IMG/VR virus record: IMGVR_UViG_3300036835_000554 | Span: 1-37,110 of that record | DNA from: a virus | Direction: 5' to 3' (one strand) | DNA: 37,110 nt | Shown: positions 1 to 37,110 of the stretch, piece after piece | How positions within the stretch are numbered: position 1 is the stretch's first letter | Layout: every line of letters begins with the position of its first letter | Notes under the pieces: generated by a model | What the model saw: the letters and a program-made list of their open reading frames with translations, nothing else | Told to the model about the DNA's origin: nothing | The model's database searches: none | Program-made: the position numbers and the translations under genes

Positions 1-15
1 GTAAGAACCGCATGA
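1..15 (+). CDS. 3' tail of an HNH endonuclease gene (allele A, truncated by the window edge)
   Basis: The first codons read V-R-T-A-stop and overlap the next start codon as ATGA. The intact HNH gene near the other end of the window ends V-K-R-T-A-stop with the same overlap. The window therefore most likely begins inside the last codons of a second allele of that gene. Nothing more can be said from four codons. Confidence 0.4.
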   Translation, partial: VRTA

Positions 16-704
16 GCGCAGCGCTCACCACGTCCGAACAACAATTGAACCACCAGACGGCTTACTGGATCGACATCGCCCAACATACGGAGATCACCGA
101 CCAGCCGAGTTACGAGATGGCGGCCGCCCACCTGCAGGCGATTAAAGGCCTTCAGGCCGAAGCCGATCAGACCTTTGATCCCATTATTCAAAAGGCTTAC
201 GCCGCGCACCGCGAGGCGCTCGCACAGAAGAAGAAGATCACCGAGCCGCTGAATCAGGCCGAAAGTCTGCTGAAACGCAACATGGGCACTTACGTTCAGG
301 AACAGGATCGGCTACGAAGGGAAGAAGAGCGCAAGCTCCGAGAAGAAGCCGAGCGCCTGGCGGCGGAAGAGCGGGAACGCGAGATCGAAGCGGCCGAAGC
401 CCTGGGTGTCTCGGCGGAAGAGATCGCCGTGATTGCGGAAGCGCCCTTGCGCCGGCCGCCGGTCGTGGTCGCCGCGCCGCCGAGAGTCGCGGGCATCAGT
501 TCGCGCGAGATCTGGAAAGCGGAAGTGACTAACTTGCAGGCGCTCGTGAAATATGTGGCGGCACATCCGGAATTCTCGAACTTACTCAGTCCGAATATGA
601 CCGCGATCAACGCGCTCGCGCGCAGTCTGCGTTCGGCCCTTCACGTGCCGGGAATCAAGGCGTATCCGGAAGCGAATATCGCGAGTAGGAGAACGATTGG
701 ATGA
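12..704 (+). CDS. Coiled-coil phage protein of the recombination module (allele A)
   Basis: This 230-residue protein has a helical N-terminal part, a charged coiled coil rich in Glu/Arg (about residues 95-135, REEERKLREEAERLAAEE), a proline-rich linker (LRRPPVVVAAPP) and a compact C-terminal domain (IWKAEVTNLQALVKYV onward). I do not recognise a catalytic domain. A protein of this layout commonly precedes annealing or recombination genes in phages, and here it is followed by one. A second copy at 36004-36693 is about 88-90% identical by eye, with the same length to within a residue. The function may be an accessory or partner role in recombination; that is inferred from position only. Confidence 0.8.
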   Translation: MSAALTTSEQQLNHQTAYWIDIAQHTEITDQPSYEMAAAHLQAIKGLQAEADQTFDPIIQKAYAAHREALAQKKKITEPLNQAESLLKRNMGTYVQEQDRLRREEERKLREEAERLAAEEREREIEAAEALGVSAEEIAVIAEAPLRRPPVVVAAPPRVAGISSREIWKAEVTNLQALVKYVAAHPEFSNLLSPNMTAINALARSLRSALHVPGIKAYPEANIASRRTIG

Positions 705-744
705 GGCCGCGTTTCTCAGCGAGTGAGAAGAGGTAAAGAATGAG
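701..744 (+). repeat. Junction repeat element, copy 1 (39-bp period)
   Basis: An ATGAG at 701-705 contains the stop codon of the upstream gene. A second ATGAG at 740-744 contains the start codon of the downstream gene. Between them lies a GC-rich segment beginning GCCGCGTTTCTCAGCGAG. In the second allele (36690) the same two genes overlap directly as ATGAG without the insert. Related copies lie at 25099, 27139 and 30990-31062, always at gene junctions. Confidence 0.7.
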
Positions 745-1564
745 TGAATCTGCTATTTTGACCCCGACGATCGTAGAGCCCGATGATGGTTTTACCCTCC
801 GCCTGCAGCGCAAGCCGGAGGTGATCGTCGCGGAAGCCAGGCTCTGCGCCGATGCGTTAATTGCCGCCGTAAAACGCAACGGCTGGGTGCAAAAGTTCGG
901 GGGTCGCGACCATCTCTTCTTCGAGGCCTGGTCGTTTCTGGCCAGCATGTACCGGGTCACGCCGCGGACGTGCGAGACGCGCCTGGTTCAGATCGGTGAG
1001 GTGACAGGCTACGAGGCCTTTGCCGAAGCGTTTCATGTTCCGAGCGGCATCGTGATCGGCAAAGCGGATTCCATGTGCCTCGATGACGAAGAGAACTGGG
1101 ATATGCGGCCGGTGTACGAATACGATGAGCAATTGAAAAAGCGTGTCCAGGTGGGAGAACGGCCCGTGCCGCTCTTCCAACTCCGCTCGATGGCGCAGAC
1201 GCGGGCGCAGGCCAAAGCGCTCAAAGGTCCGTTCTCCTGGATCGTGGCGATGGCGGGCTACGCCCCGACTCCGGCGGAAGAAATGGGCGGCCGGCGTACA
1301 CCGTCCGGCGAAGGACAGCCGATTCAACAACCGCGCGAGAAGACGCAGCCGGCGGCTGAAAACGGCAATGGCGGTGCGAAGACCATCAGCGGCAAGCAGG
1401 CCTCGCGCATCTGGGCGATCGGCTTTTCGCAAGGCGTGGACAAAAAGATCATCGGCCAGATCCTGCGCGCGCATGGCTTCGAGCGGGCCGAAGATGTCAC
1501 GACGGATAAGTACGAAGAGATCATCGCGGCGGTCGAGAATGCGGGGGCTGGGGCGGCACAGTAG
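740..1564 (+). CDS. Probable phage single-strand-annealing/recombination protein (allele A)
   Basis: The protein has 274 residues. It begins MSESAILTPTIVEPDDGFTL, then has a core with FFEAWSFLASMYRVTP, GKADSMCLDDEENW, and the block LRSMAQTRAQAKALKGPF followed by WIVAMAGYAPTPAEEM. This core is typical of a widespread phage family found beside RecB-like exonucleases. I infer a recombinase or annealing role from the motifs and neighbours, not from a proven reaction. The C-terminal region after a low-complexity linker (about residue 185) has a small helical domain starting KTISGKQASRIWAIGF, which resembles small helical domains at the ends of other phage recombination proteins. A second copy starts at 36690 and runs off the window end. 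Confidence 0.65.
   Translation: MSESAILTPTIVEPDDGFTLRLQRKPEVIVAEARLCADALIAAVKRNGWVQKFGGRDHLFFEAWSFLASMYRVTPRTCETRLVQIGEVTGYEAFAEAFHVPSGIVIGKADSMCLDDEENWDMRPVYEYDEQLKKRVQVGERPVPLFQLRSMAQTRAQAKALKGPFSWIVAMAGYAPTPAEEMGGRRTPSGEGQPIQQPREKTQPAAENGNGGAKTISGKQASRIWAIGFSQGVDKKIIGQILRAHGFERAEDVTTDKYEEIIAAVENAGAGAAQ
1034..1160. repeat. 127-bp exact repeat, left copy
   Basis: This segment inside the annealing-type gene is identical, base for base, to the last 127 bases of the window (36984-37110). The first mismatch upstream is T at 1033 against C at 36983, and mismatches become frequent further upstream. The length fits a k-mer overlap of a de Bruijn assembler rather than a biological repeat. Confidence 0.9.
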
Positions 1565-1568
1565 CCAG

Positions 1569-2063
1569 CTAATCCTTCTTGGGCGCTGGAGGTTGCGGCG
1601 GTGACGGTGGTAGGGGCGGTCTTCGCGGAGGTGCTGGATAGGGCGATCTCGGCTCGATATTCTTGTGACGATCGGGCGGCGGAGGCTGGCGATCGCGTCC
1701 GGGAATCGGTATCACTCAACAGCATTTCGCATTGCGCTCGCAGCAGAGTGTAACCAACATGGAGCCGTTCGGTACTTCGAATCTGCGCGCGCAGGCGGCT
1801 GAAGGGAAGCAAAACCCGATGAGCGAGGCAACGGCGGCCAGTCCAGCCGGAACAAGATCGGGCAAACGCAAGGCCGGCGTCGTTGTCACAGCGGCAAGCC
1901 CGGCAAAGACGCCGCCCAGCGCTTGAAGGCGTTGATCCCGATGCGAGAGACTCATCGCCTGGGCCGCGTAATAGTCTTCATTCAATACCGCGTGTCGAAA
2001 ACGGTCGTAATTGCGGGCCACAAAGCGGTATACGGCCTCTTCTTTCTCCTCTTGCGCATTCAT
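1569..2063 (-). pseudogene. Two-TM membrane protein (SLATT-like layout), apparently frameshifted
   Basis: Reading from ATG at 2063 (MNAQEEKEEAVYRF) gives a charged helix, a first hydrophobic segment (LGGVFAGLAAVTTT) and a second (PAGLAAVASLIGF). The frame then turns into a Cys-rich tail with a stop at 1716-1718. One extra T in the four-T run (A run at 1811-1814 on the plus strand) would restore a natural helix starting LLPFSRLRAQIRSTERL, as expected after the second TM of SLATT-type proteins. A proline-rich stretch (PPLPPSPPQPPAPKKD) ends at 1569 in the original frame, five bases from the convergent gene's stop. It could instead be a separate 48-residue product from GTG at 1715. Whether the shift is a sequencing error or a real lesion is open. 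The SLATT comparison is an inference from topology only. Confidence 0.4.
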
Positions 2064-2083
2064 ACCGTCAGTATGCACATTGC

Positions 2084-2098
2084 TTTCCCGCTACACTG
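2084..2098. repeat. 15-mer shared with 3775-3789
   Basis: TTTCCCGCTACACTG occurs here and again, exactly, at 3775-3789. Both copies lie in intergenic DNA upstream of minus-strand accessory genes (the 2-TM protein and the PanA-like antitoxin). On the plus strand TACACT could be a -10 box, but no matching -35 is seen. It may be a regulator site. Confidence 0.4.
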
Positions 2099-2216
2099 GG
2101 AGGCGCGTTTACCAAATTTCGTCTGAGGAGACAGCCGCCGCGCTCGCATGGGAAGTAAGAAGGGCCTTTGGGTGCGGCGGTTCTTTTCGTATGGATCCCG
2201 GACGTAATCCTTTTGG

Positions 2217-2245
2217 GCCGGCTTAGGCCGGCGCTCCTCTATACT
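2217..2245 (+). promoter_or_regulatory. Inverted repeat and possible -10 box before the 77-residue gene
   Basis: A perfect inverted repeat GCCGGC-TTAG-GCCGGC (2217-2232) is followed by TATACT at 2240-2245, only seven bases before the ATG at 2253. If TATACT is the -10 box, the transcript would start at or next to the ATG and be leaderless. There is no T-run after the inverted repeat, so an operator is more likely than a terminator. No convincing -35 box is seen. The rest of 2099-2216 shows nothing I can assign. Confidence 0.35.
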
Positions 2246-2252
2246 GCGAGGA

Positions 2253-2486
2253 ATGCCCCCTGACTGGAAACAGCAGCTACGCGCACTTGAGCCGGGATGG
2301 GATTCATATAAAGGCAAGCCGATCACGGAAGCCGCCATAACAGCCGTAGAGAATGCACTCAAGTGTTTTCAGGAAATGCCGCACATCGTCCCCTGTGGCG
2401 ACGGCGGCATTCAGATCGAGTGGCATAACCACGGGGTGGATATCGAGATTCAGTTCTCGCCCAACGGCGAACAGAAGCTCGATTGA
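2253..2486 (+). CDS. Conserved small hypothetical protein (GWDSY / GGIQIEWH type)
   Basis: This 77-residue soluble protein has two motif blocks: LEPGWDSYKGKPITEAAI near residues 12-29 and GDGGIQIEWHNHGVDIEIQF near residues 49-68. Small proteins with this pairing occur in many bacterial and phage genomes, but I know of no assigned activity. It is followed after 13 bases by another small gene on the same strand, whose start is preceded by a GAGGAG ribosome site at 2485-2490. A leaderless start is possible because no ribosome site fits before its own ATG. Confidence 0.7.
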   Translation: MPPDWKQQLRALEPGWDSYKGKPITEAAITAVENALKCFQEMPHIVPCGDGGIQIEWHNHGVDIEIQFSPNGEQKLD

Positions 2487-2499
2487 GGAGATCTGAGAA

Positions 2500-2715
2500 A
2501 TGCCCCCTGTGTCGGAAAATAGCTTGCCCGACTGGTATCGGATCGCGCAGAGCCGTCTGAAACGTATCGAAGAACTAGAGGCAAAACTTGCAGAAACAGA
2601 AGCCAAGTTCGATCTGGAGCATGAGGCGTACATGGATCTGTTCCATCAGCTTTCCGAATACGAACGTAAGGAACTGGCCCAGCAACTGCCTTCTCGCAAA
2701 ACTACCGACGACTAA
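2500..2715 (+). CDS. Small coiled-coil protein
   Basis: This 71-residue hydrophilic protein is dominated by one predicted coiled coil (RLKRIEELEAKLAETEAKF, about residues 19-37) and a second helix (YMDLFHQLSEYERKELA). No catalytic or metal-binding motif is visible. GAGGAG just upstream is a good ribosome site. It forms a two-gene unit with the preceding 77-residue gene and converges on the minus-strand toxin-like gene. The 50 bases between them show no clear terminator. Confidence 0.6.
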   Translation: MPPVSENSLPDWYRIAQSRLKRIEELEAKLAETEAKFDLEHEAYMDLFHQLSEYERKELAQQLPSRKTTDD

Positions 2716-2767
2716 GCCCAACAAAACAAGCCTATTTCCGATAATGCCCATTCTGTGAAAGAGGCGT

Positions 2768-3157
2768 TTAGCGGCGTGGATTTCCCGGAAATAGATAGCG
2801 CGCCACGATGGCGATCAGGCCCAGGATTCCGGTGGCGGTCCCGGCGATCAAAGAGATCACTACCGGGTCGCCGAGATGAAAACCCCGGAACTGAAATCCG
2901 TCGATCAGAATGACAACCACGATAAAGGCGAGCCAGGTCACCAGCACGAAAAAAATGCGCGAGGCGTATAGCTTGCGTTCGGCAGTATCCTGCCGCATGC
3001 TGCGGACGTGTTCGTGCTCCCGGTCGGTTTCGAGCGCCGCTTGCTCTTCTTCGGATTTCTGATCGGGTTGATCACTGACATGTGCGGGACGGGCTTTCAG
3101 GATTTCATCCCGTATACGATCGGCATTGCTCTCTGGAGGGTCAGTCGGCTCGGGCAC
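2768..3157 (-). CDS. Two-TM membrane protein, candidate toxin of a Panacea TA pair
   Basis: The 129-residue protein has a long acidic, charged N-terminal region (about residues 1-67) followed by two hydrophobic segments, IFFVLVTWLAFIVVVILI (about 69-86) and VVISLIAGTATGILGLIAIV (about 98-117), then a short basic tail. Its start overlaps the end of the DUF4065 gene by 17 bases, so the two are translated together. Panacea-domain (DUF4065) antitoxins are known to be encoded beside many unrelated toxins, some of which act on the membrane. The toxin role here is inferred from that partnership and topology. A superinfection-exclusion or other membrane role is an alternative. Confidence 0.65.
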   Translation of the reverse strand: MPEPTDPPESNADRIRDEILKARPAHVSDQPDQKSEEEQAALETDREHEHVRSMRQDTAERKLYASRIFFVLVTWLAFIVVVILIDGFQFRGFHLGDPVVISLIAGTATGILGLIAIVARYLFPGNPRR

Positions 3158-3653
3158 TGACGAAATGTTCTCTTATGACCTGGTCCGGGATGGTCAGCCC
3201 CTTGCGTCCTGGATTCTTGTTGTACACCGAAAACCAGGGCGAGTCCGGGGCATGCGTAAGGTTAGAAAGCTGAATGGCGGAAAAACCGCCATAGGCTTCC
3301 CAGACTGTATCGAGAAGCGCCTTCGTTTGCTGGTTGATGCCCAGATACGGATAGTCGTCGATCGACGGCGTCACGAACTGATAGGGGTCCAGTTCGCTCG
3401 GCGCGAACTCGGTCGCCTTCGTTGTAATCGGGCCACTGCCATATCGCTTGAACTCCTCATACAGCGAGCGTATGACCGGGCCATAAGTCCAGGCCTGGAT
3501 GAACTCATCTATCAGCGGCCGATTGTAAAAGACCAGATTCCAGGCGTGCGCGTAGTACACCAGCTTCTGGATCTTCATGGGATTCAGAGTTTGCCCGTGG
3601 ATACGCGCCAGGTCGAGGAAATAGTTGGCGATCGCTTTGGCCGAGTAGGGCAT
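3141..3653 (-). CDS. DUF4065/Panacea-domain antitoxin-like protein (PanA/SocA/GepA family)
   Basis: Starting at ATG 3653 (MPYSAKAIANYFLDLA) the protein has 170 residues, a normal length for the family. The hallmark segments are SAKAIANYFLDLA at the N-terminus, the helix MKIQKLVYYAHAWNL near residues 26-40, and the block QAWTYGPVIRSLYEEFKRY, all typical of DUF4065. Such proteins neutralise a toxin encoded next to them. Here the overlapping downstream partner is a two-TM protein. A longer start at TTG 3689 would add 12 unlike residues and is less likely. A GGCAGC/GCTGCC inverted repeat at about 3714-3732 lies upstream and could be an operator. Confidence 0.8.
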   Translation of the reverse strand: MPYSAKAIANYFLDLARIHGQTLNPMKIQKLVYYAHAWNLVFYNRPLIDEFIQAWTYGPVIRSLYEEFKRYGSGPITTKATEFAPSELDPYQFVTPSIDDYPYLGINQQTKALLDTVWEAYGGFSAIQLSNLTHAPDSPWFSVYNKNPGRKGLTIPDQVIREHFVSARAD

Positions 3654-3689
3654 CCGTTCGTGACGCGAGCAGCTATTAGACAGTCCCAA

Positions 3690-3987
3690 AAAGAACAGGG
3701 ATGTATAAAATCTGGCAGCCTGAAAAGCTGCCGCTCACCAGCGCTTCTAGCATAGACCAGGCGCAACGAGCCCGTTTCCCGCTACACTGTTTCTACTACT
3801 CCGACACCAAGAGCGGTTCGCGTCCAAACGGGAAAAAGAAAAAGAGTGACTGTTAGGGTGCGGGCCGCTCCGGGTCAATCCCGACCGACGTCGAAGCATG
3901 CCTTCGGGCGTCTGGCGGTTCTTGCATGCACCTAGGCCGCCGACAAGGGGGCTAACGGGATGACGTTAAATCCGGAGGGCATCGGGC
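3690..3987. other. 298-bp intergenic region with hairpins
   Basis: No plausible gene is seen. The stretch holds the GGCAGC/GCTGCC inverted repeat near 3714-3732, the second 15-mer TTTCCCGCTACACTG (3775-3789), and a GC-rich structured segment at about 3855-3960. That segment contains a CGAAG-CATGC-CTTCG hairpin and repeated GCATGC palindromes. It lies between two minus-strand genes and may hold the Panacea promoter and possibly a small RNA; neither is proven. Confidence 0.4.
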
Positions 3988-4317
3988 CTATTCCGCGCGA
4001 AAGATTTTTGCAAAGACTCTTCCTGCCACCTGAAAATCTTTGGTCTTGAGCAATCGCGCGAAAGCCCGGATCTTCTCACGGTCTTGCTCGCGTCGAGGAA
4101 TGTCGGCTGTATCGATAAATGACTTTCTTGTTGGAATCGCTTCGCCAAGACTTTTTTCCAGCGACCGAATCACATACTTCTTTATCGTCGAGCCCTCTTG
4201 TTCAACTCGTATTCCGAGCTTCTTTCGGAGTGAAGCGGGCACGCGTATGCATAGATTCATCTCCTCTTTAGAGATTGCCCCGACTTGATCTTCGGGCTTT
4301 TGTGATGGCGCGCTCAC
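3988..4317 (-). CDS. Ribbon-helix-helix-like DNA-binding protein
   Basis: In this 109-residue protein the stretch MNLCIRVPASLRKKLGIRVE (about residues 21-40), followed by GSTIKKYVIRSLEKSLGE, has the strand-helix-helix pattern of ribbon-helix-helix repressors. The C-terminal third is a charged helix (REKIRAFARLLKTKDF). A shorter start at the internal Met (4257) would give an 89-residue protein. Directly upstream is a dense set of direct and inverted repeats (4337-4374), as expected for an autoregulated repressor. It sits in the accessory block between the Panacea pair and the integration genes, so it may control either. Its target is not visible from sequence. Confidence 0.6.
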   Translation of the reverse strand: MSAPSQKPEDQVGAISKEEMNLCIRVPASLRKKLGIRVEQEGSTIKKYVIRSLEKSLGEAIPTRKSFIDTADIPRREQDREKIRAFARLLKTKDFQVAGRVFAKIFRAE

Positions 4318-4336
4318 TCATAAAAAAAGGTATCAA

Positions 4337-4374
4337 TGCATTCAAGCATGCAACATTGTTGCATTAAAGCATGC
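4337..4374. promoter_or_regulatory. Direct and inverted repeats, probable operator
   Basis: TGCATTCAAGCATGC (4337-4351) is repeated as TGCATTAAAGCATGC (4360-4374) with one mismatch and a 23-bp spacing. The gap is bridged by a perfect inverted repeat GCAACA-T-TGTTGC (4350-4362). The cluster lies 20 bases upstream of the ribbon-helix-helix gene start, the usual place for its own operator. Confidence 0.5.
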
Positions 4375-4599
4375 TACAACTGGGGATTTAGTACTAGGTC
4401 TCAAGCCCTCTAGGACCCAGTACCCTCCTTCCCTGCCATAAGCCCGTATTTCATTGAAATGACAACCGCTTTCCAAACAAAAACGCTTTGCAACGTGCTT
4501 CGTAATGCAAGTGTAATTACGTGGTTCTCGAAACAAGGCAAGGGCTTGTGAGACAAAAAACTCTTGCATCCAGAGGTCAATCGGAGCTAAATTCGCCAT
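4342..4599 (-). CDS. Hypothetical 85-residue protein
   Basis: From ATG 4599 the frame encodes MANLAPIDLWMQEFFVSQ, then a mixed hydrophobic and charged sequence, ending in the operator-like repeats (VVACFNATMLHA). Composition is protein-like, unlike the longer open frame continuing upstream on this strand, which is antisense to the excisionase-like gene. No ribosome site is evident and I recognise no family. It may be a real small gene ahead of the ribbon-helix-helix gene (24 bases away), or noncoding DNA upstream of that regulator. Confidence 0.3.
   Translation of the reverse strand: MANLAPIDLWMQEFFVSQALALFREPRNYTCITKHVAKRFCLESGCHFNEIRAYGREGGYWVLEGLRPSTKSPVVACFNATMLHA
4391..4423. repeat. Imperfect inverted repeat, 10-bp arms
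   Basis: GTACTAGGTC (4391-4400) and GACCCAGTAC (4414-4423) form a 10-bp stem with one mismatched pair and a 13-base loop. There is no T-run, so it is not a standard terminator. It lies between the regulator and the integration genes. Confidence 0.4.
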
Positions 4600-4902
4600 T
4601 GTCAGTTTTACTGGTACGCACCTCCCTCGGTACCAGGACCGACGTCGAATTCGCTCAGGGAAATTCGTAAAACGATATGGCTGTGCCCGTGGTGTCTCCG
4701 TTGCCTGCGAACGAACGATCTGGCGAGTCTGCGCGACATGATCGATTCGCTCACCTCGCACGAGCAGATTGACTTGTGGACCGAGCGGGCGCTGGATGTA
4801 GGGATTGATCCGTGGTGAGGGAGTTCTAAGAAAGGAAGTACGAGCATTGCCGCGAGCGAGGTTCGGTTGAAGAAAGTATCGCAAACGCAGGAATGCGCCG
4901 CT

Positions 4903-5142
4903 ATGCCCCTGACGATCGAGGAAGTGTTCCGGCGTACCATTCGCGACGAATTCGAGCGGCTGCACGTCGTCCAGCGCGTGCTGGTGGATATCGATGAGGT
5001 ATCCGAGATGTACGGCATGAGCGTGGGCGGAGTGCGCAACCTGGTGGCAGAAGGCAAACTGACGCCGGTGGACGGCCTGGACAGCCGTTTGCGCTTCGAC
5101 ATCAACGAAGTGCTGGCGCTGGTGAAGAAAAAGAAGAAGTGA
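4903..5142 (+). CDS. Excisionase-like small helix-turn-helix protein
   Basis: The 79-residue protein starts at ATG 4903 (MPLTIEEVFRRTIRDEF). Its second half has the compact winged-helix pattern of MerR/excisionase (HTH_17-like) proteins: VLVDIDEVSEMYGMSVGGV, then RNLVAEGKLTPVDG and LRFDINEVLALVKKKK, where the last block is the usual 'RF...EV..' tail. The gene lies 48 bases upstream of the integrase unit in the same direction, the common xis-int order. It may direct excision or regulate the integrase promoter, whose repeats are just downstream. A TTG start at 4867 would add 12 residues. Confidence 0.6.
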   Translation: MPLTIEEVFRRTIRDEFERLHVVQRVLVDIDEVSEMYGMSVGGVRNLVAEGKLTPVDGLDSRLRFDINEVLALVKKKKK

Positions 5143-5155
5143 TTTGAGTTTGTGT

Positions 5156-5184
5156 CGTAATTTTGGCGTAATTACTGGTATAAT
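5156..5184 (+). promoter_or_regulatory. Integrase promoter with extended -10 and repeated CGTAATT sites
   Basis: TGGTATAAT (-10 box TATAAT at 5179-5184 with upstream TG) lies six bases from the ATG at 5191, so the transcript would begin at the start codon and be leaderless. There is no ribosome site and no good -35 box. CGTAATT occurs at 5156-5162 and 5168-5174, a 12-bp direct repeat upstream of the -10. The same bases form an inverted repeat GTAATT/AATTAC. This looks like an activator or repressor site. Confidence 0.55.
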
Positions 5185-5190
5185 TATGCT

Positions 5191-5487
5191 ATGCCGCCCA
5201 AGCCTGGAACTCCCAAGCGCCCACATGGCGCCGGATCGTTAGTTCGCCGTCCAAACAACCGATGGAAGCTGCATTATCAGAAGGAAAACGGCGAATACCA
5301 CACCGAGACGATCACAGCCGAAACGCAAGAGCATGCCGAACGCGAACTTTTTCTCCGTACACTTCCACGGCGGCGCCGCTTGCTTGCGCGCGGCCGCGTC
5401 GATACTCAACAGCAATGGCAGGAATTGCTGCGCGAGCTGATGCACACCGCCGAGGCAGCGCTCGCCGATGCGGAGAAGAATGTATGA
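5191..5487 (+). CDS. Small arm-type DNA-binding protein coupled to the integrase
   Basis: The 98-residue basic protein begins MPPKPGTPKRPHGAGSLV and continues RRPNNRWKLHYQKENGEY. This resembles the N-terminal arm-binding (AP2-like) domain of tyrosine integrases. The downstream integrase itself begins with a comparable block (SHGDGTVRETKTGWQCEYRR). The second half is helical (QQQWQELLRELMHTAEAALA). Its stop overlaps the integrase start as ATGA, implying coupled translation. It could be a duplicated arm domain now encoded separately, or a remnant of an integrase gene. The role, perhaps in arm-site occupancy, is inferred. Confidence 0.55.
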   Translation: MPPKPGTPKRPHGAGSLVRRPNNRWKLHYQKENGEYHTETITAETQEHAERELFLRTLPRRRRLLARGRVDTQQQWQELLRELMHTAEAALADAEKNV

Positions 5488-6671
5488 GCAGGCCCAAGCG
5501 CTCGCACGGCGACGGCACGGTCCGCGAAACCAAAACCGGCTGGCAGTGCGAATACCGGCGACAATGCCAAACCTTTTCCAAGAGGGACTATCCCGCTAAG
5601 AATCGCGAGGAGCTTTTACGAAACCGCGCCTTCCGCAAAACATACCAGCAATGGCGCGACGAACTGGACGCGAAGGCGGAGCGCGGTCCAGTTGTTACCA
5701 TGAGCCAGCTCTTTGACAAATACCTGGCGCAGCTTCTAATCAACAAGCGCAGTGTATACATCGAGCAATTGCGCGTGGAGAAATACCTCCGTCCGCGCCT
5801 CGGGCATTTGGACGGCTCGAAATTCAACTTGCAGCATGTGGGCGATTACGTTATGGGCCGCAAGCAGGAAAAGACCCGGACCGGCGAATACACGAGCAAT
5901 GGAACGATCAACCGGGAACTGTCGATTATCACCAGTTCACTACGCCTGCTGTGGCCGGAGCCGCGCCTTCTGTTTATCAAAAAGTTGGACGAGTCCGACC
6001 GCATCCGGCAGGGCATCGTCGGCATGGAAGATTATCAACTTCTCCTGCGCGAACTGGAGGACTACCAAAAGCCGGTCTGGTGTTTCAGTTATTACACTGG
6101 CGTCCGCCGGGGCCAGCTACTCAAGCTGCGACGGGAATGGACCAAGGACTGGGAGACGACGGGGATCCTTGAAGTACCGGGCTGGTTTCAAGGCGAGCGT
6201 ATGACGAAGAATGGTAAACCGCATCCTGTGCCGATCTATTCCCAGGCGATGCGGGAAATGCTGAAATGGGCGCTCCAGATTGGCGACCCGGCTTGTCCCT
6301 ATCTGTTCCAGCGCGGAGGAAAGCGCATCAGCAAATCTACATTTAGCCACGCCTTTAAACGTGTCGCCCGGCGCGTCGGCCGCGACTGGATAGTATTCCA
6401 TGATTTACGCCGCACCGCCGTAACCAATATGGATGAGGCCGGAATTCCGCCTAAAGAAGCTATGGCCGTCGCAGGCATGCTCACCATGAGCATCTATGAG
6501 CGTTACAACATTCGTACCTCTGCCACGGCCAGAAAGAGCGTCCGGGCTACTGGAGAGCAGATGGCGCCGTGGCATGAAAAAAATTTTTCGGGCGCGGATT
6601 ACGAGAAGATTACGAGACAGAATCCGGCGCCACTCGCGCCAGGATTGGACGATGGCACCAAACCTAACTAA
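5484..6671 (+). CDS. int: Tyrosine integrase (site-specific recombinase)
   Basis: The 395-residue protein has an N-terminal arm-binding block (residues 1-35), a core-binding domain (about 70-165) and a catalytic domain. Catalytic residues are visible: Arg208 in YYTGVRRGQLLKL, Lys245 or nearby in MTKNGKPHPVPI, His306 and Arg309 in FHDLRRTAVT, and Tyr341 in SIYERYNI. At the position of the second conserved His/Trp (LGH in most members) there is Met332 (AGMLTMS), an unusual change. It integrates the phage at a tRNA-Leu gene: the attP core lies 15 bases after the stop, and one pair of arm-type repeats lies inside the last codons of the gene. Start ATG 5484 overlaps the upstream stop. Confidence 0.9.
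   Translation: MSRPKRSHGDGTVRETKTGWQCEYRRQCQTFSKRDYPAKNREELLRNRAFRKTYQQWRDELDAKAERGPVVTMSQLFDKYLAQLLINKRSVYIEQLRVEKYLRPRLGHLDGSKFNLQHVGDYVMGRKQEKTRTGEYTSNGTINRELSIITSSLRLLWPEPRLLFIKKLDESDRIRQGIVGMEDYQLLLRELEDYQKPVWCFSYYTGVRRGQLLKLRREWTKDWETTGILEVPGWFQGERMTKNGKPHPVPIYSQAMREMLKWALQIGDPACPYLFQRGGKRISKSTFSHAFKRVARRVGRDWIVFHDLRRTAVTNMDEAGIPPKEAMAVAGMLTMSIYERYNIRTSATARKSVRATGEQMAPWHEKNFSGADYEKITRQNPAPLAPGLDDGTKPN
6595..6618 (+). repeat. 24-bp arm-type repeat, left copy
   Basis: The segment starts CGGATTACGAGA and contains two GATTACGAGA units spaced 11 bp apart. An exact 24-bp copy lies at 6833-6856. The two copies flank the tRNA-derived core symmetrically, as arm-type integrase sites do. This copy is inside the integrase coding sequence. 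Confidence 0.7.
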
Positions 6672-6685
6672 AGAAAGGAGTTGTT

Positions 6686-6746
6686 GGTGCGGATGGGGAG
6701 ACTTGAACTCCCACGCCCATTACAGGCGCTGGAACCTAAATCCAGT
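6686..6746 (-). other. attP core: 3' part of tRNA-Leu(UAG)
   Basis: Read on the minus strand, this holds the anticodon arm CTGGATTTAGGTTCCAG with anticodon TAG (6730-6746), a long variable arm (GCGCCTGTAATGGGCG), a T arm (GGGAGTTCAAGTCTCCC), the acceptor 3' strand CATCCG and ACCA ending at 6686. The 5' half of the tRNA is absent and the sequence diverges just beyond the anticodon stem. This is the pattern of an attP that restores the host tRNA gene on integration. It is not a functional tRNA in the phage. Confidence 0.9.
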
Positions 6747-6832
6747 GTCTATGTGTTTCCCTAGGATCGAATACAGCCTAAGTGCTTGATATTTTGTTTG
6801 GCTGATTGCACAGAAACACACAACTGTATACA

Positions 6833-6856
6833 CGGATTACGAGAAGATTACGAGAC
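6833..6856 (+). repeat. 24-bp arm-type repeat, right copy
   Basis: Exact copy of 6595-6618 in the same orientation, 238 bp away, with the same two tandem GATTACGAGA units. It lies in noncoding DNA between the attP core and the first early gene. The 6747-6899 interval otherwise holds a possible promoter, TTGCAC with TATACA 15 bases later (about 6807-6833), for the early operon. Confidence 0.7.
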
Positions 6857-6899
6857 GCCGATTTGCATCCCGATTCATTCCGCAGTAAAACACAACTTC

Positions 6900-7145
6900 A
6901 TGACCGCGCTTCGCTCCGACTCATCCCTCACCCGCAAAACCTCCGTCCTTGTCCAATCCAAGCCGCTGGTCGTGACGCTCCACGACCGCTATCTGGAGAT
7001 CCGGCGCGCCGGCGCGCGAGAGGCCTTCTCTGTGAGCTACGAGGGGCTGTATTTGCACGCGGCGCAGCGGGCGGCCGAGAAGATCCGGGCCGAGCGACAA
7101 GCCCAACGCAGAGCGGGAAAAGCGCGTAAGGAGCGTGCGGCGTGA
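6900..7145 (+). CDS. Small basic phage protein
   Basis: The 81-residue protein starts at ATG 6900 (MTALRSDSSLTRKTSVLV). It has a strand-rich first part (KPLVVTLHDRYLEIRRAG) and a very basic helical tail (AAEKIRAERQAQRRAGKARK). Upstream sequence in the same frame runs through attP and is not considered coding. The family is unknown; nucleic-acid binding is plausible from the charge. It is the first gene of a tightly packed plus-strand early operon, and its stop overlaps the next start. Confidence 0.6.
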   Translation: MTALRSDSSLTRKTSVLVQSKPLVVTLHDRYLEIRRAGAREAFSVSYEGLYLHAAQRAAEKIRAERQAQRRAGKARKERAA

Positions 7146-7396
7146 GCAGGAAAGACCCACGGACACGCGAAGAGTGGCAACTGGCTGTCGATGCAGCCTG
7201 CGCCTTGCGGCTGATTGCCGATTGCAAGATGTATGGGCTCATTGCGGGTGGTCCGACGATCGACGTCGGGCGTTGCGACGACATTCTCGATCGCGGCAAA
7301 GCGCACGGTATTCATCCCTCCAAGCCACAGGCAGATCTTGCCATCGCGATCATCGCCGCTATCAATGAAGAAGCTGCGGAGAAAGTCGAAACCTGA
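7142..7396 (+). CDS. Small hypothetical early protein
   Basis: The 84-residue protein starts with GTG at 7142, overlapping the upstream stop. It is mostly helical, with ALRLIADCKMYGLIAGGP and IDVGRCDDILDRG in the middle and PQADLAIAIIAAINEEAAE at the end. No known motif is recognised. Its stop and the next ATG share one base, so it belongs to the same translationally coupled early operon. Confidence 0.65.
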   Translation: MSRKDPRTREEWQLAVDAACALRLIADCKMYGLIAGGPTIDVGRCDDILDRGKAHGIHPSKPQADLAIAIIAAINEEAAEKVET

Positions 7397-7647
7397 TGCA
7401 AACCAAACTTCTCCGTTGCGACGTCTGCGGGATCACGCACGAAGGACCGGCCGAAGATTGGTACGCGCTGCATTTCGGAGTTTCGTCGCCCTGCGTGCTG
7501 GTCGAGCCGAGTGAAACTGACTCGCAGCGGCTGGGCGAAAAGCACGCCTGCAGCCGGAAATGCCTGATCAAGCTGGTCGTCGATTGGGCCGATAGCTGGC
7601 GCGCGAAGCGGGAGAAGGAGGCAAAGATATGCGTCGAAATGAATTGA
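7396..7647 (+). CDS. Small zinc-ribbon-like protein
   Basis: The 83-residue protein has an N-terminal CDVC (residues 8-11) and a later CSRKC (about residues 52-56), which could bind one zinc ion. A Trp/Arg-rich helix follows (LIKLVVDWADSWRAKREKE). Its 3' end overlaps the next gene by 19 bases. A regulatory or nucleic-acid-binding role is possible; no closer assignment can be made. Confidence 0.6.
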   Translation: MQTKLLRCDVCGITHEGPAEDWYALHFGVSSPCVLVEPSETDSQRLGEKHACSRKCLIKLVVDWADSWRAKREKEAKICVEMN

Positions 7648-7976
7648 CGGCCGCAAGTCCGGTCGAAAAACGGGAAGCGACCTTCACGCCGGGTCCGTGG
7701 GCCGTCGTTGCTGATACCGATAGCGGCTGCCTGATTGGTGAGACAGAATTCTGGTTTATCGTGGCACCGGAATCGGGCATTGCTTCGGATGAGCAAGATG
7801 ACGCGAACGCGCGCCTGATTGCCGCGGCGCCGGAGCTATACGAGGCGCTGCGTTTCGTTGAAGCGATTACCACTGAAGAATTGTCGTTCGCGAAGGTAGG
7901 AACCGGCGCGGAAGTTGCTCTGCGCCATGCGAACCGCAAAGCCAGAGAGGCGCTGGCGAAAGCGGAGGGCCGATGA
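7629..7976 (+). CDS. Conserved phage protein with ANARLIAAAPEL motif
   Basis: The 115-residue protein contains FTPGPWAVVADTDSG near the start and DANARLIAAAPELYEALRFV in the middle. This is a signature found in many phage early-region proteins of unknown function. The C-terminal part is a charged helix. It overlaps the neighbouring genes on both sides (19 and 4 bases). Confidence 0.75.
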   Translation: MRRNELTAASPVEKREATFTPGPWAVVADTDSGCLIGETEFWFIVAPESGIASDEQDDANARLIAAAPELYEALRFVEAITTEELSFAKVGTGAEVALRHANRKAREALAKAEGR

Positions 7977-8314
7977 GCGACGTAGACCAACTGATGGACT
8001 TTGCTCGGCGCGGCCTGGCCGCGCAGCAGGCTGCGGACGACGTCATTTCGGAGGCAGAAGGCAGGCGCGAGGAACAAAGCGGTAGGAAAGGAGGGTGCGA
8101 GTCTTCGGAGCAAACTTCGCGCTTGCTTGCGCTCGAAGACCGCGTATTCGATCTGCTCTGGCGCGCTGCGAAAGAGATCCGGCCGTGCAAGGCCTGCGGC
8201 GTCACCCTCTACTTCATCGAGCATGCCAGCGGTAAGATCGCGCCGTACACGGCGGATGCGGTGAATCACTTCGCGAATTGCCCGGAAGCGAAGCAGTTTC
8301 GGAGGAAGGCGTGA
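7973..8314 (+). CDS. Small phage zinc-finger-like protein
   Basis: The 113-residue protein has a helical N-terminal half. Its C-terminal half has CKACGVTLYFIEHASGKI, then PYTADAVNHFANCPEAKQF. The two early Cys and the later His/Cys can form one zinc site, a layout common in small phage early proteins. ATG 7973 overlaps the preceding stop, and its own stop overlaps the methylase GTG. It may bind DNA; the exact role is unknown. Confidence 0.65.
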   Translation: MSDVDQLMDFARRGLAAQQAADDVISEAEGRREEQSGRKGGCESSEQTSRLLALEDRVFDLLWRAAKEIRPCKACGVTLYFIEHASGKIAPYTADAVNHFANCPEAKQFRRKA

Positions 8315-9354
8315 AGGCACTCAAAGCGCCCTTCCCTTGGTTTGGTGGCAAGGCGCGAGTTGCGCATCTCATCTGGGAACGTTTCGGTGACGTTCCGAAT
8401 TATGTCGAACCCTTCGCCGGCAGCCTGGCTGTTTTGCTCTCGCGACCAGGTGGCCCGGGCCGCAATGAAACGGTCAACGACAAAGACTGCTACCTTGCCA
8501 ATTTCTGGCGGGCTCTTCAGTATGATCCCGAAACTCTTGCGCACCATGCTGACTGGCCGGTAAATGAGGCCGATCTACATGCGCGTCATCGCTGGCTCGT
8601 TGCGCAGTCGGAATTCCGCGAGCGGATGATCGGGGATCCGGAATTTTTTGACGCAAAGATCGCGGGCTGGTGGGTTTGGGGCGTTTCGCTATGGATTGGA
8701 TCCGGCTGGTGTGTGCGTCCGGACTGGACTGGACGAAGTTCTTGTGAGCGATCGCATCGCGGAATCCATGCAGAAAACTGGTGGAAGCGTCCAAATTTGA
8801 AGCGTGGAGGCTGCGGAATTCATCGAGCGGCCAAGCTGCCCTTGCAAAAGCCGGATATCAGCGGCGACGGCGGGGCAAGCGGTCGCGGCATCCATGCCCT
8901 CTACGCGTCGGATATTCACAGCTATTTCATGGCATTGGCAGCGAGGCTCCGACGAACGCGCGTCTGTTGTGGCGACTGGTTGCGAGTTCTAGGTCCGTCC
9001 CCGACGACAAAGATCGGACTTACAGGTATTTTTCTGGATCCGCCCTATTCGGCCGATCGACAAGACTGTTACGCCGAAGAGGATCGCCACATTGCAGCGG
9101 ATGTTCGGAATTGGGCGATCGTCCACGGTTCGGACCCAATGCTACGGATTGCACTCTGCGGCTACGAAGGCGAGCACGAAATGCCGGTGAATTGGCAATG
9201 TGTTGCATGGCGAGCGAACGGCGGCTACGCGAACCAGCAAAGTGGCGAAACGCGGGGGCGTACGAATGCCGCCCGTGAGCGCATCTGGTTCAGCCCGCAC
9301 TGCCGGCAGATTGGGCTGTTTGAGTGGGCAGACCTGGCTTCGGTCTCAGCTTGA
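8311..9354 (+). CDS. DNA adenine methyltransferase (D12 class)
   Basis: The 347-residue protein starts with GTG at 8311 (MKALKAPFPWFGGK). PFPWFGGK is the S-adenosylmethionine-binding motif of Dam-like D12 enzymes, YVEPFAGSLAVLL (about residues 31-43) is a further part of the cofactor pocket, and DPPYS (Asp243) is the catalytic motif for N6-adenine methylation. Between them is a Gly/His-rich insert (RGIHAENWWKRPNLKRGG, SGRGIHALYASD) typical of phage versions. It probably methylates phage DNA against host restriction or regulates DNA use. It is coupled to the upstream zinc protein and followed after ten bases by the replication gene. Confidence 0.88.
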   Translation: MKALKAPFPWFGGKARVAHLIWERFGDVPNYVEPFAGSLAVLLSRPGGPGRNETVNDKDCYLANFWRALQYDPETLAHHADWPVNEADLHARHRWLVAQSEFRERMIGDPEFFDAKIAGWWVWGVSLWIGSGWCVRPDWTGRSSCERSHRGIHAENWWKRPNLKRGGCGIHRAAKLPLQKPDISGDGGASGRGIHALYASDIHSYFMALAARLRRTRVCCGDWLRVLGPSPTTKIGLTGIFLDPPYSADRQDCYAEEDRHIAADVRNWAIVHGSDPMLRIALCGYEGEHEMPVNWQCVAWRANGGYANQQSGETRGRTNAARERIWFSPHCRQIGLFEWADLASVSA

Positions 9355-9364
9355 GGAAATCCGT

Positions 9365-10375
9365 ATGGCGTATCCCCATCGTCCCGCTTTCCAGTTCTAC
9401 AACGGCGATTGGTTCAAGGATCCGCGGGTGCGCATGTGCAAGCCGGCGACGCGGGGCATCTGGTTCGACTTGATCTGCGCCATGGAGGAGCTTGCGGACG
9501 AGGGCTCAATCACTGGAACGATTCTGGAACTGGCCCGCATTTGCGCCGCGACGCCCGAAGAAGTCCGCTCGGCAATCGATGAACTAAACGAGAAGAAAAC
9601 AGCCGACGTAACGGAGCGTAACGGCAAAATAACGCTCGTTTGCCGCCGCATTCAGCGTGAAGCTCGAACTGCGCAAGATAATGCAAACAGGCAACATAGA
9701 TGGCGGGAACGGAAGCGCACGACGGAACAGGCAACTCCCGTAACGCCTGTGTTACGCGAGAATAACGCTCCTTCTTCATCTTCTACTTCGGTATATACAG
9801 CAGCAGCTTCGGCTGCTGCTGCTAGCGCGCGCGAGGAGCGCTCTCCGCAGGCCGTGCAACCCGCGGCGCAGGGGCAAGCAGCCGCCGCAGCCGCCGGGGC
9901 GTCGCGTTTCGCGCAAAATTTCCCGAAAACGGAGAGGCTCGTCCGCGAGGCATTCCCCGGAACCGACAGCGAGCTGGTCCGGCAGATCGTCGAACGCGCC
10001 CGCCAGGTGAAACCGGACGCCGATGACGGCGAAATCTCGGACGCGGTGCTCGCCACGCACAAGGGCAAACTGCAGCGATCCGCTGCACTTTGGCGCGAGA
10101 CGGTGCCGGCGTATCTCGAAACGCGCTGTCGCGGGCAACCCGCCGGCCTGGTGAACGGCACTGGTCCGCCGGATCGCGCAGGCGAAGTGTGCCCGGAGTG
10201 CGGCGGAACGGGCGAAATTTTCAACCCGGAATGCGAGCAGGTGCCGAATTCGGTCTGGCTCGATTGGCCGCCTGAGCGGCAGTTCTTACCCTGTCCGCGT
10301 TGCCGCGGTGCGCCGCGCAAACCGCCGCGCCAGGCTGAAAATCCGAGTGCGCTTCTGGAGGCGAAGCATGGCTGA
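9365..10375 (+). CDS. Phage replication-initiation-like protein (DUF1376/YdaU-type N-terminus)
   Basis: The 336-residue protein starts at ATG 9365 after TTGAGGAAAT. The N-terminal domain (about residues 1-115) begins AYPHRPAFQFYNGDWFKDP and RGIWFDLICAMEEL, the winged-helix pattern of phage replication proteins of the DUF1376/replisome-organiser type. A basic stretch (RQHRWRERKR) and an Ala/Ser-rich linker follow. A helical domain (LVREAFPGTDSELVRQIV) precedes a Cys4 cluster, CPECGGTG (Cys276, Cys279) and CPRCRG (Cys310, Cys313). It likely binds the origin and recruits helicase. A UUCG-capped hairpin lies in the linker coding region (9799-9820). Confidence 0.7.
   Translation: MAYPHRPAFQFYNGDWFKDPRVRMCKPATRGIWFDLICAMEELADEGSITGTILELARICAATPEEVRSAIDELNEKKTADVTERNGKITLVCRRIQREARTAQDNANRQHRWRERKRTTEQATPVTPVLRENNAPSSSSTSVYTAAASAAAASAREERSPQAVQPAAQGQAAAAAAGASRFAQNFPKTERLVREAFPGTDSELVRQIVERARQVKPDADDGEISDAVLATHKGKLQRSAALWRETVPAYLETRCRGQPAGLVNGTGPPDRAGEVCPECGGTGEIFNPECEQVPNSVWLDWPPERQFLPCPRCRGAPRKPPRQAENPSALLEAKHG
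9799..9820 (+). other. UUCG-tetraloop hairpin inside the replication gene
   Basis: AGCAGCAGC-TTCG-GCTGCTGCT forms a perfect 9-bp stem capped by the very stable UUCG tetraloop. It lies in the codons for the Ala-rich linker (YTAAASAAAAS). It may only reflect repetitive Ala/Ser codons, but it could also cause ribosome pausing or be an RNA processing site. Confidence 0.5.
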
Positions 10376-10679
10376 AACGACCGAAGTGCAGGTCGATCCC
10401 GCGGCCTTGCGTCGCGCCCGCCAGCCGATGGTGGTCACGGCGAAGACTTGGCCGGCGCGCGCGAGAGCCGCAAAATTCTGCGCCTATACCGGCCCGCTCT
10501 CTCTTTCCACGGCGATTCAAGCCGACGGCATTTCGCGAGAAGAGGCGCGCCGGAGAGTCACAGAATGGGAAGAGGCTACCGGGCAGACGTTCCGCGTGGT
10601 GGAACCGGAGAGGGTGGCGGTGAAGCCGAAGCCGGCCTCGACGGAAACGGTGGTGGCCGCCGTGGAGAAGGCCTCATGA
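10368..10679 (+). CDS. Small early protein, unknown function
   Basis: The 103-residue protein starts at ATG 10368, overlapping the replication gene by eight bases. It has a basic N-terminal part (DPAALRRARQPMVVTAKTWP), a middle segment with SLSTAIQADGISREEARRRV that resembles a helix-turn-helix, and a Pro/Lys tail. The stop overlaps the next start as ATGA. A DNA-binding role is possible but not demonstrated by a clear motif. Confidence 0.6.
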   Translation: MAETTEVQVDPAALRRARQPMVVTAKTWPARARAAKFCAYTGPLSLSTAIQADGISREEARRRVTEWEEATGQTFRVVEPERVAVKPKPASTETVVAAVEKAS

Positions 10680-10945
10680 CCGAGCCATTGTTGTGGAAGC
10701 TTCTGGGTCTCGCCTGCAGCTTCGTATTGGGCTACTTGATTTCTACAGCGGTTTTCTGCGTCGTGCGCCTAGTGTGCCTCTGGAACGAGATCGAAGTTGG
10801 AGTAAAAGACCTTCGAGTCGAAAGCAGGGTTATCGAAGGCCAAATCAGAAGCATACAGGCCGAGATCCAAGCCTTACGATGTGATCTCGCCGATACCTCC
10901 GAACGATTGGGGCCTGAGGCTCCGCGAAAGGCGTGGCTGCAATGA
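10676..10945 (+). CDS. Single-TM protein with coiled coil
   Basis: The 89-residue protein begins MTEPLLWKLLGLACSFVL, with one membrane segment (about residues 8-33, including GYLISTAVFCVVRLVCL). A coiled coil follows (LRVESRVIEGQIRSIQAEI). The layout resembles several other small membrane/coiled-coil proteins in this genome (at 14547 and 33940). Function is unknown. Confidence 0.6.
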   Translation: MTEPLLWKLLGLACSFVLGYLISTAVFCVVRLVCLWNEIEVGVKDLRVESRVIEGQIRSIQAEIQALRCDLADTSERLGPEAPRKAWLQ

Positions 10946-11133
10946 CGACGCCCGCTCTGCGCACTGCGTTCGTCCACTGCCGGCGCGTGAACGGCTCGAT
11001 CGGCTCGTGTCCGGCGGGCGACGGACTGAACAGGGACTTGCAACCGATACTGGATTCAGAACTTGAGAGTTCGAGATCTTGTCTCAGTTGTTCTCCCACT
11101 GAGCGGGGCTTTGCAACCTTTCGTTCTCATTGA
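10942..11133 (+). CDS. Possible small gene cut by the CRISPR array
   Basis: ATG at 10942 overlaps the upstream stop in the same ATGA style as the rest of the operon. The frame encodes MTTPALRTAFVHCRRVNGSI and continues to 11133, but its last 17 codons are the degenerate first repeat and part of the first spacer. The natural protein therefore probably ended elsewhere. I read it as the last early gene, truncated when the array was acquired, or a chance frame. Confidence 0.4.
   Translation: MTTPALRTAFVHCRRVNGSIGSCPAGDGLNRDLQPILDSELESSRSCLSCSPTERGFATFRSH
11081..11117 (-). repeat. Degenerate terminal CRISPR repeat
   Basis: This repeat differs from the other fourteen at three positions (two in the hairpin loop, one in the following G-rich segment). 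The stem CTCAGT/ACTGAG is kept. Degenerate repeats normally mark the end away from the leader, which supports a leader at the 12140 side. Confidence 0.8.
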
Positions 11134-12140
11134 ACTCCTCGCAGCGATTTTGGTCTCAGTTCTTTTCCCACTGAGCAGGGCTTTGCAACCAATTTGGATC
11201 AGGGTGGATTTCTGTTTACTGCTCAGTCTCAGTTCTTTTCCCACTGAGCAGGGCTTTGCAACCGTGGACAAGCGCAAACAGCTTTGGTTCATCGGGAGTC
11301 TCAGTTCTTTTCCCACTGAGCAGGGCTTTGCAACCCACTTCAAAGACATTGTGCACGAGAATTAGCAGTGTCTCAGTTCTTTTCCCACTGAGCAGGGCTT
11401 TGCAACCATGCGCGCCAAGCATCCCCGCATCTCGCATGTGCTGTCTCAGTTCTTTTCCCACTGAGCAGGGCTTTGCAACAGTGGCGTTTACCGCCGTGGG
11501 CGAATCGAGGATCAATGTCTCAGTTCTTTTCCCACTGAGCAGGGCTTTGCAACACGACGCGAGATGATCAAACTCGGTCGTTGAAACGACGTCTCAGTTC
11601 TTTTCCCACTGAGCAGGGCTTTGCAACAACTTCCGGCGGCGGGTGCAGTGGGTTTTTGTACGGTCTCAGTTCTTTTCCCACTGAGCAGGGCTTTGCAACC
11701 ATGCGCGCCATGCTGCCCTGGGAAGTGCAAGAGCGGGTCTCAGTTCTTTTCCCACTGAGCAGGGCTTTGCAACGCGGTATTCCGCGCATGTAACATTGAG
11801 GAAATCCTGTCTCAGTTCTTTTCCCACTGAGCAGGGCTTTGCAACGGTCGCATCCCGGAAAACGGATTCTAACCACATGCCATGTCTCAGTTCTTTTCCC
11901 ACTGAGCAGGGCTTTGCAACGAAACCAGTGCCCGCGCTTGATAGCGGCAATCGTTCGTCTCAGTTCTTTTCCCACTGAGCAGGGCTTTGCAACCAATAAA
12001 CGAGTCCCGAAATCTTCGGCAGCAGGCATGTCTCAGTTCTTTTCCCACTGAGCAGGGCTTTGCAACGCCAAGCAGGGCTGATTAAGTGTCCTTCGCGCAT
12101 CCAGTCTCAGTTCTTTTCCCACTGAGCAGGGCTTTGCAAC
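11081..12140 (-). CRISPR. CRISPR array, 15 repeats and 14 spacers (type V)
   Basis: The 37-bp repeat reads GTCTCAGTTC...GGCTTTGCAAC on the plus strand. Repeats start at 11081, 11153, 11226, 11298, 11370, 11443, 11517, 11591, 11663, 11737, 11809, 11884, 11957, 12030 and 12104. Spacers are 35-38 bp and all different. Fourteen repeats look identical; the one at 11081 has three mismatches. The repeat holds CTCAGT and ACTGAG, a 6-bp stem with a 9-base loop. Read on the minus strand the hairpin ends two bases (AC) before the spacer, like the handle of tracrRNA-independent type V guides. The degenerate terminal repeat is then at the distal end and the array follows the effector gene on the same strand. 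I therefore assign the minus strand. No cas1, cas2 or cas4 is adjacent. By eye no spacer matches another part of this window. Confidence 0.95.
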
Positions 12141-12202
12141 TGCTTCATAAACTATACTATCGAAGGCTTTTACCCGTTGCCGATTCACTCGAAACGCGAA
12201 GA
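12141..12202 (-). promoter_or_regulatory. Putative array leader
   Basis: These 62 bases separate the effector stop codon from the first repeat on the minus strand. They include an AT-rich TAGTATAGT (12151-12159 complement) that could be a -10 box, but I see no good -35. The array could be read from a promoter here or simply cotranscribed with the effector. No tracrRNA-like anti-repeat is seen in the gap. Confidence 0.35.
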
Positions 12203-13879
12203 TCACGCTTTTGCTTCCAATACCGGCCGATCTGCGAACTCACGCAATAAGTTCTGCGCTGCATTGTAGTCCTGATCCCAGACGCTCTGGCACAGGTCGC
12301 ATCTATGTATCACGGATTCCGCCGCATCCCAGCGTGCCGTATTCCCGCAGACATGGCACCGCTGTGTAGTCAGTCGAGCCTCCCTCTTTTCAATTTGCGT
12401 GCCTTCGCGTGCCGCCGTATTCTCTAGCGTCGTTCGCAGTTCGGAGATCGATGCAATTTGCCGATAGCGTGCTGCTCTCGTTTCAACCGCTTCTTCTTTG
12501 GCCTCGGGCTGCGCGTGCTCGGCTACTCGCCGCAGATCGAATTCTTCTAAGATAATCCGGTCGTAATGACCCGCTATCTGCGCGGCAAAATTCCGGTAAA
12601 TATATCGGCGGCGCTTGACGACTTGATCCTGAAGATTGGCTGCCCATTGGTACAAATGCATCTGCTTGCGCCTCCAGTTCTCCAGTTCCACGTCCGCAAG
12701 GCCTGCCTCCTTCGCTTTCCGCGCCCAGCCATAGAGCCGTCCCGGTGAACGCCACTGCGCGATCGTTGCGAGTTCCTGCCGCAATTCCTCGGTCGGTACA
12801 GCTAGTTCTTCATGCCCAACCCGATCAATCAAATATGCCTTTATCTCCTCGAATTTCTTATCGATCGTCGATTGCAGGGTGCGGACTCGTTCAAACTCCC
12901 ATAACACCGAATGTGACAGTCTCAAGCTGCCATGCTGGCCCTCCGCGTCGGCCCAATAGGCCACGCGCAATTCTGGTTTCTTTTCGTCGCTTGGAACCAG
13001 GCGCCACCCGACGTCAATCGCACACACACGTTCGCCCGCTTTGGGTTCGACATCGACCAAATCGTTTACGGTAATCAGCAACTTGTATCGCGGGCGCCCG
13101 GCCACCACTTCTCGCTTGATCGCGGCTGCACGCACGATTCCATCTTCTGGCAGAGGGCGATGCAGGACGACGGGCAAGCGAAACCAAATGGGAGCGCGGC
13201 GGAGGCTACCCACGCGTAGGGCGACCTCATGACGTGCCTTTGGGTTTTTCCGTCCTGTCGCTCGGATCTCTTCCTCACTCAGGGCACGTAGCTGCAAGCG
13301 TGTATCCTCGCCGAAGACCTTCTCGACAGGCAGTCCCGTTTGATAGCGTATGGAAACCTTTCCTTCCCCGCGAAACGCATGAAACCGCAACCCCGTCCGG
13401 CTGCGCTGCCGTGCCGTATCGTAGCTTGCCAAAACATCATCGTAATTACACCAATACAACTCTGCCGCATGGGTTGCTTGTTTCATGGCTGTAACGCGCT
13501 GTTGGTTTAACTCGGTGAGCTGAGATTTGCGCTCCGCTACCCGTTCTTTGCGTTTGGCCTTGGCGATGGCGATGGACCCGTTCAATTGCACTTTTGTGGC
13601 TGCGATCTCAGTTTTCAGCTCGCTCACGTCCACTTTGGTGGACCGCGCGGCTTGGCGCTTCTGTTTGATGGCCGTGCGCAAATCTTGCAAGGTTTCGAGG
13701 GCTTGGGTCACGGGAGCCTGCTCTTCCGGCTCACTCAAGAGTTCTGCTGCCTTTTGGCGATGTGTCGTTTCGACCTCAACCAAGGCGTTCCACAGCCGGT
13801 TGCGCCGCCGCATTTGTTCCATTGCTTCTGCTTCGCCAGCGATAGGGCGAAGGCAACCATATTCATAGACGCGTATCAT
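12203..13879 (-). CDS. cas12m: Cas12m-like (type V-M, formerly V-U1/c2c4) CRISPR effector
   Basis: The 558-residue protein is in the size range of Cas12m. An N-terminal helical part (about 20-160, coiled-coil rich, ending ELYWCNYDDVLASY) is followed by the domain with LRFHAFRGEGKVSIRYQ and FRLPVVLHRPLP. The C-terminal RuvC has motif I CAIDVGWRL (Asp289), the block IAQWRSPGRLYGWARKA, motif II IILEEFDLRRV (Glu445), a zinc ribbon (CHVCGN at 508-511, CDLC at 527-530) and motif III DQDYNAAQNLL (Asp535/Asp537). From memory, the YW...VL, LPV..HR.LP and QW.SP.R blocks match Cas12m of Mycolicibacterium, where the first two acidic positions are His and Asp. Here D-E-D is intact. Characterised Cas12m binds DNA and silences without cutting; this one may cut. 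It starts two bases after the preceding stop and is followed by the array. Confidence 0.82.
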   Translation of the reverse strand: MIRVYEYGCLRPIAGEAEAMEQMRRRNRLWNALVEVETTHRQKAAELLSEPEEQAPVTQALETLQDLRTAIKQKRQAARSTKVDVSELKTEIAATKVQLNGSIAIAKAKRKERVAERKSQLTELNQQRVTAMKQATHAAELYWCNYDDVLASYDTARQRSRTGLRFHAFRGEGKVSIRYQTGLPVEKVFGEDTRLQLRALSEEEIRATGRKNPKARHEVALRVGSLRRAPIWFRLPVVLHRPLPEDGIVRAAAIKREVVAGRPRYKLLITVNDLVDVEPKAGERVCAIDVGWRLVPSDEKKPELRVAYWADAEGQHGSLRLSHSVLWEFERVRTLQSTIDKKFEEIKAYLIDRVGHEELAVPTEELRQELATIAQWRSPGRLYGWARKAKEAGLADVELENWRRKQMHLYQWAANLQDQVVKRRRYIYRNFAAQIAGHYDRIILEEFDLRRVAEHAQPEAKEEAVETRAARYRQIASISELRTTLENTAAREGTQIEKREARLTTQRCHVCGNTARWDAAESVIHRCDLCQSVWDQDYNAAQNLLREFADRPVLEAKA

Positions 13880-13881
13880 AG

Positions 13882-14046
13882 TCAGGCCGTCCCCGCAGCT
13901 TGCCGCTTACGAAATCTGCGCACCGTTGCGCGGTTCTTGCATTTCGCGCACTCGCCGCACGTGCAGCTCGGTGCTCGCCCGCCGCGCTTATGCTTGCGCA
14001 GCGCGGCCAGGGCGCGGGCGATCTCACTCTTCTCCGTCTTCGTCAT
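13882..14046 (-). CDS. Small Cys-rich protein upstream of the effector
   Basis: The 54-residue basic protein starts at ATG 14046 (MTKTEKSEIARALAALRK). A zinc-like cluster SCTCGECAKCKNR is near residues 28-40, followed by a basic tail (ATVRRFRKRQAAG). It overlaps the upstream gene by 23 bases and stops two bases before the Cas12m start, so the two are probably translated together. It could bind nucleic acid. A role with the effector is only suggested by position. Confidence 0.55.
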   Translation of the reverse strand: MTKTEKSEIARALAALRKHKRGGRAPSCTCGECAKCKNRATVRRFRKRQAAGTA

Positions 14047-14266
14047 GGCCGTTATCTCCGTCGCCGTCCCTCTGTTCCAGATCGCGCAGCCGCGCTTCGT
14101 GATCGAAGAGCATGACCCGCGCAATCCGCGTAAAGATGCGAATCTCGCGGCTGAGCTTCTTTAATTCCTGATCGGTCTTCTGCTGCGCGTGAAGCAGATG
14201 CTCGACGCTCTCGGCCAGCGCCTCATGACGCTCGACCAGTTTTTCCAGTCGTTCGTCGATCGTCAT
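14024..14266 (-). CDS. Small coiled-coil protein
   Basis: The 80-residue protein starts at ATG 14266 (MTIDERLEKLVERHEALA). It is almost entirely coiled coil, with AESVEHLLHAQQKTDQELKK and FDHEARLRDLEQ, and ends in an acidic tail (DGDGDNGHDEDGEE). There is no membrane segment. It lies in the minus-strand operon that ends with the CRISPR effector. The acidic tail invites comparison with DNA-mimic proteins, but that is speculation. Confidence 0.6.
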   Translation of the reverse strand: MTIDERLEKLVERHEALAESVEHLLHAQQKTDQELKKLSREIRIFTRIARVMLFDHEARLRDLEQRDGDGDNGHDEDGEE

Positions 14267-14297
14267 AACGACTGGCACACTTCGAGATCGGATTTGG

Positions 14298-14531
14298 TCA
14301 TCGCTCCACCTCAATCGTCGCCTCTGCCCGTACGTCTTGTTGTTCTGTGTCGCGCCAGGCGATTGCTCCAAACAGGTCTTCAGCGTCGCGCTTCGCGCTC
14401 GCGACCGAGCCCGCATTGCGCGTGCTCATGAACAACCTTCGTCCGTCCGAGGCGATGAGCTTGCAGCGATACCGGCCGGATTTGTGCAACTCGCTCATGC
14501 GGTCGCGCTCGATCGAGAGGTGGATAGTCAT
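14298..14531 (-). CDS. Small hypothetical protein
   Basis: The 77-residue protein starts MTIHLSIERDRMSELHKSG. It has a strand-rich centre (RYRCKLIASDGRRLFMSTRN), then a helix (VASAKRDAEDLFGAI), and ends in a charged strand. The pattern could be a small beta-alpha domain. No family is recognised. It is third in the minus-strand operon. Confidence 0.55.
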   Translation of the reverse strand: MTIHLSIERDRMSELHKSGRYRCKLIASDGRRLFMSTRNAGSVASAKRDAEDLFGAIAWRDTEQQDVRAEATIEVER

Positions 14532-14546
14532 AAGCGCTGAGGTCTT

Positions 14547-14765
14547 TTAATCCAGCTTGATATGCGCCTTGATTTTAAAGATCTGTTCGCTCCAGCGCGT
14601 CATGTCGCCTTGGATCACTTCGAGTGTGTGTTCGATGCGATCCAGGCGGCGGTTTGTTTCCTTACCGCCCGCGACGTAAGCAAAAATTGCTCCGCCTAGC
14701 ACCAACACAGCCGAAATCACCACTCCGCACGCCGCGATGATAGCGATCAGCACGTTGTCAGTCAT
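14547..14765 (-). CDS. Single-TM protein with coiled-coil tail
   Basis: The 72-residue protein starts at ATG 14765 (MTDNVLIAIIAACGVVIS). It has one long hydrophobic segment (about residues 5-30) and then a coiled coil (NRRLDRIEHTLEVIQGDM). Its start overlaps the upstream stop (TAATG). Such proteins occur in many phages. A holin-like or membrane-anchoring role is possible, but the position away from any lysis enzyme does not support a firm call. Confidence 0.6.
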   Translation of the reverse strand: MTDNVLIAIIAACGVVISAVLVLGGAIFAYVAGGKETNRRLDRIEHTLEVIQGDMTRWSEQIFKIKAHIKLD

Positions 14766-15268
14766 TAGCGCTCTTGCTCGCCAACTGTGGCGGCCCAGGC
14801 GTCCAGACCCGCTTTTACCGCTTCGTGAAAGTCCCAGCCGCTCGCGAGGGAATCGAACTTTGCACCGCGCCGCAAATCGCGGCCGTCCAGCTCGGCAGCG
14901 ATTGCTTCGTCCGTTTTCTCGTCGGTCAGTGCGTTGAAATCGGGGTGTTCGTCGTACCACTCGTTCTTCGCTGCGACTTCTGCATCGCATACCTTCGCTT
15001 GATCGTCATCGAAGCGCTGCTCGCCTACAGCGAAGTACCAGCCGTCCTCGTCTTGCGCCGCCCAGGCAAGCGAGCCGTTCTCCATTTCCCGCAGCGTCTC
15101 TTCCGCCTCTTCCAGCGTCTCATTCCATGAACGCAATGCGATGTCGTTCGTCTCACGTGACGCGCCTTGTCTGCATTCCTCGATCAGATCGATCAATTCC
15201 TGCTTCGCAATGCGATTCCAGCGCTCCGCATCCGGAGCTGCTTTGTACTCTCGAATCATCTGTGCCAT
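14765..15268 (-). CDS. Acidic hypothetical protein, first gene of the effector operon
   Basis: The 167-residue protein is strongly acidic. It has a helical N-terminal half (KQELIDLIEECRQ, NETLEEAEETLREMENG) and a C-terminal half with SLAWAAQDEDGWYFAVGEQ and DGRDLRRGAKFDSLASG. No known domain is recognised. It has the best ribosome site of the operon (AAGGAG seven bases before ATG 15268) and is the first gene read from the promoter region at 15269-15330. Five genes, the effector and the array follow on the same strand. Confidence 0.6.
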   Translation of the reverse strand: MAQMIREYKAAPDAERWNRIAKQELIDLIEECRQGASRETNDIALRSWNETLEEAEETLREMENGSLAWAAQDEDGWYFAVGEQRFDDDQAKVCDAEVAAKNEWYDEHPDFNALTDEKTDEAIAAELDGRDLRRGAKFDSLASGWDFHEAVKAGLDAWAATVGEQER

Positions 15269-15528
15269 TTGTTATCTCCTTCTCCAAGGGGAGAGCGTTT
15301 GCTCGCTCTCTCTGTTTATAGATTACAACAGCGCAGTAGTCATCGCAACTAGGAAAATCTATAGCATTGGTGCAAGCACGGTGTTTCACGCTCGTCCGCT
15401 TTCGTGTATGCTGTTGATAATTCAGCCCGGCGAGCGCACGCCGTAAAACCAATGCGTGTCCTGTAGCGTTTCTACCCCTGTTTCAAAATTCGAAAATCCG
15501 GCTGTTTCGTGACGGCGAATATGTCGGC
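15269..15528. promoter_or_regulatory. Divergent control region between the effector operon and the late operon
   Basis: For the minus strand there is a hairpin GAGAGC/GCTCTC near 15291-15310 and a possible -10 TATAAA (complement of 15315-15320). For the plus strand, TTCACG (15385-15390), a 16-base gap and TATGCT (15407-15412) form a weak promoter-like pair. From about 15480 the plus-strand frame of the next gene is already open. No gene is seen in 15269-15470. Confidence 0.4.
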
Positions 15529-15849
15529 GTGCGCACCCGCTCGACGATTGAGGCTCTCTATGCGCGCGGCCTCGTCACGCTCGAACACAACGCCAAGGGC
15601 GCCATCGTGGCCGCTCACGAGCGCCATCTGCGGAAGCTCGATTCTGTTGACAGAATCCAGCTAGCAGGAAATGGTCACGGTTCGTCCTCAGGTCATCTTG
15701 CTCCTACCCGCTATTCCTTCGAAGACACTTCGATCGAAGGCCGTCCCTGGGACCTGAAGCGGCTGAACGGCAAGCGCAGCGGGCTGCATTACGCCCCACC
15801 AGAAGTGCAACCGATCTTTCTGCGCGTGGTGCTGGAATGCCTGGCGTAA
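15529..15849 (+). CDS. Hypothetical protein before the terminase
   Basis: From GTG 15529 the product has 106 residues (MRTRSTIEALYARGLVTLEH). The sequence just upstream in frame, RLFRDGEYVGV, looks like part of the same protein, so the true start may be earlier with an unusual codon; no ATG, GTG or TTG fits there. The C-terminal part contains TSIEGRPWDLKRLNGKRSG. It may be a small DNA-binding or HNH-adjacent late-operon protein. Function is unknown. It overlaps the next gene by 13 bases. Confidence 0.55.
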   Translation: MRTRSTIEALYARGLVTLEHNAKGAIVAAHERHLRKLDSVDRIQLAGNGHGSSSGHLAPTRYSFEDTSIEGRPWDLKRLNGKRSGLHYAPPEVQPIFLRVVLECLA

Positions 15850-16037
15850 CCATTGACCACGACGTAGGCTTGAAGCTCAAGATCAAATGCCTTGAGGGCA
15901 CCTGGCGCGTGATTCTGCCGGTGACACACCCGAACTGGGTCGACATCGCGCGGATTCCACATGCCAGCTACCGCGAGGCGCTGGAGGCGGCCCGAATGTG
16001 GGCGGAGGCGATCGAGCGGAAAGCCCTCTCGGCATGA
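15837..16037 (+). CDS. Small hypothetical protein
   Basis: The 66-residue protein starts MPGVTIDHDVGLKLKIKC. Its first half is strand-rich (LEGTWRVILPVTHPNWVD) and it ends in a helix (YREALEAARMWAEAIERK). It overlaps the terminase small subunit start by four bases (ATGA), so it belongs to the late operon. No family is recognised. Confidence 0.6.
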   Translation: MPGVTIDHDVGLKLKIKCLEGTWRVILPVTHPNWVDIARIPHASYREALEAARMWAEAIERKALSA

Positions 16038-16660
16038 AGCAGAAACGGTCCAAAAAGCTCACCGAAAAGCAAAAATTGTTCGTCGCAGAGTATTTGGTCG
16101 ATCTGAACGCGACAAAGGCTGCTGTTCGAGCAGGTTACACAGAAAAGACCGCACGCATTCACAGCTCGAAAATGTTAGCAAATGCTAACATTCAGCAGCT
16201 CATTTCCGAGAGCCTCCGCAAACGCACGGACAAGCTCGAAATCACCTCCGAACGCATCCTTTCCGAACTCGCCTACATGGGCTTTTCGAACATGCTCGAC
16301 TACATCGGCACAACCGAGTTCGGTGACGCGTATGTGGATCTCTCCAGCCTGACCCGCGAGCAAGCCAAGGCGATTCAGGAAATCACGGTAGAGGCCTACA
16401 CGGAAGGACGCGGCGAAGACGCGCGGGAAATCAAACGGACCAAGTTCAAGTTGGCGGACAAGCGCGGATCGCTGGAACTCCTGGGTAAGCATCTGAAGCT
16501 CTTCACCGACCGGCACGAGCACCACTTGGATCTGGATGAACTCTCCGATAATCAGCTCCTCGACCTGCTCGCCCGCCTCGAGGGCCAGAGTCGCCGATTG
16601 GCTCTACTCCGAGATTCTGGCGCGGCGCGCACGGCAGGCGGAGCGGAAGCGCTACAGTGA
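16034..16660 (+). CDS. terS: Terminase small subunit
   Basis: The 208-residue protein starts at ATG 16034. The N-terminal helix-turn-helix block, KLTEKQKLFVAEYLVDLNAT followed by KAAVRAGYTEKTARIHSSKM, is the signature of the Terminase_2 (XtmA-like) family, which recognises phage DNA for packaging. A helical oligomerisation part follows (LTREQAKAIQEITVEAY). It precedes the large subunit, as in most tailed phages. The last 125 bases overlap the large-subunit frame; the final residues (RRLALLRDSGAARTAGG) have unnatural composition and may be only a read-through end. Confidence 0.88.
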   Translation: MKQKRSKKLTEKQKLFVAEYLVDLNATKAAVRAGYTEKTARIHSSKMLANANIQQLISESLRKRTDKLEITSERILSELAYMGFSNMLDYIGTTEFGDAYVDLSSLTREQAKAIQEITVEAYTEGRGEDAREIKRTKFKLADKRGSLELLGKHLKLFTDRHEHHLDLDELSDNQLLDLLARLEGQSRRLALLRDSGAARTAGGAEALQ

Positions 16661-18047
16661 CTCGCTCGCCCGCTATGTGGAAGCTGCCTGGCCGCTGCTC
16701 GAACCCGTCACGCCGCTCATCGCCGGCCGCCATCTCGACGCGCTATGCGAATATCTGACCGCCGTCACACTGGGCCAAATCCGTCGGCTGATCATCAACA
16801 TCATGCCGCGGGTCGGCAAGTCGAGCGCGGTTTCCGTGCTGTGGCCCACCTGGGAGTGGGCGCGCGACCAGGCCACCTCCCGTTGGATGTTCGCCACCTA
16901 TGCGGCCGATTTGAGCGTCCGGGATTCGGTGCGGCGCAGAAACGTCATTCAATCGGAATGGTTCCGCGGGTATTGGGGCGTGGATGTCCAGCTTTCGGCC
17001 GACGTGAATTTGAAGGACGAGTATGTCTCGACACATGCCGGCTCGATGTTCTCCACCTGGATCGGGGGCGGTACCGGCCGCGGCGGCAAGCGCCTGGTCA
17101 TCGACGATCCGCATTCCCCGAAAAAAGCCTTGTCTGATGCCGAACGCGAAACGGCGGTCACCTACATTCGCAACGTGCTGATTTCGAGACTCGATAATCC
17201 GGCGACCGATTCGATCGTCATGATCATGCAGCGGCTGCATGAGAACGACGCCACGGGCGAGCTGCTGGCGGACGGCGGCTGGACGCATCTCGACCTGCAA
17301 GCCGAGGCGGAGGACCGCACCATCATTTCGATGCCGCTGTCCGGTGTCGATTGGATCCGGGAAAAAGGGGATCTGCTCGAGCCGGTCCGCTTTCCGAAGG
17401 AAGTTCTCGGGAATCTGCAGCGTGAAATGGGCTCGGCTGCGTATTCCGGCCAATACCAGCAACGGCCGGCGCCGAAGTCGGGCATCCTGTTCCAGCCGGG
17501 CTGGTGGCAGTTTTATAAAACCGCTCCCGCCTTCGACTTTGTTGTTCTCAGCGTCGATTGCGCGTTTAAAGACTACAAAACGAGTGACTACGTCTCCCTC
17601 GAGGTGATTGGCTTTGTGGGCCCCAAAGCTTACCTCATCGAGAAGAAAACTGAACATCTCGGCTACTCGGCGACCAAAGCGGCGATCCGCTCGATACGAG
17701 CGGACGATAAACGCATCTCACACATTCTGATCGAGGATGCAGCGAACGGGCCGGCCGTGATCGAAGAACTGTCACGCGAGATCCCGGGCATCATTGCGCT
17801 GAAGCCGGAGGGCGGCAAAGTGGCGCGTGCGCAGGCCGCGACGGCCGATGTGGAAGCCGGCAATGTTTATTTGCCGGAGAACAAAGCCTGGACTCATCAA
17901 TGGGTCACGCTTTTCAGTAAGTTCCCGAACGTGAAGAACGACGACGACGTGGACGCCTTCAGCCAGGCCATGAACTGGCGCCGCAAACGGACGCTGCCGA
18001 AAGTCTACCGCTTGTATAGCAAGAGCCCCAGCGAAGAAACCGAATGA
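16536..18047 (+). CDS. terL: Terminase large subunit
   Basis: The 503-residue protein has an ATPase domain with a Walker A-like IMPRVGKSS (about 89-97) and Walker B RLVIDD (186-191). The C-terminal RuvC-like nuclease has Asp341 in LSVDCAFKD, Glu400/Asp401 in ILIEDAANGP and the acidic NDDDVDAF (469-474). It cuts and pumps DNA into proheads. The only in-frame start before the conserved region (DWLYSEILARRARQAERKR) is ATG 16536, which makes an unusually long 125-base overlap with the small subunit. A nonstandard start near 16590 is an alternative. Confidence 0.92.
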   Translation: MNSPIISSSTCSPASRARVADWLYSEILARRARQAERKRYSDSLARYVEAAWPLLEPVTPLIAGRHLDALCEYLTAVTLGQIRRLIINIMPRVGKSSAVSVLWPTWEWARDQATSRWMFATYAADLSVRDSVRRRNVIQSEWFRGYWGVDVQLSADVNLKDEYVSTHAGSMFSTWIGGGTGRGGKRLVIDDPHSPKKALSDAERETAVTYIRNVLISRLDNPATDSIVMIMQRLHENDATGELLADGGWTHLDLQAEAEDRTIISMPLSGVDWIREKGDLLEPVRFPKEVLGNLQREMGSAAYSGQYQQRPAPKSGILFQPGWWQFYKTAPAFDFVVLSVDCAFKDYKTSDYVSLEVIGFVGPKAYLIEKKTEHLGYSATKAAIRSIRADDKRISHILIEDAANGPAVIEELSREIPGIIALKPEGGKVARAQAATADVEAGNVYLPENKAWTHQWVTLFSKFPNVKNDDDVDAFSQAMNWRRKRTLPKVYRLYSKSPSEETE

Positions 18048-19375
18048 AGCAGGGCCGTCCCATCACCTGGAAGGATCGCGCCAAATTTGCTTGGCGGATC
18101 CTAACGAAATCCTCTGCGATCGCGCCTTATATTGCGCGCATGTATGGCAACCGGGCGGTCTGGACGGGAGGCGACTACACTTCACTCGTACAAGCGGGTT
18201 TTGTGCGCTGCGGTGATGTCTATTCCTGCATCACCACCATCCTGATTGCCGGCCGGCAATTGCGGATCGGTCTCTATCAGGGAACCGAAGACGACAACGA
18301 GGAGCTGACCGGTTCAAATTTTCCATTGGCGCAATTGATGCGGCGGCCGAACCCCGCGCAATCGCTGGGGGACCTGCTCGAATACACGGTGGGCTATCTG
18401 CTCTGCGGCGGCAATTGTTTCCTCGAAGCCGTACGTCCCTTCACTAGCCGGCCGCCGAATGAACTCTACACGCATCGGCCCGATCTCATCCAGGTTTACC
18501 TGACAAACGATGTCGCGACTTCGTCCACACTCATCGATCACTATGGTTTGATTGGAACGCAGATTCGCTGGTCTCCCGAAGACATGGGCCACGCGAAGCT
18601 ATTCAATCCGCTTGAGCCCTGGTACGGCATGTCGCCGCTGCGGGCCGCCGCCTATGGGATTGACACGATCAATGAATCGAAACACGTCCAAAAATCTCTT
18701 TTACAAAACTCGGGACGCCCGCCGGGCATTCTGCAAGCCAAGGCGGATCTGACGCCCGAGCAGCAGGATCAGCTCAAACGCGACCTGCGCGATGAGTATA
18801 TGGGGAGCGCCGCCGCCGGCACGCCCATGGTGGTGAGTGGAGATTTTTCCTGGCTGGGCCAGGCGTTTTCGCCCGAGCAGATGCAGGCGCTCGAACTGCG
18901 GGGCCTCGAAAAGCGTGACATCGCCGCTATCTTGCATGTACCGCCCGAGCTGGTCGGCGATACGCAAAACAAGACCTACAGCAATTACCAAGAGGCGCGG
19001 AAGGGTCTCTATACCGAAGCGGTCCTGCCGCTGTGGGATCTCGTGTGCGGATTCCTGACGCTGTGGCTCTGCCCGCAATTTGGAGAGAATCTTTTCCTGG
19101 CGGTCGATCGGGATTCGGTCGACGCCCTGCAGGAAGATCGCGAAAAGACCTGGAACAGGGTCTTCGGAGCCGTCGATCGCGGTCTCATCGATCGGGATGA
19201 AGGACGGCTTGAACTCGGCTATGCAAAGCGCACAGAGAAAATTGCCGGCCAATTGACCGTAGGCGCGGGGACGGTCTTGCTCGAGGAACTGGCGCTGCCG
19301 CCGGACCAGCCGCCGATGGAAGGCGTACCGCCGCCCCAGTTGTTGAACGGGAAACCGGTCGCGGCCGTGCAATGA
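18044..19375 (+). CDS. Portal protein (HK97 family)
   Basis: The 443-residue protein has the HK97-portal sequence pattern: RCGDVYSCITTILIAG near residue 57, LMRRPNPAQSLGDLLEYTVG near 97-116, WYGMSPLRAAAYGID near 190, LLQNSGRPPGILQA near 220, and AAILHVPPELVGDTQNKTYS near 295. It forms the dodecameric ring through which DNA enters and leaves. It lies between the terminase and the minor head protein, and its start overlaps the terminase stop. Confidence 0.92.
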   Translation: MKQGRPITWKDRAKFAWRILTKSSAIAPYIARMYGNRAVWTGGDYTSLVQAGFVRCGDVYSCITTILIAGRQLRIGLYQGTEDDNEELTGSNFPLAQLMRRPNPAQSLGDLLEYTVGYLLCGGNCFLEAVRPFTSRPPNELYTHRPDLIQVYLTNDVATSSTLIDHYGLIGTQIRWSPEDMGHAKLFNPLEPWYGMSPLRAAAYGIDTINESKHVQKSLLQNSGRPPGILQAKADLTPEQQDQLKRDLRDEYMGSAAAGTPMVVSGDFSWLGQAFSPEQMQALELRGLEKRDIAAILHVPPELVGDTQNKTYSNYQEARKGLYTEAVLPLWDLVCGFLTLWLCPQFGENLFLAVDRDSVDALQEDREKTWNRVFGAVDRGLIDRDEGRLELGYAKRTEKIAGQLTVGAGTVLLEELALPPDQPPMEGVPPPQLLNGKPVAAVQ

Positions 19376-19569
19376 TGCTGGTGACAGACTGGAGCGCCAT
19401 CGCCGCCGCGGCCTACGAAGCCTACGGTCAAGTGACCGATCACAAGAACTATCAGCAATTGCCGATGCCCGAGTGGGAACAGTTGCCGCCGCGGATCCAG
19501 GAAGCCTGGCAGGAAGCGGTGAAGGAAGCCGTACGTCTGGTCCAGGAAGCGGAGCCGAAGAATGACTAG
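19372..19569 (+). CDS. Small conserved head-region protein
   Basis: The 65-residue protein contains AYEAYGQVTDHKNYQQLPMP followed by WEQLPPRIQEAWQEA. This pattern is common in small phage proteins of unknown function, and also in some bacterial ones. It overlaps the portal stop by four bases and the minor head gene by eight, in the middle of the head operon. Confidence 0.7.
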   Translation: MMLVTDWSAIAAAAYEAYGQVTDHKNYQQLPMPEWEQLPPRIQEAWQEAVKEAVRLVQEAEPKND

Positions 19570-20326
19570 CCTGCGTACGGGTCGGGCCCGGGGCCGCTAC
19601 TGGCAACAGATCGATCGCCGGCGTAAGGTCTGGGTACACCGCGGAGCTGCCAAAGCCGCTGAGCGCTTTGGGCAGGAAGGCCAGTATGTAACGTATGTTT
19701 TTTATCGGGCGGGCGTCGAGGCAGCCTTGACGGCGGTCACAGCACATGCGCCGCAATGGCTCGACTATTACGCCAAGCTCTATCACGGTGTCGCGGGCGA
19801 GTTCGGCGAACACATTCTGGGTCAGATCGAGGCCGCAAAGTCACACTCGAAAAGCGTCAGTGACCTGTTTCGCTCGGCAGTAAATAGCTGGCTGGTCCGG
19901 CACGGAGCGCGGCGCGTGAACGATTTGACAGCTACCAGCCGGGAGGTACTGGCGAACGATCTGGCGCAGGGAACCGCGGCGAACGAAAGCATCCCGCAGC
20001 TCGCCGGCCGGATTCAGGGCCGCTACAACGATTGGTCCCAAACGCGGGCGCGCACGATTGCCCGCACGGAAGTGATCGCGGCTTCGAATCTGGGTAGCTA
20101 TGAAGCCGCGCGGGCCTCCGGGATCCCGCTCGATAAGGTTTGGGTGGCGACCAACGACGATCGGACACGGCCGGCGCATGCGGCCGCCGACGGCCAGAAA
20201 CAACATCTGGATGAATTCTTTCTCGTCGAGGGCGAGCAGTTGCTGTGGCCGGGGGATAGTTCACATGGAGCGACCCCCGACAATACGATCAACTGCCGGT
20301 GTACGGTGGGCTATCAGGCGGCTTGA
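19562..20326 (+). CDS. Minor head protein (SPP1 gp7 / Mu F-like)
   Basis: The 254-residue protein has a helical N-terminal half. Its C-terminal domain has ARTIARTEVIAASNLGSYEA, VWVATNDDRTRPAHAAADGQ and NTINCRCTVGYQ, the hallmark blocks of the phage Mu F / SPP1 gp7 head morphogenesis family. It binds the portal and is injected or needed for head assembly in related phages. It ends the first part of the head operon, before a short segment of minus-strand genes. Confidence 0.88.
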   Translation: MTSLRTGRARGRYWQQIDRRRKVWVHRGAAKAAERFGQEGQYVTYVFYRAGVEAALTAVTAHAPQWLDYYAKLYHGVAGEFGEHILGQIEAAKSHSKSVSDLFRSAVNSWLVRHGARRVNDLTATSREVLANDLAQGTAANESIPQLAGRIQGRYNDWSQTRARTIARTEVIAASNLGSYEAARASGIPLDKVWVATNDDRTRPAHAAADGQKQHLDEFFLVEGEQLLWPGDSSHGATPDNTINCRCTVGYQAA

Positions 20327-20351
20327 CGTAATTAATAATTATCGGAAGCGG

Positions 20352-20561
20352 CTATTCGTTCGGACGATTGACGGATTCCGAAAACTGTTGTAACGAGTCC
20401 TGTAATTTTTTGAGCAATTGCCGGATAGCGAGGGGACTCTCAGAACCAATCGGCAGATGCAAGGCGGGCTGCAAGGCCAGAATCGTTTCGAGAGACTTCA
20501 AAATAATGCGCCATTCGGAAACGGCAAGGACCGCGATGAGTTTTTCGTCACTCGGGGGCAT
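20352..20561 (-). CDS. Small hypothetical protein, paralogue A (antisense within the head operon)
   Basis: The 69-residue protein starts MPPSDEKLIAVLAVSEWRII. It is helical throughout, with LKSLETILALQPALHL and RQLLKKLQDSLQQFSESV. It follows another minus-strand gene after three bases, and both share the pattern MPP...L.L.EW..IL..L, so they look like duplicates. Lying opposite the head operon they may be moron-type genes with their own control. I see no clear promoter in the 20742-20825 interval upstream. Confidence 0.6.
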   Translation of the reverse strand: MPPSDEKLIAVLAVSEWRIILKSLETILALQPALHLPIGSESPLAIRQLLKKLQDSLQQFSESVNRPNE

Positions 20562-20564
20562 TTC

Positions 20565-20741
20565 TCAATCCTCGTCGATCTTCACTTCTGCCGGAATCTT
20601 TTCAGAATCCAGGTCCAACAGTTGAAGCGTCCCGGCGATCTTCGCGTGCAGATCGAAAGAGCCCACACGATGCAGCGCCATGAGAATCTGGCTCCACTCT
20701 CTGAGCGACAGGGGAATATTGATTTTCGTCTCAGGCGGCAT
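20565..20741 (-). CDS. Small hypothetical protein, paralogue B
   Basis: ATG 20741 opens a 58-residue frame beginning MPPETKINIPLSLREWSQIL, with a helix MALHRVGSFDLHAKIAG and an acidic tail (SEKIPAEVKIDED). A GAGGG ribosome site precedes the ATG. Its stop is three bases before the start of paralogue A. The shared N-terminal pattern suggests tandem duplication. Function is unknown. Confidence 0.6.
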   Translation of the reverse strand: MPPETKINIPLSLREWSQILMALHRVGSFDLHAKIAGTLQLLDLDSEKIPAEVKIDED

Positions 20742-20825
20742 CCCTCTGATTATCAGGCTAAATTTTTGATTTGACGGCGCCGCTGTATTTGCTTTTTTGG
20801 TCCTGGAGTTTCTAAGACTCGCGTT

Positions 20826-20903
20826 GTGGTTGCACTGATCATCACGGCGATTCTCATCTTTCTGGTTCTCATATGGGTGCTCTGGAGCTTAGGAAAGTTA
20901 TGA
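20826..20903 (+). CDS. Possible 25-residue membrane peptide
   Basis: From GTG 20826 the frame encodes a hydrophobic stretch (VVALIITAILIFLVLIWVLW) followed by SLGKL and a stop that overlaps the next ATG as ATGA. One membrane segment makes up almost the whole peptide. The overlap with the next start supports a real coupled gene; the lack of a ribosome site argues against. The start could also be further upstream. Confidence 0.4.
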   Translation: MVALIITAILIFLVLIWVLWSLGKL

Positions 20904-21142
20904 TCCGGCGTCGCTTTCTCTGGCTCTTGTCCGCATGGCCAGCCGAGGCCGGACTACTCGATTGGCGCATTCATGAAATGGCCCGCCATGTGTGCGCGAA
21001 CGGTCCGGTCATGATGCTGATTGTCACAGGCCGGCTCTGGAGATTGACCGATAGAGAGCGCGAATTCCTAGATCAGGCTGCGCAGGAGATGAACAACCTG
21101 GAGAGGCCCGCGGCCGGAAAGCGCTTTCCGGCGAAGGAGTAA
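20900..21142 (+). CDS. Small hypothetical protein before the protease
   Basis: Starting at ATG 20900 the product has 80 residues (MIRRRFLWLLSAWPAEAG). It contains LDWRIHEMARHVCANGPVMM and ends in a charged helix (REREFLDQAAQEMNNLERP). A start at 20873 would add nine residues. GGAAAG lies nine bases before ATG 20900. The family is unknown. It lies six bases before the prohead protease. Confidence 0.5.
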   Translation: MIRRRFLWLLSAWPAEAGLLDWRIHEMARHVCANGPVMMLIVTGRLWRLTDREREFLDQAAQEMNNLERPAAGKRFPAKE

Positions 21143-21148
21143 CACGCG

Positions 21149-21793
21149 ATGCTGCACAAAGCGTTTTGGTTTGAAATCAAACAGACCTCCGACGAAGGAA
21201 AGATTCTCGGGTATGCCTCGACGTTTAACAATGTCGACGAGCAAGGGGATGTCGTGCGGCCGGGTGCCTTTCTCGATACGATTGCCGCGACCGGCGGCCA
21301 GGTGCCGATGCTCTGGCAACACCGCACCGCCGAGCCGATCGGCAAGACTACATCGCTTCAGGAAAACACCAACGGCCTTCTGATGGAGGGCGAGCTTCTC
21401 ATGACCCTGCAGCGCGCCCAGGAAGCACTGTTGCTCATCAAAGAAGGCATCGTCAAGGGCCTTTCCATCGGCTACGACCCAACCAAATATGCCTATCTCG
21501 AAGACGGAGTCCGGGAACTGCTCGGCATCAAGCTCTATGAGATTTCGCCGGTGACCTTTCCGGCCAACGAACAGGCGCAGATTCTTTCTGCCAAAGATCT
21601 GAGAACCATACGGGATTGGGAAAGCTTCTTGCGGGACGCGGGGCTTCCTACTGCCTTGGCCAAAGCGCTACTGGCCGAGGGCTATGGCGGTATTCAAAAG
21701 CACACGCGGGACGCTGTGCCGGCGGATATCGCGAAGGCAATTGAAGCGCACTTACTCGACATCAGCATGGAGGCTATCTATGGACTACAGTGA
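21149..21793 (+). CDS. HK97-family prohead protease
   Basis: The 214-residue serine protease belongs to the U35/HK97 prohead type. Typical blocks are GYASTFNNVDEQGDVVRPGA (21-40), MLWQHR with catalytic His58, and IVKGLSIGYD with catalytic Ser106, followed by LYEISPVTFPANEQAQI. It trims the capsid N-terminal scaffold domain during maturation. It is encoded directly before, and overlaps by 14 bases, the major capsid gene, the usual order. Confidence 0.9.
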   Translation: MLHKAFWFEIKQTSDEGKILGYASTFNNVDEQGDVVRPGAFLDTIAATGGQVPMLWQHRTAEPIGKTTSLQENTNGLLMEGELLMTLQRAQEALLLIKEGIVKGLSIGYDPTKYAYLEDGVRELLGIKLYEISPVTFPANEQAQILSAKDLRTIRDWESFLRDAGLPTALAKALLAEGYGGIQKHTRDAVPADIAKAIEAHLLDISMEAIYGLQ

Positions 21794-23294
21794 GCTGACC
21801 CGACTACTCGATCAGCACAAGCAATCAATCACCACCCAATTAACGGAAACCAAGCAGGCCCTGCAGGAGATCAAGGCCAAGGGTTATCTCGATCCGGAGA
21901 CAAAGGAGAAGCTCATCAAGCTCGAGGCGAAGGGTGAGGAAATCGGCAACGCCTATAAGGATTTTCGCGAAAAAGACTTCAAGACGCTGCAGGACGAAAA
22001 CAAGCAGATGCGCAAGGACCTTGACGAGGTTGCGACGCGCTTGAACCGGAAATCGATTCCCGGCGCTCCGGGTTTTGAGGGAATGAAGACCTACGGGGAA
22101 GCCTTCACGGACAGTTCGGTCTTCAAGGAATGGCATAAGCGCGGCAAGCAAGGCCCGGTCAGTGTGGAGTTCGCCAAGGGTCATTTCCAAATCGGTGTAC
22201 CGTTTACGCCCGGAGTGAAAGCCGATGGCACGGCTGGCGGTGGAGTCACTATCACGCCAGGGACTTCCGGGGCGCCGGGGGCTCCGGCACTGCAAGCCGC
22301 TCCCGCCTATGGCCCACAACCCGTTCCGTCACTTTTTCCGAGCGGCCAGTGGTTTCCGGTGGCGCCTACGCTCGTGCCCGGTATCCAGCGCCCGCCCGAT
22401 TGGACACCAACGATGCGCTCGATTATTCCCAGCGCACCCACCTCGAGCGACTCCATCCGCTACTTGCGGGAGAAAGCGCCGTATGATTACTCGACCTACA
22501 CCGCCGACTATCAGGTCCAGTACGGCGACAAAAAGAAGCTGTCGACGCTCGCCTATGAAGTGATGGCATTGCCCGTCGTCACAATCGCCCACTACATCAA
22601 GGTCCCAACCCAAATGCTCGATGATGCTCCCATGCTGGCCGGCGATATCAATAACCGGTTGCTTATCGGCATCGATCGCAAGGAAGACTACGAGATCCTC
22701 TACGGCGACGGCGCGGCCGGGCATCTCTACGGCATCGTGCCGCAGGCGACTCCGTTCGACAAAGCCGCCTTTGATGCGGCAGTGACAAACGCCACCGCGA
22801 TTGACTATTTCGCCGGCATGCTGATGCAGCTCGCCGCCGGGCGTTACGTCGCAACAGCCGCCGTCGTCAGCAACTCCGCCTGGTGGAATATGGCGCTCAT
22901 GAAAAACGCCATGGGGATGTATATTCTGGGCGGCCCGCAGGCGACCACGCCTCTTTCTCTGTGGGGAACGCGCGTGGTGCTGAACCCGATGATGAATCCG
23001 GGCAGCGCCCTGGTCGGTGACTTCGCAACCGGCGCCGAGATCTTCGACCGCATGACGGCGAATATCCAGGTCGCGAATCAAAACGAGGACGACTTCATTC
23101 GAAACCTGGTCACCATCCGCGCCGAAGAGCGGCTGGCATTGGCGGTCTTTCTGCCCGACGCTTTTGTGTATAACGCCGGCCTCTCCTCGCAGACGGTTTC
23201 AGCCTTTGGGCAGCAACTACCCAAGCCACCGCACGCCGATCACGAATCCGATGCCTCACGCACAGCGGAACCGGCGAAGCCAACAAGAAAATAA
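21780..23294 (+). CDS. Major capsid protein (HK97 fold)
   Basis: The 504-residue protein starts at ATG 21780 (MDYSELTRLLDQHKQSIT). Residues about 1-110 form a long coiled coil (LTETKQALQEIKAKGYLDP onward), the scaffold (delta) domain removed by the protease. The shell domain follows, with RPPDWTPTMRSIIPSAPTSS, a P-domain region HYIKVPTQMLDDAPMLAGDI and the C-terminal VTIRAEERLALAVFLPDAF. The last ~35 residues (KPPHADHESDASRTAEPAK) are a flexible tail. It is larger than simple HK97 capsids because of a Gly/Pro-rich segment at about 150-205. Confidence 0.9.
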   Translation: MDYSELTRLLDQHKQSITTQLTETKQALQEIKAKGYLDPETKEKLIKLEAKGEEIGNAYKDFREKDFKTLQDENKQMRKDLDEVATRLNRKSIPGAPGFEGMKTYGEAFTDSSVFKEWHKRGKQGPVSVEFAKGHFQIGVPFTPGVKADGTAGGGVTITPGTSGAPGAPALQAAPAYGPQPVPSLFPSGQWFPVAPTLVPGIQRPPDWTPTMRSIIPSAPTSSDSIRYLREKAPYDYSTYTADYQVQYGDKKKLSTLAYEVMALPVVTIAHYIKVPTQMLDDAPMLAGDINNRLLIGIDRKEDYEILYGDGAAGHLYGIVPQATPFDKAAFDAAVTNATAIDYFAGMLMQLAAGRYVATAAVVSNSAWWNMALMKNAMGMYILGGPQATTPLSLWGTRVVLNPMMNPGSALVGDFATGAEIFDRMTANIQVANQNEDDFIRNLVTIRAEERLALAVFLPDAFVYNAGLSSQTVSAFGQQLPKPPHADHESDASRTAEPAKPTRK

Positions 23295-23387
23295 CTTACG
23301 TCGCATAGACGAAGAGGGCGGAGCTGTATGAAAAAACCTCCAAAACGAACCATCTCGCTCCGCCCTTCTTTCTCGGAAAGGAACGCC

Positions 23388-23615
23388 ATGAAAACCGATT
23401 ACACAAACAAGGGAAACGCGCCGCACGAAACAAAGCAGCCGAAGCCGGATCCCAAACCCGAACCAAAACCCGAGCCCGAACCGAAACCCGAAAAGGAACC
23501 CGATGCTCCAGGACGTGAAGGTGACGACGCCGGCGGCGATCCCGCTGACGCTGGACGATCTGAAACTGAACGCGCGGGTGAACGGCCAGCCGGACGCGAC
23601 GCTGTTAACCGATAA
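23388..23615 (+). CDS. Proline/charged-repeat protein overlapping the connector gene
   Basis: ATG 23388 follows a GAAAGGAA ribosome site. The first half encodes KQPKPDPKPEPKPEPEPKP, a Pro-Glu-Lys repeat. The second half overlaps the head-tail connector gene by 113 bases and has shadow-like composition (Gly/Asp/Arg). It may be a short extended linker protein, or an N-terminal arm reached by a frameshift into the connector gene. An alternative start lies at 23328. Confidence 0.45.
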   Translation: MKTDYTNKGNAPHETKQPKPDPKPEPKPEPEPKPEKEPDAPGREGDDAGGDPADAGRSETERAGERPAGRDAVNR

Positions 23616-24147
23616 GGCCGCGGCGGCGGTGGCTGCATGCGAGCGGTATACCTCGCGGCCTCCCTATCGCCAATCCTACGAGGCCTTCTACGACTGTGAT
23701 GCGCAGGAGCGCATTTTGAAGGTTCCACGCTGGCCGCTGACGAAAATCCTCGCCTTTGAGCTGCAAGCGAGCGATGGAACCTGGAGCCAAATGGCTTCCG
23801 GAACGTATCAACTCCTGGGCGCGCGCATCTATCTTTACCCCAGCGGCCTGGCGCTCAATGATGCTTTTATCCGCAACCTGACGCCCTTTGATCTGAGTTA
23901 CCGCGATGGCGGATTGGCGGAGGGAAGCCAGGCGCATTTCTACTACCGGATTCAGTTTGAAGCGGGCTATGACCAGATCGAGAACCCCATGCCCGGTAAC
24001 ATGCTGCAGGGCATTTATCAATTGACGAGCTGGCTCTATGACCACCGCGACGGCGAGGCCTCGGATCCGAGTCCCGAGAATGTGGTGAATAATCTGCCGC
24101 CCACGGTGCGGACGCTCTGGTATCCGCTGCGCGTGCAATGGCTCTGA
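23503..24147 (+). CDS. Head-tail connector protein (gp6-like)
   Basis: The 214-residue protein starts MLQDVKVTTPAAIPLTLDDL, then LKLNARVNGQPDATLLTDKA and AACERYTSRPPYRQSYEAF. This is the pattern of phage gp6-like/phiE125 gp8-like head-tail connectors (PLTLDEAKAHLR type). It has the typical RVPRWPL-type block as KVPRWPLTKILAF near residue 72. It ends with a helix (GIYQLTSWLYDHRDG). It forms the ring below the portal. It overlaps the next gene by ten bases. Confidence 0.85.
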   Translation: MLQDVKVTTPAAIPLTLDDLKLNARVNGQPDATLLTDKAAAAVAACERYTSRPPYRQSYEAFYDCDAQERILKVPRWPLTKILAFELQASDGTWSQMASGTYQLLGARIYLYPSGLALNDAFIRNLTPFDLSYRDGGLAEGSQAHFYYRIQFEAGYDQIENPMPGNMLQGIYQLTSWLYDHRDGEASDPSPENVVNNLPPTVRTLWYPLRVQWL

Positions 24148-24410
24148 AGGGACAGTTAACGGGAGACGAACGGGCTGCTGTGCAAGCCCTGCGCGACGTT
24201 GCGGACGGGAGGATCTCCTACCGCGAAGGAAAACGCCGTTTCGAAGGGAACCCAAGAAAGCTGCTCACGTTATCGGGAGCCATGCGTATTCTCGGCGAGG
24301 CTGCTCTCTTGATCGTCGCCTGGCAGAACGCACACTGGTCGGTGGCGACGATTCTGACCCTCGTGACCATTCAAATAGAACTGATGGTGCGGTTTGGCGA
24401 GCGTCCTTGA
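24138..24410 (+). CDS. Small membrane-associated protein in the connector region
   Basis: The 90-residue protein has a basic N-terminal half (GRISYREGKRRFEGNPRKLL), one or two hydrophobic segments (GAMRILGEAALLIVAW and VATILTLVTIQIELMV) and a short basic end. It is unusual inside a connector cassette. A membrane or lysis-related role is possible, but there is no diagnostic motif. It overlaps the genes on both sides. Confidence 0.55.
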   Translation: MALKGQLTGDERAAVQALRDVADGRISYREGKRRFEGNPRKLLTLSGAMRILGEAALLIVAWQNAHWSVATILTLVTIQIELMVRFGERP

Positions 24411-24786
24411 AGCGTCCGAGTTGCGTGATACGGCGGTTTTCTATCAGCGCCAGGCGGTCGATGATGGCGCCGGCGGTCAGGTCGAAACCTGGGCGGAATT
24501 TCATCGCGATTGGGCCAAAATTACCCCGCAAGCGCTGCCGGAGCGCTATGCCGGCGAGCAGATGGCGATTGAGGCGACCTACAAAATCGAAATCCGGCGG
24601 CCGCCCATGGGAATCACGCATCAGAACCGGGTGGAATTGCCCGAAATCGTCGACGCGAATCCGGATGGCAGCCCGAATCTGCTGGACATTCGCAGCGTGG
24701 TCTGGGGCTTGACCCAATTCACGATTCAGGCGGATCAAATCGCGCGTGGAAGAAACGGTACAAGTACAAGGGCTGCCCGAAATTAA
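24394..24786 (+). CDS. Head closure / head-tail joining protein
   Basis: Up to 130 residues. The segment ELRDTAVFYQRQAVDDGAGG followed by VETWAEFHRDWAKITP is the pattern of SPP1 gp16-like head closure proteins (LRHRVTFQ...DDGAGG...W). The start is uncertain: TTG 24394 overlaps the previous gene by 17 bases, and an in-frame TTG at 24421 would fit the family start better. It seals the connector below the gp6-like ring. Gene order supports this role. Confidence 0.75.
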   Translation: MASVLEASELRDTAVFYQRQAVDDGAGGQVETWAEFHRDWAKITPQALPERYAGEQMAIEATYKIEIRRPPMGITHQNRVELPEIVDANPDGSPNLLDIRSVVWGLTQFTIQADQIARGRNGTSTRAARN

Positions 24787-25102
24787 GGCGACCTGGGACA
24801 ACCTGCGCGGTTGGCCCGACTGGATCCGCCGTGAGTTTACCGTCACCGCTTTCGACATCCAGGCGCGTGCCCAGCGCGCCGCGCCCGTTCGCACCGGGCG
24901 GTTGCGGGCTTCGATTGCGGTGATCAACAATCCACCGCAAGGCGGCGTGGTCGGGGTGGGTGTGAACGTGAATTACGCGGGCTTTGTCGAATACGGAACA
25001 CGGCATATGCGGCCGCGGCCCTACTTCTGGCCCTCCGTCGATCTCGCGATGGAAAATTTCTACGCGCGCCTCGCCACGCTCATCGGTGGAAGGGCGGCAT
25101 GA
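24746..25102 (+). CDS. HK97 gp10-like tail/connector protein
   Basis: The 118-residue protein starts with GTG 24746 (MEETVQVQGLPEIKATW). The blocks RAQRAAPVRTGRLRASI and NYAGFVEYGTRHMRPRPYF are diagnostic of the HK97 gp10-like family, which completes the head-tail interface or tail terminator. It overlaps the upstream gene by 41 bases. Its stop lies at the left edge of a junction repeat. Confidence 0.88.
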   Translation: MEETVQVQGLPEIKATWDNLRGWPDWIRREFTVTAFDIQARAQRAAPVRTGRLRASIAVINNPPQGGVVGVGVNVNYAGFVEYGTRHMRPRPYFWPSVDLAMENFYARLATLIGGRAA

Positions 25103-25141
25103 ACCCGCGCTTCCCAGCGAGGCGAAGACGCAAAGAATGAG
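25099..25141 (+). repeat. Junction repeat element, copy 2 (38-bp period)
   Basis: ATGAA (25099-25103) contains the stop of the gp10-like gene and ATGAG (25137-25141) contains the start of the next gene. Between them is CCCGCGCTTCCCAGCGAG and GCGAAGACGCAAAGA. It is closely similar to the copies at 701, 27139 and 31018. Confidence 0.75.
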
Positions 25142-25559
25142 CCCGGATCTCTTCGATATCCAGGTGGCCCTGGTCGAACGCATGCGCAACGAAAGCCTGC
25201 TCATGAGCCGCGTCTCGGGCGTGTATGACTATGTGCCCGACGACGCCCAGTATCCCTATGTCGTCGTCGATCAACTGAATGCCGTTCGCGATGGGATGAT
25301 TTCGCAGAGTTCCTCTCTCTCGATCCAGCAGCTCCTGACGGCGCTTTCTACCGACGATGCGAGCGAAAAGGGATTCCGCCAGGTGCGCGAGATCGGCTCG
25401 TGCCTGATTGCGCTGTTCGAAGCCAGGCCCCTCATTGTGACGGGTTGGGCCAGTGGTCTGAAGCGCCAACTCCAGACCGCTATCGCAGCGGCCTCCATCC
25501 GCCGGGTAGACGACAAGCTTCGCGCGGCCTTGGTGACCGTGCAGATCTTCGGTTTTTAA
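25137..25559 (+). CDS. Tail completion protein (DUF3168-like)
   Basis: The 140-residue protein starts at ATG 25137 (MSPDLFDIQVALVERMRNES). The blocks YDYVPDDAQYPYVVVDQLN and QQLLTALSTDDASEKGFRQV match the DUF3168/tail-terminator pattern (V.D..P....PYV..G, helix after a hydrophobic strand). The start is supplied by the end of a junction repeat, with AAAGA just upstream. It follows the gp10-like gene and precedes the tail tube, the expected position for a tail terminator. Confidence 0.8.
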   Translation: MSPDLFDIQVALVERMRNESLLMSRVSGVYDYVPDDAQYPYVVVDQLNAVRDGMISQSSSLSIQQLLTALSTDDASEKGFRQVREIGSCLIALFEARPLIVTGWASGLKRQLQTAIAAASIRRVDDKLRAALVTVQIFGF

Positions 25560-25580
25560 CGCAGAAAGGAAGGGTTTTCT

Positions 25581-26450
25581 ATGGCCACAACACTGACAGC
25601 CGATATGGATGCAGTTACAACCACTGCCGCCTTAAATGCAGGGCATGATCCGGTAAAAGCAAACGACATCTTGCAAATCGATGCGGAAAAAATGAAAGTG
25701 ACATCGATTGCAGGGGACCCGATTCTCACTGTGACCCGGGCGCAGGCGGGCACGACCGCGGCAGCGCATACGACGGGTGCGAATGTCGGGATCACATCCG
25801 GCGGCGCGAGCATCTGTGAACAGATTGCGCCGGGTGGCACCTATCCGGGCTTCATGCCGGTGCCGGCGTATGTCTATCTCGGCACGTGTGCCGATAGCTC
25901 GAGCGAGCCGACCTGGCAGGAGATTTCCAACGTCGAATCCGTGACGATCGCTTCCCCGTCGACCGCCATGCTCGATGTGACGAATTTGAATAATCCGAGC
26001 CGCATCGTGCAGCAGATTCCTGGTCTCACCACGCCGGGAGATGTGACCCTGACGGTCAACTACTGGCCGGACGATCCCACGCATGATGAAACGACGGGTC
26101 TGATTCATCTCTCGCAGACGAAAGAAATCCGGCCCTATCGGGTGGTGTGCAACTACGATTTGACCGATCCATCTAAGCAGCTTGTCGTCACGTTTGCCGG
26201 GTCGGTGACGGGTCTGCCCCTGAATTTCCAGGGCACCGCTGTCATGAAACTGGTCGCGACCATCAAGCAGTATGGAGCGATGACAGTGGAACATGGTCAG
26301 AACGTGATGCCGGTTTCCGAAGGCAAGCCCGCGACCTTGAAATTCGGCGGATCGACCCTGGGCGCTCCGACAGGCTCTCCGATCCCGACAAGACCCGTTC
26401 CCTCCATGCCATTGGCCAATGCGGTCCAAAGCTCTCCGATCCAGGCTTAA
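25581..26450 (+). CDS. Major tail (tube) protein
   Basis: The 289-residue protein follows AGAAAGGAAGGG. Residues about 1-75 form a small phage domain (ILTVTRAQAGTTAAAHTTGA) often found as an add-on in structural proteins. The tube-like part has QEISNVESVTIASPSTAMLD, NNPSRIVQQIPGLTTPGDVT and LTVNYWPDDPTHDE, as in tail tube proteins of the lambda gpV/TP901 type. It ends in a Pro/Ser-rich tail. It lies before the tail chaperone and tape measure, which supports the call. Confidence 0.82.
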   Translation: MATTLTADMDAVTTTAALNAGHDPVKANDILQIDAEKMKVTSIAGDPILTVTRAQAGTTAAAHTTGANVGITSGGASICEQIAPGGTYPGFMPVPAYVYLGTCADSSSEPTWQEISNVESVTIASPSTAMLDVTNLNNPSRIVQQIPGLTTPGDVTLTVNYWPDDPTHDETTGLIHLSQTKEIRPYRVVCNYDLTDPSKQLVVTFAGSVTGLPLNFQGTAVMKLVATIKQYGAMTVEHGQNVMPVSEGKPATLKFGGSTLGAPTGSPIPTRPVPSMPLANAVQSSPIQA

Positions 26451-26453
26451 CCT

Positions 26454-26813
26454 ATGCCACAACGACAACCGAAGAAAATCGATCCCGTTCCGATCTTCCT
26501 CGCCGACGGCAAGGAACGGCATCTCTACTACACCTTCGAAGCCGCCGAAGTGATCGAGAAGGCGAATCAGGACAATTTGCCCAAAACGCGCCAGATGATT
26601 GTTATGTTGCATGCCGGCCTGGTTCATGACGAGCCCGATCTCACGCTTGAAAAGGTCCGTTCGCTCTGCGAGATGGCGAATGCGGAGTATTACAACGAGT
26701 GCATCCAGGAAGCGCTGAACCTGCAGCAGGCAAACCCTACGCCGGCGCCGGAGGCGGACGCGATTCCCTCGGCGCCCGTCAACGGCCAGGCTCGACTGAC
26801 TGGTACGAATTAG
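26454..26813 (+). CDS. Tail assembly chaperone (gpG-like)
   Basis: The 119-residue protein includes VPIFLADGKERHLYYTFEAA and DEPDLTLEKVRSLCEMANAE, the pattern of tail chaperones that bind the tape measure. Its frame overlaps that of the next gene, which has no start of its own, and an AAACCCT slippery heptamer lies at 26732-26738 in the correct phase. This protein is therefore the short product of a gpG/gpGT pair. Confidence 0.8.
   Translation: MPQRQPKKIDPVPIFLADGKERHLYYTFEAAEVIEKANQDNLPKTRQMIVMLHAGLVHDEPDLTLEKVRSLCEMANAEYYNECIQEALNLQQANPTPAPEADAIPSAPVNGQARLTGTN
26732..26738 (+). promoter_or_regulatory. -1 programmed frameshift site AAACCCT
   Basis: In the chaperone frame the codons read GCA-AAC-CCT, so the heptamer is A-AAC-CCT. 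This has the X-XXY-YYZ form and allows a -1 slip to AAA-CCC. After the slip, reading continues TAC at 26738 into the open downstream frame. The following GC-rich stretch (GCCGGCGCCGGAGGC) can form structure that would promote slipping. Confidence 0.65.
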
Positions 26814-27133
26814 TCGGATTCGCGCGCCTGCACCTGCATGTCCCGCAGGAGGAATTCTGGCAACTCACCCCGCGGCTCTTCTACGAGATGGTCGAACTCT
26901 GGCGTCGCTCGAATGAACACTGGGAAGCGGTGATCGGGCAGATTACCTTGCTGTTCTATCACGCAAACAAGAACTCTGAGGCGCCGGATTTGACGTTGCG
27001 GGACTTCACCCCTAGCGCGAAGGCGTGGATCGAACCGGGCGCGCCTGGCGCGCACAGGCGGCCGGAATACGCGACCATGGGCGATCTCGACCGCTTCCTG
27101 AAGGGTATTCCCGGCATGCGGGTCCATAGCTGA
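26738..27133 (+). CDS. Tail chaperone frameshift extension (gpT-like)
   Basis: In the -1 frame from 26738 the extension has 131 codons. Its core STDWYELVGFARLHLHVPQE, then FWQLTPRLFYEMVELWRRSN, resembles the C-terminal T part of chaperone fusions. No start codon with a ribosome site is seen near the core; an ATG at 26699 is deep inside the G frame. The fusion product would have about 226 residues. It is made in small amounts in related phages to load the tube protein onto the tape measure. Confidence 0.72.
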   Translation, partial: YAGAGGGRDSLGARQRPGSTDWYELVGFARLHLHVPQEEFWQLTPRLFYEMVELWRRSNEHWEAVIGQITLLFYHANKNSEAPDLTLRDFTPSAKAWIEPGAPGAHRRPEYATMGDLDRFLKGIPGMRVHS

Positions 27134-27138
27134 AGCAG

Positions 27139-27178
27139 ATGAGCCCGCGATTTTGAGCGAGGCGAAGACTCCAATATG
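27139..27178 (+). repeat. Junction repeat element, copy 3 (37-bp period)
   Basis: ATGAG (27139-27143) is followed by CCCGCGATTTTGAGCGAG and GCGAAGACTCCAAT, then the ATG of the tape measure gene at 27176. It lies six bases after the stop of the chaperone extension. It is the most diverged complete copy. Confidence 0.65.
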
Positions 27179-30100
27179 GAAACCTGGGAACGAGTCATCA
27201 ACGTCATTCTCGGCTTGAAGACGGATCAGTACGCATCCGCTCTGGCCTCGATCACGAAAGGCACGGATGCCGCCATGGCGAGCGTCCAGAAGTCCATGGG
27301 CACGGCGAACGTCTCGATGGACGGCGTGACGCAGGCGGCGGGCGCTACCTCTGCCGCCATGCAGGAGATCGCGAAAACGAGCGCGGTGGCCGGCATGGGC
27401 ATGGATGCCGCTGCCAAGGGTACCAGCTCCACCACGGCGGCCATGATGGCGTTGAATGCGTCCACCACCGCGGCCGGGAGTGGACTCGGGTTGGTTTCCA
27501 ATGCCGCCGCGAGCACGGCGAAAGCCACCGAATCGAGCGCCGCGGCGATGAAGACGGCCAGCGTGAGCGCCGAAACGCTGGGCAGCTCGGCCGCGAAAGC
27601 GGCGGAAGCGACGGCGGCGAGTGCAACGAATCTGCAGAAAGCTTCCGGCTCGATCCAGCAGGCTGGCCAAACGGCCTCGAGTGCCAGCTCGTTCTTCCAG
27701 AATCTCGGAACGCGCGTCAGCTCTCTGATTCCGGGTCTCGGCAGCCTGGTCACGGTTGCCGGCGGCGTCGCGACGGGATTCGCCGGCATGCAGATCGCCG
27801 AAACGGTAGGCACCTGGCTCTTGAATACCGGGACCAAGGCGCTCGCCGCATCCGATGCGTTCAAGTCGATCAATAAGGCAGTTGGGGACGCGCAGGCAGC
27901 CTTTCAGGCAGCGGCCGGGAAGGGCATCGAGACGCTGGCGACAGCCATTACCCAGTTGCTGGGTCCTTCGCTCGAAAAACTGGTCTCCTGGGTGACCGAA
28001 GGGCTGAAATGGGTGACCGCTTTCGGCGATTGGTTCCAGAAATCGGGCATTCTGACCAGTGCCGCTAAGAGCTTATTCGACCAATTGGGCTTAGGGTTCA
28101 ACAACGTAAGCACGACTGCGAATTCCACACTGGCGGGCATACTAGAAGCGCTCGGCATTCTTGGAACTAAACTCGATGCGAATGGACGGCAAGTCATCGA
28201 TTGGCAGGCTACCTGGGCGAAGGCCTGTAAGGCTATCGAAGATTCAGTCGTAGCGCTGCTAGCCGTGGTCGCTGTGGCTTCGGACCAATTGACCGGCCAA
28301 TTGAACGATGCCAATGACAAGGTACAGCAGATGGGGAAGAAACATCATGATGCTCTCGTCAAGCTCTTTGATTTGCTGCCCGACAAGATCAAAAAGACCT
28401 TTCACGATATGGGCGATGATTTCGGCTATCTGTTTGGAAAGATCGGGGCTGGCCTCAATAGCGTCAATGAACAATCGAACAAGGGAGTCTTTTCGCCGGA
28501 CCTAGCCCAACAATTCAAGGACAAAAAGGCCGCCATACAAGGCTTTTTCGATAGTGTCGGCGAGGGCGTATCGAAACAGAAAGCGCTCAATGATGCCGCC
28601 CAGAAAACAACGCAGGCCATCCAGGGGCAAACAGCGGCGATCGACCAGTTAGCCACGACGCACGCCCGAGATTTCGCGAAGCTCTATAAAGACTGGCAGG
28701 ACTTTCTCGACTTACAGCGAAAAGTAAATGCGGCGGTGGCGGCTTTTATCCCGACGTATGAACAGGCCGATAAGGTCTTTCAACAGATGGGCCGGGATGC
28801 GGTCTCGAGCCTCGATCGCGTCACGCAGGCCATGAATTCGCTCAAGTTTGCGACCGACAAAGACATCGATGACATGGTCTACAACGTCAAAACCGGTTGG
28901 GAAAAGCAAGTGTCGCTCGCCGGCACATCGACGCAGGAAATCATGCGGCTCAACAAAGTCGCCTGGGATCAGATTGTACAGATCGTGCAGACGCAGTGGG
29001 CCACCATGAACGAGACGCAGCGCCAGGCCATCGCGCAGGCCGGGGACGAGATTCAGAAATCAGCCGCCAAATATAACCAGATCCTCGGCAAAACCACAAC
29101 CGATACCGCGAAGGCGACCGATGATCAGTCCAAGCTCTGGCAGCAGTGCGCGCAGAACATGAACCGCGCCATCAAGCAGGCAGCCTCGGACATCACGGAT
29201 ACGCTCTGGTCGGGCGACAAGAGTTTCGGAGAAGTCACCAAATCGATGTTGACCGATATCGGCAAGATGTTCACGCAGACATTCGTGCAGACCGGTCTCC
29301 AGGCGGTTCAGAAATTTGTGACGGATGGCACGAAAGGCTTGCAGGATTTCTTCAAAAACATGGGTGGCCTTGGCGGGCTCTTCGGCGGCGGCGGATCCAC
29401 CACTGTGCAGACGGGGACGCAAACGGGAACTGGCACAGGCAGCAGTGCCGCCGGGGCCTTATCCGGCATCGGCGGGGCGGTCAGTCTGGTTTCAGGCGCG
29501 GTTTCCGCCATCAGCGGCGTAATCAGCAATTTTCAGCTCAAAGGCCAGACAAAGGTCATGGAAAACACGCAGCAGCTGACGGGCATGATCTTTTACGATG
29601 TCCATGGCTTGGCCATCGAGGGCATTGCGTATTTCCATTTCATGGAAAAGTGGGTTTTCGCGTTTGCCAGCAAACTCGATACCCTGGTGAGCGGCGTAGC
29701 CGGCCTCGTGAGTCGCATCGACCGCGATATCATGCCCATCCTGCGTGATTTTCGTTTCGATGTGGTGGGCCGTATCGACCGCGACATCATGCCGGCGCTG
29801 CGAACCATGGCCGGTTTGGGCGGCCTTGCTAGCGCAGCCCCCAGCTTCAACCTTCAGCCCATCATCGACAGTTTCCAGAGCGCGATTTCCTCCATCCAGT
29901 CCTCTTTCAGCTCAATTTCATTGGGCAATCTGAGCATCGATTTGTCGCCCTTGGTTTCCGTCATGTCCGATGTCCGCGCAGCACTCTCACAAGGCGCTTT
30001 GCGGCCAAATGTCGTGTTGACGGTCCAAACCGGCGTCTCGACACAGCAAGTCGCCAATGAAATCGTGCGGCAGCTGCAATTGGCTGGCGTGATCCGTTGA
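27176..30100 (+). CDS. Tape measure protein
   Basis: The 974-residue protein has a long Ala/Ser/Thr-rich helical N-terminal half (about residues 20-170). A hydrophobic segment follows (about 188-215, with SLVTVAGGVATGFAGM), as in tape measures that cross the membrane. Extended helices come next (DQLTGQLNDANDKVQQMGKK), then a Gly-rich section (GGLGGLFGGGGSTTVQTGTQ) and a C-terminal part with repeated RIDRDIMP (about 840-880). Length sets tail length; about 974 residues implies a siphovirus tail of ordinary size. Position after the G/T chaperones confirms the call. Confidence 0.9.
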   Translation: METWERVINVILGLKTDQYASALASITKGTDAAMASVQKSMGTANVSMDGVTQAAGATSAAMQEIAKTSAVAGMGMDAAAKGTSSTTAAMMALNASTTAAGSGLGLVSNAAASTAKATESSAAAMKTASVSAETLGSSAAKAAEATAASATNLQKASGSIQQAGQTASSASSFFQNLGTRVSSLIPGLGSLVTVAGGVATGFAGMQIAETVGTWLLNTGTKALAASDAFKSINKAVGDAQAAFQAAAGKGIETLATAITQLLGPSLEKLVSWVTEGLKWVTAFGDWFQKSGILTSAAKSLFDQLGLGFNNVSTTANSTLAGILEALGILGTKLDANGRQVIDWQATWAKACKAIEDSVVALLAVVAVASDQLTGQLNDANDKVQQMGKKHHDALVKLFDLLPDKIKKTFHDMGDDFGYLFGKIGAGLNSVNEQSNKGVFSPDLAQQFKDKKAAIQGFFDSVGEGVSKQKALNDAAQKTTQAIQGQTAAIDQLATTHARDFAKLYKDWQDFLDLQRKVNAAVAAFIPTYEQADKVFQQMGRDAVSSLDRVTQAMNSLKFATDKDIDDMVYNVKTGWEKQVSLAGTSTQEIMRLNKVAWDQIVQIVQTQWATMNETQRQAIAQAGDEIQKSAAKYNQILGKTTTDTAKATDDQSKLWQQCAQNMNRAIKQAASDITDTLWSGDKSFGEVTKSMLTDIGKMFTQTFVQTGLQAVQKFVTDGTKGLQDFFKNMGGLGGLFGGGGSTTVQTGTQTGTGTGSSAAGALSGIGGAVSLVSGAVSAISGVISNFQLKGQTKVMENTQQLTGMIFYDVHGLAIEGIAYFHFMEKWVFAFASKLDTLVSGVAGLVSRIDRDIMPILRDFRFDVVGRIDRDIMPALRTMAGLGGLASAAPSFNLQPIIDSFQSAISSIQSSFSSISLGNLSIDLSPLVSVMSDVRAALSQGALRPNVVLTVQTGVSTQQVANEIVRQLQLAGVIR

Positions 30101-30993
30101 AATTCGATATCTACATCAACGGCGTGCGCCTCGATAGCTGGACACGGGCGCAGATTGTCTTGGATGCGGCCTATAACACGAATGCATCATTTACCGCCTG
30201 GACGGCGGGCACGGGACCATGGTTGACCAATCTTTCCAAGGTCCGGATTACGGGCCGGGAGTGCCGGCCGGAAACCGCGAGCTGGGGATTCGAGGAAACG
30301 AACGATCTGGACGCCTGGTCTCTCGCCGGTTTGACGAGCGCGGGCATCGATTCAACGCAATCGGCCTACGGCATGGGGTCCTGGGCGTTGAACTGGAGCG
30401 ACCCGGCAAATGCGGCGAAAATCTATCGATCGTTTTCCGCGCCGGAGAACATGCACGGCCTCGTGTTCTGGGGCTGGCTGAACCTCGCGTATCGGCAACC
30501 GACCTTCAAGCCGCAAGTGACCGTCCAGGCCTATGCGCATAACGCGGACGGTACCGAATGGACGTCAGGCTTGGCCGTCGTTCCCGAAAGCAGTGCGTGG
30601 AAAGCGATCGGGCTGCGGATCGCGCCCACGCCAGCGATCGAGAAGTATCCGACGCAAATCAGCGAGTGGGGCTTTCGCCTGCAATTTGCCGATCCGATCC
30701 CGCCGGCCTTGCGCGGGCAGTTACTCTTTACCATCCATCTCGATTCGATCGAATTATGCGGCCGGGTGTATTCGCAAACGATTACACTGCCGCCATTCCG
30801 TGCGGATACGCCGGCGGGATGTCTGCTGCCCTTCAGCCCGCATCCGTGCCAGCAATGGAACAGTTTCACTTGGGCCGATGAGCTGCATGTGAAGCCCACC
30901 GATTCCGGTTGGTGCCCGACGGGCGGCCTGTGGAATCAGTTCACTTGGGCGAGTGAACTGAATGTGAATCCGAATGACGTGCAATGGGGATGA
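30097..30993 (+). CDS. Distal-tail-like protein with a carbohydrate-binding-like domain
   Basis: The 298-residue protein starts with TTG 30097, overlapping the tape measure stop. It begins FDIYINGVRLDSWTRAQIVL. Residues about 60-215 look like a jelly-roll carbohydrate-binding domain (WGFEETNDLDAWSLAG, then GSWALNWSDPANAAKIYRSF). The end has a tandem motif, WNSFTWADELHVKP and WNQFTWASELNVNP. Its place after the tape measure suggests a tail-tip component, perhaps touching surface sugars of the host. The binding role is inferred from fold appearance. Confidence 0.6.
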   Translation: MKFDIYINGVRLDSWTRAQIVLDAAYNTNASFTAWTAGTGPWLTNLSKVRITGRECRPETASWGFEETNDLDAWSLAGLTSAGIDSTQSAYGMGSWALNWSDPANAAKIYRSFSAPENMHGLVFWGWLNLAYRQPTFKPQVTVQAYAHNADGTEWTSGLAVVPESSAWKAIGLRIAPTPAIEKYPTQISEWGFRLQFADPIPPALRGQLLFTIHLDSIELCGRVYSQTITLPPFRADTPAGCLLPFSPHPCQQWNSFTWADELHVKPTDSGWCPTGGLWNQFTWASELNVNPNDVQWG

Positions 30994-31250
30994 ACCGCAA
31001 GGCGAAGGCGCAGAGTGTTGAGCCCGCGCTTCTCAGCGTGGCGAAGGCGCAGAGTGTTGAGCGCCGGCGCTATCTGTTCTCCGAGCAGGAGTACGCCTTC
31101 GTCCTACGCCATCGCCAGGCGATCGAGAAGCTGGAAAGCGCCTTGCAAGGCGGTCTGCAATTGATCGCTGACCAGCAGGGCCTGGCGGATGGAAAGTTTG
31201 TCTTGACCGCCGATCTGACGGCATTGGAGGAAGAACATGGCGTGGCCTAG
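30984..31250 (+). CDS. Small tail-region protein with repeat-derived N-terminus
   Basis: Up to 88 residues from ATG 30984. The first ~27 codons are the translated junction repeats (KAKAQSVEPALLSVAKAQSV), where the same KAQSVE occurs twice. The probable ancestral protein begins near RRYLFSEQEYAFVLRHRQAI and continues with helices (EKLESALQGGLQLIADQQGL). An internal TTG lies at the end of the repeat, at 31057. The family is unknown. It overlaps the next gene by 14 bases. Confidence 0.55.
   Translation: MGMNRKAKAQSVEPALLSVAKAQSVERRRYLFSEQEYAFVLRHRQAIEKLESALQGGLQLIADQQGLADGKFVLTADLTALEEEHGVA
30990..31062 (+). repeat. Junction repeat element, tandem copies 4 and 5
   Basis: A shortened unit (30990-31017, ATGAACCGCAAGGCGAAGG onward) is followed by a full 39-bp unit (31018-31056, starting TTGAGCCCGCGCTTCTCAG) and a further TTGAGC. 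The 23-base segment beginning GGCGAAGGCGCAGAG is identical at 31001-31023 and 31040-31062. The array starts at the stop codon of the preceding gene. Confidence 0.75.
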
Positions 31251-32106
31251 TCCGGTTACTGCCGGCCAGACGGCAACGGCGAATCAATATAACGCGCTCG
31301 TCACGGCCGTGCAGACCTGGGGCGGCGATGTCGACGCGGCCGGTTATGCGCTGAAAAATCTCGGCAGCCTCGTCATCAACGCGAATGGCTCGATCGATGT
31401 CTCAGCCGGCGGCTTCTCGATCAAAGGTCCAGTCAATCTGACGGGCATCGAAGGCAATGGCGTCACGGCCACGGCCGGTGATGCAGCCGCCATCAGCCTT
31501 TACACGAAATCGGGGCAGAATCCCGCTCTGGTCAGTTCGAAGTCGATTGTAGAAGTCCGCAGCGCAGATACATCGCGGCTAATCCGCCTGTCGGCCGTGC
31601 CCGGACAGGAAGAATTCATTCAGCCCGCTTCCGGCCGATTGCGCCTCGCTTCCAGCGTCGATGTCGATACGGATCTGAGCCTGGGTGGAAAGCTGACGGT
31701 AGGCGGTGCGACGCAATTTTCCGCCCCGCAAAGTATCAGCTTCGGATCCAATTGGCAAACTTGGACTCCAAGCATAACAGCGTTAAGCCCGATGACTTTC
31801 ACCGGGACGGGTTATCTTCTCAATGTATATATCCGTATTGGCCCGCTCCTCTTCTTTCATTTGAGCTTTCAAGGGAATCTCAGCGGCACCGCTTCGGGGC
31901 AAATCAATTTCAGCTTGCCCGTGCTGTTCACAGGGCCTTATGCTCAGATTTACGGCAGCGGTAATGTTGGTAGCGGCAACTCCCAAACGAACTTTATCGC
32001 GCTTGTGACCTCCTCCGGCGGCCAGGCGAACCTGCCTGGGAATGTCAACTTCGCTTTAGGAAACAATCTGGTGTTTCATTTCAGCGGTTTTTACCGCTGC
32101 GCTTGA
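31237..32106 (+). CDS. Tail fibre-like protein
   Basis: The 289-residue protein starts MAWPSPVTAGQTATANQYN, a start often seen in phage fibre or appendage proteins. The middle is a repetitive beta-rich shaft (NLGSLVINANGSIDVSAGG, VDVDTDLSLGGKLTVGG). The C-terminal domain (WQTWTPSITALSPMTFTGTG onward) is beta-rich and aromatic, as in receptor-binding ends (TWTP...G). It ends FHFSGFYRCA. It is probably part of the host-recognition structure. Confidence 0.7.
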   Translation: MAWPSPVTAGQTATANQYNALVTAVQTWGGDVDAAGYALKNLGSLVINANGSIDVSAGGFSIKGPVNLTGIEGNGVTATAGDAAAISLYTKSGQNPALVSSKSIVEVRSADTSRLIRLSAVPGQEEFIQPASGRLRLASSVDVDTDLSLGGKLTVGGATQFSAPQSISFGSNWQTWTPSITALSPMTFTGTGYLLNVYIRIGPLLFFHLSFQGNLSGTASGQINFSLPVLFTGPYAQIYGSGNVGSGNSQTNFIALVTSSGGQANLPGNVNFALGNNLVFHFSGFYRCA

Positions 32107-32109
32107 TGA

Positions 32110-33471
32110 ATGATTCTCGTTGTCGATCGCTCGAAAGGCGCGGGCACCATCCGGTTAGCCCAATTTCCGCCCACCGATTATCGCGGCAGCGACTTCTCGA
32201 TGGAAGTCGCCTGGCCCAAAGGCGGGCCTGGTGGCGACTGGTGGTTCCGCGGCCGCTTGGTGGATGCGGAAGGCTATAGCTGGTCCTCTGAAACGATCCA
32301 ATCGCCGAATCCGAACGGGCCCGAACCCGCAAGCACGTATCTGATTCCCTGGCTCATCGGGCCGGACGCCTTGCCTCCCCGGATGGCGAAGACCTTCGAC
32401 CCCTCCCGCGTCACGGAAATCTGGTTCGACTGCTGGCTCTCGCCGGACTTGACGCAAACGTTTGAAATCGGCGTGGACTGGGTGATTCTAGGAGCGCCAA
32501 AATTTGCGCCCTGGTCGTTGAGAACATCCACTCTGCCGGCAAGCGTGATACAAACACTTTTCGGCGGTCTCATCAGCTCCGTCCAGATGCGCGATCCCGG
32601 TGCCTCCGATGGGACGGTGACGCTGAATTACACGTGCCGCGACTACAAGTTATTCACCGATGGCCGGACCTGGAACAAAGACTACACGAATCTCGGTCTC
32701 TGGGATGACCAGATCATCAGCGAAGTGCTGACGGGCACGGGCTTGACGCCTTCGATTCTCAAACTGGGACCGATCGCGCATACGGCCGTCCTGGCTTTGA
32801 ACTTTCAATATCAGACTGTCACGCAAGTTCTCGATACGATCGCCAAGGCGACGGGCCTGGTCTGGTTCATCGATGCTGACGGCACGTTCAACTATGTCGT
32901 GCCCGATTCCCAGCCCGTGATTGTCGCCTTGACGGATCAGCCAGGCGGCGATAATTTCCGCGTCGATGAATATGACGAGGACTTCTTCGCACCCGCCAAT
33001 GATGTGACCTTTATCGGCGATGGCGTGACGGCGCATGTCTATGATCAGGCCTCGATCGATACCTACGGCCTGCTCCAATGGACCGATTACGACATGCGCG
33101 TCACGAAGGCGGACACCGCGCTACAATTCGCGCAGACTGATCTCGCCCGCAGCTCGACGCCGAACGAGCGCGGCCAATTCACATGCTGGAAAGTCGGCGC
33201 GAAGCCGGGAAACATCGTGCGAGCGACGGCGGCACGGTACGGCTGGAATCAGAAAGATTTTGCGGTGCAGCGTGTCGAGATGACGCAGATGGCGAATCGG
33301 GCGGCCGATACGGAAGTCGTCCTCACCGTTGGCGATTACAACCCGACGTTGGCGGATGCCATGGCGCAGATCGCAAAACAGGTCGCGACCAGCTCGGGGC
33401 CGGAAGGACCCCCAGGAGCGCAAGGCCCCGCGGGAGCGCCCGGAAAAGATGGCGAGATGGTCTGGACTTAA
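32110..33471 (+). CDS. Baseplate/tail-hub-like protein with collagen-like end
   Basis: The 453-residue protein opens with a jelly-roll-like domain (about 1-135, RGSDFSMEVAWPKGGPGG, TEIWFDCWLSPDLTQTFEIG). A hub-like part follows, with VTLNYTCRDYKLFTDGRTW, ATGLVWFIDADGTFNYV and a typical MTQMANRAADTEVVLTVGD. The end is a Gly-X-Y stretch (GPEGPPGAQGPAGAPGKDGE), as in phage collagen-like fibres. It probably closes the tail tip or holds fibres. It is the last gene of the late operon. Confidence 0.65.
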   Translation: MILVVDRSKGAGTIRLAQFPPTDYRGSDFSMEVAWPKGGPGGDWWFRGRLVDAEGYSWSSETIQSPNPNGPEPASTYLIPWLIGPDALPPRMAKTFDPSRVTEIWFDCWLSPDLTQTFEIGVDWVILGAPKFAPWSLRTSTLPASVIQTLFGGLISSVQMRDPGASDGTVTLNYTCRDYKLFTDGRTWNKDYTNLGLWDDQIISEVLTGTGLTPSILKLGPIAHTAVLALNFQYQTVTQVLDTIAKATGLVWFIDADGTFNYVVPDSQPVIVALTDQPGGDNFRVDEYDEDFFAPANDVTFIGDGVTAHVYDQASIDTYGLLQWTDYDMRVTKADTALQFAQTDLARSSTPNERGQFTCWKVGAKPGNIVRATAARYGWNQKDFAVQRVEMTQMANRAADTEVVLTVGDYNPTLADAMAQIAKQVATSSGPEGPPGAQGPAGAPGKDGEMVWT

Positions 33472-33492
33472 GATCTGCGCTGTTCACTACGT

Positions 33493-33920
33493 CTAGGGCA
33501 AGGAGCCGCAAACCTGGGTCACCGTTGACCACTGCTCTTTCAGTCCAGAGACATCGAATTCGACGGTGGCGGGCCGGGCCTGAAAAGGTGTGAATTCCAA
33601 ATAAAAGTGCTTTGAATTCAAAAGTTGCTTGGCAAGTTTATTGGGATTTGGAGAAAACAGCGCATTGCGGCTATTGGCTTCGCCCCAATCTTCCTGAATA
33701 GGAGCACCTTCATCGAATTTGAGCCGAACGCTGGCTTTGTTAGTCCCGTATTTGGCCTCGACAACAGTCGTCGCAAAGAGATAAAGCTCTAAACCCTCCT
33801 TTTTTCCGTTGTTGCAGCGGACGTAGTTTTATTGCGCTTCATCTCCCAAGGGGCCGAATTCGACTGCCCTAGCAGAAGAGTTCCCATTAAGCCCATTAAG
33901 ACTGGCAGCTTTGGATACAT
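33493..33920 (-). pseudogene. Secreted/periplasmic-type protein broken by a one-base shift
   Basis: ATG 33920 follows a GGGAGG ribosome site and encodes a signal-peptide-like start (MYPKLPVLMGLMGTLLLGQS). After WEMKRNK the frame reaches a stop at TTTAG. The other frame continues naturally YVRCNNGKKEGLELYLFATT, then VRLKFDEGAPIQEDWGEANS and VEFDVSGLKEQWSTVTQVCG, with a stop at 33493. Adding one A to the four-A run (plus-strand T run 33827-33830) joins both parts perfectly as ...RNKNYVRC. The intact protein would have about 142 residues, with two Cys. I do not recognise the family with certainty; similar domains occur in secreted and type-VI-associated proteins. Confidence 0.6.
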
Positions 33921-33939
33921 GGCGAGAACCTCCCTTCGC

Positions 33940-34173
33940 CTAGCGTATTTTCAAAATTTGTTCGACCTGACTCAAGCGCGCATCGAGCACGCCTTCGACA
34001 CGTAAAAGCTCAGACTTAAGTTCGTTCCGTAACGAAGTGATTTGTTGATTGATGTTCTTATCCAGGCTCTGTATCGCATAGCGGACCCAGAAGGTGTTCA
34101 GGATCAGAGCCGTGATGGCGACAATAAGAGCGCTCGAAGCAGAGACGATCGCGACGGTTGTGTTCGTGTCCAT
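33940..34173 (-). CDS. Single-TM protein with coiled coil
   Basis: The 77-residue protein starts MDTNTTVAIVSASSALIVAI, with one membrane segment (about residues 7-28) and a coiled coil (QQITSLRNELKSELLRVEGV). It directly abuts the regulator gene upstream (TAA followed at once by ATG) and is followed after 19 bases by the broken secreted protein. The layout matches the small membrane proteins at 10676 and 14547. Its place after the tail genes would suit a holin or spanin, but no lysis enzyme is adjacent. Confidence 0.65.
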   Translation of the reverse strand: MDTNTTVAIVSASSALIVAITALILNTFWVRYAIQSLDKNINQQITSLRNELKSELLRVEGVLDARLSQVEQILKIR

Positions 34174-34359
34174 TTACTTGGCTTCGCTATTCCTCTTGAT
34201 CCATTCGTCGAAAATCTCGTCCAGGACATACCTCAGCTTCAGGCCCCGTTCGTCGGCTAGCTTTTGAAGCATTTTCCATTTCTTTTCTGATACGTTCCGC
34301 ACAGAAATAGTCACCCGGCGATCCCCCGACGAATTCTTGGGTTCCTTCCTGGTCATCAT
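34174..34359 (-). CDS. Small ribbon-helix-helix-like regulator
   Basis: From ATG 34359 the protein has 61 residues (MMTRKEPKNSSGDRRVTISV). A strand (RRVTISVRNVS) and two helices (EKKWKMLQKLADERG, LRYVLDEIFDEWIKR) give a ribbon-helix-helix-like pattern. In-frame ATGs at 34398 and 34419 could extend it, but they lie inside the promoter/operator region. Two 14-bp palindromes with half-site TGAC lie just upstream, one overlapping the -35 box of the divergent recombination operon. It probably represses that operon and itself. Confidence 0.6.
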   Translation of the reverse strand: MMTRKEPKNSSGDRRVTISVRNVSEKKWKMLQKLADERGLKLRYVLDEIFDEWIKRNSEAK

Positions 34360-34368
34360 TTGCAGTGT

Positions 34369-34441
34369 ATGACATGAGTCATTCTCTGGTTGGACCATGA
34401 TTGCATGTGTGATTGACAAATGTCAAGCATATGGTTACACT
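34369..34441. promoter_or_regulatory. Divergent promoter with two palindromic operators
   Basis: Palindrome ATGAC-ATGA-GTCAT (34369-34382) and TTGACA-AA-TGTCAA (34413-34426) share the half-site TGAC/GTCA and start 44 bp apart, close to four helical turns. For the plus strand TTGACA (34413-34418), a 17-base spacer and TACACT (34436-34441) make a near-consensus sigma70 promoter for the recombination operon. On the minus strand the same palindrome supplies TTGACA, with a weaker AATCAT 18 bases on. The -35 boxes of both directions fall inside the operator. Confidence 0.75.
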
Positions 34442-34462
34442 AGATTGAGGGGAGTTGCGTAA

Positions 34463-34687
34463 ATGCACTGTGAATGTGATTTTGATTGCGTCGGCGATCC
34501 GCCGCGCTACATCCGGGCCAACCACTCGACGCTCTGCCCGATCCACGACACATGCTGCTGGTGCGACGAGCGCCTGGCGGTGGTGATCGACCAGGGCGAC
34601 AAGCTGTGCCGCGAGTGCCTGGAAGAGCTGCAGGAAGAAGATCGGAAGCGCGAGGCGCTGCTGGAAAGCCTCAAAGCGAGCGCCTGA
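34463..34687 (+). CDS. Small Cys-rich zinc-binding-like protein
   Basis: The 74-residue protein is the first gene after the strong promoter, with ribosome site GAGGGG. Cys/His residues are arranged as HCECDFDCVGD, then TLCPIHDTCCWCDERL, then LCRECLEEL, enough for two zinc sites. It ends in a charged helix. Such small zinc proteins are common early phage proteins. The function is unknown, possibly protein or nucleic-acid binding. Confidence 0.6.
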   Translation: MHCECDFDCVGDPPRYIRANHSTLCPIHDTCCWCDERLAVVIDQGDKLCRECLEELQEEDRKREALLESLKASA

Positions 34688-34903
34688 ATGCCGAACCTGC
34701 ACGAAAGCGTGGCCTACTGCCAGGGTCTCTGCGACACAATCCTGGCCATCGATTGGCTGGAAGATTGTTCCGCGTGCGGCGCGCGCGTCTGTGGGAATTG
34801 TTCCCGCGCCTGGCGCAATCGTCTCCTGTGCCCCACATGCTACCAGGCCGAACTCCGGGCGGACTTCACGGCCAAGCCGCGGGAACGCTGGGAGACCACA
34901 TGA
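34688..34903 (+). CDS. Small RING/B-box-like zinc protein
   Basis: The 71-residue protein starts immediately after the stop of the preceding gene. Its Cys pattern, CQGLC then CSACGARVCGNCSRAW and LLCPTC, resembles B-box or treble-clef zinc domains with eight ligands. Its last residues (RERWETT) and stop lie in the first unit of a 23-bp tandem duplication. Function unknown; it is probably an accessory protein of the recombination operon. Confidence 0.55.
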   Translation: MPNLHESVAYCQGLCDTILAIDWLEDCSACGARVCGNCSRAWRNRLLCPTCYQAELRADFTAKPRERWETT

Positions 34904-34928
34904 CCGAACGCTGGGAGACCACATGACC
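34883..34928 (+). repeat. Perfect 23-bp tandem duplication at a gene junction
   Basis: The unit starting GAACGCTGGGAGACC occurs at 34883-34905 and again at 34906-34928. Each unit holds CACATGACC. The first ATGA ends the upstream gene and opens an 8-codon frame (MTERWETT-stop); the second ATG (34923) starts the exonuclease. The duplication therefore separated two genes that probably overlapped as ATGA. Confidence 0.85.
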
Positions 34929-35549
34929 GCCCCTGCCACAGGCAAGCCGCGTCCCACGCTCGAGCTGCCGGCGCACATCTATCGCCTGGACGGGGAGGTC
35001 ATTCCGGGCGTGACGGCGACCTTACGCGCAGCGGGCGTGATCGACTACTCTATGATTCCGCAGGAGGTCCTGCAGGCCGCCGCCCATCGCGGTACCGCCG
35101 TGCATCAGGCCATGCATTTGTATGCCAAAGGCACGCTCGATCCGGAATCGATCGATCCGGCGATTGCGGGCTACGTTGCCGCCGGCATCCGGTTTCACGA
35201 GGAGTCGCGGCTCACGATCGCCCACGCCGAGCAGATGGTGTTTCACGAACAGTACCGCTATGCCGGCATGTTCGATCTGGATTGCGTGATTGAAGACGAA
35301 CTTTTACTGTGTGATTACAAGACGGGAATAGTGCTCGACGGCCACCGTGCCCAGCTCGCCGCCTATCTGAATTGCCGGCCGAAACCACGCCGCTGGCGCC
35401 GGGCTGCCGTGCAACTGAATGAGGACGGCTCCTATCGAGTGCATGAATTCCCCCGCGCTGATTTCGATCGCGACCTGGATTTGTTCCTGTGGGCGCTTGC
35501 TCATCAACAAACATCTCTGCCGGGCCAGAATGGAGGACCAATACGATGA
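34923..35549 (+). CDS. PD-(D/E)XK exonuclease (RecB/Cas4-like)
   Basis: The 208-residue protein has the motif series of phage RecB-like nucleases: AAHRGTAVHQAM with His61, HAEQMVFHEQ with Glu103, GMFDLDCVIED with Asp118, LLCDYKTG with Asp131 and Lys133, and HRAQLAAYL with Gln144. It would resect DNA ends in 5'-3' direction for the annealing-type protein encoded downstream. It lacks the four Cys of Cas4 enzymes, so it is more likely a recombination exonuclease than an adaptation factor for the CRISPR array. The stop overlaps the HNH start by four bases. Confidence 0.85.
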   Translation: MTAPATGKPRPTLELPAHIYRLDGEVIPGVTATLRAAGVIDYSMIPQEVLQAAAHRGTAVHQAMHLYAKGTLDPESIDPAIAGYVAAGIRFHEESRLTIAHAEQMVFHEQYRYAGMFDLDCVIEDELLLCDYKTGIVLDGHRAQLAAYLNCRPKPRRWRRAAVQLNEDGSYRVHEFPRADFDRDLDLFLWALAHQQTSLPGQNGGPIR

Positions 35550-36007
35550 CACTCGTTTGTAATTATTGCGGCCGCGACTATGAAGTGCCCGCTTGTCACT
35601 TTCACCGAAGGCTCCATTGTTCGCGGGCTTGTTTTGCTGCGAATACTGTAGCTAATGGTTCGCGAAAAGGAGCCCGCAATGGCCGGTGGAAAGAAGGCAG
35701 AATTATTCGAGACGATGGATATGTTCTGTTGTATGCTCCTGCTCACCCGCGCGCCGTTAACGGTTACGTGCTCGAACACATTTTGATCGCTGAACGCTGG
35801 CTAGGCAAGGCGCTTCCTCCTCACGCAGTCATCCACCACAGCAACGGAAATAGATCCGATAATCGGCCAGAAAACTTAGTGATTTGTCCCGATCAGGCTG
35901 CTCACGCCAGATTGCATGGAAACCGGCGACACCCGACCACTGGGCGGTTTCTGGCGGCCAGCCAAAGAAACATCCCCACCGAATTAGGAGTAAAAAGAAC
36001 CGCATGA
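35546..36007 (+). CDS. HNH endonuclease
   Basis: The 153-residue protein starts MTLVCNYCGRDYEVPACHFH. An N-terminal zinc ribbon (Cys5, Cys8, Cys25, Cys29) is followed by a central region (GYVLLYAPAHPRAVNGYV) and an HNH core: LEHILIAERWLG with His78, AVIHHSNGNRSDNRPENLV with His97/98, and HARLH near residue 120. It resembles free-standing homing-type endonucleases found in phages. It is inserted in the recombination operon between the exonuclease and the coiled-coil gene. A second allele is probably represented by its last codons at window position 1. Confidence 0.85.
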   Translation: MTLVCNYCGRDYEVPACHFHRRLHCSRACFAANTVANGSRKGARNGRWKEGRIIRDDGYVLLYAPAHPRAVNGYVLEHILIAERWLGKALPPHAVIHHSNGNRSDNRPENLVICPDQAAHARLHGNRRHPTTGRFLAASQRNIPTELGVKRTA

Positions 36008-36693
36008 GCGCACTCGTCACCACATCCGAACAACAATTAACCCACCAGACGGCTTACTGGATCGAGATCGCACAACATACCGAGATCATCGACCAGCCGA
36101 GCTACGAGATGGCGGCCGCCCATCTGCGGGCGATTAAAGGCCTACAGGCCGAAGCGGATCAGACCTTTGATCCGATCATCCAGAAGGCCTATGCCGCACA
36201 TCGGGAAGCGCTCGCGCAGAAGAAGCGCATCTGCGAACCGCTCACGCAGGCTGAAGCCTTGCTGAAGCGCAATATGGGCGCTTACGTTCAGGAGCAGGAA
36301 CGGCTGCGACGGGAAGAAGAGCGCCGGCTGCGGGAAGAAGCCGAGCGCCTGGCGGCGGAAGAACGCGAACGCGAGATTGAAGCGGCGGAATCTCTCGGCG
36401 TCTCAGCAGAAGAGATCGCGGTGATCGCCGAAGCGCCGCTGCGCCGGCCGCCGGTTGTGGTGGCTGCGCCGCCGAAAGTTGCAGGCATCTCTTCGCGGGA
36501 GATCTGGAAGGCCGAAGTGACTAACTTGCAGTTACTGGTGAAATATGTAGCGGCGCATCCGGAACTTTCGAACTTACTGAGTCCGAACATGCCCGCGATC
36601 AACGCGCTGGCTCGCAGCCTGCGTTCGGCCCTTCACGTGCCGGGAATCAAGGTATATCCGGAAGCGAATATCGCGAGTAGGAGAAGTTCATGA
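36004..36693 (+). CDS. Coiled-coil phage protein of the recombination module (allele B)
   Basis: This 229-residue protein is the counterpart of the gene at 12-704. It differs mostly at third codon positions and by conservative replacements (for example KRICEPLTQAEALLKRNMGA against KKITEPLNQAESLLKRNMGT). The ATG overlaps the HNH stop, and its stop overlaps the next ATG as ATGAG, with no junction repeat here. Mostly synonymous changes show that both copies have been under selection, as expected for alleles of two related phages. Confidence 0.8.
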   Translation: MSALVTTSEQQLTHQTAYWIEIAQHTEIIDQPSYEMAAAHLRAIKGLQAEADQTFDPIIQKAYAAHREALAQKKRICEPLTQAEALLKRNMGAYVQEQERLRREEERRLREEAERLAAEEREREIEAAESLGVSAEEIAVIAEAPLRRPPVVVAAPPKVAGISSREIWKAEVTNLQLLVKYVAAHPELSNLLSPNMPAINALARSLRSALHVPGIKVYPEANIASRRSS

Positions 36694-37110
36694 GTGAATC
36701 TGCTGTTTTAACCCCCACGATCGTCGAGCCCGATGACGGCTTTACGCTGCGGTTGCAGCGCAAGCCAGAAGTGATCGTAGCGGAAGCCCGGCTCTGTGCG
36801 GATGCGTTAATCGCCGCTGTCAAACGCAACGGCTGGGTGCAAAAGTTCGGGGGCGGAGACCATCTCTTCTTCGAGGCCTGGTCGTTTCTGGCCAGCATGT
36901 ACCGGGTTACCCCGCGCACCTGCGAAACGCGCTTGGTTCAGATCGGTGAGGTGACAGGCTACGAGGCCTTTGCCGAAGCGTTCCATGTTCCGAGCGGCAT
37001 CGTGATCGGCAAAGCGGATTCCATGTGCCTCGATGACGAAGAGAACTGGGATATGCGGCCGGTGTACGAATACGATGAGCAATTGAAAAAGCGTGTCCAG
37101 GTGGGAGAAC
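36690..37110 (+). CDS. Probable annealing/recombination protein (allele B, cut by the window end)
   Basis: The first 140 codons match the gene at 740-1564: a diverged beginning (MSESAVLTPTIVEPDDGFTL), then complete identity from 36984. The open frame runs off the end. If the genome is circular, this gene continues at 1161 and ends at 1564. Confidence 0.75.
   Translation, partial: MSESAVLTPTIVEPDDGFTLRLQRKPEVIVAEARLCADALIAAVKRNGWVQKFGGGDHLFFEAWSFLASMYRVTPRTCETRLVQIGEVTGYEAFAEAFHVPSGIVIGKADSMCLDDEENWDMRPVYEYDEQLKKRVQVGE
36984..37110. repeat. 127-bp exact repeat, right copy
   Basis: Identical to 1034-1160. It is the last sequence of the window. Together with the diverged duplicate region before it, it marks the closing point of a probable circular assembly. 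Confidence 0.9.

What the first reader, a model, noticed from the sequence alone, without database searches (positions are those of the whole stretch)
12203..13879. Phage-borne Cas12m-like effector with an intact D-E-D RuvC site
The 558-residue protein has Cas12m-type blocks (LYW...VL, LPVVLHRPLP, QWRSPGR) together with Asp289, Glu445 and Asp535/537. Characterised Cas12m binds DNA and blocks transcription without cutting; as I recall, the Mycolicibacterium enzyme has His and Asp at the first two catalytic positions. A Cas12m relative with a canonical site inside a temperate phage could be a cutting, ancestral or phage-specialised form, used against competing phages or to control host genes.
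Basis: partly seen in the sequence, partly recalled or inferred. Interest (0 to 1): 0.9.

Follow-up and report, generated by a model that had tools for sequence, protein, structure and literature searches.

The report
Phage CRISPR aimed at rival phages
A small temperate phage carries its own compact CRISPR system (a Cas12m protein plus a guide array), and at least one of its guides matches the DNA-packaging gene of a sibling phage, so it most likely serves to shut out rival phages, probably by clamping onto their DNA rather than cutting it.

Summary
The protein is real: 558 aa, minus strand, window 12203-13879, full-length Cas12m (PADLOC Cas12u1 E 1.3e-111; closest PDB chain 23vw, 'CRISPR-associated DNA-binding protein Cas12m', E 8e-103). 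Its RuvC residues are D289-E445-D537.

D-E-D is not new for Cas12m. MsCas12m has the same triad (D274 aligns with D289) and, purified, did not cut DNA (PMC11013384). A cutting enzyme stays possible but is disfavoured.

Two results go further. Spacer S04 matches the terminase gene of a sibling phage with 3 of 36 mismatches; the phage's own terminase differs at 14 of 36. A contig that differs from its nearest kin at 2 sites outside the array carries two extra leader-end spacers; one matches the phage's own integrase gene with 3 of 38 mismatches.

Verdict: a subtype V-M system, most likely used against sibling phages, with an array that changed recently. New member of a known kind. The other 15 of 17 spacers have no target found; host unknown; host-gene targeting untested.

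The parts
12203..13879 (-). cas12m, 558 aa, subtype V-M effector; RuvC D289-E445-D537; zinc-finger C508, C511, C527, C530
12141..12202 (-). 62-nt leader between gene and array (array polarity inferred from repeat decay at the far end and from the extra spacers of G004 on this side)
   Evidence: no promoter-like match found here by consensus scan
11025..12140 (-). CRISPR array: 14 identical 37-nt repeats, one variant repeat (11081-11117) and one decayed repeat at the far end (about 11025-11044); 15 spacers of 35-38 nt; repeat on the minus strand GTTGCAAAGCCCTGCTCAGTGGGAAAAGAACTGAGAC
11407..11442 (-). Spacer S04: matches terL of sibling phage contig L031 (3895-3930, minus) with 3 of 36 mismatches
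17693..17728 (-). This phage's own terL segment at the site homologous to the S04 target: 14 of 36 mismatches to S04, flanks alike
6531..6568 (+). Own integrase segment that matches spacer S15 (present only in contig G004) with 3 of 38 mismatches (positions 2, 37, 38)
5262..6671 (+). Integrase (phage integrase family), marks a temperate phage
15998..16660 (+). Terminase small subunit
16536..18047 (+). Terminase large subunit
18044..19375 (+). Portal protein
21684..23294 (+). Major head protein
27176..30100 (+). Tape-measure protein

Best explanation
This is a minimal subtype V-M CRISPR-Cas locus (cas12m, short leader, array) carried as cargo by a temperate tailed phage. The array is transcribed away from the gene; Cas12m trims the transcript and, with one short crRNA, searches DNA (inferred from studied Cas12m). 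It binds matching DNA of closely related phages that enter the same cell, for example in their terminase gene, and blocks transcription or replication there, most likely without cutting, so that the resident phage and its host are spared. New spacers enter at the leader end by Cas1-Cas2 of the host, since none was found on the phage (inferred). Shown here: family membership, triad, array and repeat type, sibling-terminase match with divergence of the phage's own copy, two-spacer difference between otherwise nearly identical phage contigs. Inferred: expression, crRNA processing, DNA binding, no cutting, adaptation in trans.
For: Cas12m membership by profile, by sequence and by fold. Repeat of the V-M kind: same architecture as the array behind the Allomeiothermus silvanus cas12m; two-helix crRNA scaffold with changes on both sides at 7 of 9 pairs over 7 repeat sequences, 0 of 500 shuffles as high. 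S04 matches terL of sibling contig L031 with 3 of 36 mismatches, while the phage's own homologous site has 14 of 36; shuffled spacers never came below 10 mismatches in the same 999,027 bases (20 shuffles for each of 20 spacers). L031 is 89% identical to the window over 4.5 kb and its contig name carries the same metagenome number as G002. The targeted 36 nt lie among the 2.5% most divergent windows between the two phages, as expected if self-matching guides are purged. G004 differs from G001 at 2 sites outside the array yet has two more spacers, both next to the leader. No Cas1 (PF01867) or Cas2 (PF09827) in 6 of 6 viral records searched. Studied Cas12m, D-E-D ones included, bind and do not cut (PMC11013384).
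Against: Only 2 of this phage's 17 known spacers (15 in the window, 2 more in G004) have a match in the DNA held, and one of the two (S15) matches only the phage's own integrase; no sibling with a perfect S15 site was found. The S04 match is imperfect, with a mismatch at position 2 of the guide. Core words of S08 and S14 occur in IMG/VR only inside the arrays, and the window's array has nothing significant in INPHARED or PLSDB (best E 0.3 and 4). The extra spacers of G004 could be ancestral and lost elsewhere, and the end of that contig shows shuffled spacers, so its assembly is not above doubt. The D-E-D triad is kept in 5 of 5 virus-borne proteins examined, which non-cutting does not explain by itself. 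The repeat alone folds no better than its shuffles, and no promoter-like match lies in the leader.
Confidence: 0.68

Rival explanations
1. The same system, but the effector cuts or nicks its target through the intact D-E-D site.
For: D-E-D is intact and kept in 5 of 5 virus-borne Cas12m examined plus 23vw and the Ms protein, across 30-43% identity to the window, whereas 0 of 9 other plasmid-borne rows have it. Omura et al. suggest that D-E-D clades may hydrolyse DNA (PMC10442227, passages).
Against: Four D-E-D Cas12m tested by Bigelyte et al. gave no detectable dsDNA cleavage, and purified MsCas12m cut no DNA or RNA, target or collateral (PMC11013384 sections 36-37). Changing MmCas12m2 from H-D-D to D-E-D did not restore cutting (PMC10442227, passage; 'data not shown' there). 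The depositors of the nearest structure, also D-E-D, call it DNA-binding.
Confidence: 0.17
2. The array mainly silences host genes during lysogeny or infection; matches to phages are a side effect.
For: Fifteen of the 17 known spacers have no target found; huge phages have been reported with spacers against host genes (PMC7162821, passages).
Against: The two spacers with a match hit phage genes. No match to any bacterial gene was seen, but bacterial genomes were not scanned with the spacers, only phage and plasmid collections.
Confidence: 0.1
3. A relict: the locus is no longer expressed or active and the array differences are assembly effects.
For: Decayed repeats at the far end; shuffled spacers at the end of contig G004; no promoter-like match in the leader.
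Against: Open full-length gene with triad, His-Arg pair and zinc-finger cysteines kept; 14 identical repeats; the two extra spacers sit between intact repeats and the phage's own leader.
Confidence: 0.05

Closest known systems
MsCas12m system, plasmid pMESIL02 of Allomeiothermus (Meiothermus) silvanus; identity of the record with the studied MsCas12m inferred from species name and D274
   Same: Gene followed by array; repeat GTAGCAACGCC..GCTCAG..CTGAGAC is homologous; triad D274-E429-D518 aligns with D289-E445-D537; single-crRNA Cas12m
   Different: 34% identical; plasmid, not phage; its repeats are more variable
PDB 23vw, 'CRISPR-associated DNA-binding protein Cas12m'
   Same: Nearest solved structure, full length, E 8e-103, D-E-D
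   Different: 39% identical; source and paper not seen
MmCas12m2 (8hhl) and GoCas12m (8pm4)
   Same: Same fold: ranks 1 and 2 in Foldseek (E 5.9e-27 and 7.1e-25); His269-Arg270 of MmCas12m2 correspond to H240-R241
   Different: H-D-D triad in both (PMC10442227 and PMC11013384, passages); actinobacterial
Virus-borne Cas12m: L005/G005, L072/G008, L071/G007 (IMG/VR) and Virus Rctr197k (KX853510)
   Same: D-E-D, 30-43% identical to the window; arrays seen behind L005, L071 and Rctr197k, a decayed one behind L072
   Different: Larger contigs (38.8 to 197 kb); Rctr197k gene filed as 'similar to transposase'
CRISPR systems of huge phages (PMC7162821)
   Same: No adaptation genes; spacers against genes of other phages (passages)
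   Different: Genomes above 200 kb there, about 36 kb here; other effectors

Membership tests
Subtype V-M (Cas12m, formerly V-U1) | Full-length similarity to Cas12m/V-U1 effectors | tested here: met
   PADLOC Cas12u1 E 1.3e-111, residues 2-548; 23vw E 8e-103. A PADLOC model labelled Cas12f (PDLC01692, 532 positions) scores nearly as well (E 5.3e-107); I take it, from its length and score, to be a V-U1 model under another label, while the other Cas12f models reach 8.8e-12 at best
Subtype V-M (Cas12m, formerly V-U1) | Cas12m fold | tested here: met
   AF2 model, mean pLDDT 77.7, pTM 0.46; the four best Foldseek matches are Cas12m entries, TM 0.45-0.56 to the query, then Cas12f from E 9.6e-12. 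Low pTM: domain placement is uncertain
Subtype V-M (Cas12m, formerly V-U1) | CRISPR array beside the gene with V-M type repeat and two-helix scaffold | tested here: met
   in the window's own repeat 1 of the 9 pairs is broken
Subtype V-M (Cas12m, formerly V-U1) | Conserved His-Arg pair (MmCas12m2 H269-R270) in the crRNA-binding region | tested here: met
   H240-R241, the same in 13 of 13 Cas12m rows, absent in the TnpB row
Subtype V-M (Cas12m, formerly V-U1) | No adaptation genes in the locus | tested here: met
   PF01867 (Cas1) and PF09827 (Cas2): 0 of 6 records each, with positive controls. Cas4 and the E. coli-type Cas2 family not searched
Subtype V-M (Cas12m, formerly V-U1) | Guided by a single crRNA, no tracrRNA | not testable with these tools
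   No Rfam match in the window, which says little
Subtype V-M (Cas12m, formerly V-U1) | Binds target DNA without cutting | not testable with these tools
   Needs biochemistry
TnpB (IS200/IS605) | Closest match and tree place among TnpB, transposon context | tested here: not met
   Only the C-terminal domain matches (PF07282); TnpB outside all Cas12m rows, with the tree rooted at the midpoint and that row very long; gene sits beside a CRISPR array
Phage-borne nuclease groups Cas12j (Cas-phi), Cas12f | Best match by sequence or fold | tested here: not met
   Cas12j entries at rank 46-49 and Cas12f from rank 5 in Foldseek; no Cas12j chain among the 16 phmmer matches

The most novel reading that the evidence does not exclude
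The virus-borne clade keeps D-E-D because its Cas12m still performs a metal-dependent cut or nick, making this a working, self-updating nuclease immunity that a 36-kb temperate phage deploys against its own siblings with spacers acquired through the host's Cas1-Cas2.
Probability: 0.14. Interest if true: 0.8.

Novelty: new member of a known kind. Interest (0 to 1): 0.45.

Why it matters
V-M systems have been studied mainly from plasmids and bacteria; a review notes that some prophages carry them (PMC11656645, passage) and a landfill survey found virus-encoded Cas12m-like proteins (PMC12607003, passages). This window adds a compact temperate phage with a complete locus, a named target in a sibling phage (terminase), a visible mismatch between target and own copy, and sister contigs that differ chiefly in the leader-end spacers. 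That makes two open questions testable with one small system: what a non-cutting Cas12m gains a phage in competition with siblings, and why the virus-borne proteins keep D-E-D when tested D-E-D members do not cut.

Tried and rejected
Host search: the degenerate repeat gave 0 stretches in genome contigs and alignment A2 gave 25 pattern stretches but no relative; the method sees only close relatives. Terminase relatives in INPHARED point to no one host (nearest Aeromonas phage 56 group, 41%). More siblings: integrase found only this phage's contigs; tape measure added one 67% contig (L077), terminase 25 loci, 4 of them this phage. Spacer targets: INPHARED and PLSDB with the window's array (S14 and S15 not in that query), S14 and S08 cores in IMG/VR: nothing outside arrays. 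The weak matches of S02, S08, S09 and S11 at 11-12 mismatches were set aside, being no better than shuffled spacers. TnpB, Cas12f and Cas12j were considered and rejected. The tree has 1 well-supported inner branch of 11 (23vw with L072), so no clade number is claimed. Folding of the repeat alone, promoter and terminator scan and Rfam gave no support. The D-E-D comparison uses 10 plasmid Cas12m records of the 32 plasmid records matched; of the 12 with at least 80% coverage I looked at 9, leaving out three further Paraburkholderia fungorum records (H16-H18).

Full report
What is there. The ORF at 12203-13879 lies on the minus strand and encodes 558 aa. It matches the PADLOC Cas12u1 profile over residues 2-548 (E 1.3e-111); only the TNB domain is known to Pfam. 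The nearest solved chain is 23vw, named 'CRISPR-associated DNA-binding protein Cas12m' (E 8e-103), then UnCas12m4a, MmCas12m2 and 8pm4. An AlphaFold2 model from four window and locus sequences (mean pLDDT 77.7, pTM 0.46) has four Cas12m entries as its best Foldseek matches. So this is Cas12m, not TnpB, Cas12f or Cas12j. A PADLOC model labelled Cas12f scores nearly as high and is discussed in the membership table.

The active site. Aligned to MmCas12m2 (H317, D485, D579; PMC10442227 passages), the triad is D289, E445 and D537. D-E-D occurs in 5 of 5 virus-borne proteins I compared (window, L005, L072, L071, Rctr197k), in 23vw and in the Allomeiothermus silvanus protein, whose first Asp is residue 274, the residue mutated in the MsCas12m study; 0 of 9 other plasmid-borne rows have it: D-K-D twice, N-D-D, N-T-D, N-E-D twice, D-N-D twice, H-D-D. 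These rows are related, so the contrast is not a statistical test. Bigelyte et al. chose eight Cas12m, four of them D-E-D, detected no dsDNA cleavage with any, and found that purified MsCas12m and GoCas12m cut neither DNA nor RNA; pre-crRNA trimming did not need D274 (PMC11013384, sections 36 and 37 read in full; other passages).

The array. Directly behind the gene, after 62 nt, lie 14 identical 37-nt repeats, one variant and one decayed repeat at the far end, with 15 spacers. The repeat resembles that behind the A. silvanus gene. Over seven repeat sequences of V-M loci, a two-helix scaffold (columns 9-11 with 21-23, and 15-20 with 30-35) has 93.7% of cells paired, and 7 of 9 pairs with changes on both sides; 0 of 500 shuffles reach these values. 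The structure was drawn up after looking at these repeats, which flatters it, and the window's own repeat breaks one pair. By itself the repeat folds no better than its shuffles.

The carrier. The window is an IMG/VR virus record. Four further IMG/VR contigs carry the same phage; two of them have a 127-nt exact terminal overlap, giving a circle of about 35,950 bases, while the window's ends overlap at only 87-93% and look like a strain mosaic. Integrase, terminase, head and tail families mark a temperate tailed phage. Cas1 and Cas2 were not found in 6 of 6 viral records searched. The exact repeat occurs in IMG/VR only in this phage's contigs.

What the spacers match. I compared 20 spacers (15 of the window, 2 extra of G004, 3 of L005) with 78 held sequences, 999,027 bases with much duplication. 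Two gave matches far below the shuffles (whose best was 10 mismatches). S04 matches the terminase gene of L031, a 6.6-kb contig 89% identical to the window over 4.5 kb, with 3 of 36 mismatches; the phage's own terminase at that place has 14 of 36. Among 36-nt windows of the two aligned phages this place is in the most divergent 2.5%. L031 and the phage contig G002 bear the same metagenome number in their names. S15, found only in G004, matches the integrase gene of this phage itself with mismatches at guide positions 2, 37 and 38. I infer that it was taken from a sibling's integrase, but no such sibling was found; a self-derived or self-directed spacer is not excluded. The two flanks on the PAM side end in TC and CC; two sites are too few for a motif. 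The other 15 of this phage's 17 spacers have no target found.

The array has changed recently. The arrays of the window, G001, G002 and G003 agree in S01-S13. G004 has S14 and S15 between S13 and the leader. Outside the array G004 differs from G001 at 2 sites, G002 at 2, G003 at 3; the window at 2 plus a cluster of 29 at its mosaic end. Leader-end gain in G004 is the usual reading; loss in the others is possible. The far end of contig G004 shows S07-S02-S11-S12, which is either rearrangement or misassembly.

How it most likely works. A prophage- or phage-encoded V-M complex binds DNA of incoming siblings and blocks essential genes such as terminase. The step from match to protection rests on studied Cas12m (PMC11013384, abstract in the listing and passages). 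Spacer gain through host Cas1-Cas2 is inferred; such use in trans is proposed for mobile-element CRISPR in general (PMC9071438, passage).

What is known. V-M on plasmids and 'some prophages' (PMC11656645, passages), virus-encoded Cas12m-like proteins in landfills (PMC12607003, passages), V-U variants and phage-targeting spacers in huge phages (PMC7162821, passages). In the literature searches made here (listings, plus passages of the papers named) I saw no report of this phage or of a V-M spacer matching a sibling's terminase; most subscription papers, including the first Cas12m paper (Wu et al. 2022), are not in that library. I therefore call it a new member of a known kind.

Noticed in passing
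window 4342-5226 (minus): Outside the array, the differing sites among the phage contigs fall mostly in this one ORF of unknown family (window 4494, 4634, 4848), with one more, unique to G003, near window 33510.
   Followed up: no
G004 contig end (L022, G004 35668-36376): Array read as S01-S07 then S02, S11, start of S12: rearranged variant or misassembly.
   Followed up: no
window 11407-11416 and 11700-11709: Spacers S04 and S08 begin with the same 10 bases on the plus strand, CATGCGCGCC, next to the repeat, though the rest differs.
   Followed up: no
window 3-693 and 35995-36685; 740-1160 and 36690-37110: The window's ends repeat each other at 87% and 93% identity, while sister contigs are exact circles: two strains joined in assembly.
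   Followed up: partly
L072 11720-12140: Decayed array-like repeats behind the 43% identical virus-borne cas12m.
   Followed up: no
G005 (contig of L005) 86136-86552: A second, weaker match to the C-terminal half of Cas12m on the same viral contig.
   Followed up: no
L058 (KX853510) 631-885 and 7849-9363: Virus Rctr197k has two annotated CRISPR arrays, one directly behind its Cas12m-like gene, which is filed as similar to transposase.
   Followed up: partly
L085 and L087: The cas12m genes on the Manganitrophus GAC1 and Methylobacterium phyllosphaerae plasmids are annotated as two CDSs each, suggesting decay.
   Followed up: no
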